From assembly GCF_024612015.1 (NCBI RefSeq), contig NZ_CP102512.1:4464001-4528000 (forward strand): 64,000 nucleotides of DNA. The letters run 5' to 3'. Positions 1 to 64,000 of this stretch are shown here, piece by piece. How positions within the stretch are numbered: the stretch's first letter is position 1; each line of letters opens with the position of its first letter. The DNA is from Streptomyces sp. CA-210063 (GTDB lineage Bacteria; Actinomycetota; Actinomycetes; Streptomycetales; Streptomycetaceae). The translations under genes and the position numbers were made by a program. The notes below the pieces were generated by a model. That model was not told where the DNA came from and made no database searches. It was given only the letters and a program-made list of their open reading frames with translations.

Positions 1-3000
1 GTGACGGCGGTGAGCAGTCGGGTGAAGCGCTCGGCGATGCGGGCGGCCGAGTCGCGGTCGAACAGGTCGGTGGCGAACTCCAGGAGCCCGTGCACCCCGC
101 CCTCGGGCCGTTCCGTGAGGAAGAACGACAGGTCGAACTTGGCGGCGGGCGACGCGACCGGCCGTACGCGCGCGGTGAGGCCCGGCAGGTCCACGGCGAG
201 GTCGAGAGCCGCCTGCTGGTCGGCGTTGTTGAAGTTCAGGCCGGTCTGGAACAGCGGGTGCCGGGCGGTGGAGCGCGCCGGGTTGACCACCTCCACGACC
301 CGCTCGAACGGCACGTCCTGGTTCGCGTAGGCGGCCAGGTCGGTGGCCCGCACCCGGCGCAGCACCTCGGTGAAGCCGGGGTCGCCGGTCAGGTCGGTGC
401 GCAGCACGAGGTTGTTGGCGAAGTAGCCGACCAGGGGCGTCAGGGCGTCGTCGGTGCGGTTGGCGACCGGTGAGCCGATCACGATGTCGTCGCCCGCGCC
501 GAGCCGGTGCAACAGGGTGGCCAGAGCGGCGTGCACGACCATGAAGACGGTCGTGTGGTGTTCGCGGGCGAGCCGGACCAGGGCCTCGTGGACCTCGGGC
601 TCGACCGTGAAGGGCACCGTGTCGCCGCGGTGGGTGGGCACGGCGGGCCGGGGCCGGTCGAAGGGCAGCTCCATCTGCTCGGGCAGCCCGGTGAGCGTCG
701 TCCGCCAGTGGTCGAGCTGGCGGGAGAGGGAGCTGTCCGGGTCGTCGGCCTCGCCCAGCGCGCGCCGCTGCCACACCGCGAAGTCGGCGTACTGGACCGG
801 GAGTCGAGCCCAGTCGGGCTCCGCTCCCCGGGCCCGGGCCGCGTACGCGGTGGCGAGGTCGCGGGCGAGCGGGGCCATGGAGGCGCCGTCGCCGGCGATG
901 TGGTGCAGGACGAGGAGCAGCACGTGCTCGCCCGCTCCGAGGTCGAACAGCGTGGCGCGCAGCGGGGGTTGGGCGGAAAGATCGAACGGGGTGCGGACGG
1001 CGTCGGCGAGCCGCTCGTCGAGCACGTCCTCGTCGGCGCGGACGACGGTCAGCGGCGGCACGGCCGGCAGGACCACCTGGTGGGGGCCGTGCCCGTCCTC
1101 GGCGAAGACCGTACGCAGTGCCTCGTGCCGCCGCGCCAGGTCGTCCAGGGCCGCGGTGAGGGCAGCCACGTCGAGGTCACCGGTCAGCCGCAGCGCGACG
1201 GGCAGGTTGTACGTCGGGGAGGGGCCCTCGAAGCGGTGCAGGAACCACAGCCGTTCCTGGGCGTACGACAGCGGCAGGCGCCCGTCGCGCGGCTGTGCGG
1301 TGACGCCGCCGCGGCGCGGTCCGCTCCCGGCGAGCCGGGACGCGAGCTTCGCCACGGTCGTCGCCTCGAACAGCACCGACAGTTCGAGGTCGACGTCCAG
1401 CGCGGCCCGGATGCGGCCGGCCAGCCGGGTCACCAGCAGGGAGTGGCCACCGAGCGCGAAGAAGTCGTCGTCGATCGAGACCTCGCCCACATCGAGCACC
1501 TCGGCGAACAGCCCGCACAGGATCTCCTCCTGCGGGGTGCGCGGCCCGCGCCCGGAGGCGTGGGTCTGCTCCGGCACGGGCAAGGCCTTGCGGTCGAGCT
1601 TGCCGTTCGGGGTGAGCGGCAGGGTGTCCAGCTCGACGATCTGGGCCGGGACCATGTACTCCGGCAGCCGTGCCGTGAGCCGGTCGCGCAGCTCCTCGGC
1701 GTCGACCGGGACGCCTTGGGCTACGGGCACGACGTATCCGACGAGCCACTGCCCGTGCACGGCCGCGGCGGCCCGGGCGACGGCCGGGTGGTCGGCGAGC
1801 GCGTCCTCTATCTCGCCGAGTTCGACGCGGAAGCCGCGCAGCTTGACCTGGTTGTCGGCGCGCCCGAGGTACTCCAGCTCGCCGTCCGCTGTCCAGCGCG
1901 CCACGTCCCCGGTGCGGTACATCCGCGCCCCGGGCGGCCCGTACGGGCTCGCGACGAACCGCTCGGCGGTCAGGGCGGGCCGGTCCAGGTAGCCGCGGGC
2001 CAGTTGGACGCCCTCGACGTACAGCTCCCCGGGTGCCCCGGGGGCGACCGGCGCCAGCGTCGCGTCGAGCACATAGGCGCGGGTGTTGGCGACGGGCCCG
2101 CCGATCAGCACGGTCTCGGTGTCGGGCGGCGCGGCCCAGGCGGTGACGTCGACGGCGGCCTCGGTGGGGCCGTAGGCGTTGAGGAGCACGGCGGCCTCGT
2201 CCTCCGCGTACTCGTGGAATCGGCGGACCAGCTCGGCGGGCAGGGCCTCGTCGCCGGAGACGACCAGGCGGACGGAGTCCGGCAGCCGGGTCTCGGCCAG
2301 ATAGGCGCCGAGCATGGACGCGCTGAGGTGCACGACCGCGACGGACTCCTCGCGCATCAGCCGCTCCAGGTGGAGCGGGTCGCGGTGAGCGTCGGGGCGG
2401 GCCACGACGAGGGTGCCGCCGTACATGAGGGTCCAGAAGACCTCCCACACCGACACGTCGAAACTCACCGGAGTGGACTGCAGCACCCGTTCTCCGGGGG
2501 AGAGCCGGTGGTCGCGCTGCATCCACCACAGCCGGTTCGCCATGCCCGCGTACGTGGTGACCGTGCCTTTGGGGCGGCCGGTGGAGCCCGAGGTGTAGAT
2601 GACGTACGCGGCGTTGTCGCCGTGGGCCGTCACCCCCGGGTTCTCCGTGGGGCCCTCGGCGTCGGGTGCGATCCGCTCGAAGCCGTCCACGTCCCGGTCG
2701 GAGATCAGCAGCCGGGCGCCGGAGTCGGCGAGGATGTACGCGATCCGGTCGGCCGGATAGCCGGTGTCGATCGGCACATACGCGGCACCCGCCTTGAGCA
2801 CCGCCCACAGGGCCACCATCAGGTCGACCGAGCGCGGCAGCATCACGGCGACCCGTGACTCGGGTCCGACGCCCCGCTCGCGCAGGGCGTGGGCGAGCCG
2901 GTTCACCCGGGCGTCGAACTCGCCGTACGTGACACGCTCGCCCTCGAACCGGACCGCCTCGGCGTCGGGGTTCCGGGCCGCGCGCGCCTCCAGCAGCTCG

Positions 3001-6000
3001 ACCGCGGAGCCCTCGCCGTCGAACGCCACCGCGGTGTCGTTCCAGCCCGTGAGCACGAGGGCGCGTTCGTCGGCGCCGAGCACGTCGACCTCGGACAGCC
3101 GCTGCCCGGCATCGGCGGTGACGCCCTCCAGGACGCGGACGAACCGGGCCGCGAAGCTCTCCGCCGTGCGGCGGTCGTACAGGTCGGTGGCGTACTCCAG
3201 GCGACACAGCAGCCCGCCGCCCTCGTGGACGTGGCAGTCGAAGTGCACGTCGAACTTGGCGGTGCCGCTGGTCACCGGGCCGGGGTCGGCGGTGACGCCG
3301 GGCAGCTCGAAGCGGGCCTCGGTGAGGTCCAGCCAGGCCAGCATCACCTGGAAGAAGGCGTGCCGGGAGCGGGAGCGCTCCGGGTTCAGCTCCTCCACAA
3401 GGCGTTCGAACGGGACACCTTGGTGGGCGTAGGCGGCGAGACCGGTCTCCCGGACGCGGGCCAGCAGGTCCTCGAAGCTCGGGTCGCCGGAGGTGTCCAT
3501 GCGGTAGACGAGGGTGTTGATGAACACGCCGACCACGTCGTCGAGCACCGAGTCGGGCCGGTCGGCGATCACACCGCCGAGGGGGATGTCCTCGCCCGCG
3601 CCGAGCCGGGTCAGCAGCAGCGACACGGCGGCCTGGAGGATCATGAACGGGGTGGTGCGGGTACGGCCGGCGAGGTCCAGCATCCGCTGGTACAGCTCCG
3701 GGTCGATGGGGAACTCCACGTGGTCACCGCGGTGGGTGGCGACCGCCGGGCGCGGTCGGTCGCCCGGGAAGGTGACCTCGGGCGGGAGCCCGTCGAGGTG
3801 CCGCTTCCAGTAGTCGATCTGGCGGGGCAGGTCCGCGGCGAGCGTCTCGCGCTGCCAGATGGCGAAGTCCGGGTACTGGACGGTCAGTTCGGGGAAACCG
3901 GGCGCCTCGCCGCCGGTCCGGGCGCGATAGGCGGAGGTGATGTCCTCGGCGATCGGGCGCAGCGAGGCGCCGTCCGCCGCGATGTGGTGCATGACCAGCA
4001 GCAGGATGTGCCGCTGGGGCCCGGTCTCGTACAGCGTCGCCCGCAGGGGCAGGTCGCGGGTCAGATCGAAGGCGCGCGCCGAGTCGGCGACGAGGTCGGG
4101 CTCCGCGTCCCGTACGAACTCCATGGTGAAGCGGGTGTCCGCGGGCAGGACGATCTGGTGGGGCCCCTCGGTGTCCTCCGGATACAGGGTGCGCAGCGCC
4201 TCGTGGCGGGCGACCAGGTCGGCGAACGCGGCACCGAGCGCGTCCGCGTCGAGGGCACCGTCGAGCCGGATCTGGATCGGGATGTTGTACGTCCCCGAGG
4301 CGCCCTGGAGCCGGTGCAGGAACCACATGCGTTCCTGGGCGAACGACAGCGGGACGCGGCCGGGACGCTCCTCCGCCGTGATGCGCTTGGCCTGCGGGGC
4401 GACCAGGGTCAGCCGTTCGGCGACGCCGGCGACGGTCGGGCCGGCGAAGACGTCCCGCAGGGACAGGTCGACGCCGAACTCGTCGCGCACCCGGTGGACC
4501 AGCCGGATCATCAGGATCGAGGTGCCGCCGAGTGCGAAGAACTCGTCGTGGACGCCGACCTGTTCGACACCGAGGACGTCGGCGACGATGGCGCACAGCG
4601 TCCGCTCCTCGGGCGAGCGGGGTTCGGAGGGGGGTTCACCGCCCTTGACGGTGGGGGCGGTCCTCGCGGGAGCGTCGGCCGCCTGGACGCCGGTGACCAG
4701 CAGCCGGTCCTCTTCGCTCACCGCGGTCAGCTCGCCGGCCGGGACGTCGAGTCCGGCCGCCGCGCGGCCCATCAGGTCGGCCAGCAGACCGGCGATCCGC
4801 GTGATCGCCGACGCGTCGAACGCACCGGTGAGGTGGGACAGTCGCAGCCGCAGCCGCTCTTCGGGGAAGACGGAGAGGCTGATCGGGTAGTGCGTGCGCT
4901 CGACGAGTCGGGCGTGGGCGAGGCGCAGTCCGCCGGCCTCGATGCCGTCGTCCATCGGGTAGTTCTCGAAGGCGACGACGGTGTCGAACAGGGCGTCGAA
5001 GCCGGACGAGCGGGTCATCTCCGCCAGTGACGCCTGCTGATGGGCGTCGAGCGAGCGCTGCTCGTGCTGGAGCCGGGCCAGCAGCGCCGCCAGCGGCTCG
5101 TCCCGGTCGATCCGCACCCGGACCGGCAGGGTGTTGACGAACATGCCGACCATCGACTCCGCGCCGGGCAGCTCGGGCGGACGCCCGGCCGCGGTCGCGC
5201 CGAACACGACGTCGTCCCGTCCCGTGAAGGCACCGAGCAGCAGGCCCCACAGGCCCTGCACCACGGTGTTCAGGGTGAGCCGGTGCGCACGGGCCGTCGC
5301 CGCGAGGGTGTCGGTCAGCGCCTCGGACAGGACGAGCTCGTGGACGTCGTGCCCGTCCGAGGTGCGGTCGGCGGGGGCGAGCAGGGTGGGTGCGGCCAGA
5401 CCGGCGAGGTGGTCGCGCCACGCCTCGGCCGCGGCCTCGTGGTCCTGACCGTCGAGCCAGGCCAGGTAGTCGCGGTACGGGGCGGCCGGGGGCAGTTCGG
5501 TGCCGCCGTACAGCGTGCACAGATCGCGTACCAGCAGCGGCAGGGACCAGCCGTCCAGCAGCAGGTGGTGGTGGGTCAGCACCAGGCGGTCGCCGAGCGC
5601 GGTGAACCGCAGCAGGGGCGGCCGGACGACGCTGAAGCCGCGGGCGCGGTCACGGGCGAGGAACGCCTCCAGGTCGTCCTCGTCGCGCTCCTCCCAGGGC
5701 ACCTTGACGTCGGCGGGGACGACCTGGACGGGGGCGCCCGCCGAGCGGCTGCGGAAGGCGGCGCGCAGGTTCGGGTGGCGGTGCAGGAGGGCGGTGGCGG
5801 CGGCCCGCATCCGGTCAGGGTCGAAGCCGCCGTCGAATTCCAGGACGAGCTGGCCGACGTACGGGTCGTCGGGCTCGTACAGCGCGAGGAAGAGCAGGCC
5901 CTCCTGGAGCGGGGAGAGCGGCAGGACGTCCGTGGCGCCGCGGAACCTGTCCAGTTCCTCCTGGGTGATCCGGACGAGGGGTACGTCGGAGACGGTGAGT

Positions 6001-9000
6001 CCGCCTCGCGTGTGCGCGGCCAGTTCGGCCAGGGCTCCCGTCCACGCCTCGGCGAGGGCGCGTACGTCGGTCTCCGTGAGGACGCCCGGGGGGTAGGTCC
6101 ACTCGGCGGTCAGCTCGCCGTCCCGGACGTGGGCGTCGATCTGGAGGGCGTGGGTGAGCGCCAGGCCGTCGTCGGCGAGGAGTTCCACGGCCGTCGCGCC
6201 GTCGGCGAGGTGCCAGCCGCCGAGGTCGTGGGCGTCCAGGCGGCCCAGGTAGTTGAAGGAGATCTGCGGTGCCGGCAGTCCGGTGAGCCGGTCGCGCAGC
6301 AGGTCGTGGCCGCGACCGCCGTGCGGGATCGCGCGCAGCTCCTCCTTGGTGCGCTTGATCAGGTGGGCGCCGGTCTCGGTGCCGGGGCCCAGGCGCACCG
6401 GGTGGATGCGGGTGAACCAGCCGACGGTGGTGGACAGGTCCATCCCGTCGGGCAGGTGGTCGCGGCCGTGGCCCTCCAGGTCGACCAGGACCGGTCCTTC
6501 GCCCCGGTGGCGCTGTACGGCCGCCGAGAGCGCGGCGAGCAGGATGTCGTCCGGGGTCGCCCGGTAGGCGGTGGGGAGGGTCGTCAGCAGGGTGGCGGTG
6601 AGGTCGGCCGGGACGGTGACGGTGACCGAGCGGGCCGTGCCGTGGCAGTCTCGGGCCGGGTCGAGGGACCGGGTGCCGAGCACGGGTTCCGGGGTGGACA
6701 ACAGGTCCGTCCACAGCGGGAGTTCGTCGACGGGGGCACGTAGGTGTCCGGCCCACCGGCGCAACGAGGCCCCGGGCGGGGACAGCTCGGCGCCCGCGAG
6801 CGCCTCGGCGAGGTCGCTCAGCAGAATGCGCCAGGACACACCGTCGACGACCAGGTGGTGGAGAACGAGCAGCAGTCGGCCGGACTCGAACCACACCGCC
6901 CGCACCATCACACCGTCGTCCGGCGACAGCGCGCGGCGCGCGGCCTCCTTCTGTCCGGCCACGTCCTCGTCCCGGGCGCGCGTCAGGCAGTCCTCGGCCC
7001 GTACGGCGCCCACGGGCCGGATGTGCCGGCCGCGCATACGCAGCGCGGCGTGGTGGTCGAGCACCTTCTGCAGGGCGGCGGACAGCCGGTCGTACGACAG
7101 TTCCGGCGCGGCGGCGAGGAGGAGGGACTGGGCGAACCCGTCGACGGGACCGCCGCGTTCGGCGAGGCGCCGGGCCATGGGCGTCTCGGGGAGTGCGCCG
7201 ACCGGGTCGTCCTCGACGGACGGGGACGTCGGTGCCGTCGTGGCCACGAGGGCGAGCCGCGCGACCGTCGGGTGGTCGAAGACGTCCTGGGGAGTGAGGT
7301 GCCGGCCCTGGCGGCGGGCGCGGCTGACGAGCTGGATGGCGTGGATGCTGTCCGCGCCGAGGGCGAACAGGTCGTCGTCCACACCCAGTTCGGGGCGGCC
7401 GAGGAGTTCGGCGGCGAGGGTGTGCAGGAGGTGCTCGGTGGCGGTTCCGGGTGCGCGTCCGCTCTCCGGCCGGGCCGGGACGGGCAGGGCACGGCGGTCG
7501 GTCTTGCCGTTGGGGGTCACCGGGATCGACGGCAGGAGGAGCACGCTCACCGGCACCATGTGGGCGGGCAGCAGGGCCGCGAGGTGAGCCCGGGGGTCGG
7601 CCTGCGGCGTGCCGGTCACATAGCCGACGAGTTGCCGGGCTCCCGCGGCGGAGTCGTGGACGAGGACCACGGCCTGTTCGACGCCGGGCACCGACGCCAG
7701 CACGGCCTCGACCTCCGCGGGTTCGACCCGCTGTCCGTTGATCTTGATCTGGTCGTCGGCGCGTCCGACGAACTCCAGGTCGCCGCTCGCCCGGCGGCGC
7801 ACCAGGTCGCCGGTGCGGTACATGCGGGTGCCGGCCGGGCCGTGGGGGTCGGCGACGAAGCGCTCGGCGGTCGGGCCGGGGCGGTCGAAGTATCCGCGGG
7901 CGAGCTGGACGCCCGCCAGGTACAGCTCTCCGGTGACGCCGTCCGGCACCGGTCCCAGGGCCGGATCCAGCACGTAGGCACGCGAGTCGTGGGTGGGCGT
8001 GCCGATCGTGACGGGCTCGCCGGGCACGCAGGCGTGGGAGGTCGCGGTCACCGAGAACTCGGTGGGCCCGTAGGAGTTGTGCAGCCGGCCGCCGCACTCG
8101 CGGTGGAAGCGGTCGGCGAGCCCGGCGGGCAGTGCCTCGCCGCCGCAGCTGACCATGCGCAGGGCGTCCGTGGGCAGGTACGCGTACTCGTCGAGGAAGG
8201 GGCCGAGCATCGCGGGCACGAAGTGGATGACGGTCACGCGTTCGTCGCGGACCAGTCGGGCCAGGTAGGCCGGGTCGCGGTGGCCGTCGGGGCGGGCGAC
8301 GACGAGGGTCGCGCCACGGGTGAGGGTCCAGAACACCTCCCACACCGACACGTCGAACCCGACCGGCGTCTTGTGCACGACCCGGTCCGCCGGGGTGAGC
8401 CGGTACTCGTGCTGCATCCAGGCGAGCATGTGGGTGATGCCGGCGTGGGTGACGACGGTGCCCTTGGGGCGGCCGGTGGTGCCCGAGGTGTGGATGACGT
8501 ACGCGGCGTTGTCCCCTCGCGGGGCGACGCCGGGGTTCGTGTCGGGCTCGCCGTCGCCGAGGGAGCGCACGTTGTCCTCGTCGATCACGAACGCCACCCG
8601 GGAGTCGGCGAGGACGTAGGCGATCCGGTCGGCCGGGTAACCGGTCTCGACGGGCACGTACGCCGCACCGGTCTTCAGCACCGCCCACAGCGCGACGATC
8701 AGGTCGGGCGAGCGGGGCAACGCCACCGCCACCCGCGACTCCGGTCCCACGCCCCGCCCGCGCAGGGCGTGCGCGAGACGGTTGACACGGGCGTTGAGTT
8801 CGCCGTACGTCAGCCGCTCGCCCTCGAAAGCGACGGCCTCGGCGGCCGGGTCCTGGGCCTCGAACAGGTCCACCAGAGAGCGCGGGTCCGTCGGGTGGCC
8901 GGTGTCGTTGCGGGCGTGGAAGCGCTCCCGTTCCGCGTCGTCGAGCAGGTCGACGGCGCCGATGGGCAGGTCCGGCCGCTCGGTGACCGCGGTGAGCAGG

Positions 9001-10310
9001 CGCAGATAGCGGTCGCGGTGGGCGGCGGCGGTCTCGGGGGTGAAGCGGCCGGGGTGGGCGTTGACGGTCAGCTCGATGCCGTCGCCCGCCTCGGGGTCGC
9101 CGTACGCGTGCAGGGCGAGGTCGCGTACCGGGCCGGAGGCGAGCTGGTGCGCCTCGGCCTCGGTGGGGCCGAACGGCAGGCGGGCGGCGGCGAAGGAGAG
9201 GACGTTCACGGACGGACCGCTCAGGGTGCCCGGGTGGGCCGCGGCCGAGAGATCGCGGCGCAGGTCGTCGTGCGGGTACCGCTGGTGGCGGGTCGCCTCG
9301 GCCAGGCGGGCGGCGACCCGGTCCAGCAGTTCCGCGAAGGTGGTGGAGCCGTCGACGGGTATCCGCAGCGGGACGTCGTTGACGAGCATGGCGGGTGTCG
9401 CCAGGGCGTGCGGACTGAGCCGGGCGGCCATGAAGACGCGGACGAGGACGTCGTGGGCGCCGGTGACGCGGTGGGTGTGGGCCGCCATGGCGGCGATCAC
9501 CGGCAGGGACCAGCGGGACCCGGCGAGCCCGCGCACCCTGAGCGCGTCGGCCTCCGGCAGGCGGCCGGTCGCACCGGGCAGGCTGGGCGCGAGTCCGGTG
9601 GCGCCGGAGCCTGGGGCGAGAGTGCGTGCCAGGCGTCGGGCGGCAGGCGGGACTGTCACCGCACGCCCCAGTTCGGTGGACTCCGGCAGGTCGGCGAACG
9701 CGCGCCGCCAGTAGGCGCCGTCGCGCTCCCGGCGGGTGGAGCCGAGGTAGGCGTTCTCCTCGGCCAGGACCTCGCGCAGGGTGCCGAAGCCGCTCGCGGG
9801 CGGCTGCTCGCCCGCGGCGAGTGCCGTGTAGACCTCCAGCAGGCGGCGGCAGTGCAGGACCTGTCCGTAGCCGTCGAGGAGGATGTGGTGGTAGCGGAAG
9901 TGGAACCAGTGCCGGTCGGGGCCGAGCCGCAGCAGAGTGTGCCGGAACAACCGGTCGCCCGTGACCGGGACGGGTCGGGCCTGGTCGGCGTCGATCCAGG
10001 CGCGGGCGGCCCCGGCCGGATCGGCCTCGCCGCTGAGGTCGAGGTACTCCAGCCCGCCCGTGACGGACGGGTCGACCGTCTGCCGGACCGTCTCCCCGTC
10101 GTCGTGGAAGCGGACCCGCAGCGCCTCGGTCTCGGCCACCGCCCGCTCCACGGCACGGGCGAGCAGGGCGCGGTCCACCCGTCCGGGGACGTCGTAGTAG
10201 ATGCCGCACGTGTACTGGGGGCTGTCGGGGGCGAGGCGCTGGGCGACCCACACTCCGTGCTGGGCCGCCGTGAGCGGCAGGCCCGGGTTCGTCGATACGG
10301 CGTCGCTCAT
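1..10310 (-). CDS. Non-ribosomal peptide synthetase NRPS-1, C-A-T-E-C-T-C-A-T-C..., 3' end outside window
   Basis: The frame is open from an ATG at 10310 to the left edge (about 3,436 residues). Reading on the minus strand, I see C1 (HHILLDG near 9885), A1 ([11 protein letters not shown] near 8480), T1 (LGADSI near 7350), an epimerization domain (HHLVVDG near 6855), C2 (HHHLLLDG near 5565), T2 (LGGTS near 4530), C3 (HHIAADG near 3980), A2 ([11 protein letters not shown] near 2590), T3 (LGGHS near 1460) and C4 (HHIAGDG near 900), which runs off the edge. C1 at the extreme N-terminus, beside an ACP and FAAL, fits a lipoinitiating starter C domain. The E domain implies a D-configured first residue. 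Module 2 has no A domain: C2 passes into T2 through about 40 residues. I read pocket codes of roughly DVWHSGSVT for A1 and DVWHVGAVD for A2. Both share DVWH with Ser-type domains, but I cannot assign a substrate. The start lies 2 bp after the ACP stop. Confidence 0.95.
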
Positions 10311-10312
10311 GG

Positions 10313-10597
10313 TCAGGCCTGCTTCTCGCTCGTCCGTGCCGCCTCCGGCTGCCCGCCGACCAGTTCGGACAGGACCGTGCCCAGCGCGTCGACCGTGGGG
10401 TGGTCCCAGGTCAACGCGTCGTCGACGGTCACCTCGAACTCGTCCTCGATGTCGGCGGTGATGGCCAGCGCCGTCAGCGAGTCCAGGCCGTAGTCGGCCA
10501 GCGGTACGGACGTGTCGATGTCCTCGGGCGAACGGCGCAGGTAGGTCGCCACGCGCTCCGTCAGCCAGGTGTGCACGTCTCGGTTGCCAGCGGTCAT
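10313..10597 (-). CDS. Free-standing acyl carrier protein
   Basis: This 94-residue protein has the carrier-protein signature YGLDSLTAL. The Ser is the expected 4'-phosphopantetheine attachment site, in the middle of an acidic four-helix domain. It lies between two acyl-CoA dehydrogenases and the NRPS and shares their strand. The NRPS ATG follows 2 bp after its stop, so translation is probably coupled. By analogy with the FAAL/ACP pairs of lipopeptide clusters, it should receive an activated fatty acid from the FAAL encoded at 14175-15929 and pass it to the first C domain of NRPS-1. The 174-bp gap on its 5' side (10598-10771) has an AAAGAGA-like ribosome site close to the ATG. I see no gene there. 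Confidence 0.9.
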   Translation of the reverse strand: MTAGNRDVHTWLTERVATYLRRSPEDIDTSVPLADYGLDSLTALAITADIEDEFEVTVDDALTWDHPTVDALGTVLSELVGGQPEAARTSEKQA

Positions 10598-10771
10598 GAG
10601 GGGGGTCTCTTTCTTGAGCGGAGGGCGAAAAGGAAGCCTGAGCGCGGGGCGGCGGGGTCGGGGCGCGCCGGACGTACGTCGGACGGGCTGCCCCGGTCAC
10701 GGGTGAGCGGTTGTCCGACGGCATACGGCTTTCGGATGGTGGGCGGCCCTCGGGCGGCCGACGGCCGGTTC

Positions 10772-12481
10772 TCACACGGCGAGCGGTCTCCCGGTCAGGC
10801 CGAAGGAGCGACCGGTGTCCCGGCGGTCCAGGAGTTCGGCGAAGAGCCTGTCCTCGACCTCGGCGGGCAGCGGGCCCGGCCGGTGCGGACCCGGCGCCGA
10901 GCGGCACAGGGCCGCCCTCAGCCAGGTGGGGTCGGCCAGGAAGTCGTCCGGCCGGGCGTGCCGCCATACCTGCCCACAGGCGGTGCGGGACAGGAGGCGC
11001 ACGTACCGGGTGACCAGGTCGTAGTGTTCGGGGCGGGCGTCGACGCCGAGTTCCGCCGGCGACAACTGCCCGCATACGGCGGCCAGTTCGGCCAGTTCGA
11101 CGTGGTCGTCGCGGAGCGCCGCACGTACGTCGTCGTGCTCGGGTGCCCAGGACGCGTCGGCCAGGGCAGGGAGGGATCCCATGACGGGGTCGCGGCCCGC
11201 GGCGTGCAGGGCCAGCCGGTCGTACCGCAGGGGCGGCAGCGGTTCCGCGAGCGCGAACACGTCGGGCGGCGCCTCGGTGCCGGGGCGGGACCAGGTGCGG
11301 CGGGCCAGCAGGGGCAGCTGGGGCAGCAGGCTCATCTGGCAGGCGGCGCGCGCGATGTGCCCGAAGCCGACGGGGGCGAGGTCGCGCAGCAGCTTCTGGA
11401 ACAGTGCGGTCGGCCCTTCGCGCAGGTAGAAGTGGGCGCCCAGAAGTTCCGCGAGCCGGTCCATGGCCTCCAGCAGCAGACGGGACACCTCGAACTTGAC
11501 CGCGGAGGCGTACACGCTCGCCGCGCCGGGCACCAGGTGCAGCGCACGGGCGCCGACCGCGCCGAGCGCCTCGGCACGCAGCAGGTCGGCGAAGACGCCG
11601 GCCAGCACCGAGCGGACATGCGGGAGTGCGGTGGCCGGGCCGCCGTACAGCCGGCGCCGTGTCAGGTGGTCCACGGTGACGCGCAGTCCGGTGTCGAGGA
11701 TCCCGGTGGCCATCGTGGGCAGGACCGTGCGGGTGATCTGGAGGGCCTTCAGCGCGGTCTCCAGGCCGGAGCCGGCCGGACCGAGGACCGCGGAGGCGGG
11801 CACGGGCAGGTCGTCGAAACGCAGGCCGCCGAGCTGCACTCCCCGCATGCCGACGGTACCGAAGCGCGGCAGGTCGGTCAGGTGTGCGGGGTCGGCGCTC
11901 GCACGGTCGACGAGGATCAGGGAGTGGCTGCGCGGTCCGGGCCGGGTGTCGGTGCGGGCGAGGACGACCATGGCGTCGGCGCGCCCGATGTTGGTGACGA
12001 CCTCCTTGCGGCCGCTCAGGCGCAGTCCGTCGGGTGCGGCGGTGGCGGCGAACTCCGTGCCCGCCATGTCGTTGCCGTGGGCCAGTTCGTGGAAGGCGAT
12101 GGCGATACGCCGGCCGTCCAGGAGCAGGCGGGCGGCGTGCCCGGTCTGCTGTGCGTCGCCGGCGGTCCACAGGGTGACCGAGGCGATGAGCGAGCTGGCG
12201 CCGTAGCCGAGGCCGAGCGCGGGGTCACGTCGGTAGAGCGTGCGCATGACCTCGCACAGGTGGTCGGCCCGCTCCAGACGGCCGCCCAGCTGGGGTGGTA
12301 CGAACTCGGCGTTCAGCCCGTAGGCGTGCAGCAGCGCCTCTCCGGCGGCGAGCATCTCCGCGCGCTCGTCCGCGGCGAGAACGGCCTCGGTACCCGTGGG
12401 GTTGGCCGGGTTGGAGAGGCTGCCGAGCAGGTGCTCCAGTTCGTCGGCGCGCTTGGGTGCGAGGCCGGTCGTGGTGGTCAT
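10772..12481 (-). CDS. Acyl-CoA dehydrogenase family protein (1), 569 aa
   Basis: The protein has the acyl-CoA dehydrogenase layout: a helical N-terminal domain, a central beta domain with FHELAHGNDMAGTEF and LSGRKEVVTNIGRADAM resembling the FAD/substrate strand motifs, and a helical C-terminal domain. At 569 residues it is longer than the usual 380-400, with about 150 extra C-terminal residues. The ATG at 12481 overlaps the stop of the paralogue upstream (ATGA overlap, 12478-12481), which indicates translational coupling. In lipopeptide clusters such enzymes desaturate the fatty acyl group while it is bound to the ACP. That role here is inferred from the FAAL and ACP beside it. I did not identify a confident catalytic Glu. 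Confidence 0.85.
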   Translation of the reverse strand: MTTTTGLAPKRADELEHLLGSLSNPANPTGTEAVLAADERAEMLAAGEALLHAYGLNAEFVPPQLGGRLERADHLCEVMRTLYRRDPALGLGYGASSLIASVTLWTAGDAQQTGHAARLLLDGRRIAIAFHELAHGNDMAGTEFAATAAPDGLRLSGRKEVVTNIGRADAMVVLARTDTRPGPRSHSLILVDRASADPAHLTDLPRFGTVGMRGVQLGGLRFDDLPVPASAVLGPAGSGLETALKALQITRTVLPTMATGILDTGLRVTVDHLTRRRLYGGPATALPHVRSVLAGVFADLLRAEALGAVGARALHLVPGAASVYASAVKFEVSRLLLEAMDRLAELLGAHFYLREGPTALFQKLLRDLAPVGFGHIARAACQMSLLPQLPLLARRTWSRPGTEAPPDVFALAEPLPPLRYDRLALHAAGRDPVMGSLPALADASWAPEHDDVRAALRDDHVELAELAAVCGQLSPAELGVDARPEHYDLVTRYVRLLSRTACGQVWRHARPDDFLADPTWLRAALCRSAPGPHRPGPLPAEVEDRLFAELLDRRDTGRSFGLTGRPLAV

Positions 12482-14178
12482 GCGGTGCCTCCCCACAGGG
12501 TGAACTCCGGTGTGGGCATGCCGAGTACGACGTCGGCCAGGGCGCCGAACACGTCGCTGTCGTCCTCGCCGAGCAGGGAGGTCAGGCAGGCCCGCAGCCA
12601 CAGACCGTCCGTACCGAGTCGTCCGGTGCGCAGCGGCGGGTTCTCCAGCCACAGCAGCAGGCAGGCGGCAGCGGCGTAGGCGCGTTCGTAGCGTTCGGCG
12701 AGGCCGAAGGCGGCGGTGGGCAGTCCACCCGTCGACGGCACGAAGTCCGCCGACTCCGTCTCCAGCCCGGCGAGTTCGGTGAGCAGCCGGGCGATGAGCG
12801 GGCCCGCCTGGGGTGGCCCTTGCTCCACCATGCGTGCCGCCGTGTCCGGCAGGGTCTGCACGGCGCTGCATCCCGTGACGGACAGCAGCGTCAGCCGGTC
12901 GCGGTCGAACAGGGGCAGGGGGGCGGTGAGGTCGGCGGCGGCCCGCAGGCCTTCGGTGTCGGCCCGGCGGCGGCTCAACTGACGGCCCAGGCGCGGCATC
13001 TGGTGGAGGACGGCGGCGCGGTTGACGACCGTGCTGCCGTCGAAGATCGCGCAGATGCGGTGGTCGCGTTCCAGTTTGGCGAAGCCGCCGCCGGGCGGCG
13101 AGGTGAGGAAGCCGCGTACGCCCAGCAGTTCGCCGAGCGAGAGAAGCGTCTCCTGGGTCAGCGTCGGCACGTACGCCTTGGTGATCGCCGAGATCGCGCT
13201 CAGTTCCCCGGGCAGGGTGTGCACCGAGCGGGCGGAGAGCGCGCTCACCGCTTCGGCGGTCAGCGCCGCGGCGGCCGCCCGGCCGAGGATGCGCCGTACG
13301 TGCGGGACGTCCGCGAGGCGTCGGCCGTACAGCTCGCGTCCGGTGACGAAGTCGCGGGCCAACCGCAGGGCGTGGTCGGCGGCGCCGAGGGAGAGCGCCG
13401 TGCACGCGATGCGGGTGAGCTGGAGCGTTCTGAGGACCACGGCGATCCCGTCGCCCTCTTCGCCGACGAGGGCGTCGGCGGGCACCGGGGCGCCGTCGAG
13501 GGCGAAGCCGCTGATGTCGGCGCCGCGGATGCCGTGCGTACGGATTTTCGGCAGGTTCCGCCAGGCGCCCTCGGGCAGTCGGCGCTTGTCCACGAGGAAG
13601 AGGCTGAAGCCCCGTCCGCCGCCCGCCGGGTCGGTGCGGGCCAGGACGCAGGCGAGGGTGGAGCGGGTGGCGTTGTTGATGAGCCACTTCTCGCCGGTGA
13701 GCCGCCAGCCGCCACCCGCTGCGTCCGCGTCCGCGTCTGCCTCGGCGTCTGCCTCTGCATCCACACCCGCGCCGGTCTCGGCCACCGCCGCGAACTCGCT
13801 CGCGAGCAGGTCGGCGCCATGGTCACGCTCGGTCAGCCCCCAGCAGACGGCCTCGCCCCCGCGTACCCGCTCGGCGAGCCGGGCGGCCTGATCCGGGGTG
13901 CCGGCCACCCACACCGGGGCCGACCCGAGGAACGTCTTGCCGTGGGCGATGGCCACGGTCAGATCACGGCGGGCGACCTCGCGCAGCAGCCGTACCGTCT
14001 CGCTGAAGTCGCCGTCCGGGGACAGGACGTAGTGGGTGGGCATTCCCGCGTCGTCGAGGAGGCGGACCGCGCCGTCGGGGAACTCCTCACGGTCGTCGAG
14101 CTCGGCGAGCGCGTCGGGTGAGAAGGCGTCGCTCTCGTGGGCGGCGAGCAGGGTCTCCAGATCAGCCGTGGTGGTCAT
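12478..14178 (-). CDS. Acyl-CoA dehydrogenase family protein (2), 566 aa
   Basis: This is a paralogue of the next gene, with classical motifs: WGLTERDHGADL (flavin/substrate site), LTGEKWLINNATRS, and C-terminal ICAIFDGSTVVNRAAV, resembling the DGT-type FAD-binding motif of the family. Between the two beta-domain motifs, at residues of about 140-155, is a low-complexity stretch of alternating Ala with Asp/Glu, encoded by near-perfect 6-bp repeats at about 13718-13762. The start overlaps the FAAL stop by 4 bp (14175-14178) and the stop overlaps the next start by 4 bp, so FAAL and both dehydrogenases form a tightly coupled operon. It probably oxidises the ACP-bound acyl chain. Two different dehydrogenases suggest two desaturations, or a heterodimer in which only one subunit is active. 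Confidence 0.88.
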   Translation of the reverse strand: MTTTADLETLLAAHESDAFSPDALAELDDREEFPDGAVRLLDDAGMPTHYVLSPDGDFSETVRLLREVARRDLTVAIAHGKTFLGSAPVWVAGTPDQAARLAERVRGGEAVCWGLTERDHGADLLASEFAAVAETGAGVDAEADAEADADADAAGGGWRLTGEKWLINNATRSTLACVLARTDPAGGGRGFSLFLVDKRRLPEGAWRNLPKIRTHGIRGADISGFALDGAPVPADALVGEEGDGIAVVLRTLQLTRIACTALSLGAADHALRLARDFVTGRELYGRRLADVPHVRRILGRAAAAALTAEAVSALSARSVHTLPGELSAISAITKAYVPTLTQETLLSLGELLGVRGFLTSPPGGGFAKLERDHRICAIFDGSTVVNRAAVLHQMPRLGRQLSRRRADTEGLRAAADLTAPLPLFDRDRLTLLSVTGCSAVQTLPDTAARMVEQGPPQAGPLIARLLTELAGLETESADFVPSTGGLPTAAFGLAERYERAYAAAACLLLWLENPPLRTGRLGTDGLWLRACLTSLLGEDDSDVFGALADVVLGMPTPEFTLWGGTA

Positions 14179-15929
14179 CGTGCGGTCACCCGCCGGTGTT
14201 CCGCCAGGGCCAGGGTGAGCAACCGGTCCTCACCGAGGTACAGGGTGCCCAGTTCTCCGGCGAGGTAGAGGGCACGCATCGCCGAGCGCTGCACCTTCCC
14301 GCTCGTGGTCCGCCGGACGCCGCCGGGCCGCACCAGGGCGACCGCCGCGACCGGCACACCGAACTCCCGGGCCGCGGTCTGCTTCATGTCGACGGCGATC
14401 CGGCTCAGCCGCTCGGCACCCCAGTGGGCACGGATCTCGTGCACGACGACGATCGCCGGAGCGGTGTCCACGCCGTCGTCGTCCCCGACCATGAAGACGG
14501 CCCCGTGCAGTCCCTCCAACTCCTCGTGCTGGGAACGCAGTTCGTACTCGATGTCCGCGGGGTGCAGATTGCGCCCGTGCAGGACGAGGACGTCCTTGCG
14601 GCGGCCGGTGATGTAGAGGTCACCGTCGAGCAGGCCGCCGAGGTCGCCCGTGCGCAGGAACGGACCGCGTCCGTCCGTGGTGTTCGCCCGGAACGTGGTG
14701 TCGGTGGCGGCCTCGTTCTCCCAGTAACCCGCGGTGACGCAGGGGCCGCTGAGCCAGATCTCACCGATCCGGCCCTCGGGCAGGGCGTCCCCGGTGTCGG
14801 GATCGACGACCTGTACGTCTGAGCCGGTCGGCGCCCCGCATCCCACGAGCACGCGGGACGGTTCCGTGCCGTCGGCCTGCCGCAGCTCCAGGTTCTCCAG
14901 AGCCGAGGCGTCGACCGTGGTGCGCAGGGGCGCCCGCCCGGTGGTGGCGGAGGCCATCAGTGTCGCCTCGGCCAGGCCGTACACGGGGATGAGCGCGTCG
15001 GGCCGCAGTCCCGCGCGGGCGAACCTCTCGGTGAAGGCGGCGACCACGTCGGCGCGGACCGGTTCCGAGCCGTCGGCGGCCTTGACCCGGGACAGGTCGA
15101 GCGTGGCCAGCTGCTCGTCGGTGACGCGTCGGACGCACAGCTCGTAGCCGAAGTCGGGCGCGGCGGTGAATCCGACGTCACAGGCGTCCAGCATCCGCAG
15201 CCAGTGGTACGGGCGGCGCAGGAAGGACATGGGGTCCATCTGGACGTACCCGCTGCCGGACAGGAGGCCGGGCAGCATCAGGCCGATCAGCCCCATGTCG
15301 TGGTACAGGGGGATCCAGCCGCCGTACGTCGTGCCACTGTCGTTCCCGAACGCGGCCACCATCCGTTCGACGTTGGCGACCAGGTTGCCCTGGGTGACGA
15401 CGACGCCCTTGGGATCGCCGGTCGAACCCGACGTGTACTGGAGCAGCGCCGGCATCTCGGGCGCGACCCCGGGAGCGATCCAGGCATCCGGGTCTCCCTC
15501 ACCGGTGTCGGTCGGGTGGCAGACCACCCCGACGACGCCCTCCTCGGCCACCCACTTCTCCACGTCCGGGAGATCGCTCCGCTGGGTCAGGATGACACTC
15601 ACCCCCGCGTCGCGGGCGATGGCGGCGAGCCTGCGGCGCTCGTGCCGGTAGCGGCCCGGCAGCGGAGCGGGCACGGCGATGACGCCGGCGTAGACACAGG
15701 CGGAGAAGGCGGTGGTGAATTCGATTCCCGGGGAGTGGAGGAGCAGCGCTCGGTCCCCTGCGGAGAATCGCTCCTGGAGCCAGGAGGCAATGCGCCGGGA
15801 ATGCAGATCCAGTTCCGCGCGGTCGCGCACCTCGCATCTGATGTCACCGAATTCCGAGACGAAAGTCACGGCAGGCTGCTGCGGATTACGCGCTACCTGT
15901 TCCCTCAGTGTCGTGAGTAATTCTCGCAC
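14175..15929 (-). CDS. Fatty acyl-AMP ligase (FAAL)
   Basis: This ANL-superfamily enzyme of 584 residues has the P-loop YTSGSTGDPKGVV near residue 170, the FAAL-type WIPLYHDMGLIG motif, the VYGLAEATL adenylate-site motif and a C-terminal TGRRKDVLVLHGRNLHPAD segment. LYHDMGLIG and the overall similarity to FadD32-like proteins separate it from acyl-CoA ligases. FAALs make acyl-adenylates and transfer them to an ACP rather than to CoA. The start is a GTG at 15929 with only a weak ribosome site. Codon 4 is TTA (15918-15920), the rare leucine codon read by the bldA tRNA in Streptomyces. As first gene of the minus-strand operon, it could make lipid priming dependent on developmental stage. Confidence 0.92.
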   Translation of the reverse strand: MRELLTTLREQVARNPQQPAVTFVSEFGDIRCEVRDRAELDLHSRRIASWLQERFSAGDRALLLHSPGIEFTTAFSACVYAGVIAVPAPLPGRYRHERRRLAAIARDAGVSVILTQRSDLPDVEKWVAEEGVVGVVCHPTDTGEGDPDAWIAPGVAPEMPALLQYTSGSTGDPKGVVVTQGNLVANVERMVAAFGNDSGTTYGGWIPLYHDMGLIGLMLPGLLSGSGYVQMDPMSFLRRPYHWLRMLDACDVGFTAAPDFGYELCVRRVTDEQLATLDLSRVKAADGSEPVRADVVAAFTERFARAGLRPDALIPVYGLAEATLMASATTGRAPLRTTVDASALENLELRQADGTEPSRVLVGCGAPTGSDVQVVDPDTGDALPEGRIGEIWLSGPCVTAGYWENEAATDTTFRANTTDGRGPFLRTGDLGGLLDGDLYITGRRKDVLVLHGRNLHPADIEYELRSQHEELEGLHGAVFMVGDDDGVDTAPAIVVVHEIRAHWGAERLSRIAVDMKQTAAREFGVPVAAVALVRPGGVRRTTSGKVQRSAMRALYLAGELGTLYLGEDRLLTLALAEHRRVTAR

Positions 15930-16068
15930 AACAGGAACCGTACGTGATCATGGTCCTCGATCCCGTACCGAAAAGCTCAAGCAACGCCAAAGTAACATCA
16001 TCGAACGCCCAAGAAATCTTTAGGATCCCATGATCGACTGTCGCATCGGACGGGCGTAGAACGGACTT
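15930..16068. promoter_or_regulatory. Divergent promoter region between FAAL operon and ABC/tailoring operon
   Basis: This 139-bp segment separates the two divergent operons and is visibly more AT-rich than its surroundings, so both promoters should lie here. For the minus-strand operon, TTGGCG followed 17 bp later by TACGGG is a possible but imperfect -35/-10 pair. For the plus strand, TAGGAT at 16021-16026 is a possible -10 without a good -35. I do not see the CTACT-N6-AGTAG palindrome found elsewhere in the cluster. Confidence 0.45.
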
Positions 16069-17028
16069 GTGCCTACCCCCACCACGCCGGCCGTCGCCAT
16101 AGACGGCCTGCACAAGAAATTCCAGGAGAGCCATGCATTACGCGGTGTCGACCTGGAGGTGAAGCCAGGTGAGGTCATGGGCCTCCTGGGCCCGAATGGA
16201 GCCGGTAAAACCACTCTGGTAAAGATTTTGACGACGCTCCTCAAGCCGGACTCCGGGCGCACTTTCGTGAATGGCTGGGATGTGGCGACAGAACCAGAAA
16301 AAGTACGCTCCACCATCGGAATGGCCGGCCAGTACTCGACGGTCGACAGCTTGCTGACCGGCTTCGAGAACCTTTATCTGATCGCGAAACTGCGCGGCCT
16401 GGGCCGCCCCGCGGCCCGCCGCGTCGCCGACGACCTGCTGTCCCGGTTCCGGCTCACCGATGTCGCGGGGCGCCCTGCCGGCACCTACTCGGGCGGTATG
16501 CGCCGACGGCTGGATCTGGCCGCCGCCCTCGTCTGTGCCCCTCCCCTGGTCCTCCTGGACGAGCCCACCACCGGCCTCGACCCCGAGAGCAGGTTCGACA
16601 CGTGGGAGGCGGTCGGTGAACTGGTCGCCGGCGGCACCACGATCCTGCTGACGACCCAGTACCTGGAGGAGGCGGACCGTCTCGCCGACCGGATCACCGT
16701 GATCGACCGGGGGCGGGTGGTGGCGGAGGGCACCAGCGACGAACTGAAGGCAGCCGCCGGAAACCGGCTCGTCGTGTGTGTCGCCGAGGACCACCAACTC
16801 GACGCGGCGGCTCGTGCCGCCGCGCGGGCCACCGGTACGACACCGACGGTGGACCGCGCCGCCCGGCGCGTGGAGGCGCCCGCCGCCGACGGCCGTGCCG
16901 CACTGGGCCGCGCCCTCGCGGCGCTGGAGGGCGAGGAGATCGACGTACTGGAGATCGGGCTCAGCCGCTGCACGCTCGACGACGTGTTCCTCGGCCTGAC
17001 CAGCCGCACCCGGCGGGAGGCGGCGTGA
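16069..17028 (+). CDS. ABC transporter ATP-binding protein, DrrA-like
   Basis: This ATPase of 319 residues has Walker A GPNGAGKTT (about residue 45), signature YSGGMRRRL (about 143), Walker B LVLLDEPTTGLD (about 163) and a C-terminal extension ending in TLDDVFLGLTSR, typical of DrrA/daunorubicin-resistance type exporters. The start is GTG. Codon 24 is TTA (16138-16140), a likely bldA-dependent codon. The stop overlaps the ATG of the permease (TGATG at 17026-17030), so the two are translationally coupled. It probably energises export of, or self-resistance to, the lipopeptide. Substrate assignment rests on location only. Confidence 0.93.
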   Translation: MPTPTTPAVAIDGLHKKFQESHALRGVDLEVKPGEVMGLLGPNGAGKTTLVKILTTLLKPDSGRTFVNGWDVATEPEKVRSTIGMAGQYSTVDSLLTGFENLYLIAKLRGLGRPAARRVADDLLSRFRLTDVAGRPAGTYSGGMRRRLDLAAALVCAPPLVLLDEPTTGLDPESRFDTWEAVGELVAGGTTILLTTQYLEEADRLADRITVIDRGRVVAEGTSDELKAAAGNRLVVCVAEDHQLDAAARAAARATGTTPTVDRAARRVEAPAADGRAALGRALAALEGEEIDVLEIGLSRCTLDDVFLGLTSRTRREAA

Positions 17029-17924
17029 TGACCACGCCCACCGACGTCCGCAAGGCAGGCTCCCCGCACCGGGGCGCACCTGCCACCGGTCTCCCCTCGC
17101 CCGCGGTCCCGACCCGCGCCCGGCGCAATCCCGTGCTCCGTGTCGTCGCGGAGAGCGCGGACCTCGCCCTGCGCAACCTGCTGCACCTGCGGCGCACTCC
17201 GGGACTGCTCATCTCGTGCCTGGTCGAGCCGGTGGTGTACGCCCTGCTCATCGGGTACGTCTTCGGCAACAGCCTGGGCGGCACGGCCTACCGCTCGTAC
17301 ATGTTCGCCGGGCTGATCGCCCAGACGGGGGCCTTCACCACCACCTTCACCACGGTCGGGCTCTCGAGGGACCTGGACCAGGGCATGGTCGACCGCTTCC
17401 GCACCCTGCCGATCTCCCGGGTGGCCCTGCTGCTCGGCCGGACGACGTCCGACCTCACCACCTGCGTGGTGAGCGTCGCCGTCACCACCACGTGCGGTCT
17501 GCTGATGGGCTGGCGCCCGCACACCGGCCCCGTCGAGGTGGCCGCCGGGATCCTGCTGGTGCTCCTGTTCTCCTTCGCGATGTCGTGGATCGGCGTCTTC
17601 GTCGCCCTGGTCGCCCCGAACTCCCAGGTGGCAGGGAGCCTCGGGGTGATCTGGCTGTTCCCGGCGACGTTCATCTCCTCCGGGTTCGTCTCCGGAGCGA
17701 CCCTTCCCGGCCCGCTGTCCACCGTGGCCGCCTGGAACCCCATCACCTCGCTGGCGAACGCCCTGCGCCGGCTTTTCGGCAACCCGCCCCCGCCGGGCTT
17801 TCCCATACAGCACGCCTGGCCCGCCCATCACCCGGAGCTGTACACCGTGGGCTGCTCGGTGCTGCTCATCGCCGTCTTCACCTCCCTCTCGACATGGCGT
17901 TACCGCACGCGCACGAGCCGCTGA
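17028..17924 (+). CDS. ABC-2 type transporter permease, DrrB-like
   Basis: A 298-residue integral membrane protein with about six hydrophobic segments after a basic, Pro-rich N-terminal tail. It contains the ABC-2 family hallmark DLDQGMVDRFRTLPISRVALLLGR in the cytoplasmic loop and a late VFVALVAPNSQVAGSLG segment. It is the membrane partner of the ATPase encoded immediately upstream, with overlapping stop and start. In DrrAB-like pairs this protein forms a homodimeric export channel. About 100 bp separate it from the oxidoreductase gene, which has its own AGGAG site, so the operon probably continues. Confidence 0.92.
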   Translation: MTTPTDVRKAGSPHRGAPATGLPSPAVPTRARRNPVLRVVAESADLALRNLLHLRRTPGLLISCLVEPVVYALLIGYVFGNSLGGTAYRSYMFAGLIAQTGAFTTTFTTVGLSRDLDQGMVDRFRTLPISRVALLLGRTTSDLTTCVVSVAVTTTCGLLMGWRPHTGPVEVAAGILLVLLFSFAMSWIGVFVALVAPNSQVAGSLGVIWLFPATFISSGFVSGATLPGPLSTVAAWNPITSLANALRRLFGNPPPPGFPIQHAWPAHHPELYTVGCSVLLIAVFTSLSTWRYRTRTSR

Positions 17925-18022
17925 CCGCGGCCACGACCGAGCCCGGTGCCACGACCTGGCCGGGCCCCGACCGTCCCGCGCCCGGTCCGGACACCGGCCC
18001 TCGCGCTCGCACAGGAGCATCC

Positions 18023-19174
18023 ATGACCGTCCCCACCCTGCGTCTCGGCCTCAACCTCGGCTACTGGGTCGGCGGCAACGACGCGTCCAACCTCCCGCTC
18101 GCCTCCCTGGCCGAGGATCTCGGCTACTCGGCGGTGTGGGTCTCGGAGGCCTACGGGTCCGACGCCGTCACCGTGCTGTCGTGGATCGCCGCCCGCACGT
18201 CCCGCATCGACGTCGGCAGCGCGGTCCTGCAGATCCCCGCCCGCTCGCCCGCCATGACGGCGATGACCGCCGCCACCCTCGACACGCTGTCCGGCGGACG
18301 GTTCAGGCTCGGCCTCGGCGTGTCCGGTCCTCAGGTCTCGGAGGGCTGGCACGGCGTCGGATTCGGCTCACCGCTGGGCCGTACCCGCGAATACGTCGAC
18401 CTGGTGCGCCGTGCGCTGCGCCGGGAACCCCTGGAGTACGAAGGCAGGCACTTCACGCTTCCGCTGCCGGGCGGCCCCGGCAAGGCGCTCACCCTGACCA
18501 TCCGGCCGCCGCGCGAGCGGATCCCGGTCTACCTCGCCGCCCTCGGCCCGAGGAACCTGGAACTGGCCGGGGAGATCGCCGACGGCTGGCTGCCGGTGTT
18601 CTTCTCACCCGCCCACGCCGCCAAGCAGCTCGAACCCCTGCGGGCCGGCCTCGCGAAGTCCGGGCGCGCCCTCGACGGGTTCGACATCGCCCCCTGCGTG
18701 CCCCTGGTGACCGGCGCCGACTGGCGGGCCTGTGCCCGGCGGGTACGGGGATATGCCGCGCTGTACCTCGGCGGCATGGGCGGCCGGGAGGACAACCACT
18801 ACACCCAGCTGGCCGAGCGCATGGGCTTCGGCCCCCAGGCCCGTGCCGTCCAGGACAGGTTCCTGGCCGGTGACTACCCGGGCGCCATGTCCGCCGTACC
18901 GCTCGACTTCCTCGACGCCACCTCGCTGCTCGGGCCGCGGGAGCGGATCGCCGAGCGGATGAGGGCGTTCGCCGAGGCCGGCGCCACCACGCTCAACCTC
19001 ATGCCGGTCGGCCCCGGGCTGCCCGGCCCGGACCGCGCCGCCGACGCGATGCGCACCGCCGCCGAGGCCGCGGAGCTCGCGGGCGTGCTCGCCTCCGGTC
19101 CCACCCCGCGCAATCCCCGCCCACGAGGCGCGCACGACTCGCAAGGAGACACCCGCACCCATGACCGCACCTGA
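18023..19174 (+). CDS. LLM-class flavin/F420-dependent oxidoreductase
   Basis: This 383-residue protein shows the luciferase-like monooxygenase TIM-barrel pattern: an N-terminal LGLNLGYWVGG strand, AEDLGYSAVWVSEAYGSDAV, the RIDVGSAVLQIPARSPAMTA strand, then FRLGLGVSGPQVSEGWHG, characteristic of bacterial LLM and F420-dependent families. The ATG at 18023 follows a good AGGAG. I chose it over upstream in-frame codons because similarity begins there. The family includes FMNH2/O2 monooxygenases and F420-dependent dehydrogenases, and the sequence alone does not tell me which this is. Lying between the transporter and the type II thioesterase, it is probably a tailoring enzyme for an amino acid or the lipid chain. 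The 3' end overlaps the next gene by 14 bp. Confidence 0.87.
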   Translation: MTVPTLRLGLNLGYWVGGNDASNLPLASLAEDLGYSAVWVSEAYGSDAVTVLSWIAARTSRIDVGSAVLQIPARSPAMTAMTAATLDTLSGGRFRLGLGVSGPQVSEGWHGVGFGSPLGRTREYVDLVRRALRREPLEYEGRHFTLPLPGGPGKALTLTIRPPRERIPVYLAALGPRNLELAGEIADGWLPVFFSPAHAAKQLEPLRAGLAKSGRALDGFDIAPCVPLVTGADWRACARRVRGYAALYLGGMGGREDNHYTQLAERMGFGPQARAVQDRFLAGDYPGAMSAVPLDFLDATSLLGPRERIAERMRAFAEAGATTLNLMPVGPGLPGPDRAADAMRTAAEAAELAGVLASGPTPRNPRPRGAHDSQGDTRTHDRT

Positions 19175-19871
19175 CACGACAAAGCTGATCTGCCTTCCGT
19201 ACGCCGGGGCGGGCGCCTCGTTCTACCGTCCCTGGGTCGCCCTGGCGGGGGACGCGCTGGAGATCATGGCGCTGCAACTGCCGGGCCGGGAACGGCTGAT
19301 CGACGAGGAGCCGTACCGGGACGCGCACCAGGCCGTCGACGGGCTGCTGGCGCAACTGCGGGACAGGCTCGCCGAGGACGGCGGCCGGGTGGCCCTCTTC
19401 GGGCACAGCCTCGGCGCGGTGCTCGCCTACGAACTCGCCCACCGGCTGGTCGACGAACCCGGCGTCGAACTCGTCCATCTGTTCGTCAGCGGATCGCCGG
19501 AACCCGCCCGGGGGCGCGAGCGACGGGCCACCGGCCTGTCGGACGAGGACTTCCTCGCCCGCGTCGGCGAGTTCGCGGGCTACCACCATCCCGCGCTGGA
19601 CGACCCGGAGATGCGGGAGATGATCCTGCCCGCCCTGCGCGCGGACGTCGAGATGCACGAGAACTACGTGCCCGGCACCGATCTCCCGCTGAACGTGCCC
19701 CTCACGGTCGTGCGCGGCGAGGACGACGACCTGGTCGGCTACGACGACGCGGAGTCCTGGAGCAAGGTGGCCGGCCGCGACTTCGAACATGTCGAGGTTC
19801 CCGGCGGCCACATGTATCTGACCGACGCCGCCTCCACGCTGGTCCGGCTGATCGTCTCGACGGTGCTGTAG
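19161..19871 (+). CDS. Type II thioesterase
   Basis: This alpha/beta hydrolase of 236 residues begins with LICLPYAGAGASFYRPW, the typical RifR/GrsT type II thioesterase opening. It has the nucleophile elbow GHSLGA (about residue 84) and a terminal VPGGHMYL carrying the catalytic His. These enzymes clear mis-acylated or stalled carrier proteins in NRPS lines. The gene starts inside the end of the LLM gene with an AAGGAG site. The nucleophile is Ser, so it is not the Cys-type aminoacyl-transferase (SyrC-like) that moves amino acids between carrier proteins, although a shuttling role cannot be excluded. Confidence 0.93.
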   Translation: MTAPDTTKLICLPYAGAGASFYRPWVALAGDALEIMALQLPGRERLIDEEPYRDAHQAVDGLLAQLRDRLAEDGGRVALFGHSLGAVLAYELAHRLVDEPGVELVHLFVSGSPEPARGRERRATGLSDEDFLARVGEFAGYHHPALDDPEMREMILPALRADVEMHENYVPGTDLPLNVPLTVVRGEDDDLVGYDDAESWSKVAGRDFEHVEVPGGHMYLTDAASTLVRLIVSTVL

Positions 19872-19934
19872 CTCCGTTCGACATCCCCCCACCCCCCTCC
19901 TCCCCCGTTCTCGACGTTCTTCAAGGAGTTCCCG

Positions 19935-20759
19935 ATGCGTCTGCACGGAAAGTCGGTCCTGGTCACCGGCGCCGCCCGCGGACTCGGCCGGGCCATCGCG
20001 GTCGCCTGTGCGGCCGAGGGCGCCGACCTCGTCCTGCTGGACATCTGCGCCGACCTGCCCGGCGTGCCCTACCCGCTGGGCACGCCGGGCCAGTTGGAGC
20101 ACACCGCCGCGCTGTGCCGGGAGACGGGGGCCGCGGTCCTCACCGCCGAGGCCGACATCCGCGACCTGCTCGCCGTACGGCAGGCGGTGACCCGCGCCGA
20201 GGACCGGTTCGGCCGGATCGACGTCGCCGTCAACAACGCGGGCATCGCCGCGCCCTCGGGCACACCGGTGCACGAGATCAGCGAGGACGAGTGGTCCCTG
20301 ATGATCGACGTGGACCTCTCCGGAGCCTGGCGGGTGATCCGCGAGGTCGGCAAGGCCATGAGCACCCGGCGCGGCGGCAGCATCGTCAACATCGCCTCCA
20401 CCGCCGGACTCGTCGGCTACCGGCACTTCGCCGGATACGTCGCCGCCAAGCACGCCGTCATCGGTCTCACCAAGGCCGCCGCGCTCGACTACGCGCCGAC
20501 GAAGGTACGCGTGAACGCCATCTGCCCGGGCTCCGTGCGCGACGACACGGGCGCCGAGGGCCGGATGCTCGCCGAGATCGCCAGAGCACTGGACGTACCC
20601 GTCCACGAGCACGAGAAGACCTTCGTCGAGGCCCAGCCCATGAACGCCCTCATCGAACCCGAGGACGTCGCCGCCGCGGTCGTCTTCCTCGCCTCGGACG
20701 AGTCCCGGCAGATCACCGGCTCGGTCCTGACCGTGGACGGCGGCTTCAGCACCCGCTGA
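19935..20759 (+). CDS. SDR oxidoreductase of the mycofactocin-coupled subfamily type
   Basis: The 274-residue enzyme has the Rossmann motif TGAARGLGRA, NNAG, catalytic Ser in NIASTAG and the YVAAK catalytic pair. After the second beta strand there is an insertion of about 30 residues (DICADLPGVPYPLG, then LEHTAALCRETGAAVLTAEADIRD). I recognise this as the hallmark of the TIGR03971-like SDRs, whose NAD is held non-exchangeably and re-oxidised by mycofactocin. It has its own AAGGAG and a 63-bp gap to the thioesterase gene. The gene lies directly before the Thr-type A-T gene, so oxidation of a tethered hydroxy-amino acid is a reasonable but untested role. The window contains no mycofactocin biosynthesis genes. 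Confidence 0.85.
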   Translation: MRLHGKSVLVTGAARGLGRAIAVACAAEGADLVLLDICADLPGVPYPLGTPGQLEHTAALCRETGAAVLTAEADIRDLLAVRQAVTRAEDRFGRIDVAVNNAGIAAPSGTPVHEISEDEWSLMIDVDLSGAWRVIREVGKAMSTRRGGSIVNIASTAGLVGYRHFAGYVAAKHAVIGLTKAAALDYAPTKVRVNAICPGSVRDDTGAEGRMLAEIARALDVPVHEHEKTFVEAQPMNALIEPEDVAAAVVFLASDESRQITGSVLTVDGGFSTR

Positions 20760-20823
20760 GCAGCGCGCACGCCGTACCGGCCCCCTTCTGACTTCTGACT
20801 TCTGAACAACAAGGAGTACCCCC

Positions 20824-23454
20824 GTGTCAGGCCCTCTCCTCCCCGCGGCACGCTGCCACGCGGTGCGCGTGCGCTTGGACCGTTCCCCGGACTCGGCGGC
20901 CCCTGAGGGGCTGTGGACGGAGGACGTACCCGTGCCGGCGGCGGACGCGCTCGCCGAGCGGCGCCGCGCCGCCGAACTCGCCCGCCCCGCCGACGGACCG
21001 CGCGGAGTCCTGCTGCGCTACGCCGACGGCCCGTGCGACCTGATCCTCGTGGCCCCGCGCGACCGGTGGGACCGCAGGGCCCTCGCACGTCTGGCGGCCG
21101 GCGAGTCCGTCGAAGCGAACACCCGGCGACCCGTCCCCGAGGCATCCTCGTTCGCTCCCGCCCCCGCCTGGGGGCTCGGCCACGACGGCCCCACCGTCCC
21201 TCACCTCTTCTCCCTGGACGAAGGGGGCGACGAGGCGAGCTGGCTCGCGGCCCTCGCCGTCACCCTGCGCCGCTACGACCCCGAGACCTCGCCGGTCATC
21301 GGCACGGACCACGGCTCCTTCACCGTGCGGGAAGCCCCCACGCTCGGTGAGCTGAAGCCCACGGCCACGGACGGGCCCGCGCTCGTCGGCCTGCTCTTCG
21401 ACGAGGCGGAGCTGCCCGGCGTGTACGTGCCCTGTCTGGCACCGCCGTTCGCGCTCACCCTGTCGGTCTTCAAGGACGCCGACGGCTGGCGGCTGCGCTG
21501 CGACCACGTCGGCGGACACGTCTCCACGGAGATCGCCGCACAGTTCACCCGGCACCTGGTGCGAGTGCACCGGCATGTCCTGCGTTCTCCCCGGACCGCG
21601 GTCGACGACATCGATCTGCTGGACGAGGCCGAACGCGACCGCGTGGCGGCACTCGGTCGCCCGCCCCGCCGTCTGGTCACCACGGCGATGAGCGTGCCCG
21701 AGGCGTTCACACGGATCGTGGCGGCGGCTCCGGACCGCATCGCCGTCGCCGAGGGCGGCGCCGGCCTGACCTACCGCGAACTCGACGACCGTGCCGCTCG
21801 GTTGGCACGGGGCCTGCGCGAGCACGGTGTCACGGCCGGCGACCGGGTGGGCGTGTGCCTGGAGCGCACCGCCGAACTCGTCGTCACCCTCCTCGCCGTG
21901 CTGAAGGCCGGCGCGACCTACGTGCCCGTCGACCCCGCCTACCCGGCGGACCGGCTCGCCCACACGGCACGGGACGCGGGACTGGGCGTGGTGATCACCC
22001 GCCTGCCGGAGTTCCCGGAGGTGACAGGTTGCGTGCCGATGACACCGGACGAGCTGCTCGACACGGCGCCGGAGCCCGGCGACGCCCCGGTCCCGCCGGC
22101 CACCGTCACACCGGACACCGCCGCCTACGTCATCTACACCTCCGGCTCCACCGGCCGCCCCAAGGGCGTCGAGGTGCCGCACCGCAACGTGATCGCCCTG
22201 ATCGACGCGACCCGCGACGAGTACGGGCTCGGCGAAGCGGACGTATGGACCTGGTTCCACTCCAGTGCCTTCGACTTCTCGGTATGGGAGATCTGGGGCT
22301 GCCTGCTGACCGGCGGACGGCTGGTCGTGGTGCCGTACTTCGTCTCCCGGGAACCCGACCGTTTCCGCGATCTGCTGGTGTCCGAGAAGGTCACCGTGCT
22401 GAGCCAGACCCCGTCGGCCTTCGCCCAGCTGCTGGACGTGGACCACACCGAGGTCGGGGTCCGGTTGGTCGTGTTCGGCGGCGAACCACTCGACGCGCGC
22501 ATGCTGCTGCCCTGGTTCGACCGGCACCCCGAGTCGGTGTGCCGGACGGTGAACATGTTCGGCATCACCGAGACCACCGTCCACGTCACCGAGCAGACCC
22601 TCACCCGGCGACTGGCGCTCGCCGGCACCCGGTCCGTGGGACGCGCCCTGCCCGGCTGGCACCTCTACGTGCTGGACGCGGCCGGACGCCTGCTGCCGCC
22701 CGGAGTGGCGGGCGAGATCCACGTCGGCGGCGCCGGAGTCGCGCTCGGCTACCTGGGCCGGCCGGACCTGACCGCGCAGCGGTTCGTACCCGACCCGGTC
22801 ACCGGCGGCATCATGTACCGCAGCGGCGATCTGGGACGCCTCCGCCCGGACGGCTGCCTCGAACACCTCGGGCGCATCGACAGCCAGGTGAAGATCCGCG
22901 GCTTCCGCATCGAGCTGGACGAGATCCGCTCGGTCCTGCTGGAGGACCCGGACGTGCGGACGGCGGCCGTCGTGGTGCGCCGCGTCGACCCGGCCGATGC
23001 CGCCACCGCCCGGATCGACGCCTACGTGGTCCTCTCCGGCGGCGACCCCGGCACAGTCCGCAAGCGGGCAGCCGGCATCCTCCCCGACCACATGCTCCCC
23101 ACCACGGTCACCTCCTTGGACGCGCTCCCGCTGACGCCCAACGGAAAGCTCGACCCGGAACGGCTCCCCGCACCCGCCGCGCCCGCCGCGCCCCGCCCGC
23201 CGGCGCGGGACACCGGGCCCGTCACCGACGACGTCGACCTCACCGAGCGGCTGCGGGAGATCTGGAGCGAGGTCCTGGGCGTGCCGGTCGGCCTGGACGA
23301 CGACTTCTTCGAGCTGGGCGGCAACTCCCTGTTCGCCGTCCGCATAGGTGCGGCCCTGCGCGCGCGGGGCCTGCCGTCGCTGCGGCTGAAGGAGCTGTAC
23401 CGCCGTCCGACCATCCGGGAAACCGTCAGCGGCCTCGCGACCTCGGGCGGCTGA
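20824..23454 (+). CDS. Free-standing NRPS protein: partial C, A (Thr-like code), T
   Basis: The 876-residue protein starts at GTG 20824 after AAGGAG. Residues 1-270 resemble a condensation domain that has lost the HHxxxDG active site (the C-terminal half is recognisable before DIDLLDEAERDRV). Residues of about 285-770 are an adenylation domain ([44 protein letters not shown]). A carrier domain follows (DDFFELGGNSL). I read the pocket code as D-F-W-S-V-G-M-V-H-K, close to the established threonine code DFWNIGMVHK. It should adenylate Thr and load it on its own T domain. With no functional C domain it cannot elongate by itself, so it probably supplies the A-less module 2 of NRPS-1 in trans, as SyrB1 does for syringomycin. 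Confidence 0.92.
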   Translation: MSGPLLPAARCHAVRVRLDRSPDSAAPEGLWTEDVPVPAADALAERRRAAELARPADGPRGVLLRYADGPCDLILVAPRDRWDRRALARLAAGESVEANTRRPVPEASSFAPAPAWGLGHDGPTVPHLFSLDEGGDEASWLAALAVTLRRYDPETSPVIGTDHGSFTVREAPTLGELKPTATDGPALVGLLFDEAELPGVYVPCLAPPFALTLSVFKDADGWRLRCDHVGGHVSTEIAAQFTRHLVRVHRHVLRSPRTAVDDIDLLDEAERDRVAALGRPPRRLVTTAMSVPEAFTRIVAAAPDRIAVAEGGAGLTYRELDDRAARLARGLREHGVTAGDRVGVCLERTAELVVTLLAVLKAGATYVPVDPAYPADRLAHTARDAGLGVVITRLPEFPEVTGCVPMTPDELLDTAPEPGDAPVPPATVTPDTAAYVIYTSGSTGRPKGVEVPHRNVIALIDATRDEYGLGEADVWTWFHSSAFDFSVWEIWGCLLTGGRLVVVPYFVSREPDRFRDLLVSEKVTVLSQTPSAFAQLLDVDHTEVGVRLVVFGGEPLDARMLLPWFDRHPESVCRTVNMFGITETTVHVTEQTLTRRLALAGTRSVGRALPGWHLYVLDAAGRLLPPGVAGEIHVGGAGVALGYLGRPDLTAQRFVPDPVTGGIMYRSGDLGRLRPDGCLEHLGRIDSQVKIRGFRIELDEIRSVLLEDPDVRTAAVVVRRVDPADAATARIDAYVVLSGGDPGTVRKRAAGILPDHMLPTTVTSLDALPLTPNGKLDPERLPAPAAPAAPRPPARDTGPVTDDVDLTERLREIWSEVLGVPVGLDDDFFELGGNSLFAVRIGAALRARGLPSLRLKELYRRPTIRETVSGLATSGG

Positions 23455-23488
23455 CCCCCGCGCCGCCGGCCTGGAACAACCGCCCAGG

Positions 23489-24325
23489 TCAGCGGCCGGG
23501 CGGGAACACCGCCGTCGCGGCCGCGTCACCTGACACGGTGCCGGCGGTACGGGCCAGGAAGGCCGTGATCAGCGCGGCCCACCGGGCCGGTCGCTCGGCG
23601 GCGATGGCGTGGCCGCAGTCCAGGGTGGCCAGTTCGGCGCCGGGGATGCCGTCGGCCAGCTCACGGGAGTGTGCCGGGGTGGTGAGCACGTCTTCCAGCG
23701 GCGAGACGACCAGGGTGGGCACCTTGATCGCGGGCAGGTCGGCTGTCACGTCGAGGGTGTCGAAGAGCGCCAGCTGCTGGTCGGTCCCGGGTGGCAGACC
23801 GGCCGCGAAGAGGGTGAGCTGCTCCTCCAGCTCCTCCGGGGTGCGTTCGTCCAGCCAGCTCGCGCCCCCGACCACCAGGGACAGGTAGGCCGCCAGCGTG
23901 CGGCTGTCGTCCGTGCGGCCGAGCGCCCGCCAGACGTCGATGACCAGCCGCAGCCGGGCGTTGGGCCGGGCGAACCCGGACGACAGGACGAGGGCGGTCA
24001 CCCGGTCCGGGTGCCGTACCGCCGCCCGTACGGCGACGGTCGTTCCCATGGAGAAGCCCGACACGGCGAAGGTCGACGCGCCCGCCCGGACCCCGGCCGC
24101 CACCACGTGGTCGGCGAGGGCGTCCAGGGACAGGGGGGCGTCCGACAGCGGGGTGTCGCCGGAGCCCGGGTAGTCCGGGCCGATGACCGTGTGCCGCCGG
24201 GCCAGCTCGTCCAGGACGGGGCCGTAGCTGTCCCGTACGTCGCTGCCGGCGCCGTGCGCCAGGACCACGGCCGGTCCCGAGCCCACGACGAGGGGGGCGG
24301 GCGAACTGAACTGAGAGTGCGTCAT
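23489..24325 (-). CDS. Alpha/beta hydrolase
   Basis: A 278-residue single-domain alpha/beta hydrolase with oxyanion-hole VVLAHGAGSDVRDSYGP, nucleophile elbow GFSMG (Ser about residue 102) and terminal LDCGHAIAAERP carrying the catalytic His. It converges with the Thr-type A-T gene, leaving 34 bp between their stops. The 20-bp inverted repeat containing CTACT-N6-AGTAG lies about 77 bp upstream of its ATG, which suggests it belongs to the cluster regulon. Hydrolysis, transacylation and proofreading are all possible and the substrate is unknown. The nucleophile is Ser rather than the Cys of SyrC-type transferases. Confidence 0.82.
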   Translation of the reverse strand: MTHSQFSSPAPLVVGSGPAVVLAHGAGSDVRDSYGPVLDELARRHTVIGPDYPGSGDTPLSDAPLSLDALADHVVAAGVRAGASTFAVSGFSMGTTVAVRAAVRHPDRVTALVLSSGFARPNARLRLVIDVWRALGRTDDSRTLAAYLSLVVGGASWLDERTPEELEEQLTLFAAGLPPGTDQQLALFDTLDVTADLPAIKVPTLVVSPLEDVLTTPAHSRELADGIPGAELATLDCGHAIAAERPARWAALITAFLARTAGTVSGDAAATAVFPPGR

Positions 24326-24399
24326 CCGTGCACGCTAACCGGGTGCCGGGGGGGCACCGGGACGGCGTTCCGTCGGCTTCGCGGCGTTATGCCGGGCGC

Positions 24400-24419
24400 G
24401 GCTACTCGAACGAGTAGCC
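24400..24419. promoter_or_regulatory. Inverted repeat with core CTACT-N6-AGTAG, probable operator
   Basis: GGCTACTCG and CGAGTAGCC are perfect 9-bp arms around AA. The inner 16 bp (24402-24417) match the palindrome at 32571-32586 upstream of NRPS-2 at 13 of 16 positions, including all ten bases of the outer CTACT/AGTAG arms. It lies in the 231-bp gap between the DAO gene and the hydrolase gene, about 77 bp from the hydrolase ATG. There is no U-run, so a terminator reading is less attractive. The 16-bp length with CT...AG ends resembles known operators of LuxR-type activators such as PimM. Binding by the local LuxR protein is inference. Confidence 0.6.
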
Positions 24420-24556
24420 ACGCCTGCGCGGACATGGCCCGCCCGGCGGATCCGGCGGCGGAGCGCATCGGCTCCCGGGCGGGTGGCTGCCCGGACCGGT
24501 GACGAGGCGGCCCGCCGCAGGGCCGGGACCGGCAGCAGGGCGGAGGTGCCCCGGAC

Positions 24557-25996
24557 TCAGCGGCGGAAGGCGGACGGGTCGATGGACATCAGCCGTGTGA
24601 CCGGCCCCGGTACGAACGCTCCCCGGTCCTCCCGCCTCTCCACCGCCCGCAGTGCCGCGAGGGCCAGGTGGGAGCCGGCGTACCGCACCGGCTCGCCGGG
24701 GAGGGCGCCGCCCGGGGGCCGGGCGAAGGCCGACCGGGACCACTCGTCGTGGGTGCCGAGCACGAGCGAGGCCAGAACTCTGGCCATCAGCCGGGAGGGG
24801 CCCACCCCGTCTCCCGAATACCCGGTGGCGTAGCAGACACCCGGCACGGAGCGCAGCCAACCGGCGAACGGTACCGAGGTGACCGCGTACTCCACCGGTG
24901 CCGTCCACATCATGTCCACCGGTACGTCCCGCAGGTCGGGGAAGAGCCGCAGGAACTGGCGCCGCACCTCGCCGGGGCGCCGGGCGCCGCCCCACATGGT
25001 GCTCGCGCCCGAGTTGCCGGGGGCCAGCCCGACGCCACCCTTGCCGAACACCAGTCGGCCGTCCGCAGTGGTGCGGTAGTAGTTCAGCCGCTTGCGGGCG
25101 TCGCACACGGAGGTCGCGTCCCGCCAGCCGATCTCGGCGAGCCGGTCCGGCACCGGCACCGTCAGGACCGTGTCGCTGGCCACCGTGACCATCCGGTCGG
25201 CCAGCTCCTCCAACTGGCCCGCCCAGGCGTTGATCGCCAACACGACCCGGTCGGCGCGAATCGTGGCGCGGGGTGCCACCGCCACAGTGGCGCCGTTCTC
25301 CCGGCGCAGCCCGGTCAGCGGGGTGTGCTCGTGAATCCGTACGCCTTGGTCCAGCGCCACGCGCCGCATGCCGCGTACCAGCTTGGCGGGCTGCAGCGTG
25401 GCGCAGTGGGGATCGGCCACCGCCCCGAAGTGGGACGGGGTGCCGACCGCCCGGCGCGCCTGGTCCGGGCTCAGTTCTCGCAGCGGCTCGACACCGGCCC
25501 GGGCCAGGTCCTCCAGGGTCGTGTGCCAGGCACCGCGCTGGGCCTTGGACGAGGCCGCCCACAGCCAGGGACCGCGCCGGTACTCGGCGTCGATGCCGTG
25601 TTCGTCGACGAAGTCCAGGATCTCGTCCACGGCCCGCTCGGACGCCTCCCCCAGGCGGCGTGCCTCCTCATGGTCGCTGAGGGCGACCAGGCTGCTGAAC
25701 CGGGCCCACATGGGCATCAGGTAACCGGCGTTGGCGCCGCTGGCGCCGCCTCCGCAGACATCGGCGTCGATCAGCACGATGTCGGTGCCGGGCGCCCGGC
25801 GCAGGATCTCCAGGGCGGTCCACAGGCCGGTGTAGCCGCCGCCGACTATGCAGATGTCACAGCGGACGTCGCCCCGCAGCGCGGGGGACTTTCCGTCGTC
25901 GGGTTGAGTCGCGAAGGCGTCCCGCAGCCAGGCGGTACGCCGTTCGGGGGCGGGCGCGTGGGCGGGCCAGGAGGACGGGAGTACCAGGGCGTTCAT
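24557..25996 (-). CDS. DAO-family FAD-dependent oxidoreductase
   Basis: At 479 residues, it has an N-terminal dinucleotide-binding motif CDICIVGGGYTGLWTA, the following acidic strand IVLIDAD and the GASGANAGYLMP segment typical of D-amino-acid-oxidase/OrdL/PuuB-like amine oxidases. C-terminal CYATGYSGDGVGPS is the family's second FAD contact. Such enzymes oxidise secondary amines or amino acids, giving an imine or aldehyde. An aldehyde dehydrogenase is encoded on the same strand about 1.9 kb upstream, so the two could act in sequence. The ATG at 25996 follows a 107-bp gap after the LuxR gene. Whether it makes a precursor for the peptide or belongs to unrelated catabolism is open. Confidence 0.87.
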   Translation of the reverse strand: MNALVLPSSWPAHAPAPERRTAWLRDAFATQPDDGKSPALRGDVRCDICIVGGGYTGLWTALEILRRAPGTDIVLIDADVCGGGASGANAGYLMPMWARFSSLVALSDHEEARRLGEASERAVDEILDFVDEHGIDAEYRRGPWLWAASSKAQRGAWHTTLEDLARAGVEPLRELSPDQARRAVGTPSHFGAVADPHCATLQPAKLVRGMRRVALDQGVRIHEHTPLTGLRRENGATVAVAPRATIRADRVVLAINAWAGQLEELADRMVTVASDTVLTVPVPDRLAEIGWRDATSVCDARKRLNYYRTTADGRLVFGKGGVGLAPGNSGASTMWGGARRPGEVRRQFLRLFPDLRDVPVDMMWTAPVEYAVTSVPFAGWLRSVPGVCYATGYSGDGVGPSRLMARVLASLVLGTHDEWSRSAFARPPGGALPGEPVRYAGSHLALAALRAVERREDRGAFVPGPVTRLMSIDPSAFRR

Positions 25997-26103
25997 CTGT
26001 TGTCTCCAGAAGTGGACGAGCGAGACACGGTGTGGACGGGGCGGCGGCCGGGCGGGCGGACGGGACCGACCGGCAGGGCGGCGGTGGCAGGGACGGGAGC
26101 GGC

Positions 26104-27627
26104 TCAGGAGGGGTCGGTGGTGGAGGTCGTGGAGGTCGTGGACGGGATGGAGGCGGTGAGGGGGGCCAGCAGGGCGGGGGCGAGTGGTGCGCCGGCCGGC
26201 GGACCGTGGTGTTCCGCGACCGCCCTGAGCAGGTCGATCCGGGAGTTCACCCCGTAGCTCTTGAAGAGCCGCCGCAGGTGGTAGTTGACGGTGTGCGGAG
26301 AGAGCCCGAGCCGGCTGGCCATCTGCTGGTTGGTCAGGCCCTCGGACACGAGGTGGACCACGTCCCGCTGCTGCCTGCTGAGCCGGGGCCCGCGGGCAGG
26401 GGCGGCTCTCTGCGCCGGGTGCGCCGCCGGTGTCCCGCACGCACCGTCGGCTCCCTCCGAGTCGGCTCGGGTTTCCGGCCCCGCGGGGCAGCCGGTGGCG
26501 GGCAGGGGCGACCCGCCGCCCGAGCGGTGGGCGCCGGTGGGGACGGGGCCGCGCCCGGCCACCGCACCGGGCCAAGGGGTGTCCCCGCCTCCCGCCGAGT
26601 CGTGCGGGCACCGCCGGACACCGCCGGCCGCGCGCAGCAGGGCGACCTCCTGGTGCAGCACCCGCTTGAGCGCGTTCGGCACCGCGTCGTGGACCGCCTG
26701 GCGCATGAGGTCGCTGTGGAAGGCGAGACGGTCGGCCGCGTGCCGCACCGCGCCGGTGGCGCACGCCTCCTCCATGACCGGCAGCAACGCGGAGAGCGGA
26801 CGGCCCAGCATGGCCGCCAGTTCGGTGTACTCCACCTCGGTCCCCAGGACGGCCGCCACGCTCAGGAACTGCCGGCACTCCCGGGAGAACTGGGCGAGCG
26901 TCGTGCGCACCCGGGCGCGCACCCGGTCCGGCAGCCGGTCGCCGGTCAGTTCGGCCTCGACGCCGTCGGTGCGGATGGTGCCCTCTTCCCGCATGCCGAC
27001 CAGCAGTTCGGTGAGCATCCGGGGGTGCCCGCCGGCCCGCCCCACCAAACGGGCCACCGCCGGACCGGGCGGGACGCCCAGGACGTCCGCCGCCAGTTCC
27101 AGCGCGGCCGCGGGGCCGAGCGGGCCCAGGGCGAGACGCTCGTAGCGGCGACGCGGGTCCGACAGCAGGGCGCCGCGCCGGTCCTGACCTGTGTCGGTGC
27201 GGTGTGCCGCCAGCCAGACGACCCGGTCGTGCTGGACGCCCCACCCGGCGAAGGGGCCGGGCATGGGCCCGGTACCCACGTCCAGGTCCTGGAACTCGTC
27301 CAGCACGACGAGCACCGGCTCACCAGGGGTGCGTGGGGCGGCGGGGACCCGGCGGCGGCCCGGAAGCGGGCCGGCCTGCCGGGCCCCGGGGATGCGGGGG
27401 ACCGGGGCATGGGCGTCGGCCGGTCCGGCCACGGCATAGCCCAGCCGCTCGGCCAGGTCCATGCACACGCGCAGGAACCGGGTTTTGCCGTAGCCCGGCG
27501 GCGCCTCCACGAGGACCAGGGCCGAACCGCCGAGGCGGGTCGCTTCGAGGACGGCGGCGAACCGGGCGAGTTCACGCTCGCGGCCGCGCAGCGGAGGATC
27601 GAGAGGAGGGGCGAGTGTCGAGAGCAT
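26104..27627 (-). CDS. LuxR-family transcriptional regulator with N-terminal ATPase domain
   Basis: This 507-residue protein has Walker A EAPPGYGKTRF (about residue 42), Walker B PVLVVLDEFQDL (about 105) and a C-terminal LuxR/GerE helix-turn-helix (LSRQQRDVVHLVSEGLTNQQMASRLGLSPHTVNYHLRRLF, about 420-460). It is half the length of classical LAL regulators (about 900 residues): the ATPase part is followed almost directly by a Gly/Pro-rich linker (about residues 345-415) and the HTH. The C-terminus ends in Ser-Thr-Thr triplets from a 9-bp repeat at about 26112-26140. It is the most likely cluster-situated activator and is a candidate binder of the CTACT-N6-AGTAG palindromes. Confidence 0.88.
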   Translation of the reverse strand: MLSTLAPPLDPPLRGRERELARFAAVLEATRLGGSALVLVEAPPGYGKTRFLRVCMDLAERLGYAVAGPADAHAPVPRIPGARQAGPLPGRRRVPAAPRTPGEPVLVVLDEFQDLDVGTGPMPGPFAGWGVQHDRVVWLAAHRTDTGQDRRGALLSDPRRRYERLALGPLGPAAALELAADVLGVPPGPAVARLVGRAGGHPRMLTELLVGMREEGTIRTDGVEAELTGDRLPDRVRARVRTTLAQFSRECRQFLSVAAVLGTEVEYTELAAMLGRPLSALLPVMEEACATGAVRHAADRLAFHSDLMRQAVHDAVPNALKRVLHQEVALLRAAGGVRRCPHDSAGGGDTPWPGAVAGRGPVPTGAHRSGGGSPLPATGCPAGPETRADSEGADGACGTPAAHPAQRAAPARGPRLSRQQRDVVHLVSEGLTNQQMASRLGLSPHTVNYHLRRLFKSYGVNSRIDLLRAVAEHHGPPAGAPLAPALLAPLTASIPSTTSTTSTTDPS

Positions 27628-27883
27628 GGGGTGACTCCCTGAAGGTCAGGACAGCTGCGAAGAGAGAGGCGGACACGGACGAGCCGGGCGGCCCGCGCTC
27701 GGCCCCCGAAGTGGTGCTACCGCCCGGCTCGTGGAACGCCGGTGCCGACACCGGGCTCGGCCCGTGGCGCGCCCATGCCGGAACCGCTCGGCTTCCGGGG
27801 CATCGGTGAGGGACACGCGCGCGGCTCCCGCGACGGGCGAGGCGGGGCTCATGCCAGGCCCGGCACACGCCGGCGCCGCGTGC

Positions 27884-29638
27884 TCAGCTCGTGGCGCGGT
27901 GACGCCGGACCCCCACCGTGTGGAACCGGCCGGAGACGAAGGCGGCGTCGCAGTACACCGCGTCGGCCGCTGGGTTCAGGCCCGTACCGTGCAGGTCGGA
28001 GTAGACGGCGGACTGGGTGATGTACCACTGGCCCATGAGATTGAACGACAGCATGACGCCGGCCTCGGCGCAGGCGTCCTCCAGGGCCGACTCGACGTCC
28101 GCCGAGGTGGTCCAGGCGCCGGCCGAAAGGGCTCCCCGCTCCCGGGCGGTACGCGCCAGCAGTTCGATGCCCGCGGCCGCCGAGTCGACAGCGACCGCGA
28201 AGTACACGGGGCCCAGCCACTCGGTGGACAGGGTGGCCAGGTCGCCGGGGCGCGTCCCGTCCAGCGTCACGACGGCAGGGGTGCGCACGACCGCTTCCGG
28301 GTGGTCGGGGTGGACCACCGCGCGCGGGGGCACGGCCACCTTGCCGAGCGCGCCCGACGCGGCCTTGTCGACACGTGTCAGCACCTCGGTCGAGAGGAGG
28401 GCGCCGAGGACGGAGACCGCGGTGGCGTCGTCCGCGAGCAGCTCCCGCAGCGCGGTGCCGAGGTCCGCCACCACCTGGTCGAAGGACCTGTGCCCCTCGT
28501 CGGTGGCGATGCCGTCGCGGGGGATCAGCAGGTTCTGCGGGCTGGTGCAGAGCTGGCCGCTGTAGAGGGCGAGCCCGAAGGCCAGGTTGGCCAGCATGCC
28601 CCGGTAGTCGTCGGTGGAATCGATGAGCAGGCTGTTGACGGCCGAGGTGCTGGTGAACACCCGTGCCTGGGTGGCGTTTCGGCGCAGCCAGTCACCGAAG
28701 GCGGTGGTGCCCGCGTAGTCCACGATCCGTACATCGGGGTGAACGGCGAGGTGGCGGGCCAGGCCCTCGCCGGGCCGTTCGGCGGCCAGGCACACCAGAT
28801 TCGGGTCGAATCCCGCCTCGCGCAGCACCTCCCTGGCCGTCCGCACCGTCAGCGCGAGCGGCAGTACGGCGCTCGGGTGCGGCTTGACCAGGACGGGGTT
28901 ACCGGTCGCCAGTGAGGCGAAGAGGCCGGGGTAGCCGTTCCAGGCGGGGAAGACGCTGTTGCCGATCGATAACGACACACCGCGCGGCCGGAGCGTGAAC
29001 GTCTTGTCCAGGACGAAGGGCCCGCTGCCCGGCATGGGCTTGCTCCACACGAAGGAGCCGGGCAGCCGGGTCTGCTCCTCCACCGCCCAGGCGACGGCCT
29101 CCAGCCCCCGGTCCTGGGCGTGTACGGCTCCGGCGTGGAAGGCCATGACCGGGTTGTGGCCGCTGGTGTGTTCGGCGGCGAGGGCCAACTCGTGTGCCCG
29201 GGCGTTGAGGCGGGCCAGGATCTCCACGCACACGGCCGCTCGGGCCGTCACCCCCGCATCCCGCCATTGCGGCATGGCGCGCCGCATGGCGGGCAGCAGG
29301 ACCCCGGGGTCGTGGTGCGGGTAGGAAATGGCCAGTTCGGGCCCGTACGGGGACCGCTCGCCGCCGTCGGCGGGAGCGGGTCCGACGAGGCCGTCCCTTC
29401 CTGGCTGGCCGAGGTCGAAGACCTGCCCGCGCAGGGCCGCGAGCGCGGCCCGGGCACGGGCCTCCGCGTCGGGGCCGTAGGCGCCGGGGTTCTCCGGATA
29501 GGGCGACCAGTGCGCCCGGGTACGAATGGTCTCCCGGGCCCGGTCGAGGGTCGGCCGGTGACGGTGCGTCAGCTCCCGTACCACGGCCGTGAGGTGCCGT
29601 CGGCTCCCGGTGGCGGTCGGTATGCCGGATGTTCCCAC
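27884..29638 (-). CDS. Aldehyde dehydrogenase, PaaN-like
   Basis: I chose GTG 29638 because GGAGGAG (29646-29652) lies 7 bp upstream, giving 584 residues. An in-frame start at 29677 is possible but lacks a ribosome site. The protein resembles the phenylacetic-acid-degradation PaaN family of ALDH-fold proteins: LRPRGVSLSIGNSVFPAWNGYPG, ASLATGNPVLVKPHPSAVLP, and FGLALYSGQLCTSPQNLLIP, where the Cys is the catalytic nucleophile. It would oxidise an aldehyde to an acid or thioester. No other phenylacetate genes are visible, so the symbol is not transferred. Its neighbours are LuxR (same strand, 256 bp downstream) and the MFS gene upstream. Confidence 0.82.
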   Translation of the reverse strand: MGTSGIPTATGSRRHLTAVVRELTHRHRPTLDRARETIRTRAHWSPYPENPGAYGPDAEARARAALAALRGQVFDLGQPGRDGLVGPAPADGGERSPYGPELAISYPHHDPGVLLPAMRRAMPQWRDAGVTARAAVCVEILARLNARAHELALAAEHTSGHNPVMAFHAGAVHAQDRGLEAVAWAVEEQTRLPGSFVWSKPMPGSGPFVLDKTFTLRPRGVSLSIGNSVFPAWNGYPGLFASLATGNPVLVKPHPSAVLPLALTVRTAREVLREAGFDPNLVCLAAERPGEGLARHLAVHPDVRIVDYAGTTAFGDWLRRNATQARVFTSTSAVNSLLIDSTDDYRGMLANLAFGLALYSGQLCTSPQNLLIPRDGIATDEGHRSFDQVVADLGTALRELLADDATAVSVLGALLSTEVLTRVDKAASGALGKVAVPPRAVVHPDHPEAVVRTPAVVTLDGTRPGDLATLSTEWLGPVYFAVAVDSAAAGIELLARTARERGALSAGAWTTSADVESALEDACAEAGVMLSFNLMGQWYITQSAVYSDLHGTGLNPAADAVYCDAAFVSGRFHTVGVRRHRATS

Positions 29639-29891
29639 TTTGGTGCTCCTCCGCTGCGTAAGACACGAGCGAGCCACGCCGGGTGGGGGTGGCAGGACCG
29701 CGGTTGTGCACGCATGGCTCCCCCGAGCTCCCGTGGTCGCGTCTCAATGGACTGGACGATGACCATTCATTCATGACAATGGGCACAAAAGGCAAGAGTT
29801 TGTTTTAAATGAGCATAGATTCGTAAAGTTCTAGCCAAACTTTGGCAGAACCATCGAGTCCGAGTGACGCCTCATCAGGGTTCGACGGAAG
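29639..29891. promoter_or_regulatory. AT-rich intergenic stretch upstream of the aldehyde dehydrogenase gene
   Basis: No gene is visible. Positions 29775-29850 are strikingly AT-rich for this genome, with a TTTTAAA tract. On the minus strand, TTTGGC then TATGCT about 16 bp later is a possible promoter for the aldehyde dehydrogenase gene, giving a long leader. No palindrome matching the CTACT-N6-AGTAG motif occurs here. Confidence 0.4.
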
Positions 29892-29929
29892 GGCCACCGG
29901 GCCCCCTCGATCGAGGGGGCCCGGTGGCC
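29892..29929. terminator. Perfect 38-bp palindrome, terminator of the MFS gene
   Basis: The arm GGCCACCGGGCCCCCTCGA is followed directly by its exact complement, giving 19 bp of perfect inverted repeat about 35 bp past the MFS stop (minus strand). No U-run follows, which is usual for Streptomyces terminators. It would also block reverse transcription. Confidence 0.75.
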
Positions 29930-29963
29930 GACGGGGGGACGGCGACCACCGGGCCGGGTCCGC

Positions 29964-31208
29964 TCAGTTCGCGGACTCGGATCCGGCGACGGCCGTCGCC
30001 GGCACCCGCCCGAGCGCGGTCACCACGAGGGCGCCCAGCGCCAGCGCGCCGCCCAGCCACAGCACCGACCGGGTGCCGAAGCCGTCCACCGCGAGGCCGC
30101 CCACCAAGGCGCCCAGGGCGATCGCCCCGTTGAACGCACCCACGAACAGGGAGGTCACACCCTCCCGGGCCTTCGGGGCGGCAAGGGCCAGCCAGGTCTG
30201 GGTGCTCACCGACACACCGCCGTAGGCCAGGCCCCACACCACCAGCAGGATCGCCGCACCCGCCACGGACAACCCGAGCAACGGCACCAGCAGCACGGAG
30301 GCGGCCAGCGCGACGCTGATCACCAGCAGAGTGCCGCGGACCGACCGGTTCACCCAGGCGCCGACCGCGAAGTTGCCCGTGATACCAGCGATTCCGTAGA
30401 CCAGCAGCAACGTGCCGATCATCGAGGCCCCGACGCCCGAGACCTCCTCCAGGACCGGCCGTACGTAGGTGTACGCGGCGAAGTGGCCGGTCACCAGCAG
30501 GGCCACCACCGCGAGCCCGGTGGCCACCCGGGTGTTGCCGAACAGTCGCATCACACCGCCCAGCGCGACCGCCTCCTCGGCGGGCAGCGGCGGCAGCAGC
30601 ACGGCCATGGCCACGGCCACGAGCAGCGCCAGTCCGCCGATGGCGATGAACGCCTCACGCCAGCCCGCCAGTTCACCGATGTACGCACCGGCCGGCACGC
30701 CCACCACCGAGGCGATGGCGATACCGCTGAAGATCATGGAGGTGGCCGGCCCGATGGACGTGGCCGGGACCAGCCGCACCCCCAGACCGCCGGCGAGCGA
30801 CCAGACGCCGCCCATTCCGATGCCGACCAGCACGCGGGCCACCATCATGACCGCGAAGTTCGGTGACCAGGCGGCCAGTACGTTGGCCGCCGCCAGCAGC
30901 ACCATCAGGGAACAGAGGACCAGGCGCCGGTCGGCCCGGCCCACCGCCGCGGTGATCAGCGGTGCGGAGAACGCGCCGACCAGGCCCGTGACGGTGAGCG
31001 TCAGCCCGGCCGTGCCCTCGCTCACGCCCAGCGAACCACTGATGGGGGTGAGCAGGCCCACCGGCATCATTTCGGACGTGACCACGGTGAAGGTGCCGGC
31101 CGCCACGGCCACCACCGCGGGCCAGCCGCCTCTCGCGGCCCTCTTCGGTGCGGGCGCGTCTACGGACAGGTCGTCAACTTTTGCCATGGCTTCAGCCAAC
31201 TCGGCCAC
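29964..31208 (-). CDS. MFS transporter, DHA1-type drug exporter
   Basis: This is a 414-residue protein with about twelve hydrophobic segments. The AGWREAFIAIG segment and the motif-A-like GRADRRLVLCSLMVLLA loop between helices 2 and 3 are typical of DHA1/AraJ/SotB efflux proteins. The listed start is GTG 31208. ATG 31187 (seven codons later, MAKVDD) is at least as plausible, since neither has a strong ribosome site. It is divergent from the LysR gene with 111 bp between, the classic arrangement of a LysR-controlled efflux gene. It could export the peptide or an intermediate. A perfect palindrome follows its stop. Confidence 0.88.
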   Translation of the reverse strand: MAELAEAMAKVDDLSVDAPAPKRAARGGWPAVVAVAAGTFTVVTSEMMPVGLLTPISGSLGVSEGTAGLTLTVTGLVGAFSAPLITAAVGRADRRLVLCSLMVLLAAANVLAAWSPNFAVMMVARVLVGIGMGGVWSLAGGLGVRLVPATSIGPATSMIFSGIAIASVVGVPAGAYIGELAGWREAFIAIGGLALLVAVAMAVLLPPLPAEEAVALGGVMRLFGNTRVATGLAVVALLVTGHFAAYTYVRPVLEEVSGVGASMIGTLLLVYGIAGITGNFAVGAWVNRSVRGTLLVISVALAASVLLVPLLGLSVAGAAILLVVWGLAYGGVSVSTQTWLALAAPKAREGVTSLFVGAFNGAIALGALVGGLAVDGFGTRSVLWLGGALALGALVVTALGRVPATAVAGSESAN

Positions 31209-31319
31209 CCGGAGCGGAACAAGCGCGAAGTTCTCATGCTTCCATAAGGTGGGCTAATCGAACGACGGCGGTGGACCATACGTGGACCGCGCGCCGAACC
31301 GGCCGGGCGGAGGGGGCAC

Positions 31320-32258
31320 ATGATGGCGGTCACGGGACCGGGAGGCACCGGCGAGGAGCGGGCACCGGCGAGCACGGTGGAGATCCGTGAGCTGGAGTGC
31401 TTCCTGATCCTCGCGGAGGAACTGCACTTCGGGCGGACCGGCGAACGCCTGTATGTGTCCCAGGGCCGGGTCAGTCAGCTGATCCGCTCCCTGGAGCAGC
31501 GCATCGGCGCCCGTCTGGCGGACCGCACCAGTCGGCGGGTGCGGCTCACCCCGCTCGGCGAGGACTTCCTCGACGCCCTGCGCCCCGCCTACGCCGCACT
31601 GCGCGACACCGTCGAGAACGCCCGGGCGGCGGCTCTCGGGGTCAGCGGGCCGCTGCGGATCGGGTTCCAGGGGGTCATGGGGTACGGGTTCATGGAGGTG
31701 GTCGCGAAGTTCGAAGACCGGTACCCCGGCTGCCCCACCCGGATCACCGAACTGCCGCTCTCCGACCCCTTCGGGTCGCTGCACCGCGACGAGGTGGACA
31801 CCGCGGTGGTGTTGTTGCCGGTCGAGGAGCCGACGCTCGTGCTCGGGCGGGTCTTCTCCCGCCAGCCGCAGTATCTGGCGGTCTCCCACAGGCACTTGTT
31901 CGCCACCCGGACCGCCCTGGACGCCGAGGACCTGGCCACGACACCGCTCGTCGGCGTGGCCGCCCCGGCGCCGGACTACTGGCGCGAGGTGCAGGCACCC
32001 ACCCGCACCCCGTCCGGCACGCCGGTGCCGCAGGGACCGGCGGTCGGCACCCTCCAGGAAGGGCTCTCACTGGTGGCGGCCAATCGGGGCGTGATGCTGC
32101 TGTGCCACCCCACCACCGAGTACCACAGCCGCCGGGACGTGGCATACATCCCGGTGACCGGCCTCCCCGACTCCGCACTCGGCCTCGTCTGGCGCGGCGA
32201 CCGCGAGAACGCCCGGGTCCGCGCCTTCGCCGACGCGGTGGGCGACGCTCTGGTCTAG
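31320..32258 (+). CDS. LysR-family transcriptional regulator
   Basis: At 312 residues, it has an N-terminal winged HTH (IRELECFLILAEELHFGRTGERLYVSQGRVSQLIRSLE) and a LysR substrate-binding domain starting near LRIGFQGVMGYGFMEVV. ATG 31320 follows GGAGGG. The gene is divergent from the MFS exporter gene and probably controls it and itself from the shared 111-bp gap. I could not pick out a clear T-N11-A site. The stop codon TAG is embedded in the left arm of the long terminator hairpin that follows. Confidence 0.9.
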   Translation: MMAVTGPGGTGEERAPASTVEIRELECFLILAEELHFGRTGERLYVSQGRVSQLIRSLEQRIGARLADRTSRRVRLTPLGEDFLDALRPAYAALRDTVENARAAALGVSGPLRIGFQGVMGYGFMEVVAKFEDRYPGCPTRITELPLSDPFGSLHRDEVDTAVVLLPVEEPTLVLGRVFSRQPQYLAVSHRHLFATRTALDAEDLATTPLVGVAAPAPDYWREVQAPTRTPSGTPVPQGPAVGTLQEGLSLVAANRGVMLLCHPTTEYHSRRDVAYIPVTGLPDSALGLVWRGDRENARVRAFADAVGDALV

Positions 32259-32309
32259 GGCCCTTCTGATGGATCTCCGTGCCGCGGAGATCCATCAGAA
32301 GGGCCCTAG
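32255..32309. terminator. 25-bp perfect inverted repeat overlapping the LysR stop codon
   Basis: The arms at 32255-32279 and 32285-32309 are exactly complementary (25 bp) around a 5-nt loop TGCCG. The left arm begins one base before the TAG stop, so the hairpin starts inside the coding sequence. It insulates NRPS-2 from LysR transcription and, being symmetrical, would act in both directions. Confidence 0.85.
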
Positions 32310-32703
32310 CGTGTCCCCTCATGGTTCTCGGCGTGACCTGCGAAAGGGCGTCCGCAAGAGGCCATTCCCCGGAAACTGTGGGTAATTCAGCGGCGATGGC
32401 TTTCCGTGACGCGCGTCGGCCCGCTTCGTGACTATCGTCACAACTGCCTGCGGTAGGTTGCGCGTTCCGGGCGTGCTCCGCTTTTTCGCCGTCCGGACCA
32501 CTCGATTTCCGCCGTCGCGCAGCGCGCCATTCACACTCCATTAATTTTCGGCGGATTCCCCAAACGGTTCCTACTTGCATGAGTAGTCCGCGCCTACCTG
32601 ACCCGGCAGTGGCTGGTGGTGACGGCATCTGCATACCGTGACTGCGCTTCCGCTTCCCCGAGAGCGATTGCCAGCCGGACGGAAATCGAAGAAAGGAACC
32701 GTT
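32310..32703 (+). promoter_or_regulatory. NRPS-2 leader with CTACT-N6-AGTAG palindrome at 32571-32586
   Basis: No gene is visible in these 394 bp. CTACTTGCATGAGTAG at 32571-32586 is a 16-bp motif whose CTACT/AGTAG arms are identical to the one at 24402-24417. It ends 117 bp before the chosen NRPS-2 start. AAAGGAA at 32692-32698 is the ribosome site. Because the upstream terminator isolates this region, NRPS-2 must have its own promoter here. The segment at 32520-32570 is relatively AT-rich (TTAATTTTCGG). I do not assign -35/-10 boxes. Confidence 0.6.
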
Positions 32704-35700
32704 GTGGCCGCTCGCCGCACCTTCCCGTTAACCACCTACCAACGCGATATCTGGGCTGCCGAATCCCGCTCCCCGAACGACTCCCAATTCAACGTGGTTC
32801 TCGACGAGCAGATCGACGGAAAGGCCGACACCAAGGCCCTGGCCGAGGCGCTGGCACGCACCCTGCGCCGGCACGACGCGTTCCGGCTGCGGTTCGGGGA
32901 GCGGGACGGCGTCCCCTATCAGTGGGTGGCCGGACCGGACGAGGACAGCACGGCGGTGAAGGTCGTGGACCTGTCCGGTGAGCCGGACCCGGCGGCGGCC
33001 TGGCGGCAGTGGCGGGAGAGTTCCTTCACCCGCCCCTTCCCGTTGTTCGACACCCCGCTCCACACCGCCTCCCTCGTCCGCGAGAGCCCCGACGTGCTCC
33101 ACGTCCATGTCAACGCCCACCACCTGATCGTGGACGCCTGGACGCTCAACCACCTCAGCCGCGGCATGTGGGACGAGTACGGGCGGCTGACCGCGGGCCC
33201 CGACGCCGCTGACGCCGCCTCCGACCGCCGACCGGCGCCCTCGTACCGCGCGTTCATCGAGGCCGACGCCGCCTACCGCACCTCCGCGGAGCGCGAAGAG
33301 GACCGTGCCTTCCACCGTGCCGCCCTCGAGGGAGTGGCCCCCGCCCTCTTCCAGCGGTCCCCCGGCCGGGCCGCCCGGGGTGCGCGGCGGCGCGGTCACC
33401 ACACCTTCACCGTCCCCGGCGACATCGTCCGCCGCGTACGTCAGGCGGGAGGCTCGCCCTTCGCGTACGTCACCGCGGCGTTCGCGGCCTACCTGGCGCG
33501 CGTCCACCGCACCGACGAGGTGGTCCTCGGCGTGCCGTTCCTCAACCGGCGCGGCGGCGACGAGCGGGAGACCGCCGGCGAGTTCGCCAACAACCTGCCC
33601 TTGCGCGTCCCCGTTCCCGACGACGCCGGCCTGCACGACCTGGCCGCCGCCGTCCGCGAGCGCACCCGCGCCCTGCGCGACCACGAGCGGCTCGCCCTCG
33701 GCGACATCCTGCGCGACCTGCCCGCCGGAGCGTCCGGCTCGCGGCAACTGTTCGACGTCACCGTGTCGTATCTCCGCTATCCGCGCCCCGAGGCGTTGCC
33801 CGACGCCGAGCGGGACACGGTGATCACCGCCCCGGTCCACGAACAGGACGCGCTGTCCGTGATGATCCGCGCGTTCGACGACGACGCCGACCTGCGCGTG
33901 GACCTCGACTACGCCCGGGACGTCTTCGACGAGGACTTCCCCGTCGAGGCGATGGCCGGCCATCTGACCGAACTCCTGCGCGCCGGTGTCGAGAACGGCG
34001 ACCGCCCCGCCGCCGCCCAGCCCGTGCTGACCGACCCGGAGCGGGAGGACCTGGCGCGCCTCCAGCACGGCCCCACGGTCCCGTACCGCGACGAGGCGAC
34101 CCTCCACGGGCTCTTCGAGGAGCGCGCCGCCCGCACCCCGGACCGGATCGCCGTCACCGCCGCCGACGGAACGGCGGTCAGCTACGCGGAACTCGACGCC
34201 CACGCCAACCGGATCGCCCGCGCCCTGCGCGCCGAGGGCATCGCGCCGGGCGACCGGGTGGCGGTGCTGCTGGAGCGCGGTCCGCACACGCTGCCCGCAC
34301 TGCTCGGTGTCCTGAAGTCCGGTGCCGCGTACGTGCCGGTGGACCCCGGCTACCCGGCCGAACGGATTGCCTTCCTGCTCCAGGACAGCCGCGCCCGGGC
34401 CGTGCTCACCGCCCCCGGCTCACCCGACCCGGACGTCCACGCCGAGGTGCCCGTGATCCGCGCCGACCGGCTCGTCACGTCGGGCTCCGCGGAGCCCGTG
34501 CCCCCCGCCGCGACCTCCCGCGACCTGGCGTACGTCATCTACACCTCCGGCTCCACCGGGCGGCCCAAGGGCGTCATGGTCGAGCACCACTCGGTGGTCA
34601 ACCGGCTGGCCTGGATGCAGGACCGGTACGGCATCAGCGCCGGCGACGTACTGCTGCAGAAGACGCCGGTCTCCTTCGACGTGTCGGTGTGGGAACTGTT
34701 CTGGTGGGCCGTCGAAGGCGCGGAGCTCGCCCTGCTGGAGCCCGGCGGCGAGCGGGACCCGCGCACCATCCTTCGGACCGTGGCCGAACGCCGCGTCACC
34801 ACCCTGCATTTCGTGCCCTCCATGCTGGGCCCGTTCCTCGACCTGCTCGACGACGAACCCGGTCTGCGCACCGAGGCCGCGACCCTGCGCCGGGTCTTCT
34901 GCAGCGGCGAGGCGCTGTCCCCGGCCCGCGTCGAACAGTTCGCCCGGATCTTCGGAGGTACCTCCGGGGCACCGCTGCTGGTCAACCTGTACGGGCCGAC
35001 GGAGGCCACCGTCGACGTGTCGTATCACGACTGCCCCACGACCCCGGGACAGCCGGTGCGGCGGGTGCCCATCGGCCGGCCGGTCGCCAACACCTCCCTG
35101 TACGTGCTCGATCCCCACGGCCGGCCGCAGCCCGTCGGTGTCCCCGGCGAGTTGTGCATCGGCGGCGTCCAGGTCGCGCGCGGCTATCTGGAGCGGCCGG
35201 AACTGACCGCCGAGAAGTTCATCGACGACCCGTTCCGGCCGGGCGGCCGCATGTACCGCACCGGCGACCTCGCGCGGCTCCTCGCCGACGGCTCCCTCGA
35301 GTACCTCGGCCGCATCGACGGCCAGGTGAAGATCCGCGGCAACCGGGTGGAACTGGGCGAGGTGCAGAACGCGCTCGCGTCCGTGCCCGGCGTCCGCGAC
35401 GCGGTCGTCGTGGACCACCGCAGCGACGAGCGCGACACCTTCCTCACCGGGTACTACGTCGCCGACGAGGTCATCGATCCCCTCCACCTGCGGACCGAAC
35501 TGGCGCGCGACCTGCCCGAGTTCATGATCCCGGCGCATTTCGTCCGGATCGGCGCCGTACCGCTCACCCCGAACGGAAAGGCCGACCGGCGCGCCCTGCC
35601 CGCGCCCTCCGTCGCCGGCCCCCTCGGCCCCCGCCCCTACACGGCCCCGCGCGACGCGGTGGAGGAGGCCCTGGCCGCGGTCTGGGCGGAGGTCCTCGGC

Positions 35701-38700
35701 GCCGACCGGGTCGGCGTCCACGACGACTACTTCGCCCTCGGCGGCGACTCGATCCTGATGCTGCGGGTCCGTGCGCTGGCCGAGAGGCGCGGCTACCACG
35801 TCGACCTCAGCGACCTCGTCCGCCACCCCACCATCGCCGAACTCGCCCCGCTCACCAGTGCCGTGGCCGAGACGGACGCGGGGCGCCAGGAGCCGGAACT
35901 CGCGCCCTTCGCGCTGGTCTCCGGAGTGGACCGAGCCCGGCTGGAGGGCCGTGCGGACGCATACCCCGTCAACCGGCTCCAGTTCGGCCTGCTCTACCAC
36001 AGCCGCGTCCAGCAGGACTCGGCCGTCTACCGGGACGTCTTCCGCTACAGCTACGCCATGGCCTGGGACGCGGAGAAGTTCACCACCGCCTTCGAACTGC
36101 TCGTGGCCCGCCACCCGGTGCTGCGCTCCTCCTTCGACCTCGGCGGGTTCTCGGAGCCGCTGCAGATCGTGGACCACCGGGTGGACAGCGCCCTCGACGT
36201 CGTGGACCTGCGGGACCTCCCCGCCGAGCGGGCCGAGGCCGCGATCGCCGCCCATGTCGAGGAGCGCCGCCACCACCCGTACACGTTCGAACGGCCGCCG
36301 CTGTACCACCTGCGGGCCCATGTCCTGCCGGAGAGCGTCGAGCTGGTCTTCAGCTTCCACCACGCCATCCTGGACGGCGGCAGCGTCGCCACTCTCGTAC
36401 GGGAACTCCTCCAGGACTACGCGCACGCCCTCGGCGAGCGCATCGACCCCGTGCCCGGCACCGAAGGGGTCCCGGCCACCGCCCACCATGTGCTCGCCGA
36501 GCGGCGGGCCCTTGAGTCGGCGGAGACCCGCGCCCACTGGCGCCGCTACCTGGAGGGCGCCGCACCGCTCCACCTCGACGGCTTCCGGCCCCACGAAACG
36601 CCGGGCGGCGAGGAGCAGATCACCCGCCGGGTGGACCTTCCGGACGAACTCGTCGCCGCCGTACGGGACTTCTCGCGGGCCCACACCGTGCCGGTGAAGT
36701 CGGTGCTGTTCGCGGCGCACCTGCTCGCCCTGCGGCTCTTCTCCGGCATGGAGGACGTGGTCACCGGCCTGGTCACCCACGGCCGGCCCGAACGGGCGGG
36801 CGCCGAGCGGATGGCGGGGCTCTTCCTGAACACCATGCCGGTACGGCTGGACACAGGCCGCGAGAGCTGGCTCTCGGTCGTGCGCGAGGCGTTCCGTCAG
36901 GAGCAGGAGAGCCACCCGTACCGGCGCTACCCGCTCAGCGCCATCCAGGAGGACCTCGGCGTCACGGTCCTGGACACGGCGTTCAACTACATCCACTTCC
37001 GGCAGCTCGCCGAGGTGTACGCGCTGCCCGGGATCCGCTCGCTGGACTTCCGTACCTGGGAGGAGACCAACTTCGCGCTGCTGGTGAACGCTCTCACCGA
37101 ACCGGACGGCGAGGGGATCTGGCTCCGTCTCGACTACACGGGCCGCACCTTCACCCCTTCGCAGGCGCACCTCTACAGCCACGCCTTCACCGAGATCCTG
37201 CGCCGGGTCGTCGAACGTCCGCAGGCCCCGGTGGACTTCTCCTTCCTCACCGACGACACACCGGCCGCCGCCCCCCGCACGGAAGCGGAGTCGCCGGCCC
37301 CCGATGTCGTGCGGGCCTTCGAAGCCCAGGCCGCCCGGACCCCCCAGGCGACCGCCCTCGTCTTCCAGGGCCGCCGCTGGACGTACGCCGACCTCGACGC
37401 CGCCTCCGACCGCGTGGCCCGGCGGCTGCGGGACCTCGGGACCGTGCCGGGCGACCGGGTGGGCATCGCCATGGAGCGGTCGCCCGACACCGTCGCGGTG
37501 CTGGTCGGCGTGCTGAAAGCGGGCGCCGCCACGGTGCCGCTGGACACGTCGTACCCGAAGGAGCGCATCGCGGCCATGCTGGAGCAGGCCCGCCCCGTCG
37601 CGGTCGTGACCCGGGCGGTGCACGGCACCGGACTGCCGGAGGACGCCCCCGTCGTCACGGCCGCACGGCTGCTCGACCCCGAGGGAGAGGCTTCGGACCG
37701 CGCGCCCCTCACCGGAGGAGCCGGCTCGGACGGCCGGGTTCCGGGCGAGCCGTCCCGGGAGCGGGACTCCGGGTACGCCGAGCCGCTGCCCGTCATCGCC
37801 CCGGACAGCGTGGCGTACCTGCTGTTCACCTCCGGCTCCACGGGAGCGCCCAAGGGCGTGGAGATGCCGCACCGTTCGCTGGCGAACCTCGTCGCCTGGC
37901 AGAACAGCGAGCCCAGCGGGATCGTCGGCGGCGTCACCCTGCAGTACGCGCCGATGAGCTTCGACGTCTCCTTCCAGGAGGTCTTCTCCACGCTCTGCGG
38001 CGGCGGAACGCTCCTGCTGGTCTCCGAGAGCGAGCGCCGCGACCTGCCGGCGCTCCTGCGACTGATGGACCGCGAGGGCGTGGAGCGGCTCTACCTCCCG
38101 TACGTGGCGCTCCAGCAGCTGGCCGAGACGGCCCACGCGCTCGGCACGGTGCCGCGCTCCCTGAAGGCGGTGCTGTCGTCGGGCGAGCAACTGAGGATCA
38201 CCGAGGAGATCCGCGCCCTGTGCGTCGCGCTCCCCGGGGTCATCCTGGAGAACCAGTACGGGCCCACGGAGTCGCATGTCGTGACCCGCTTCACCATGAC
38301 GGGCGACCCGTCGGCCTTCCCGCCGCTGCCGTCGATCGGCACGCCGATCGACGGTGCGGAAGTGCTGGTCCTCGACGAGCGGATGCGGCTCGTGCCGCCC
38401 GGTGTGAAGGGTGAGATCCACCTCGGCGGGACATGCCTGGCGCACGGGTACGCGGGCCGGCCGGACCTGACCGACGAGCGGTTCGTGCCCCGTCCCGAGG
38501 GACTGCCCGGAGGTGCCCCGGGCGACCGGCTGTACCGCACCGGCGACCTGGGCTTCGTCCTGCCCGACGGCTCGATCGTGTGCACCGGCCGCTCCGACTC
38601 CCAGGTCAAGGTGCGCGGCTTCCGCGTGGAACCGGCGGAGGTGGAGATCGCCCTCACCCGGTTCACCGCCGACCACCCGGGTCTGACCGAGGCGGCGGTG

Positions 38701-40023
38701 GTCGCCCGCCGGCGCGACGGCAACGACTCGTTCCTCGCCGCGTTCCTGGTGGGCGACCCGGAGCGGGTGGACCTGGACCGTCTGGTCAAGCAACTGCGCT
38801 CGGTGCTGCCCGACTACCTGGTGCCCTCGCACTACCAGTGGGTGCCCGCGCTGCCGTTGACGCCGAGTGGCAAGCGGGACGACAAGGCGCTGCGCGCGCT
38901 GCCGCTCGCCACGACCGCGGTCGCAGGGGACGCGACGGCGCCCAGGGACGCGTACGAGAAGGCGCTCGTGGAGATCCTCGGCGAACTGCTGGGGCTGCCG
39001 TCGATCGGCGTCCACGACAACATCTTCGACCTGGGCGCCACCTCGCTGACCGCGATGCGCCTGGTCGTGCTGATCGAGCAGCGGTACGGCGTCGGAGTGC
39101 CGCTGTCGGAGTTCGTGTCGGCGCCGACGGTCTCGGACCTCGCGGCCCGGCTGCGGGGAGGCGGCGCGAAGGCGGCGTTCGACCCGCTGGTGCCGATCCG
39201 GCCGGGCGGCGACGAGCGTCCGCTGTTCTTCGTCCACCCCATGGGCGGCAACGTCCTGTGCTACGTGCGGTTCGCCAAGCACCTGGCGCCGGGGCGGCCG
39301 TTCTACGCCCTGCAGGCGGCCGGCGTGGACGCGGGCACCGAGCCGCTGCGCAGCGTGGAAGAGATCGCGGCCGGCTACGTGGAGCGGATCCGGCGGGTCC
39401 AACCGGAGGGGCCGTACCTCATCGGCGGCTGGTCCTTCGGCGGGTTCGTCGCCTTCGAGATGGCCCGGCAACTCAGGGCGGCGGGCCAGGAGGTGCGGCG
39501 GCTGGTCCTGCTCGACACGACCGCGCTCAACCCGGGGCGGCGCCTGCGGACGAGCGACGACGCCCTGCTGAGCTGGTTCTTCTGGGAGCTGCTGTGGCTC
39601 CAGCGGGGCGGCGACTCGCCCGAGGAGGTCATACCCGCCGAACTCGCCACGCTGGAGGAGAAGTTCGCGTTCATCGCGGATCTGGCGGTGGCCGAGGGCG
39701 TCCTCCCGGCGGGCGCCACCGGCGCGGTGGTGCACCGGCTGTTCCAGGTGTACGAGGCCAACTGGCGGGCGGCGTTCGCGTACCGGCCCGACGTGGTGGA
39801 CCAGGACATGGTGCTGATCCACGCGAGGGAGCCGCTGCCGGAGGTCCTCGACACGATGCACACGGCCATCCAGTCGATGCACCGCGACCCCACCAATGGC
39901 TGGCGGGAACGGACCGGGGGCGAGCTGACCGTGATCGACGTACCGGGCGACCACCTTTCGATCATGGAAGAGCCGCACATCGAGCACGTCGTCCGCGTGG
40001 TCGACGAACTGATCGGAGACTGA
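32704..40023 (+). CDS. Non-ribosomal peptide synthetase NRPS-2: C-A(Ser)-T-C-A(Pro-like)-T-TE
   Basis: I set the start at GTG 32704 because AAAGGAA precedes it. An in-frame GTG at 32638 has no ribosome site. Of 2,439 residues: C1 (HHLIVDA near 33120), A1 ([11 protein letters not shown] near 34540), T1 (LGGDSI near 35745), C2 (HHAILDG near 36360), A2 (FTSGSTGAPKG near 37825), T2 (LGATSL near 39035) and a terminal thioesterase (GWSFGG near 39430, His in GDHLS near 39950). A1 reads D-V-W-H-F-S-L-V-D, identical to the serine code of EntF. A2 reads D-V-Q-Y-L-S-Q-V-V, nearest to proline-type codes (DVQxIAHVV), so Pro or a relative is only probable. The TE makes this the last synthetase of the line. 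Codon 9 is TTA (32728-32730), a likely bldA checkpoint. Confidence 0.95.
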   Translation: MAARRTFPLTTYQRDIWAAESRSPNDSQFNVVLDEQIDGKADTKALAEALARTLRRHDAFRLRFGERDGVPYQWVAGPDEDSTAVKVVDLSGEPDPAAAWRQWRESSFTRPFPLFDTPLHTASLVRESPDVLHVHVNAHHLIVDAWTLNHLSRGMWDEYGRLTAGPDAADAASDRRPAPSYRAFIEADAAYRTSAEREEDRAFHRAALEGVAPALFQRSPGRAARGARRRGHHTFTVPGDIVRRVRQAGGSPFAYVTAAFAAYLARVHRTDEVVLGVPFLNRRGGDERETAGEFANNLPLRVPVPDDAGLHDLAAAVRERTRALRDHERLALGDILRDLPAGASGSRQLFDVTVSYLRYPRPEALPDAERDTVITAPVHEQDALSVMIRAFDDDADLRVDLDYARDVFDEDFPVEAMAGHLTELLRAGVENGDRPAAAQPVLTDPEREDLARLQHGPTVPYRDEATLHGLFEERAARTPDRIAVTAADGTAVSYAELDAHANRIARALRAEGIAPGDRVAVLLERGPHTLPALLGVLKSGAAYVPVDPGYPAERIAFLLQDSRARAVLTAPGSPDPDVHAEVPVIRADRLVTSGSAEPVPPAATSRDLAYVIYTSGSTGRPKGVMVEHHSVVNRLAWMQDRYGISAGDVLLQKTPVSFDVSVWELFWWAVEGAELALLEPGGERDPRTILRTVAERRVTTLHFVPSMLGPFLDLLDDEPGLRTEAATLRRVFCSGEALSPARVEQFARIFGGTSGAPLLVNLYGPTEATVDVSYHDCPTTPGQPVRRVPIGRPVANTSLYVLDPHGRPQPVGVPGELCIGGVQVARGYLERPELTAEKFIDDPFRPGGRMYRTGDLARLLADGSLEYLGRIDGQVKIRGNRVELGEVQNALASVPGVRDAVVVDHRSDERDTFLTGYYVADEVIDPLHLRTELARDLPEFMIPAHFVRIGAVPLTPNGKADRRALPAPSVAGPLGPRPYTAPRDAVEEALAAVWAEVLGADRVGVHDDYFALGGDSILMLRVRALAERRGYHVDLSDLVRHPTIAELAPLTSAVAETDAGRQEPELAPFALVSGVDRARLEGRADAYPVNRLQFGLLYHSRVQQDSAVYRDVFRYSYAMAWDAEKFTTAFELLVARHPVLRSSFDLGGFSEPLQIVDHRVDSALDVVDLRDLPAERAEAAIAAHVEERRHHPYTFERPPLYHLRAHVLPESVELVFSFHHAILDGGSVATLVRELLQDYAHALGERIDPVPGTEGVPATAHHVLAERRALESAETRAHWRRYLEGAAPLHLDGFRPHETPGGEEQITRRVDLPDELVAAVRDFSRAHTVPVKSVLFAAHLLALRLFSGMEDVVTGLVTHGRPERAGAERMAGLFLNTMPVRLDTGRESWLSVVREAFRQEQESHPYRRYPLSAIQEDLGVTVLDTAFNYIHFRQLAEVYALPGIRSLDFRTWEETNFALLVNALTEPDGEGIWLRLDYTGRTFTPSQAHLYSHAFTEILRRVVERPQAPVDFSFLTDDTPAAAPRTEAESPAPDVVRAFEAQAARTPQATALVFQGRRWTYADLDAASDRVARRLRDLGTVPGDRVGIAMERSPDTVAVLVGVLKAGAATVPLDTSYPKERIAAMLEQARPVAVVTRAVHGTGLPEDAPVVTAARLLDPEGEASDRAPLTGGAGSDGRVPGEPSRERDSGYAEPLPVIAPDSVAYLLFTSGSTGAPKGVEMPHRSLANLVAWQNSEPSGIVGGVTLQYAPMSFDVSFQEVFSTLCGGGTLLLVSESERRDLPALLRLMDREGVERLYLPYVALQQLAETAHALGTVPRSLKAVLSSGEQLRITEEIRALCVALPGVILENQYGPTESHVVTRFTMTGDPSAFPPLPSIGTPIDGAEVLVLDERMRLVPPGVKGEIHLGGTCLAHGYAGRPDLTDERFVPRPEGLPGGAPGDRLYRTGDLGFVLPDGSIVCTGRSDSQVKVRGFRVEPAEVEIALTRFTADHPGLTEAAVVARRRDGNDSFLAAFLVGDPERVDLDRLVKQLRSVLPDYLVPSHYQWVPALPLTPSGKRDDKALRALPLATTAVAGDATAPRDAYEKALVEILGELLGLPSIGVHDNIFDLGATSLTAMRLVVLIEQRYGVGVPLSEFVSAPTVSDLAARLRGGGAKAAFDPLVPIRPGGDERPLFFVHPMGGNVLCYVRFAKHLAPGRPFYALQAAGVDAGTEPLRSVEEIAAGYVERIRRVQPEGPYLIGGWSFGGFVAFEMARQLRAAGQEVRRLVLLDTTALNPGRRLRTSDDALLSWFFWELLWLQRGGDSPEEVIPAELATLEEKFAFIADLAVAEGVLPAGATGAVVHRLFQVYEANWRAAFAYRPDVVDQDMVLIHAREPLPEVLDTMHTAIQSMHRDPTNGWRERTGGELTVIDVPGDHLSIMEEPHIEHVVRVVDELIGD

Positions 40024-40024
40024 C

Positions 40025-41272
40025 ATGAGCAGGCGCAAAGCCCTGGTGGTCGGGGCCGGTATCGGCGGCCTGACCGCCGCCGCGGCCCTCCGCCGGGCCG
40101 GATGGGACGTCGAGGTCCACGAGCGGGCGACGGAACTGCGGACGGCCGGCTCCGGACTGTCGGTGATGAGCAACGCGATCGCCGCCCTGGACTCCGCCGG
40201 ACTGGACCTGCGGCTCGCCGAGCGCGGGGAGGTGCTGCGGTCGTACCACGTGCGGACCGCACGTGGGCGGATGATACGGGAGTTCCCCTTCCCGTCGATC
40301 ATCCGCAGGCTCGGGGTGCCGAGCGTGCTGATCACCCGCTCCGCGCTCCAGCAGGCGCTGCTGGAGGCCACCGACGGGATCCGGCTCCACCTGGGGTCGA
40401 CCGCCGAGGACTTCTCGGTGGACGAGGCGAGCGGACGGGTGACCGTCCGGTTCGCCGACGGCCAGGAGACGCACGGTGACGCGCTGGTCGGGGCGGACGG
40501 GTTCAACTCGGTGATCCGCCGCCGGATGGTGGGACCGGAGGAATCCCGCGACAGCGGCTACCTCGTCTGGCTGGCGCTCACTCCGTTCCGGCATCCGCGG
40601 TTCACCCCTGGCTCGGTCACCCACTACTGGGGCAGCGGGCAGCGGTTCGGACTCGTGGACATGGGCGGCGGGCTCCTGTACTGGTGGGGCACGAAGAACA
40701 TGCCGGCGAGCCGGTCGCACGACTGGAAGGGCGGCAAGGCCGAGGTGGCGCGGGCCTTCGAGGGCTGGGCCGACGAGGTGGGCCAGGCCATCGAGGTCAC
40801 ACCGGAGGACGCGATCCTCGCGGTGCCGTCCCGGGACCGGCCGTTCCTGGAACGCTGGGGCCGGGGTCCGGTGACGCTGCTCGGGGACGCCGCGCACCCC
40901 ATGCTGACCAGCCTCGGTCAGGGCTCGGGCATGGCGATCGAGGACGCGGTGGTGCTGGCGCGGTGCCTGCGCGGCGCGCAGGACGTGCCCGCGGCGCTGC
41001 GGGCGTACGAGGACGAGAGGCGGGAGCGGACCCGCGGGATGGTCGCCGCGTCCCGCTCCATCAGCGAGTTCGAGCAGTCGGAGAACGTACGACGCCCGAT
41101 CCGGGACGCGTACTTCCGCTTCCTGCCGACGCGGAGGCTGACCGGGATTCTGGAGGGCTCGCTGACCTTCCCCACCGCGTCCGGGCGGCCGACGGCGCCG
41201 CCTGCGGACTCCGTGAACTCGGCGAACGTGAACTCGGCGAAGGAGGGCGGCCATGTCGCACAGGCCGGATAG
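40025..41272 (+). CDS. Class A FAD-dependent monooxygenase
   Basis: A 415-residue flavoprotein with N-terminal GAGIGGLTAAAALRRAGWDV (FAD), a central DALVGADGFNSVIRR (the DG motif contacting FAD/NADPH) and LLGDAAHPMLTSLGQG (FAD ribityl site), the three signatures of PHBH/UbiH-type hydroxylases. It begins directly after the NRPS-2 stop, so it is probably translationally coupled and tailors the peptide or a residue on the line. The C-terminal 30 residues are low-complexity (repeated Asn-Ser-Ala) and overlap the start of the next gene by 20 bp. The substrate is not predictable from sequence. Confidence 0.9.
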   Translation: MSRRKALVVGAGIGGLTAAAALRRAGWDVEVHERATELRTAGSGLSVMSNAIAALDSAGLDLRLAERGEVLRSYHVRTARGRMIREFPFPSIIRRLGVPSVLITRSALQQALLEATDGIRLHLGSTAEDFSVDEASGRVTVRFADGQETHGDALVGADGFNSVIRRRMVGPEESRDSGYLVWLALTPFRHPRFTPGSVTHYWGSGQRFGLVDMGGGLLYWWGTKNMPASRSHDWKGGKAEVARAFEGWADEVGQAIEVTPEDAILAVPSRDRPFLERWGRGPVTLLGDAAHPMLTSLGQGSGMAIEDAVVLARCLRGAQDVPAALRAYEDERRERTRGMVAASRSISEFEQSENVRRPIRDAYFRFLPTRRLTGILEGSLTFPTASGRPTAPPADSVNSANVNSAKEGGHVAQAG

Positions 41273-42200
41273 CCGCAGGTTCACACCGGACGGCCGCGCG
41301 GTACTGGTCACCGGCGCTTCGACGGGGCTGGGCCGGGCCTGCGCGCTCCATCTGGAGCAGGCCGGTTTCCGTGTGTTCGCGGGCGTACGCAAGGAGATCG
41401 ACGGTGAGGAAGTGGCCGCGGGGTCGGCGCACGGCCGGATCGAGCCCGTACGGATCGACGTCACCGACGGGCCGTCGATCCGCGAGGCGGCGGCGCACGT
41501 CTCCGGGCGCCTGGGCACTGACCGGCCGCTGTGGGCGCTGGTCAACAACGCGGGCGTCTGCGTCTCGGCACCCCTGGAATGCGTGTCGCCCGAGCGACTG
41601 CGCTGGCAGCTCGACACCAACGTCGTGGGCCAGCTCGCCGTGACCCAGGCGTTCCTGCCGCAGCTGCGGCGCTCCCGGGGGCGGATCGTGAACGTCACCT
41701 CGGGACTGGGGACCGTGGCGATCCCCTTCCTCGGGGCGTACTCCGCGGCGCAGTTCGCCAAGGAGGCGATGAGCGATGTGCTCCGGCGCGAGCTGCGGGA
41801 CTTCGGCGTGGCGGTGAGCGTCGTGCAGCCCGGCGCCATCATGACGCCGATCTGGCAGAAGGTCTCGGAGGTGGCCCGGGACGCGCTGCACAGCGCGGAC
41901 AGCGATGTGGCGGCGCTGTACCGGGCGCGGTTCGAACGCTTCCTGGCCTACAACGAGCAGCAGGCCGCCGAGAGCCGCACGACGTCGCAGGACATGGCGG
42001 AGGCGGTCCACCGGGCGCTGACGGAGGCCCGTCCGAGGACCCGCTACCGCGTGGGTGCGGACGTTCGCCGCCTGAGCCTGCTGGCCCGGCTCCTTCCGGA
42101 CCCCCTGCTCGACCGCTACCTCCGCCCGGTCTCCGCGGCGGACTCGTCCGCCGGCCCTGATCCGGCACCGGCCGAGACCCGGCCCGTCACCCGGACCTGA
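41253..42200 (+). CDS. Short-chain dehydrogenase/reductase lacking the catalytic Lys
   Basis: At 315 residues, it has classical SDR features: VLVTGASTGLGRACA, ALVNNAGV and the NVTSGLG Ser. The catalytic helix reads GAYSAAQFAKEAMSD, so YxxxK is YxxxQ: the essential Lys is replaced by Gln, with a Lys three residues later. The C-terminal extension of about 60 residues (RTRYRVGADVRRLSLLARLLPDPLLDRYL) is like retinol-dehydrogenase-type SDRs. It may be impaired, or may use a different proton relay. It overlaps the monooxygenase gene by 20 bp and is the last gene of the NRPS-2 operon. No clear terminator hairpin is obvious right after it. Confidence 0.85.
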   Translation: MSHRPDSRRFTPDGRAVLVTGASTGLGRACALHLEQAGFRVFAGVRKEIDGEEVAAGSAHGRIEPVRIDVTDGPSIREAAAHVSGRLGTDRPLWALVNNAGVCVSAPLECVSPERLRWQLDTNVVGQLAVTQAFLPQLRRSRGRIVNVTSGLGTVAIPFLGAYSAAQFAKEAMSDVLRRELRDFGVAVSVVQPGAIMTPIWQKVSEVARDALHSADSDVAALYRARFERFLAYNEQQAAESRTTSQDMAEAVHRALTEARPRTRYRVGADVRRLSLLARLLPDPLLDRYLRPVSAADSSAGPDPAPAETRPVTRT

Positions 42201-42740
42201 CCGCGTGGACCCCCGGCCGCCCGAAGGCTCGTGCCTGCGGGCGGCCGGGCATGCGCCGGGGCTGCGGTCCGGAGACGGGAGGCCGAGGCCCCGGCAGGGC
42301 GGCGCCCCCGGGGGCCATGCCGACGTTCGTCGGACCGCACCTCCTCCGCGAGCGTCCTGGCTCGCAGTCGCACCAGGCGAGATCGGCTTCGCATCCCCCG
42401 CACCCGGCGCGGAGAAGATGACCGTTCTCGCAGGTCAGCCGCGCGACAGCGGCGTAGTGCTGCCGGGCCCCGGCCGGCCGAGCTGATGGGCGAACAGAAG
42501 CCGCGCACCGCCAGGGCCTGGCCGGCCCGGTCGTCCCGCTTCCAGTCGAGGTGGCCCTTGGCCGCGGAAGGCGCGCTCGGCGGGCACCCCCGCTTCGACG
42601 CCGTCCCGAGGAGACCGACGCAACCGCGACCGATCGTGCGAGGCCCGAGCGGAAGCAAATACTTGGCTAGCCACATGTTTGCTGTTACGGTGATTATGTG
42701 TCCAGCCACCTAAATGGGTGGCGACACGAGAGGAGTCGTC
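42201..42740 (+). promoter_or_regulatory. 540-bp intergenic region, right boundary of cluster; promoter near 42663-42691
   Basis: No convincing gene is seen; the frames here are Arg/Pro-rich noise. Near its right end, TTGGCT (42663-42668), a 17-bp spacer and TACGGT (42686-42691) form a good promoter for the quinone oxidoreductase operon. TGGCTAGCCA (42664-42673) is a 10-bp palindrome over the -35 box, a possible MarR operator. GAGGAG precedes ATG 42741. The drop in GC around 42650-42720 supports a promoter. Confidence 0.55.
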
Positions 42741-43646
42741 ATGAAAGCCATCCTGTTCGACCGTTTCGGAGGCACGGACGTGCTGCACGAGGCGGACATC
42801 GAGGTCCCGCAGCCCGGCCCCGGCCAGATCCGCGTCCGCGTCAAGACGGCCGGGCTGAACGCTCTGGACGGCAAGATCCGCTCCGGGTCGTTGGAGGCCG
42901 TGTTCCCCACGCCGCTCCCCGCCGTCCCCGGTGGCGAGCTCGCCGGCGTGGTGGACGCCCTGGGTGAGGGCGTGCGGGACGTGCGGGTGGGTGACGAGGT
43001 GCTGGGCTGGTCGGACACCGGCTCGTACGCCGAGTACGCGCTGGCCACCACCGTGGCCCTCAAGCCCGCCGGCCTGGACTGGCAGCACGCGGTCGCGCTG
43101 CCGGTGGCGGGCGAGACGGCCGAGCGGGTCCTGGACCTGCTCGGCGTCGCCGCCGGGGAGACGGTGCTGATGCACGGCGCGGCCGGAGCCGTCGGCACCC
43201 TGGCGGTCCAACTCGCCACGGCCCGCGGAGCGCGTGTCATAGGCACCGCCGGTCCCGCGAACCAGGACTACCTCGCCTCGCTCGGCGCCACCGCGACCGT
43301 TTACGGCGAGGGCCTGGTCGAGCGGGTCCGGGCACTCGCCCCCGACGGCGTGGACGCGGTGTTCGACCTGGCCGGTAAGGGAGCCCTGGAGGACTCCATC
43401 ACCCTGCGCGGCGGCACCGAGCGCATCGTCACCATCGCCGACTTCCGCGCGCACCAGCTCGGCATCACCTTCGCCAGCGGTGGCCAGGAACGCTCCGCCG
43501 CTCGCCTGGCCGCGCTGGCGCAGGACGCCGCGACCGGCAAGGTCGTCACCACCGTCACCGCCTACCCGCTCGACCAGGCCGCCACGGCCCAGCAGGTCAG
43601 CGACGCCGGGCATGTCCGGGGCAAGCTCGTCCTCACCCTCGGCTGA
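42741..43646 (+). CDS. NADPH:quinone oxidoreductase-type, zinc-independent MDR protein
   Basis: At 301 residues: an N-terminal GroES-like domain (MKAILFDRFGGTDVLHEADI, PAVPGGELAGVVDALGEGV) and a Rossmann domain (ETVLMHGAAGAVGTLAVQLA, GARVIGTAGPANQDYLASLGA). The metal-binding residues of true alcohol dehydrogenases are absent, consistent with QOR-type quinone/enone reductases. I preferred ATG 42741 to the in-frame ATG at 42714 because of the ideal GAGGAG. It is the first gene of an operon with an Old Yellow Enzyme and a MarR regulator, a common electrophile or redox-stress set. It looks unconnected to the NRPS cluster. Confidence 0.9.
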   Translation: MKAILFDRFGGTDVLHEADIEVPQPGPGQIRVRVKTAGLNALDGKIRSGSLEAVFPTPLPAVPGGELAGVVDALGEGVRDVRVGDEVLGWSDTGSYAEYALATTVALKPAGLDWQHAVALPVAGETAERVLDLLGVAAGETVLMHGAAGAVGTLAVQLATARGARVIGTAGPANQDYLASLGATATVYGEGLVERVRALAPDGVDAVFDLAGKGALEDSITLRGGTERIVTIADFRAHQLGITFASGGQERSAARLAALAQDAATGKVVTTVTAYPLDQAATAQQVSDAGHVRGKLVLTLG

Positions 43647-43709
43647 TCACGCCCGCCTCTCCTTTCCCCCCAGCCACCACCTGGTTGTCACCGCACCGAA
43701 GGACCACTC

Positions 43710-44771
43710 ATGCTGAACTCCCTGTGGACACCGACCACCGTCGGCGCCATCTCCCTCCCGCACCGCCTGGTCATGGCCCCCATGACCCGTGACCGCTCCA
43801 CACCCGAAGGCGTACCGACCGAGCTGAACGCCGAGTACTACGCCCAGCGGGCCTCGCACGCGCTCATCATCACCGAGGGAACCCAGCCCTCCGCCGACGG
43901 CCAGGGCTACCTCCTCACCCCCGGCGTCCACAACGACGATCAGATCGCCGGGTGGCGCAAGGTCACCGACGCCGTGCACGCGGCCGACGGCCGGATAGTC
44001 ATCCAGCTGATGCACACCGGACGCATCGCCCACCCCGACAACACCCCCCACGGGCGTCAGCCGGTCGCTCCTTCGGCGATCCAGCCGCAGGGCGCCATGT
44101 TCACCGCGTCCGGGCCCCAGGAGATGCCGACACCCCGTGCCCTGTCGACGCAGGAGGTCGCCGCGACCGTCGACGACTTCCGCCGCGCCGCAGCGGCCGC
44201 CGTCGCGGCAGGCGCCGACGGCGTGGAGATCCACGGCGCCAACGGCTACCTGGTGCACCAGTTCCTGTCCGACAGCACCAACCAGCGCACCGACCGCTAC
44301 GGCGGTTCCCTCGACAACCGCATCCGCTTCGCCGTCGAGGTCGCCACCGCCGTGGCCGACGAGATCGGCGCCGACCGCACCGGCATCCGCATCTCCCCCG
44401 GCAACCCCTACAACGACATGGCCGAGTCCGACACCGCTGAGCTGTATCCGGCGCTCGTGCGCGCTCTCAGCCCGCTCGGCCTCGCCTACCTCCACGTGAT
44501 GCACGCGGGCGACGAGGCTCTGCTGGGCACCCTGCGCACGCTCTGGCCGACCACGCTGATCCTCAACCGGGCCGGCACCGACCTGCCCACCCGCGCCAAG
44601 GACATTGACCACGGCACGGCCGACCTGGTCTCCGTCGGCGCCCTCGCGCTGGCCAACCCGGACCTGGTCGAGCGGCTACGCTCTGACGCGCCGCTGAACA
44701 CCCCCGACCCGGCGACCTTCTACGGCGGCGGAGTGGCCGGCTACACCGACTACCCCACCTACACCGTCTGA
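43710..44771 (+). CDS. Old Yellow Enzyme-type alkene reductase (FMN)
   Basis: This 353-residue TIM-barrel flavoprotein starts with [26 protein letters not shown], followed by [53 protein letters not shown] (the H..N substrate pair and FMN contacts) and late [13 protein letters not shown]. All match the NemA/XenA/OPR class that reduces activated C=C bonds with NAD(P)H. GAAGGA lies upstream of the ATG. It sits 63 bp after the quinone reductase gene and 11 bp before the MarR gene, so it is operonic. Likely role: detoxification of electrophilic enones. Confidence 0.94.
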
Positions 44772-44782
44772 GGAACCGAACC

Positions 44783-45262
44783 ATGCACGCCCCCACACCC
44801 CGCACCCCCACCACGGCCGACGAGGGCCCGATGAGCTACGCGATCTTCCAGCTCGCCCGCGCTCACCGGGCCCGCGCCGCCGCCATGCTCCGCGAGATGG
44901 ACCTGCATCCCGGACAGGAACTGCTGCTGATGCAACTCCTGGACCGGGACGGCCAGACCCAGTCCGAGCTGCTCGAAAGCGTCGGCCTGGACCACTCCAC
45001 CGTCTCCAAGTCCCTGCGCCGCATGCAGGACGCCGGCCTGCTCATCCGCGAGCCGGCCGAACACGACCGGCGCGTCATGGTCGTCCACCTCACCGACAAG
45101 GGCCGTGCCATGCGCGAGCCCCTGGCAGCCATGTGGCGGGCCCTGGAGGAGACCTCCGCGCGGAACCTGTCCGCGCAGCAGGCAGAGTCCTTCGTCCGCA
45201 CCGCCTACGCCATCGCCGACGCGATCAACAGCCGCGCTCTTCCGCAAGAAGAGTCCGAGTAA
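44783..45262 (+). CDS. MarR-family transcriptional regulator
   Basis: At 159 residues, its winged-helix core DGQTQSELLESVGLDHSTVSKSLRRMQDAGLLIREPAEHDRRVMVVHLTDKG is diagnostic of MarR proteins (recognition helix then beta wing). It is the third gene of the redox operon and presumably represses it through the promoter near 42663-42691, where a short palindrome overlaps the -35 box. There is no Cys in the core that would mark an OhrR-type peroxide sensor, so the inducing signal is unknown. The 279 bp after it hold no recognisable gene. Confidence 0.92.
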   Translation: MHAPTPRTPTTADEGPMSYAIFQLARAHRARAAAMLREMDLHPGQELLLMQLLDRDGQTQSELLESVGLDHSTVSKSLRRMQDAGLLIREPAEHDRRVMVVHLTDKGRAMREPLAAMWRALEETSARNLSAQQAESFVRTAYAIADAINSRALPQEESE

Positions 45263-45541
45263 CTCCCCTCGCCCCGCACCCGGGTTCCGGCCCGGAGTGC
45301 GAATCGTTTCCGGCGTTCCCGCGCAGTGGACCGTGCTGCCCGGTGCGCCGAGCCGGCGGATGTGACGGGCCCTCAGCTCACCCCCGTACGTCCCGGAGAA
45401 CGATGAGCGGGGCTTCAGCGTCAGGGGCAAGCGCGCGCTGTCCCGGTGGAAGCAGGACGGCTCGGGGGGCAGGGCAGCACCCCCGCGGGCCGACGAGCCC
45501 CTTACCCGTCGTCGGCCGGCCGCACCTCGAGGACGGCCGCA

Positions 45542-46900
45542 TCACCCGCGCCCGAATCGCCTTGCGTACAGGTTGCCGTCCTGGCTCCCGACGAACACCA
45601 CACCGCCCGCCACGGCCGGCGACGAGCCCACGGCGCCGCCCGTGCGGAACAGCCACCGCTGCTCGCCGGGGGCAGCGGAACCTCTGCCACGAATCTTCCA
45701 GCCGACGAAGCCGAGTCCTGCGGCGGTGGTGCCGCCGAGGCCGAGCAGGGTCCGTCTGCGGGTGATCCCGGCCGGGCGTGCCCCAGCGTTCGGGGGCGGC
45801 CGGGACGGGAGCCGCGCCGCGGGCGGCGGGAGGTCGACGTCGCGCTGTTCCCCCGGCCGGGCCGGTGCCGGTCGCTCCGGCGGGGCGGCACCGGGTTCCG
45901 CCGGCACCGGCTCTGTGGGCGGGGGCTGGGACGCCTCGGGCGATGCGGTTGGTGGGGCCGGGGGCGGCGGTGCGGCGAGGGTGCGCGAGTGTACGGTCGC
46001 GGCGACCGGCTCGGGGAGCCAGCCGGGCTCGGTGACTGTCCGGGTCGACGCAGTCGGCGTGGATGCCGGTGGGACGGTCGGCCGGTCGCCGGAGGTGTCG
46101 GCCAACTGGTGCAGCAACGTGGTCACCGTGGGCCGCCGGCCGGGCTCCTTGGCCAGGCAGCGGACCACCAGGGTCCGTAGGTCTGGCGGGAGTTGGTGCA
46201 GGTCGGGTTCTTCGTACACGACGCGGAAACTGAGGGCGTGCGCCGAGCCGGTCCCGAACGGCCCGGCCCCGGTCGCGGTGAAGGCCAGTACCGCACCCAG
46301 GGCGAAGACATCGCTCGCCGGTCCGACCGGCTTGCCGGTCAGCTGTTCGGGGGACATGAACCCCGGCGTGCCCACGACCGTGCCGGTGCTGGTGAGCGCG
46401 CTGGCCTCGCCCGCCACCGAGATCCCGAAATCGATGACTCGCGGTCCGTCCGCGGCGAGCAGGATGTTCGACGGTTTGAGGTCCCGATGAACCACGCCGG
46501 CCGCGTGGATGACCTCAAGTGCCTCGGCCAGCCCCGCCCCGAGTGCGAACACCGCGGCCTGCGGCCACGGTCCGTGCGCTGCCACGGCATCACCCAGCGG
46601 GACCCCGGGCACGTACACCGTCGCCAGCCATGCCGGTGATCCGTCCGGATCGGCGTCGACCACGCCCGCGGTGAACGCCCCGTTCACCCGGCGGGCGGCG
46701 GCCACCTCCCGGGCGAACCGGCGCCGGAAGCCGGCGTCCTCGGCCAGCTCCGGGCGTACGACCTTCACCGCCACGAGGCGTCCGCCGGGCGAGCGCCCCA
46801 GGTACACCCGGCCCATCCCGCCCGCGCCCAGCCGGGCCACGATCCGGTACCGCCCCACCTGCTCCGGATCCCCTGCCTCCAGTGCCTCGAACGGCTCCAC
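45542..46900 (-). CDS. Ser/Thr protein kinase (PknB-like) with a truncated PQQ-repeat tail
   Basis: GTG 46900 is chosen because the kinase domain begins at once (YRIVARLGAGGMGRVYLG) and a G-rich site precedes it. Of 452 residues, 10-265 are a Hanks-type kinase: VAVKVV Lys, HRDLKPSNILL catalytic loop, DFGIS and GTPGFMSPEQ. A Pro-rich linker (about 270-390) follows, then RRTLLGLGGTTAAGLGFVGW (one membrane or Tat-like segment), then a single PQQ-type blade (WLFRTGGAVGSSPAVAGGVVFVGSQDGNLYA) before the stop. Homologues usually carry several blades forming a propeller sensor, so the C-terminus looks truncated. It probably sits in the membrane with the sensor outside. The ligand is unknown. Confidence 0.88.
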   Translation of the reverse strand: MEPFEALEAGDPEQVGRYRIVARLGAGGMGRVYLGRSPGGRLVAVKVVRPELAEDAGFRRRFAREVAAARRVNGAFTAGVVDADPDGSPAWLATVYVPGVPLGDAVAAHGPWPQAAVFALGAGLAEALEVIHAAGVVHRDLKPSNILLAADGPRVIDFGISVAGEASALTSTGTVVGTPGFMSPEQLTGKPVGPASDVFALGAVLAFTATGAGPFGTGSAHALSFRVVYEEPDLHQLPPDLRTLVVRCLAKEPGRRPTVTTLLHQLADTSGDRPTVPPASTPTASTRTVTEPGWLPEPVAATVHSRTLAAPPPPAPPTASPEASQPPPTEPVPAEPGAAPPERPAPARPGEQRDVDLPPPAARLPSRPPPNAGARPAGITRRRTLLGLGGTTAAGLGFVGWKIRGRGSAAPGEQRWLFRTGGAVGSSPAVAGGVVFVGSQDGNLYARRFGRG

Positions 46901-47262
46901 CCGACAACCCCCCGCCACGTCCCCACGCCCCAACGGCCTCACGGGCTGCCGCTGTCGAGATCCCACACCATCCCCCACACACGCACAACTGGCTCCGGCG
47001 GCACGACCCGACGCAGCCGACGGCCCGCCCGAACCCGCACGCACCCAGCCTTCCGCAACACGCGGTGGCACCCCAGCGCCGACCGGGGGCACCCGGCCTC
47101 CCGCACCGGGCCGGAGCGGGGACCGCGATCCCACTCCTGACCTGGTCCGATGTAGGTGCCGACGGGTTCGGCGAGGGACAGCGAACGGGCCCCGGCGCTA
47201 GGTTCGGCAGCCTCACGGCACGGCAGCGGCACCCTTCCGGCCGCCGCCATCAGGGAGGCATC
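46901..47262. promoter_or_regulatory. Divergent intergenic region between kinase and small membrane protein
   Basis: These 362 bp hold no convincing gene; the open frames across it are Pro/Arg/Thr-rich and unlike proteins. It presumably carries the promoters of both divergent genes. Runs of C and G near 46905-46920 give the kinase ribosome site (GGGGGG on the minus strand), and GGGAGG at 47252-47257 serves the rightward gene. I cannot pick out clear promoter boxes. Confidence 0.4.
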
Positions 47263-47565
47263 ATGCGCAGGACCATGTCCGTGGTGGGCGTACTCATGAT
47301 CGTGGTGGGTGTCGCGCTCGCCGTGGTGAGCCTGCTGACGTATGCGAACAAGGACGAGCGGCAGTGGGCCGAACATCGTCTCCATGACCTCCAGCACTCA
47401 CCCGAGGAGGAGGCGCGGGCGACGGAGTACCTTCTGAGCGTCCAGGACCGCGAGCGTCTCAACATCGAGGTGGCGATCGGCGGCACGGTCGCGGCCGTGG
47501 CGGGGGGCGCGATGGTCAGGACTGTCCGTCGGCGGGGGCCCGCGGCGCCTTCTCCGTCGCGTTGA
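47263..47565 (+). CDS. Small membrane protein, hypothetical
   Basis: A 100-residue protein starting at ATG 47263 after a GGGAGG site. The first 25 residues form a hydrophobic helix (MSVVGVLMIVVGVALAVVSLL). A charged middle follows (KDERQWAEHRLHDLQHSPEEEARATEYL), then a second hydrophobic segment (IEVAIGGTVAAVAGGAMV) and a basic tail, so two membrane passes with an extracytoplasmic loop are likely. No family recognised. The last 50 bp overlap, tail to tail, the end of the STAND regulator gene. The in-frame extension to 46882 has poor composition and no ribosome site. Confidence 0.65.
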   Translation: MRRTMSVVGVLMIVVGVALAVVSLLTYANKDERQWAEHRLHDLQHSPEEEARATEYLLSVQDRERLNIEVAIGGTVAAVAGGAMVRTVRRRGPAAPSPSR

Positions 47566-50275
47566 GGTCCTGCGGGACCGTGACGGCCGGTTCCCGTGCC
47601 CACCGCGTCAGCAGTTGGCCGGCCTCCCGGGTACGGGGATGGTTGGCGCCCTGGACCCGGATCATGTCGGCCAGCAGGGTGGTGAGCCGGTCTGCGGCGG
47701 TGGCGTGGTCACCGCCGCGGTACAGGAGTTCGGCCTGCTGCTGCCGGGCCCGCAGGGTGCGCGGGTGGTCGGCGCCGAGGACCCGTTCCAAGGTCTGCCG
47801 GAGCCGCTCCAGTCGGCCCGTCGCGACGGCGGTGTCGCCGGCGACGCCACGCCAGAAGGCCAGGTTGACCTGGTAGGTCAGGGTGGTGGGGTGCTCGGCG
47901 CCCAGCGCGAGTTCGGCGTCGTCGGCCGCTGTGTCGAACTGCTCGATCGCACCGTCGAGGTCGCCGGCGATCGCGTGCCAGTAGGCGAGGTTGTGCCGGG
48001 CGACGAGGGTCTCGGGGTGCAACCGGCCGACGACCGAGGCCAAGCCGTCCACCGCCCGCTGATAGGTAGTGACAGCCAGCCGCACGTCACCCGTCTCCCC
48101 GATCCACCGGCTGAGGTCGGTGAGGACCTTCAACGTCGCCGGATGCCGGGGCCCGAGGCCCCGCTCCAGTTCCCGGGCGATCGAGGCGTACGCGTCGCGA
48201 GCGCCGTGGGCGTCCCCGGAGAGTCCGCGGCACAGCGCGACGTATTCGTCGGCGGCGGTCACCAGCGGGTCACCGGCGCCGAGCGTCGCCCGCGCCTCGG
48301 CGGCCAGGGTGACGAAGTCGGCCAGCGCGGCGTCGATGAGGCCCGACTCCATCCGGAAGCGCGCCTCGTGCAGCCGGATGGACAGCGTGTCCGGATCCGC
48401 GCTGCCGAGACTGTCCTCCGCCTCGCGCCTGATCTCCGCCAGTGACCGGACGGCCGCCGTGGTGTCCCCGAGGTCGCCCTCGGCCTGGGCCGCCTGCGAA
48501 CGCAGCGTCAGGACGTCCCGGTGGCCGTCGCCCAGCCGCCGCCGGGCCTGGTCGGCCAGGCCCCGGGCCATGTCCCGGGCCGCGGCAGGACGGCCCAGAG
48601 CGGTCAGATGCGGCCCGAACCGGCGGAGCAGGGGATGCAGGCCGCCGCCGTGCCAGAGGTGACCGCCGGCATTCGCCAGCAGCACTTCGGCGCTGCGGTA
48701 GAGGGCGCTCTCCGTCTCCGGTTCGCAGTCCGGCGCGGACCACACCTCCTCCAGCGCGTCGGCCGCGGCCGTGGCAAGCCGTTCGCGGCGGTCGGCCGGT
48801 ACACCGTCGCGGATCGCGCGCTGGACGAGGGAATGCACCTCGACGACCGCCGCGCCGGCAGGTCCGTGGTGGGTGACCAGACTCAACCGGTGCAGTGCCC
48901 GCAACGCCAGCAGGGCGCCGCGTTGCGGGACGGGGTCACCGCCGAGCCAGTCGCGCGCCGCCGGACCGAGCAGTACCGCGTCGGGAATGCCGTCGGGCGC
49001 GAACATCGAGATCAGTTCGAGCATGGCACGGGCGGCCCCGGGCGATGCCAGCGACTCCGCCCGCCCGAGGGCGAGTTGCAGGGTGCTCGTCACCGTGCCG
49101 CCGTGCCCGTCCGCGGGGGAGGAGAGCGGGAGCAGACCGGCGACGCTCTCCCGCCGGTCGGCCAGAAGGCTCAGGTACGTGGGCAGGTCCATGCCGGTGT
49201 CGATGAGGAAGGCTGCCGCCTGGGAAAGGGCGAGTGGAAAGTGGCCGAGGGCTGCCGCAAGGGTCGCCAGATTCTCGCGACGGTGCGCCGGGGGCCCGTG
49301 GTGCCCGGCGGCCGGGCCCAGGTCGAGCAGCAGCCGGTCGGCCAGGTAAGCGGTGGCCTCGTCGGCGGTGAAGACGCCGACGGCAATCACCCGGACCCCC
49401 GGGCGCAGCAGTGTGGCGTCCCTCCTGCGAGTGGCCAGGACGGTCCGGCCGGCGTCACCGGCAGGCCAGAGTCCGGCCAGTTCGCCGGGGTCGTCGATGT
49501 CGTCGAGGACCACGAGCCAGGGAGTGGCGGTTGATCTCAGCCAGGCCAGGAACAGGTCGGCCTGGGTCTCGTCGTCCCCGCCAGAGTCGGTGCCGGGCGC
49601 GGGGGCTTCCCCCGCGATGCTCGCGATGCGCGCCCCGGACAGCGCCCGCCACGCGCGGGCGTAACTGCCCAGAACCGACAGGCGGTCGCCGGCGGGCACC
49701 CAGAGAAGGACCTCGGCCCACTGCTTGGCGCGGTGGAACGCCGCCGAAGCCAGTTGTGACTTGCCGACGCCGCCCGCGCCCGTGAGCAGGATCTGCCGGA
49801 CGGATGCGTCTCGCATGCCCGCGTCGATGCTCTCGGCCAACCGGTCACGCCTGCGCAGCGCGGCGGCATCACTCGGCGGCCGGCCGATCACGATCCGCGC
49901 CCGCGTCCCGGCCTGCGTCTGAGACAGCGACTGCGCCCGCTGTCCCGGGACGGGGCTGCTCCGGTACTCCCGCGCCGCGCGCCACAGCCGCTGCCACTGC
50001 GCCACGCTGGGCTGCGCGGCGGGCGCGCCTCCCGCCGCCTTCTCCACGGTGTGCACCAAAGCCATGACGGCTTCGAACTGACGGGGCACGGACTGCCCGT
50101 TGAGCCATTCACCAAGCCTGCGCGCGTTCACCGCGACCCGGCGCCCGGACGGCAGCGCCACCGCGCTGGCCCGCCGGGCCAGGGTCTCGTCCGACACGTC
50201 CGGCAGTCGCCGACGGAGCCGGGTCAGCGCCGCCGCGAAGATCAGCCTGGGATCATCGGTTTCACGATCGTCCAC
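47516..50275 (-). CDS. STAND-class NTPase regulator with HTH-like N-terminus and TPR repeats
   Basis: GTG 50275 follows GGGGAG, giving 919 residues. The N-terminal 80 residues (LIFAAALTRLRRRLPDVSDETLARRAS..., RRLGEWLNGQSVPRQFEAV) look like an XRE-type helix-turn-helix. Walker A TGAGGVGKSQLA and Walker B WLVVLDDID mark an NB-ARC/STAND ATPase. From about residue 530, repeated blocks with ARR LGDGHRDVLTLR, LGSADPDTLSIR, LGPRHPATLKVL, LHPETLVARHNLAYW, LGAEHPTTLTYQ and LGADHPRTLRAR are Kinesin-light-chain/TPR_12 repeats of about 42 residues. Such proteins are signal-responsive regulators in Streptomyces and some relatives act in phage defence. There is nothing here to say which. Confidence 0.85.
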   Translation of the reverse strand: MDDRETDDPRLIFAAALTRLRRRLPDVSDETLARRASAVALPSGRRVAVNARRLGEWLNGQSVPRQFEAVMALVHTVEKAAGGAPAAQPSVAQWQRLWRAAREYRSSPVPGQRAQSLSQTQAGTRARIVIGRPPSDAAALRRRDRLAESIDAGMRDASVRQILLTGAGGVGKSQLASAAFHRAKQWAEVLLWVPAGDRLSVLGSYARAWRALSGARIASIAGEAPAPGTDSGGDDETQADLFLAWLRSTATPWLVVLDDIDDPGELAGLWPAGDAGRTVLATRRRDATLLRPGVRVIAVGVFTADEATAYLADRLLLDLGPAAGHHGPPAHRRENLATLAAALGHFPLALSQAAAFLIDTGMDLPTYLSLLADRRESVAGLLPLSSPADGHGGTVTSTLQLALGRAESLASPGAARAMLELISMFAPDGIPDAVLLGPAARDWLGGDPVPQRGALLALRALHRLSLVTHHGPAGAAVVEVHSLVQRAIRDGVPADRRERLATAAADALEEVWSAPDCEPETESALYRSAEVLLANAGGHLWHGGGLHPLLRRFGPHLTALGRPAAARDMARGLADQARRRLGDGHRDVLTLRSQAAQAEGDLGDTTAAVRSLAEIRREAEDSLGSADPDTLSIRLHEARFRMESGLIDAALADFVTLAAEARATLGAGDPLVTAADEYVALCRGLSGDAHGARDAYASIARELERGLGPRHPATLKVLTDLSRWIGETGDVRLAVTTYQRAVDGLASVVGRLHPETLVARHNLAYWHAIAGDLDGAIEQFDTAADDAELALGAEHPTTLTYQVNLAFWRGVAGDTAVATGRLERLRQTLERVLGADHPRTLRARQQQAELLYRGGDHATAADRLTTLLADMIRVQGANHPRTREAGQLLTRWAREPAVTVPQDLNATEKAPRAPADGQS

Positions 50276-50455
50276 CCGTGTCTCCCCCACCCACCACGCT
50301 GGTCGCCCGAGTCTATGCGCCGCCTCCCCCGGTCCGGCCCGCAACGGGGACCGGTTTGCCGCCGGAGCAGCCTCCGTTGACCTGTTCGGACAGCCCGCGC
50401 CGACGGCCTGGGACGGTCACCGGCGCCGCATCGCCCGTACCGTGGACCTGCTGTT

Positions 50456-50887
50456 GTGGAGCGTTGGAGCCAGGTCACGAGAAGAAGGGCCCTCCCATTG
50501 GCCGTTGAACGCGCTTATCCCGAAATGATCCGCGACGAGCAGTACGTGCGGTCCTTCAATGGCTGGCAGGGCTACGCGCATGTGCGGGCATGGCGGCCGG
50601 CACCGGATCAAGTGACTGTCATGCTCAGTGGCCTGGGCGGCGGTTGCACTCTGAAGAAGTTGCTTCCCTTGCTGCGCGACGAGTACCCGGACCACGCGGT
50701 GGAATTCTTCTTCCACATGCCCTCGGACTGGGCGGCACTGGGGTACTACGCAGCACTGACGGTGGGTGCCGACGGCACAGTCGTCCAAACGCGTATGGCT
50801 GGAGACACGCTGGCCGCGCGCCTCGGACCCACCCTGTACGCGACCGAGGACCCGGACGACGAGTCGTGGGGCTGGGGCGGCGCCTGA
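50456..50887 (+). CDS. Hypothetical protein
   Basis: A 143-residue frame from GTG 50456. An in-frame TTG at 50498 after AGAAGG is another possible start. The part that looks like real protein is MIRDEQYVRSFNGWQGYAHVRAW onward, with mixed hydrophobic and charged residues, ending in an acidic Trp-rich tail (DPDDESWGWGG). No signal peptide or membrane segment is visible. I do not recognise the family. It is the last intact-looking gene before the decayed island. Confidence 0.5.
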   Translation: MERWSQVTRRRALPLAVERAYPEMIRDEQYVRSFNGWQGYAHVRAWRPAPDQVTVMLSGLGGGCTLKKLLPLLRDEYPDHAVEFFFHMPSDWAALGYYAALTVGADGTVVQTRMAGDTLAARLGPTLYATEDPDDESWGWGGA

Positions 50888-50965
50888 GTCACAAACGCCG
50901 TCTACGCGCGGCTTCGCGGCACCCAGGACCGGACATTTGCACCGACCCGAAGGACATGAGCGGGC

Positions 50966-51151
50966 TCAGCGGTGGATGAGGCGTAGCTGCAGCCACAGCG
51001 AGAGCCTGTCGTCGGGGTCGTCCAGCGAGATGTCGAAAAGTTCGGCGGTGCGGCGCAGCCGGTAGCGCAGGGTGTTGGTGTGCACACCCAGCCGGGTCGC
51101 GGCTTCGGCGACGTTGCCGACGGCGTCGAGCCATGCGAGGACGCCGCGTAC
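50966..51151 (-). pseudogene. C-terminal fragment of a PucR/CdaR-family regulator
   Basis: About 60 residues ending at a stop at 50966 read GVLAWLDAVGNVAEAATRLG and HTNTLRYRLRRTAELFDISL, which is the PucR-type C-terminal helix-turn-helix (one helix for the avoidance of coiled contact, then HTNTLRYRL). The rest of the gene is missing: homology stops near 51151, where plus-strand coding of a different protein begins. It is therefore a deletion or recombination remnant, not a functional regulator. Confidence 0.7.
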
Positions 51152-51380
51152 GTTGAATACACCAAGACCTCCGGCGGACGCCCGATCGCGATCACCCACG
51201 CGGGTGCCCAGGTGGCCACACGGACGGTGTTCATGCCCGAGGCCTGGCCGCTGCGGATCACCGCACATGACCCCGCCGGCTCCCTCAAGGCCGGGGAATC
51301 CGTACCCCAGGACATCGCAGGCCCCTGCTGCTTCGCGGGCGACCTGGTCGCCCAGGCCCGTCCGCTGCCCAGGGGTTCCT
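51152..51380 (+). pseudogene. Fragment of a fold-III PLP-dependent decarboxylase (LysA-like)
   Basis: The frame reads EYTKTSGGRPIAITHAGAQV and later DIAGPCCFAGDLVAQARPLP. The second motif matches the C-terminal substrate/PLP segment (GPxCxxxDxx) of diaminopimelate/ornithine-type decarboxylases. Both ends are missing: on the left it abuts the PucR fragment and on the right it ends at the tRNA-derived att repeat. No active gene remains. Confidence 0.5.
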
Positions 51381-51382
51381 CT

Positions 51383-51426
51383 GAGCCGCCTTCGGGATTC
51401 GAACCCGAGACCTACGCATTACGAGA
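51383..51426 (-). repeat. att-like 44-bp repeat: 3' half of tRNA-Thr(CGT), copy 1
   Basis: On the minus strand it reads from the anticodon loop CTCGTAA (anticodon CGT) through stem TGCGT, variable AGGTC, T arm TCGGG-TTCGAAT-CCCGA and acceptor strand AGGCGGC. The 5' half of a tRNA is absent: bases following the loop do not pair with TGCGT. No CCA follows. It is identical over 44 bp to the copy at 56143-56186. Integrase-mediated insertion at tRNA 3' ends leaves exactly such copies. Confidence 0.8.
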
Positions 51427-51970
51427 CCGTGAGCGTTCGTGCCGCGTGATGCCTGGCGGTACTGCTGAGTGACGTTTTGCCTGATCAGAGCACGTGCGGC
51501 AGGTTGACCCGTGCCACCCGATGCTGCACGGTCCGAAGGCGTCCGGCCACCGGCCGGCCACCGGGAAGGCCACCACTGATGGCAAGAAGCAGGAGCACCG
51601 GGATTGTAGGGCTCCACAGCCCCTTCTTACCCGTGCCGGGTCTCCCGCAGGTCGCTCCTGAGACGGCCCCATCCAGCTCGGTCGGTGCAGACCTCGCCGG
51701 TTGGATGTTCCCGAGACCGTCCTTCAGCTCGATTGGGCACTGCCCATCGCGAAGTTTCAGGTCCCGGGTCTGGGGTGCGGAGGGTTCGGGATACTCGTGC
51801 TGGTCGCGGGCGGATGACTTTGGTGAAGATCGTCGGGCACCGGGAGACGTCGCGGTTCGTCAGGAGCGACACAGCCCTCACCAGGGAGGTCACCCGCCTC
51901 GGATCGGTACGTACCCACGGGATGGCACTGTCCGCCGTATCATGACGGCACGCGGGAAGGAGCACCGTCA
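51427..51970. other. Non-coding stretch next to att copy 1
   Basis: I see no gene in about 540 bp. The first 150 bp share blocks with the region right of att copy 2 (for example CTGATCAGAGCACGTGCGGC against CTGATCAGAACACGTGCGGC, and GGTCCGAAGGCGTCCGG against GGTCCAAAGGCGTCCGG), so both are related element ends. The right part (51800-51970) leads into the Uma2 gene, which has a GAAGGAG site at 51956-51962. Confidence 0.5.
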
Positions 51971-52525
51971 ATGAGCGTCGACGCGATCGTGCACACCGAG
52001 TTCCCCAGGGGTTACACGGTCCTGTTCGGGGCCGACGGAAAGGTGATCATGACTCCGCAGAGTGAGGAGCATTCAAGCACCATCAGGTCGATGCAGATCG
52101 ACTCGGCGGCCGCCCTCGGCCGTCATGCGAAGGTCACCTCCGACGTCTACATCGACTTCCCGGCCGACGAGAACTCAGCCCCCGACCTGGCCATCCTGCG
52201 CGAGGACGCGCGCCGGGAGAGCAAGCGCTACAGCTTCGAAGACGTCCTGCTGATCTCGGAGGTCGTCTCCACCTCCTCGGCGCGCAAGGACTACGACGAC
52301 TGCACGGCGAAGTACGGCCGCTACGGCATCCCCGTCTACCTGGTCGTGGACCCTTACGCCCGGGAAGTCGTCCTGCACACCGAACCCACCGCGAGCGGCT
52401 ACAGCACCGCGCACACACGCGCGTACGGAACGGGCAAGCTCCCCATCGCGCTGGCCGACGGCCGCACCTTCACCCTCGACCTCGACGAACTTCCGGTGCC
52501 CGAACCGGACACCGACACACGCTGA
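51971..52525 (+). CDS. Uma2-family (DUF820) putative endonuclease
   Basis: A 184-residue protein with the Uma2 pattern. SDVYIDFPADENSAPDLAILRED carries the Asp, and LLISEVVSTSSARKDYDDCTAKYGRYGIPVYLVVDPYAREVVLH carries the Glu and the downstream Lys of a PD-(D/E)XK-like fold. Uma2 proteins are abundant in Streptomyces and cyanobacteria and often sit in accessory regions, and their substrate is not established. It has a good ribosome site (GAAGGAG) and full family length, so it is probably intact although surrounded by pseudogenes. Confidence 0.85.
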   Translation: MSVDAIVHTEFPRGYTVLFGADGKVIMTPQSEEHSSTIRSMQIDSAAALGRHAKVTSDVYIDFPADENSAPDLAILREDARRESKRYSFEDVLLISEVVSTSSARKDYDDCTAKYGRYGIPVYLVVDPYAREVVLHTEPTASGYSTAHTRAYGTGKLPIALADGRTFTLDLDELPVPEPDTDTR

Positions 52526-52666
52526 AAGCCGCCCTCCGAGGAACGCGGGGTAACGAAAGCGATCGAACTGATCTCGTCCACGGGCTCGGGTACCGGCGCC
52601 GGCGCTCCGGTGCATGCGCTTCGACGGGCTCCGGTCGACGGATCGAGTCGGCCACCTGACGCCGGT

Positions 52667-52957
52667 TCAGGCACGAGTGAGGTCGGACAGGAGTGCGGGC
52701 AGGAGGCGTTCCTCCATGACCGTGCTGCCCGACGCCTCCATCGCGAGGGCCAGTCCGGGGTCCCAGGGGCTGGCCGCGGGCGGTCCCGCGAGCGGTGTGG
52801 ACCCGCCCTTGCCGAGTGCCGCCGTGTAGTCGGCGGCGGTCATCCGCCAGGGTCGGGCGCCGTGTCGGGCCATGGCGTTCGCGGTGATCCGCAGGCCGGC
52901 CCAGTCGAAGTCGGCGCGCCAGTGCAGCCGGGCTCCCGCGTGTACGGCGTCGCCGAG
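52667..52957 (-). pseudogene. C-terminal fragment of a DUF2399/TIGR02679-family protein
   Basis: Reading from about 52950 to the stop at 52667, it gives HWRADFDWAGLRITANAMAR, then WRMTAADYTAAL, GPPAASPWDP and MEERLLPALLSDL. The DFDWAGLRI segment is the TOPRIM-like DxDxxG core of DUF2399. The C-terminal pattern matches TIGR02679 proteins, related to the JetD subunit of Wadjet plasmid-defence systems. Everything upstream is lost, because sequence from another gene begins at about 52957. Confidence 0.6.
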
Positions 52958-54295
52958 TTCTGGTCCACTCCATCACCGACGTATCCCGCAGGGGGACTCA
53001 GCGAGGAACTGGACGGCTGTGCCGCATCCACCCAACTGCCGTCGCTGTTCTTCACGTCGATGTCGAAGTACGCCCGCAGGGACGCCCCGCTCTCGCCGCC
53101 GGAGACTGTTTGCGGCGTCGCCGCAAGGTTCGGTGTGGGGTCCGACCACATGGTCGGGGCAGAAGCGCTCTTCGAACACACCTGCCCCGTACCGGTTTCA
53201 AGCCCGTATTCAGTAGGGACGGCCGGTTTTCCGACATACGTCACGACGAGAACGGCATCGTCATCGAACCGCTTCCAGGCGATCGGATCCGACTCGTCCT
53301 TGGCCTTCAGCATCAGCGTCAGCTTCGAGAACTTTCCATCGGCGAAGGCCTTGACCGTCGGGGTCAGATTCTCATCGGCCTCTTCCCCGTTGTCCTTGAA
53401 CCTGATCTCCGCCCGTGGCTGCGACGGATCACAGGCACTCCCACGGCCCGCTGACACGTATTTGTCGCCCATCTGGTCCCAGGACTTGTCAGCCCTCGGC
53501 CCTTTCGGCCCCGGCCAGGTCGACGTCTTGGTGATCTCGTTGGTCCGTTCAAGGTCGACCCAGCGGGCATCGCGCGAGAACGACCACGTCTCCGTCACTC
53601 TGAACTCAGCGTCCAGGACGTGCTTGCCCTTCAGCTTGTCGGGCTTGAACTCGAAGTACATGCGGTTGGTGTAAGCACTGCCGGTGGTGCAGTAGTAGAT
53701 ATAGCCACCGATGACGGCAGAAGCGCACCGGCCGACGCTCATACCGTTGTCGCCGCCGGAGAAGTTGTAGAACGAGTCTCCGTCGGAAGACAGGACGGTC
53801 CGCTCAGACTCGTTCAGTTCCACTGGCGGATCGATGTACAAAGGGAGTTCATCACCCGTCGTCTTCTGGATGAGGGCAGCGTCCGGCGTGACGACGACCG
53901 TGTCCTCGGTCACCTTGGTGTCCATCACCGCCGCCTCGTCGCCCGCGCCCGGGCCCGCGAGGGGATCACCTTCCTCCGTCGGCCCTGCCGGAAACTTCTC
54001 GGCATCCCGCGAAGTCTCTTCCTGACGAGGCTGGGTCGCGAGCCGGGAGCCGACTGTCTGGGCGCTCAATCCCTCGGAAGCTGCTGAGTCGCCAGCCGAG
54101 TTCCACATCCGGGCGGATGGGGAACGGAAGACGACCTGACCGTTGCCGTCCCGAGCCTCCATGCTGCCCGCCGCACCCTCACTTATCCGAAGGCCCTCGA
54201 CACTCAGCGAGTACTCAAGGGATGCGAGCGCCGGATCAGTGGCCGCCTCCTGTCGACGGTCGCGTAATTCCCCACCCAGTTGTTCACGCAATTCC
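52958..54295 (-). pseudogene. Internal fragment of a secreted DNRLRE/LamG-type large protein
   Basis: About 440 codons remain open, beginning near 54291 without a signal peptide or ribosome site. The segment ESERTVLSSDGDSFYNFSGG, IYYCTTGSAYTNRMYFEF and KLKGKHVLDAEFRVTETWS is typical of the DNRLRE region of huge Streptomyces extracellular proteins (over 1,000 residues, some linked to RHS toxins). The frame runs on past 52958 into the DUF2399 remnant as nonsense. Both ends are therefore truncated and the gene is dead. Confidence 0.65.
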
Positions 54296-54312
54296 CCAGG
54301 TGGTGCCGCGGT

Positions 54313-54687
54313 TCAGCGGTCGATGGACCACGCAGCGTGAGGTGGCGGGGCACCCGTGGTCAGGATGTAGTGAACGACCTGGAGTGCCTCCGTGAGGGGC
54401 AGGGTGTCCGCGTCGGGATACTCGTCGTGTTGCCCGTTTGCCAGGACGAAGCCTTTACTGGAGCCGCTCGCGCCCGGGTCCACTGCGTGCTCGCCTGGAT
54501 CGTCCTCGCTGTCCAGGAGCATGACCATGGCCCGCTCGGTGTTGCTGATGAGGGCCAGTGACCGGCCGGACGAACTGGTCAGCCATGTCTCGAGTTGTCC
54601 GGCGTTGATCCGTTCCCGAAGCATCTCGATCGCCGCTGCCGGTGATGTCGGCGCGGTGTCATCGGCGAAGGCCCAGGACTCGATCAT
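54313..54687 (-). CDS. Imm1-family immunity protein
   Basis: At 124 residues: SGRSLALISNTERAMVMLLDSEDDPGEHAVDPGASG, then GFVLANGQHDEYPDADTLPLTEALQVVHYILTTGAPP and a terminal W..DR. This is the consensus layout of Imm1 proteins from actinobacterial polymorphic-toxin loci (usually about 120-140 residues, partners of deaminase or other toxins). The gene looks full-length, but no matching toxin gene is next to it: upstream is an IstB fragment and downstream a DNRLRE fragment. It is an orphan immunity gene, perhaps protecting against toxins from sibling strains. Confidence 0.82.
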   Translation of the reverse strand: MIESWAFADDTAPTSPAAAIEMLRERINAGQLETWLTSSSGRSLALISNTERAMVMLLDSEDDPGEHAVDPGASGSSKGFVLANGQHDEYPDADTLPLTEALQVVHYILTTGAPPPHAAWSIDR

Positions 54688-54726
54688 GTGCTCGACCTTC
54701 TCACAGTGGGGTGTGAGAAGGTCGAT

Positions 54727-55104
54727 CTAGCTGGTCGGTGGCTTGTCCGTCGGATTCTTGGGCCGCTTGTTGGGCCGGTAGCTGGGGCCGTTCATGATCA
54801 CCTGGTGGCTGGCGTTGATCAGCCGGTCCAGCAGTGATTCGGCGACGACCGGGTTGGGGAAGAGGGGATACCAGTCGCTGGGCGCCCTGTTGCTGGTGAT
54901 GATCAGTGACCGGCCCTGCCGCTCGGAGACGAGTTCGTAGAGGTCGTCGGCCTGGGACGCGGTCAGCTGGCGCATGGCGAAGTCGTCGAGGATGAGCAGG
55001 TCGGGGCGGATGAGTTCGCGCATGCGCTTGTCCCAGGTGCGGTCCGCGTGACCGCCGGCGAGCTCGCTGAGGATGCGGCTGGTCTTGCTGAAGCGTCGCG
55101 GCAC
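54727..55104 (-). mobile_element. IstB (IS21-family helper ATPase) C-terminal fragment
   Basis: The 125-residue frame contains RPDLLILDDFAMRQLTASQADDLYELVSERQ (Walker B LLILDDF), SLIITSNRAPSDWYPLFPNPVVAESLLDRL and NASHQVIMNGPSYRPNKRPK, which is the C-terminal half of IS21 IstB proteins. The Walker A half and IstA are missing, so this is a dead IS21 remnant. Homology starts near 55095, where unrelated sequence joins. Confidence 0.8.
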
Positions 55105-55439
55105 GTGGTGTGCTCAACGAATGCTGGCGGTAGCCGTCGTCCACCAACTTTTGTGGATTGCAGGGTGCCGAACGGCCCCGCTGAGCGATCATGCGGGCAC
55201 CTACGGCGGGGCGGCACGCACTCGCGGCCGCGAAGGCATTGGCGAGCTGGACCAGTTTGTCCAATCGAAGGAACAGGACGTCACGCTCTCGCTGACACGG
55301 CGACGAGGGAGCGCGCGCTGCCCTCGCTCTGCAGGCGACGGCCTCGACTGCGCCGCACTCACAGGCCACCGCCGAGCACACCCGCGAACTAGGGCTCGAC
55401 CAGCGACAAGCCCTCGCCGGCAGCGACGATGTGGCGCAC

Positions 55440-55862
55440 CTGGCCATATCGATGGCAGGGAGGAGCACGGCGCCGCGATCGTCGCGCTCACGACGAACTC
55501 GACCGGGCGCAGTCGGTCGAACAGGACCGGGGAGTGCGTGGCGAAAATGTACCGGCCACGTTCGCTCGCCCCACGGAAGCGTTCGACGAGGATTCCAGGG
55601 CGTGCCAGTGCAGGCCGTGGTCGATCTCCTCGATGCAGGTGGGCGCCAGTGGGTTGGGATCGTCAAGGAGGGTAAGCGGGCCGAGTAGGCGGAGGGCGCC
55701 GTAGCAAGCGCCCCCTCCGTCGTCGCCACCGGCAGACACCCAGCTGCGCCCGAACGGGACCGGGTCCAGATGCGACACCGCCAGCGACACGACGCCGCCC
55801 GCTTCCCTTGCGAACAGGCACAGGCGGAGTGAGCCGATCCTGCGATTGTCGAGATCGCATAA
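55440..55862 (-). pseudogene. Frameshifted remnant of an AAA/OLD-like ATPase
   Basis: On the minus strand one frame reads LDNRRIGSLRLCLFAREAGG, VVSLAVSHLDPV and TCIEEIDHGLHWHALE. After a frameshift near 55600, another frame continues RYIFATHSPVLFDRLRP. EEIDHGLH resembles Walker B/D-loop and FATHSP the switch motif of AAA_21/OLD-like ATPases, which are often phage-defence proteins. The N-terminal Walker A part and the end are missing. It is inactive. Confidence 0.6.
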
Positions 55863-56104
55863 CTTTCCTGAGTCAGCGGCAGCGCTGACCTGCGCACCGT
55901 CTGCACGATCGCTGCACGCGCGGCCACCAACTGGCCACCACCTCGAACCAGGTGAACCGGACAGGCCTACGCCAACGAGAGAAAGCCCAAGTCACAGCCC
56001 CGAGAGGCGCAAGAGGCACTGGCCGTCAACCTCAGACCTACGCATTGCCATGCATAGACCACAGGTGTCCATTTTGACCGAATCCCAAGGTCAACAGAAT
56101 CAAA

Positions 56105-56136
56105 GAACCCCAGGTCAAAGGCCTGACCTGGGGTTC
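56105..56136. terminator. 13-bp stem hairpin beside att copy 2 (tRNA terminator)
   Basis: GAACCCCAGGTCA and its exact complement TGACCTGGGGTTC flank a 6-nt loop. The hairpin lies 5 bp beyond the CCA of the tRNA fragment on the minus strand, where a tRNA terminator belongs. This suggests that copy 2 kept the original downstream flank, or an element-borne copy of it. Confidence 0.7.
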
Positions 56137-56140
56137 ACCA

Positions 56141-56186
56141 TGGAGCCGCCTTCGGGATTCGAACCCGAGACCTACGCATTACGAGA
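56141..56186 (-). repeat. att-like repeat: 3' half of tRNA-Thr(CGT) with CCA, copy 2
   Basis: The 44 bp at 56143-56186 are identical to copy 1. The two further bases complete an encoded CCA on the minus strand (56143 to 56141). The tRNA stops at the anticodon loop, so this too is only a 3' half. Translated forward it yields the familiar spurious peptide PPSGFEPETYALR seen in many actinobacterial ORFs. Copies 1 and 2 bound a decayed segment of about 4.8 kb. Confidence 0.82.
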
Positions 56187-56424
56187 ACACTAGTGATCGT
56201 GACGCGGGGTGTCGCACTGTGCCGCCGGTTCCAGTTTTTGCTGATCAGAACACGTGCGGCGTTCTGGCCTATCCTGTCGCGTCCATCTGGTCCAAAGGCG
56301 TCCGGCCTCCCCCTGGCCTCCCTCCTGGCCTCCGATGGGTGTTCACCATGGCACCGGGGCTGCCCGGGGGAGCCTGTGGGCAAGATCCTCCGCCTCAGCG
56401 CCAGACTGTAGGAAGTCGACATAG

Positions 56425-56515
56425 GCGCTGCTCGGAACCCGGCGCTCCAGCAGATGTCGGGCTGGGAGACGGGCGGGGAGCCATAGCCGATGACGGTATC
56501 GACGATGGCCGGAGA
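56425..56515 (-). pseudogene. Orphan fragment of an RHS protein C-terminal region
   Basis: The minus-strand frame reads AIVDTVIGYGSPPVSQPDIWWSAG. The large RHS protein at the right edge has AVEDAVVDYGSAIFSQPDIWWGAA just before its toxin region (about 58545-58630). DNA similarity is visible around CCAGCAGATGTCGGGCTGGG. It is a displaced remnant of a second RHS C-terminal module. Confidence 0.65.
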
Positions 56516-56569
56516 ATCGGCCCCACTTCACCTCAGCCTGGTGCTGCCGCCTGCCCACTGACGCATCGA

Positions 56570-56735
56570 TTCTCGGATGAGTGGTGGGACGGCATCGAGA
56601 GCTACCTGACCAGTGGGATCACCAACGCCGCCCCCGAAGGCCTCAATCACCCCATCAAGCCCAAAGCGCGCAGCGCCTTCGGCTTCAGGAACCTTGCCAG
56701 CCAGCGCCTGCGCTCACGCTGTGCGACTACCGACC
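56570..56735 (+). mobile_element. ISL3-family transposase C-terminal fragment
   Basis: The frame reads DEWWDGIESYLTSGITNAAP, EGLNHPIKPKARSAFGFRN and LASQRLRSRCA. The ITNAxxEGxNxxIK...GFRN pattern is the C-terminal DDE-domain end of ISL3 (DUF4372/DDE_Tnp_ISL3) transposases. Only about 55 codons survive and no terminal inverted repeats are recognisable. Confidence 0.75.
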
Positions 56736-56790
56736 GGAGCCGACGAGAAGCACACAGCAGCGACCGCACCACGGCACTGGCTCGGCTTGC

Positions 56791-57180
56791 TTACGACGTT
56801 GAATGAGGCACATAGCCACCGTCACGGCGGCGCTCAAGGTAGTCCACGCCCCACCCGATGAATCCGTCTTCGTCGTCCACCACACATGGCCACCGCTCGC
56901 ACATCGCGGTCACAACAGCGTCTGCGACCCCTATCGTCCGATAGTCGATGACAAAGCCGTTCCAAGTTCCGATGAGTCCCTCTATAACAGCAAGCTCATC
57001 CGGCTCGTACTCCCTCTCCAGCTCAACATCCAAGTTTGGTCCAATCCACGCCACAGACCCGTCATGCAACACGGTCAGCCGACCGTCTTGGAAATCCACA
57101 CCGATCCCGCTGGCGAGCAGCTGGTCTCGGACTTCCTCGACCGTCACCTCGCGCGACACACATACGATCAGTGAATTCAC
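56791..57180 (-). CDS. Hypothetical protein, possible immunity gene
   Basis: At 129 residues from GTG 57180 (no good ribosome site), it is an acidic protein: VSREVTVEEVRDQLLASGIG, a DGRLTVLHDGSVAWIGPNLD strand region, EYEPDELAVIEGLIGTWNGFVIDYRTIG and CVVDDEDGFIGWGVDYLE. The acidic, single-domain character and placement among RHS immunity genes resemble Imm-type proteins, but I do not recognise a named family. It could be the former partner of the RHS fragment at 56425-56515. Confidence 0.5.
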   Translation of the reverse strand: MNSLIVCVSREVTVEEVRDQLLASGIGVDFQDGRLTVLHDGSVAWIGPNLDVELEREYEPDELAVIEGLIGTWNGFVIDYRTIGVADAVVTAMCERWPCVVDDEDGFIGWGVDYLERRRDGGYVPHSTS

Positions 57181-57209
57181 GGCGCAACCACTGCCTGCAG
57201 ACGAATCGT

Positions 57210-57521
57210 CTAGAACGGCCCAAGGTACTGGTGTTGTTCGTCGGTGGGAGCCACATGAACGCCAGCCGCGCGGACCTGCCACTCGACCACTTCGTGCGTG
57301 ACCAGAAAGAGGCCCTGTACGCCGGCTTCGTCCACATCCGCCAGCGACAGAGCAGCCATTTCCAGCAACTTGTCGCGCAGCCCGAGAATATCCCCTTCTT
57401 GGAGGTCTCCACCATAGAAAAGGTATGCGTCCAGTTGAACAAACGGGCAGGACATCCCCACCTTCCGGAATAGCGGCCGCAGCGGCTTGCCTTGCCGGAT
57501 GCCACTCACGTTCGACGACAA
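57210..57521 (-). CDS. Hypothetical protein, possible immunity gene
   Basis: A 103-residue frame. The plausible protein may begin at the internal ATG near 57458 (MSCPFVQLDAYLFYGG). It continues LQEGDILGLRDKLLEMAALSLADVDEAGVQGLFLVTHEVVEWQVRAAGV. No family recognised, no membrane segment. It lies between two other small acidic genes downstream of the RHS gene, an arrangement common for arrays of immunity genes that have outlived their toxins. Confidence 0.4.
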   Translation of the reverse strand: MSSNVSGIRQGKPLRPLFRKVGMSCPFVQLDAYLFYGGDLQEGDILGLRDKLLEMAALSLADVDEAGVQGLFLVTHEVVEWQVRAAGVHVAPTDEQHQYLGPF

Positions 57522-57544
57522 ACGCTCCCGGAACAGAGCATTCC

Positions 57545-57976
57545 TCAGATGGAATCTCGAGCTTCAACTTCCGAAAGACCCATCGATTCAAACAGAGGAA
57601 TCAGTCGCGCCATATACCAGCCGATGTCACAAAATCGAGAAGAACCTGGTAGAAGCTTGGGATTTACCCCAATTACACAGGATATCGAAGTTCTCCCCGG
57701 ATGAAATAGGAAATCTCCACCAGAGTCCACTTCAGGGAAAAATAGCGTGATTCCCACTACGCGATCCCTCCATCGCGACTCCCCCATTTTGAAGATGACT
57801 TCGTTCAGCCGACTGTCCTCCAGTCTCTTCCAGTCGAACATCCCATCTTCGTCGATCAGATACGCAACCTCACCTTCCATCGAAGGTCTCATTCCCGCCT
57901 CAAGCAGAGCACCGAGAGCCGCCGAAACATCAATTGCACCATCGAACGTGAAGTCAATATCTACAGTTCTTGCCAC
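57545..57976 (-). CDS. Probable cognate immunity protein of the RHS toxin
   Basis: A 143-residue acidic protein with its start only 26 bp after the RHS stop on the same strand. Sequence features: TVDIDFTFDGAIDVSAALGALLEAGM, YLIDEDGMFDWKRLED, WRDRVVGITLFFPEVDSGGDFLF and a C-terminal helix SRFCDIGWYMARLIPLFESMGL. It has no signal peptide, fitting a cytosolic inhibitor of a nuclease-type toxin. Base composition is lower in GC than in the RHS core, typical of exchangeable toxin-immunity modules. The family is not recognised, and the assignment is from position. Confidence 0.7.
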   Translation of the reverse strand: MARTVDIDFTFDGAIDVSAALGALLEAGMRPSMEGEVAYLIDEDGMFDWKRLEDSRLNEVIFKMGESRWRDRVVGITLFFPEVDSGGDFLFHPGRTSISCVIGVNPKLLPGSSRFCDIGWYMARLIPLFESMGLSEVEARDSI

Positions 57977-58001
57977 GAACTCACACCCCCGCGACCAGAA
58001 G

Positions 58002-61000
58002 TCACCTTGAAACCACTTCCCACGGAATACCCTTCTTGGTCAGCCAATTAGCAATCGGTTCGGGAATTTCATTCTCGGAAATTATCTTGTAGTCGACCCC
58101 ACGCTCGCCGGCGATCCCAGCCTTCTGCCCCTCAGTGGAGTAGAATTTGCTCAGCCGCTTGGGGTTCTTGAGTGTATTTTCAAAGAAGCTGCCCGACTTC
58201 GCCTCATACCAAGTACCCTTTCCAGTCGATTGGTCTACATATGCCCCATCGAATTGACGCCCCTTCTCGGAGAACCCTCCCCCTCCACCAAGCTTCTCCT
58301 GCAGGAACCCTTCGTACGCATCACCATATTCTTGCGCTGCTCGTCCTCTACTCGCTTCATCGGCTTCTCGGAGAGCTTTACCCAACCCGTCGTTGATCCG
58401 CCCGATCCCATCGGCCGTGCCTCCCGCGCCGACGCCGACCATGGCCACGCCACCCGCGACGGCGGGGGCGCCGGCGACGCAGCCGACGCCAGTGAGGCAG
58501 ATCGCGGAGCCGCCGATGATGGTCTCTCCCCCGATGCCCATCAGAGCCATGCTTCCGGCGGTCTCGGCGGCGCCCCACCAGATGTCGGGCTGGGAGAAGA
58601 TCGCGGAGCCGTAGTCCACGACCGCGTCCTCGACGGCCGACAGCCAGCCCCACTTCGGGCCGCTGACACTGTTCCTCTTGGTGGGAACGCTGGTGGTCGT
58701 GCCGGTGCTGCTGGTGCTGGCGGTGCCCTTGGAGGGGTTGACCGTGCCGGTCTTCGGGTCGTAGCCGACGGACTTCTGCGTCTTGGAGTCGCAGTTCGCG
58801 AGGGAGTACAGGCAGGAGTTGGGCGGCGAACCGATCTCCAGACCGGTGGGGTCGGACCAGGTCGCCGGGTTGTTGTTGCCGTAGGTGTAACCGTTCAGCG
58901 ACTGGTGCTGGTCCAGACTGAGCAGCGGGTCGACGCTGATGAACCGGCCGGTGACGGGGTCGTACTCACGGGCGCCCAAATGGGTCATGCCGGTGGAGGA
59001 GTCGGCGGAGGCGCCGAGGAATGCCTTGTCGTCGGGCCAGGTGCCGGTGCCACCGGTGCGCTGGGCGCCGAACGGGGTGGTGTAGCGCTTGGTGACGGCC
59101 TGGGTGGCGGCGTCCACGGCCAGGCTGCTGGTGCCGTGGTGGTCCGCGGCCAGCCAGGTCAGTGTCGACACACCGGACTTGTTGCTGCGCAGGGCGACGA
59201 TGGATCCCGCGCCGCGGTAGTAGCGCTGGGCCCAGTACTTCGCGGTCGAGCCCGAGGCGTCGAGGTGGACCTCTGTGGCGCCCAAGTACAGCACCGTCTC
59301 ACCGCCGGTGTTACGCCGGATCAACAGGCTGCCGTCGGCGTCGTAGACGTGGCTGGTGGTGCTCGCGCCCTCCTTCACCGTGTCGAGCCGGCTCTCCGCG
59401 GACCACGTGAGAGCCTGGCTCGCGGTGCCGTCCGGGCGGGTCGTGGTGTTGCCGGTGCTGTCATAGACGTAGGCGGCCGTGACGCCGGTGCAGCTGGAGC
59501 CGGTGGTGGTGGCGGCCAGCCGGTGGACCTTCGTGGAGTCGTAGCAGTAGGTCCGGGTGGTGGTCGCACTCGTGGTGTGCGTGGTCTCTGTGGCGCGCAG
59601 GCCGGAGTTCTTGTAGGTGTACGACGTCCAGTACGGGGCGGCGCCGCCCAGGTTGTCCGTCGTACGGCCGGAGGAGGCGCAGTCCGCCGTCGACGGGGTC
59701 CAGGACTCCACCAAACGGCGGTGGCCGTCGTAGGTGAAGCACTGGTAGTCCGCCTTGCCGGTGCCACCCAGGGTGGTCGGGTCGGAGATGGCGGTGACGT
59801 TGCCTGCGTCGTCGTAGCCGTAGTTCAGTTCCTGAAGCTTGTAGGCGTGGGTGTCGTCGGTGACCGAGGAACGGGTCAGGCGGTCGGTGCCCTCCTCGTA
59901 CACGTTGCTGACGTACGCCTTCTTGGTACCCGCCGCCGCGGAAGTGCCCAGAGTGAGCACCTCGGGCTGGCCGAGCGCGGAGTAGCTGGTGCCCAGCAGG
60001 TAATCACTGGCGCCGCTGGTCCGGGTGTTCAGCCCCAGGTCGTCGTACTCGTAGTCGACGGTCTCTCCCGCGAGGCCGCCCGCGGCGGGCTCGCTGGTGT
60101 ACTGCTGGGTTCCGTCGATGTTGTAGTACGTGGAAAAGGTCAGTGTCGAGCCCACGGCCTTCGAGGTGACCAGCGAGTCACTGGAGGGCAGGACGAGTTG
60201 GGTGGTGGTGGCCCGGTACATGCTGTCGTAGACCGTCACCTTGCGGGTGTAAGCACTGCCGGAGACACCGCCGACGTAGCGGGTGGAGGAGTCCAGCTGG
60301 CCCTTGGCGAGCGTGTCGTACGCGTAGGCCGTGAGCTTGTTCGCGTCGACCTGCTCCTCCGTAGTGGAGGTCAGGTCGGCGCTGGCGGTCGCGGACCAGG
60401 TGCCGGTGGGGCGACCGAGCACGTCATAGGCGGTGATCGTGACCCGGCCGGCCGCGTCCTTGGTCCAGGAGACCTGGTCCAGGCTGGTGTAGCCGGTGGT
60501 CGCCGTGCCCTTGTCCGGGTCGGTGGCGGACGTCTGACGACCGTACAAGTCGTAACCATAGGACCAGCTGCTGTCCGGGCCGGTGATGGTGGACTGCTTG
60601 CCGTCACGGGTGTACGTGAACTTCGTGGAGGTGTAGGACGCGCCCACGCCCGCCCCGTAACCGGTGTCGGCGGGGCTCGTACCGGCGTACTCGCGGGTCT
60701 CGACCGTGCGCCCCAGGGCGTCCACGATAGTCCGGGTCGCCGAGCCGCCGGCGACGGCGGTGGTCGCGGTGGAGTCACCCGTGTACGTGTTGCTGTTGCT
60801 CCATTTCTGCACGCCGTACACGTAGAAGGTGCTGCTCACCGGCCGCTCGGCGCCGTCGAAGACGATCGCGGTCTGCTTGGGGGCGCGGCCGTACTCGGCA
60901 CGGGTGTAGGTGCCGTTCGGGGTGGACGTCGTGTCGAAGACGTCGGCATACGTCTCGTAGGCCAGGCCGCGGCTGTCGTAGCGAGTGTCGGTGAGCAGCC

Positions 61001-64000
61001 GTCCGCCCTGCGGAGTGGGGGTCTGGATCTGGAGCGGGCGCAGCAGCGAGTCGTAGATCTGGTAGTTGGTGTTGTACGTGGTGCCGTCGGCCTTGAGGGA
61101 GGAGGTCGAGGACCAGGACGGGGCATCGTCGGTGACGGAGTAGGCGTAGGTGTGGTTGGCGCTGTAGCCGCCGGAGCGGGAGCGGTTGGGCAGCCAGGTC
61201 GCGGTGGCGCGGCCGAGGGCGTCGTACGTCGTCTCGGTGATCTTGTTGTTGACGTCGTAGACCTTGGTCGGCAGGCCCCGGGCGTAGTCGCTGTAGGTGA
61301 AGATGCTCTGCGACTTGGCGTTGGTGACCTTTGCCCTGGTCAGCGGGCCGGCCGCGACGGGGACGTAGGACGTGGTGCTGGTGTTGCCGGCCGTGTCGGC
61401 GACAGAGGCGACCCGGCCCAAAGCGTCGTATGTGGTCCGGCTGAGGGTCTGCCAGCTCGACGGGTTGCGCTCGCCGTTCGTCGCCGCGGCCGGGTAGGCG
61501 GAGGCGCGGCCGGTCCAGGTGGCCTCGCCGAGTGTCGGCGTCTGGGACGCCGTCCAGGCGGTCGTGGTGGCCGGGCCGTCGTACACGGTGGCGGTATCGG
61601 ACAACACATCGCCACGAGTGGCGCTGTTGGTCGGCAGGGACAGGTCGGTCTCGGCGGTCGAGCAGGCCCGGCCGACCACCCGCTTGCGGGTGACCAGGGA
61701 GTTGATGCCCACGTCGGGGTTGGCGGCGTACCAGGTGCGGGTGCAGGTCTCGTCGCCGGTGACGGCGGTGTCGCCCGCGTCGTACACCTTCAGCGGATTG
61801 CCGTAGTCGTCCCACTCGGTGGTGGCGGAGGTGCGCGTGCGCCATTCTGCCTTCGCCGTCAGGTAGGTGTGGGTGAAGGTCTTGTCGGTGCGGACGTAGT
61901 ACGCCTCGGCGTCGGCGTAGGACTTGTGCTGGGTGGCGGTACGGCGGGACCAGGGGTCGTTGACGGTGACCGAGATCGGGGTCGAGCCGTCGTAGGTGAT
62001 CTGCTCGCGCAGGAACCCCGCGTACGCGTCGCTGTCGGTCTGGTCGGCCACGTCCAGACCCGCGACGTCGATACCGGCGACCGAGACGGACCGGGTGGCG
62101 GTGGTGTCCTTGCGTTTGTCGCCGTCCATGCCCTGCAGGTAGAGGGAGACGGTCTTGGTCTGGGTCTTGCCCGCGATGCCCTTGGTGGCGGTCACCTTGC
62201 CGTAGCCGCGCCAGACGGACCAGGTGCGCTCGTCCTCCGGGGTCAGCGGATTGTCGTTGTGGTGCCAGGCGGGGTCGGCGTAGCTGTAGGTGTTCTCGGT
62301 GCCTTCGTTCTTGCCGGTCGGGTCGGCGGTGCCGACGGCGGTGACCCGGTACTTGTGGAACCAGTCGAGGGAGGCGTCCTCGGCCCCGTTGATGTTCCAG
62401 TACTGCGGGTAGCAGGACTTCGAGTTGTCGTCCTCGGCGGCCGGCATGTTGGAACCGCGCACGCACTCCGGGCCGGAGAGGGTGACGGTGGTGATGGCGC
62501 CCGTCTCGGAGGTGACCGTCCTCATACGGGGCCGGGTCAGGGGCAGGATGTCGTCGGTGGCGTCGACCCGGTTGGGGCGCATCTCGTAGGTGAAGGTCAC
62601 CGGGTCGAGCGCGATGTCGGTGCCGTTCTTCCCGGTGTGCCGGACCGACTTCAGGGTCAGGGTCTGGTCGGAGGTGTCGCCGATGTCGCCGCCGTCCAGG
62701 TACTCCTGGGTCAGGTCCCAGCTGTCGACGGCGGTGAAGGCGCTCGCCGTGGCCGACCAGGCGTGTGTGGTGACGTTGGTCAGGCGCTTGCGGGTGAAGA
62801 AGGCCGGGCTGACCGCGTCGCAGTCGGCGCCCGAGGCGCACACCGAGTCGTAGGGGACGTCCGGCCAATTGTCGGCGGTGGAGTCCTTCAGCTCGGAGCA
62901 GTCGGAGGCGGTGCAGCGCTCGGCGTAGGAGAAGGTGACCTTGTCGGAGGTCACGCCGGAGAACAGGGTGTCCTTGTCCTGGCCGTAGAGGATCTTGGTG
63001 AGGTAGCCACCGCGGGTGTACTTGGTGGTGGCGGTGTCGGCGTCGTTCTTGGCGTAGTAGTTGCTCTCCGGCGTGTACCAGTACGTCATGGCGTTGCCGT
63101 GCGTGTCCACGACGTAGTCCAGGTTCCAGCGCCAGGCCTGCGTCACGGACCGGTCGGCGAAGGCGGAGCCCTGGTCGTAGCCGGGCTCGCCGGAGTCGTC
63201 GCCGTAGACCGGAACCGTCCACACGGAGTCGGTGGCGTCATCGGTACCCGCACCGGGGAGCTTGTTGAGGCCGAAGGTGTACTTGGTGCCGTCGCCGGTG
63301 GTCACCGTCCAGTACTCGCCGTTGCCGTCGCCGTTGTCGGCTCCGGTGGAGTGGGTGACGGTGGAGGCGTCATCGGAGCTCAGCCGCCAGACACCGGTCG
63401 TGTCGTCCTTGATCAGCTCGTTGGACTTGCCGTTGAGGACGATGGAGGCGTTGTCGTACTTCCAGCACAGGTCGTACTTGTCGTCCTGCCCGTCCTTTTC
63501 ACAGGAACCGTAGGAGCGCTCCACGTAGGACGCGGCGGACAGATCGAAGCCCTCGCCGACCTGGCTGCCCTGGTTGTTCGTCGAGGCGGTCCTGCCGTCG
63601 ATGCTGCCGGAGTCGTACGACAGCGACACGTTCGGCTTCGGCCCCGCCGCAGCCGGCGGTACGGCCATGTCGTACGACCACGTGAACGCGCCCGACGAGC
63701 CGCCCGCCTCCCAGGTGGAGGAGGACGAGAGAGGGCTCGCGGTGTAGTCGCCGGAGCCGGAGGTGGACGCGCCCGTGGTGGCGACCAGGGCCAGGACGGT
63801 TGCCGCGGAGGAGTCGGTCGCGGCGGCAGCGGTGGTGACCGAGGAGAAGCTCGCCGGGGTCACCACGCTGGACGCTTCCGCCCTGCTCGACGCCGTACCC
63901 GTTGACGTCCCCGTCAGAGCGACCTCCGCGGAAACCGTCCTGCCCGAAACGTCATTGTGGGAGTCGAGCGGGGTGCGCTCACGGCAGGCCGGCTTGTCCG
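58002..64000 (-). CDS. RHS-repeat polymorphic toxin with C-terminal PD-(D/E)XK-like domain, 5' end outside window
   Basis: The frame is open through the right edge (about 1,999 residues present), so signal peptide and start are missing. Residues upstream contain the SpvB-like start (FTWSYDMAVPPAAAGPKPNVSLSYDSG), many YD repeats (TYDALGRV, YDVLGRPTG, YDSRGLAYET) and the RHS core end (LGAREYDPVTGRFISVDPLL...NGYTYGNNNPATWSDPTG, about 58850-58990). A hydrophobic stretch follows (MALMGIGGETIIGGSAICL...), then a C-terminal domain of about 120 residues. This has FDGAYVDQSTGKGTWYEAKSG, where D...ExK resembles a restriction-endonuclease-fold active site. It is probably secreted and delivers a nuclease to neighbours. 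The last 400 bp are AT-richer than the core, as expected for a swapped tip. Confidence 0.9.
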   Translation of the reverse strand, partial: DKPACRERTPLDSHNDVSGRTVSAEVALTGTSTGTASSRAEASSVVTPASFSSVTTAAAATDSSAATVLALVATTGASTSGSGDYTASPLSSSSTWEAGGSSGAFTWSYDMAVPPAAAGPKPNVSLSYDSGSIDGRTASTNNQGSQVGEGFDLSAASYVERSYGSCEKDGQDDKYDLCWKYDNASIVLNGKSNELIKDDTTGVWRLSSDDASTVTHSTGADNGDGNGEYWTVTTGDGTKYTFGLNKLPGAGTDDATDSVWTVPVYGDDSGEPGYDQGSAFADRSVTQAWRWNLDYVVDTHGNAMTYWYTPESNYYAKNDADTATTKYTRGGYLTKILYGQDKDTLFSGVTSDKVTFSYAERCTASDCSELKDSTADNWPDVPYDSVCASGADCDAVSPAFFTRKRLTNVTTHAWSATASAFTAVDSWDLTQEYLDGGDIGDTSDQTLTLKSVRHTGKNGTDIALDPVTFTYEMRPNRVDATDDILPLTRPRMRTVTSETGAITTVTLSGPECVRGSNMPAAEDDNSKSCYPQYWNINGAEDASLDWFHKYRVTAVGTADPTGKNEGTENTYSYADPAWHHNDNPLTPEDERTWSVWRGYGKVTATKGIAGKTQTKTVSLYLQGMDGDKRKDTTATRSVSVAGIDVAGLDVADQTDSDAYAGFLREQITYDGSTPISVTVNDPWSRRTATQHKSYADAEAYYVRTDKTFTHTYLTAKAEWRTRTSATTEWDDYGNPLKVYDAGDTAVTGDETCTRTWYAANPDVGINSLVTRKRVVGRACSTAETDLSLPTNSATRGDVLSDTATVYDGPATTTAWTASQTPTLGEATWTGRASAYPAAATNGERNPSSWQTLSRTTYDALGRVASVADTAGNTSTTSYVPVAAGPLTRAKVTNAKSQSIFTYSDYARGLPTKVYDVNNKITETTYDALGRATATWLPNRSRSGGYSANHTYAYSVTDDAPSWSSTSSLKADGTTYNTNYQIYDSLLRPLQIQTPTPQGGRLLTDTRYDSRGLAYETYADVFDTTSTPNGTYTRAEYGRAPKQTAIVFDGAERPVSSTFYVYGVQKWSNSNTYTGDSTATTAVAGGSATRTIVDALGRTVETREYAGTSPADTGYGAGVGASYTSTKFTYTRDGKQSTITGPDSSWSYGYDLYGRQTSATDPDKGTATTGYTSLDQVSWTKDAAGRVTITAYDVLGRPTGTWSATASADLTSTTEEQVDANKLTAYAYDTLAKGQLDSSTRYVGGVSGSAYTRKVTVYDSMYRATTTQLVLPSSDSLVTSKAVGSTLTFSTYYNIDGTQQYTSEPAAGGLAGETVDYEYDDLGLNTRTSGASDYLLGTSYSALGQPEVLTLGTSAAAGTKKAYVSNVYEEGTDRLTRSSVTDDTHAYKLQELNYGYDDAGNVTAISDPTTLGGTGKADYQCFTYDGHRRLVESWTPSTADCASSGRTTDNLGGAAPYWTSYTYKNSGLRATETTHTTSATTTRTYCYDSTKVHRLAATTTGSSCTGVTAAYVYDSTGNTTTRPDGTASQALTWSAESRLDTVKEGASTTSHVYDADGSLLIRRNTGGETVLYLGATEVHLDASGSTAKYWAQRYYRGAGSIVALRSNKSGVSTLTWLAADHHGTSSLAVDAATQAVTKRYTTPFGAQRTGGTGTWPDDKAFLGASADSSTGMTHLGAREYDPVTGRFISVDPLLSLDQHQSLNGYTYGNNNPATWSDPTGLEIGSPPNSCLYSLANCDSKTQKSVGYDPKTGTVNPSKGTASTSSTGTTTSVPTKRNSVSGPKWGWLSAVEDAVVDYGSAIFSQPDIWWGAAETAGSMALMGIGGETIIGGSAICLTGVGCVAGAPAVAGGVAMVGVGAGGTADGIGRINDGLGKALREADEASRGRAAQEYGDAYEGFLQEKLGGGGGFSEKGRQFDGAYVDQSTGKGTWYEAKSGSFFENTLKNPKRLSKFYSTEGQKAGIAGERGVDYKIISENEIPEPIANWLTKKGIPWEVVSR

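Follow-up and report, generated by a model that had tools for sequence, protein, structure and literature searches.

Module 2 of NRPS-1, an RthA homologue of Streptomyces sp. CA-210063, has no adenylation (A) domain of its own, and comparison with related clusters makes it very probable that this module is loaded in trans with a Thr-derived unit. The analysis concerns a stretch of 64,000 nucleotides (hereafter, the window), which corresponds to positions 4464001-4528000 of the 10.86-Mb one-contig genome (G000:C1). Positions are those of the window unless stated otherwise.

Architecture of NRPS-1 and its second module

Based on translation and profile annotation, NRPS-1 occupies positions 1-10310 on the minus strand and continues past the left edge of the window to genome position 4458234. 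When read from contiguous genome stretches, the gene starts with ATG at 10310 (N-terminus MSDAVSTNP) and encodes 5358 aa. Profile annotation of the whole protein gave the domain order C1-A1-T1-E1, C2-T2, C3-A3-T3, C4-A4-T4, C5-A5-T5-TE, with A domains in modules 1, 3, 4 and 5 and none in module 2.

In module 2, profile annotation placed the condensation domain C2 at 4746-5924 (minus strand, as for all NRPS-1 domains below), with an intact HHxxxDG motif (HHHLLLDG), and the carrier domain T2, the predicted threonyl acceptor, at 4410-4613, with its serine retained (LGGTS). They are joined by a linker of 44 residues (4614-4745; annotation and linker scan), which is the site of the missing A domain; any A-domain signal in this linker was no stronger than in shuffled sequence (score -1.6; 24 of 100 shuffles did at least as well). 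C2, the linker and T2 lie in one open frame, on which translation, whole-gene reading and profile annotation were concordant. An earlier sequence-only reading of this DNA, which had described module 2 as C-T with an intact frame and a linker leading from C2 to T2 without an A domain, is thus confirmed, and the motifs that it quoted are exact. Its span of 4460-5960 located the module correctly, but with its start at 4460 it misses the final 50 bases of T2.

The A-less module 2 is not an accident of sequencing or assembly, because it is common to other RthA orthologues, namely seven with five modules (G108, G091, L053, L055, L058, L059 and L069) and two with seven modules (L073 and L078); L079, with its decayed A domain, is an exception. 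In a small control on eight further NRPS regions from this genome, no A-less C-T modules were found, as against six C-A-T modules. Intact C and T domains in a module from which A is absent are what characterizes a trans-loaded C-T module, and module 2 has this composition.

The neighboring modules contain A1 (7476-8876) and the epimerization domain E1 (6000-7208; profile annotation) in module 1 and A3 (1572-3002) in module 3. Code reading gave DVWHSGSVT for A1 and DVWHVGAVD for A3, identical to the codes of modules 1 and 3 in S. scabiei, whose substrates are citrulline and Dab, respectively (PMC8552735). It was considered whether T2 could be loaded in cis by A1 or A3, with the stand-alone A-T protein RthB serving another step, e.g., the addition of a second Thr onto Dab. 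A second role for RthB has been suggested, with the double use of A domains in viomycin and capreomycin cited (PMC8552735). However, neither the A1 nor the A3 code is Thr-type, while the product of the orthologous line, the S. scabiei rotihibin, contains Thr/allo-Thr (PMC8552735). Furthermore, Thr-type A-T cassettes are found together with A-less modules in differently organized assembly lines, and we regard cis loading as highly improbable.

Even less credible is the skipping of module 2, or its use for passing the chain on with no residue added. In WS9326A biosynthesis, C and T domains reportedly pass the chain on without elongating it, which would be a precedent. Against this, the catalytic residues of C2 and T2 are intact in NRPS-1, and L-allo-Thr has been assigned to module 2 of S. 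scabiei RthA (PMC8552735).

The rotihibin-type gene cluster

Judging by its gene content, the cluster is of the rotihibin type (rth), and the set and order of the genes rthB-rthN are as in S. scabiei (Table 1 of PMC8552735). On the minus strand, profile annotation revealed homologues of RthK (stand-alone acyl carrier protein, 10313-10597), RthI and RthJ (two acyl-CoA dehydrogenases, 10772-14178) and RthH (fatty acyl-AMP ligase, 14175-15830). The RthG/RthF homologues (16069-17924, plus strand) are an ABC transporter ATPase and permease (17133-17924), named by their order in Table 1 of PMC8552735; the called ATPase start at 16321 appears too late for the frame 16069-17028. The following genes are also on the plus strand and encode homologues of RthE (18023-19174; LLM-class F420-dependent oxidoreductase by profile annotation), RthD (19161-19871; type II thioesterase, TEII, by alignment), RthC (19935-20759; SDR with Ser155-Tyr168-Lys172, by profile score and alignment close to the mycofactocin-type family TIGR03971) and RthB (20824-23454). 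RthB is the isolated A-T protein that the sequence-only reading had indicated: profile annotation gave a degenerate C domain (20842-21669), a Thr-type A domain (21694-23175; code DFWSVGMVH at the nine positions read) and a T domain (23236-23436). The cluster therefore contains a stand-alone Thr-code A-T protein together with a TEII. To the earlier reading we add the predicted shuttle thioesterase, the SDR, the degenerate C domain and the rth identity.

Past the window edge (L001), there are genes for an MbtH-like protein (PF03621 in a Pfam scan), a TauD-family oxygenase and a class III aminotransferase, as in S. scabiei. The two clusters also share the stand-alone Thr A-T protein, TEII, SDR, F420 oxidoreductase and fatty-acid genes, as well as the five modules of RthA and its A-less module 2. 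The RthA proteins are 84.4% identical over 5157 aa. The four A codes read here at nine positions each (DVWHSGSVT, DVWHVGAVD, DLTKVGEIG and DMTKVGEVG) differ from those of S. scabiei only in the third, which is DLTKVGEVG there (I/V).

It should be noted that the core finding is already known, because PMC8552735 states that module 2 of RthA has no A domain and proposes its loading by RthB. In the same paper, Thr is the predicted substrate of RthB, and the substrate of module 2 is left blank for all RthA entries in Table 5; removal of rthB in S. scabiei abolished rotihibins, and simple complementation failed.

The C-terminus distinguishes the two RthA proteins: it is a thioesterase here (PF00975, 1.2e-30) in contrast to a reductase (PF07993) in S. 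scabiei. The thioesterase was located at L001:14234-15001 (genome 4458234 on). It is common to G108, whereas G091 has the PF07993 reductase, and thioesterase-like ends also occur in the seven-module relatives L073 and L078 and in the four-module L079. Since RthA ends in a thioesterase and not in a reductase, the product is not expected to be an asparaginol; release as an acid or a ring is predicted, and with it a relative of rotihibin that lacks the asparaginol end.

A second NRPS is present in the window at 32638-40023 on the plus strand (C-A-T-C-A-T-TE), with the codes DVWHFSLVD, which we take to be Ser-type, and DVQYLSQVV. Oxidoreductase-like genes are located downstream, and this NRPS seems to represent a separate cluster.

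Proposed pathway for loading of module 2

We suggest the following pathway. RthB would activate L-Thr, as its code indicates, and keep it on its own carrier. Then, the SDR would probably invert the bound Thr at C3, yielding L-allo-Thr, as has been proposed in print for homologues. TEII would transfer the aminoacyl group from the RthB carrier to T2; the related TEII LgnA has been shown biochemically to take Thr off an A-T protein and pass it to a C-T protein (PMC8748450), where RthD is placed in the LgnA clade. Finally, C2 would join the T2-bound unit to the residue epimerized by module 1. This proposal would explain the missing A domain by the off-line loading and modification of Thr on a dedicated carrier. 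Two points against it are that rotihibin C has two Thr-type residues for the single A-less module of RthA, and that complementation of the rthB mutant failed. As a whole, the off-line supply of Thr to a module working without its own A domain is put forward with considerable confidence; among its steps, the shuttle function of TEII is likely by analogy, and the inversion of C3 by the SDR is moderately favored.

The TEII-SDR-A-T cassette in related loci

Loci were fetched with an alignment of 15 N-terminal regions. From 440 candidate stretches, 90 relatives were obtained, the best 80 of the 90 were kept, and 79 named loci were examined. The genes for TEII, SDR and A-T stood in this fixed order on one strand in 74 of the 79 loci (from the best 80 of 90 relatives). 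The five incomplete loci are L070 and L129, which begin at a contig end, and L085, L090 and L096, which have no SDR. All 73 readable A domains, among the 79 loci examined from the best 80 of 90 relatives, had the code DFW[SN][VI]GMVH, which we take to be the Thr code; those of L065 (a fragment), L071, L097, L100, L109 and L117 were left out. In alignments of 75 rows (again from the best 80 of 90 relatives), Ser-Tyr-Lys of the SDR was kept in every row, the TEII nucleophile was Ser in 72, Cys in 2 and a gap in 1, and the TEII His and Asp were kept in 74.

The SDR of the window scored 293.2 bits against TIGR03971 (cut-off 300). Mycofactocin-type SDRs of this class retain bound NAD, and bound NAD fits an oxidation-reduction that would invert C3 of Thr. 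A mycofactocin partner for the SDR was rejected, with no maturase above the cut-off in this genome (best 40.6 bits vs. 265), which is consistent with an SDR recycling its own NAD.

It is possible, if rather unlikely, that the cassette supplies plain L-Thr and the SDR acts elsewhere, e.g., on the acyl tail. RthC was left unassigned in the rotihibin paper (PMC8552735), and the three A-T loci without an SDR manage with TEII and A-T. Nevertheless, of the 77 loci with upstream sequence (from the best 80 of 90 relatives), 74 place the SDR gene between those for TEII and A-T, and this arrangement spans several assembly-line layouts. L-allo-Thr is known from related products: in PMC9943842, globomycin and WS9326A contain L-allo-Thr, and the D-Thr of himastatin is explained by later epimerization of L-allo-Thr. 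The formation of allo-Thr by an SDR and an A-T protein is proposed there for GlobD/GlobE, HmtG/HmtF and WS21/WS22, and the bacterial origin of L-allo-threonine is called unresolved in this 2023 paper on globomycin. We prefer inversion of Thr by the SDR, and with one substrate code and a complete cassette in 74 of 79 loci (best 80 of 90 relatives), the origin of L-allo-threonine becomes directly testable.

In L085, L090 and L096, the A-T protein has the extension and the Thr code, and TEII is encoded on the opposite strand. The gene adjoining A-T in L085 and L096 is presumably an FkbM-like methyltransferase gene, and L096 has genes presumably resembling those for hydroxyphenylglycine supply, all named from the sequence. 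These A-T proteins may deliver a Thr-derived unit of another kind. The TEII-SDR-A-T cassette, with a diverged extension, was also observed in L086, an Acidobacteriaceae MAG whose record is named outside Actinobacteria. In addition, the genome of CA-210063 has a second cluster (G000:C1:10061493-10084391; L050, L051) in which a C-T-E module lacks an A domain and an A-T protein is separately encoded; this A-T protein has the extension and the same nine-position Thr code and is 64-66% identical to that of the window in the matched parts. Plasmid-borne copies were rejected, as the search gave three weak partial matches only.

N-terminal extension of the A-T protein

The A-T protein begins with an extension of about 280 residues, and from profile comparison we conclude that it is a shortened, dead condensation domain (20842-21669, plus strand), in which HHxxxDG is replaced by PRDRWDR. 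An alignment of 40 extensions matched a set of six C domains plus an E domain, all taken from the window, at 95.5% probability (hhalign, E 1.6e-8, 270 columns), with similarity to the condensation-domain superfamily across both lobes, versus 0.8% and 0.3% for control alignments of the SDR and A. A profile search of solved structures returned 18 rows up to E 10, all of them NRPS/condensation-type chains, with 8 below 0.01. The best was 4tx2 (E 3.4e-8), the X domain of teicoplanin Tcp12; most other matches were limited to the last ~60 residues of the extension, and 4znm matched the motif region. Of the 40 sequences, 20 matched Pfam Condensation (best E 3.9e-6) and 4 the next family; the extension of the window itself remained under the cut-off (E 0.041).

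An intact HHxxxDG was not found in the extension. The second catalytic His is replaced by Arg in 39 of the 40 extensions, the exception being L067, which keeps His; the first His is kept in 10 and Asp in 29. X domains of glycopeptide synthetases have the motif HRxxxDG/D; the His-to-Arg change is in common, and the remainder of the motif agrees only partly. X domains sit in the terminal module and recruit P450s, whereas the extension here is shortened and N-terminal to A-T.

According to the review PMC8949500, the corresponding extension, 300 residues long in the proteins of enduracidin and ramoplanin, lacks substantial homology to any known sequence and, in ramoplanin, is needed for trans-complementation. 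No statement that the extension is a degenerate C domain was found in the open-access literature searched. Its identification as such gives a reason to test its role; a recruitment or docking function is conceivable, and we advance it with less than even confidence.

Association of the cassette with A-less modules

To follow the association, 33 loci were extended, and for L058, L059, L066 and L069 a longer stretch of the corresponding genome was used instead. Of the 79 loci (from the best 80 of 90 relatives), 50 had an A-less C-T module nearby, as did all five clusters from G genomes, including that of the window. The gap between C and T was 33-54 residues in 49 of 55 A-less modules. No conserved motif was seen by eye in these linkers; a docking motif was rejected, as the linkers vary freely between families, and they look like flexible tethers.

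No A-less C-T module was seen in 29 of the 79 loci (best 80 of 90 relatives), of which 12 were read over <28 kb (L052, L054, L056, L057, L065, L068, L070, L085, L087, L098, L114 and L129) and 17 over 32-61 kb (L079, L082, L084, L086, L090, L093, L096, L097, L108, L109, L111, L115, L120, L122, L126, L127 and L128). For L052, the matching 27-kb stretch of G175 had no RthA either. Within the 32-61 kb group, the A domain of L079 is decayed, and the reading frames are interrupted in L097 and L109. According to PMC9943842, the globomycin cluster has the cassette though every module has an A domain. Because of these 29 loci and globomycin, the association of the cassette with an A-less module, although strong, is neither strict nor absolute.

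Loss of the A domain

In the tree, the A-less C domains formed several clades, about one per cluster family, and not a single clade; a single origin was therefore not supported. The C-domain tree required 7 changes of state versus a shuffled mean of 42 and minimum of 35 (200 shuffles, relatedness ignored), and the T-domain tree likewise 13 versus 113. Since the shuffles ignore relatedness, this statistic indicates inheritance within families and no more. The several clades indicate that loss or adoption took place more than once, or that acceptor modules were exchanged.

A decayed A domain was found in Streptomyces violaceorubidus NRRL B-16381 (L079). A stretch of ~340 residues matches the A profile (E 4e-68) without profile positions about 237-301 and 392-493, and it precedes a T domain that groups with the A-less T2s in the T-domain tree. 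The first module of this NRPS (minus strand) is C-decayed A-T, with several core motifs absent from the relic, and T-E of module 1 and C2 seem to have been lost by fusion. Weak scars of an A domain were seen in the linkers of L089, L092, L101 and L118 (111-133 residues, profile about 306-347), for which 2, 0, 0 and 0 of 100 shuffles were as good. The scores, at 2.6-7.5 bits, are low, and the four loci belong to a single clade. In addition, none of 100 shuffles was as good as the linker of L124 (score 1.5), which matched a different part of the profile; one such case is about chance level in 55 linkers. Consequently, the scars rest on agreement of place.

As a speculative extension of the pathway, the dead X-like C domain might gather the SDR and TEII (or the acceptor C-T) around the carrier, so that Thr would be inverted and handed over in one complex. 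The A-less module would then be the end of a portable allo-threonine cassette, taken up by several assembly lines, with subsequent decay of the A domains that they had. We consider this combined picture doubtful.

Comparison with known systems

The sequence-only reading had proposed loading by the isolated A-T protein, with SyrE as the parallel. It is supported in kind, by our comparison and in print for RthA/RthB, but SyrE was rejected as the nearest relative: the closest ones are RthA/RthB of rotihibin, EndB/EndD of enduracidin and WS19/WS22 of WS9326A, rather than SyrE/SyrB1. In PMC8949500, syringomycin SyrE/SyrB1/SyrC is alike in having a module that lacks A and receives a Thr unit in trans, and it differs in the chlorination by SyrB2, the shuttle SyrC and the position of the module as the last of the line.

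Enduracidin (EndB module 8, EndD and the TEII End_25645; PMC13320435) and ramoplanin (PMC8949500) also have an A-less module and a TEII, and their A-T proteins have an N-terminal extension of ~300 residues. Enduracidin differs in its 17-module assembly line, and deletion of endD abolished its production (PMC13320435). WS9326A (WS19/WS20/WS21/WS22) and legonindolizidine (LgnA/LgnB/LgnD) share the C-T module, the Thr A-T protein and the TEII shuttle, and an SDR is present in WS9326A as here; they differ in that the C-T belongs to a C-T-C-A-T protein, which is used iteratively in WS9326A (PMC8748450 and PMC9943842). With respect to these systems, the present work contributes the survey of the cassette, the identification of the extension, the series of decaying A domains and the exchange of the release domain; the remainder is largely known for the family.
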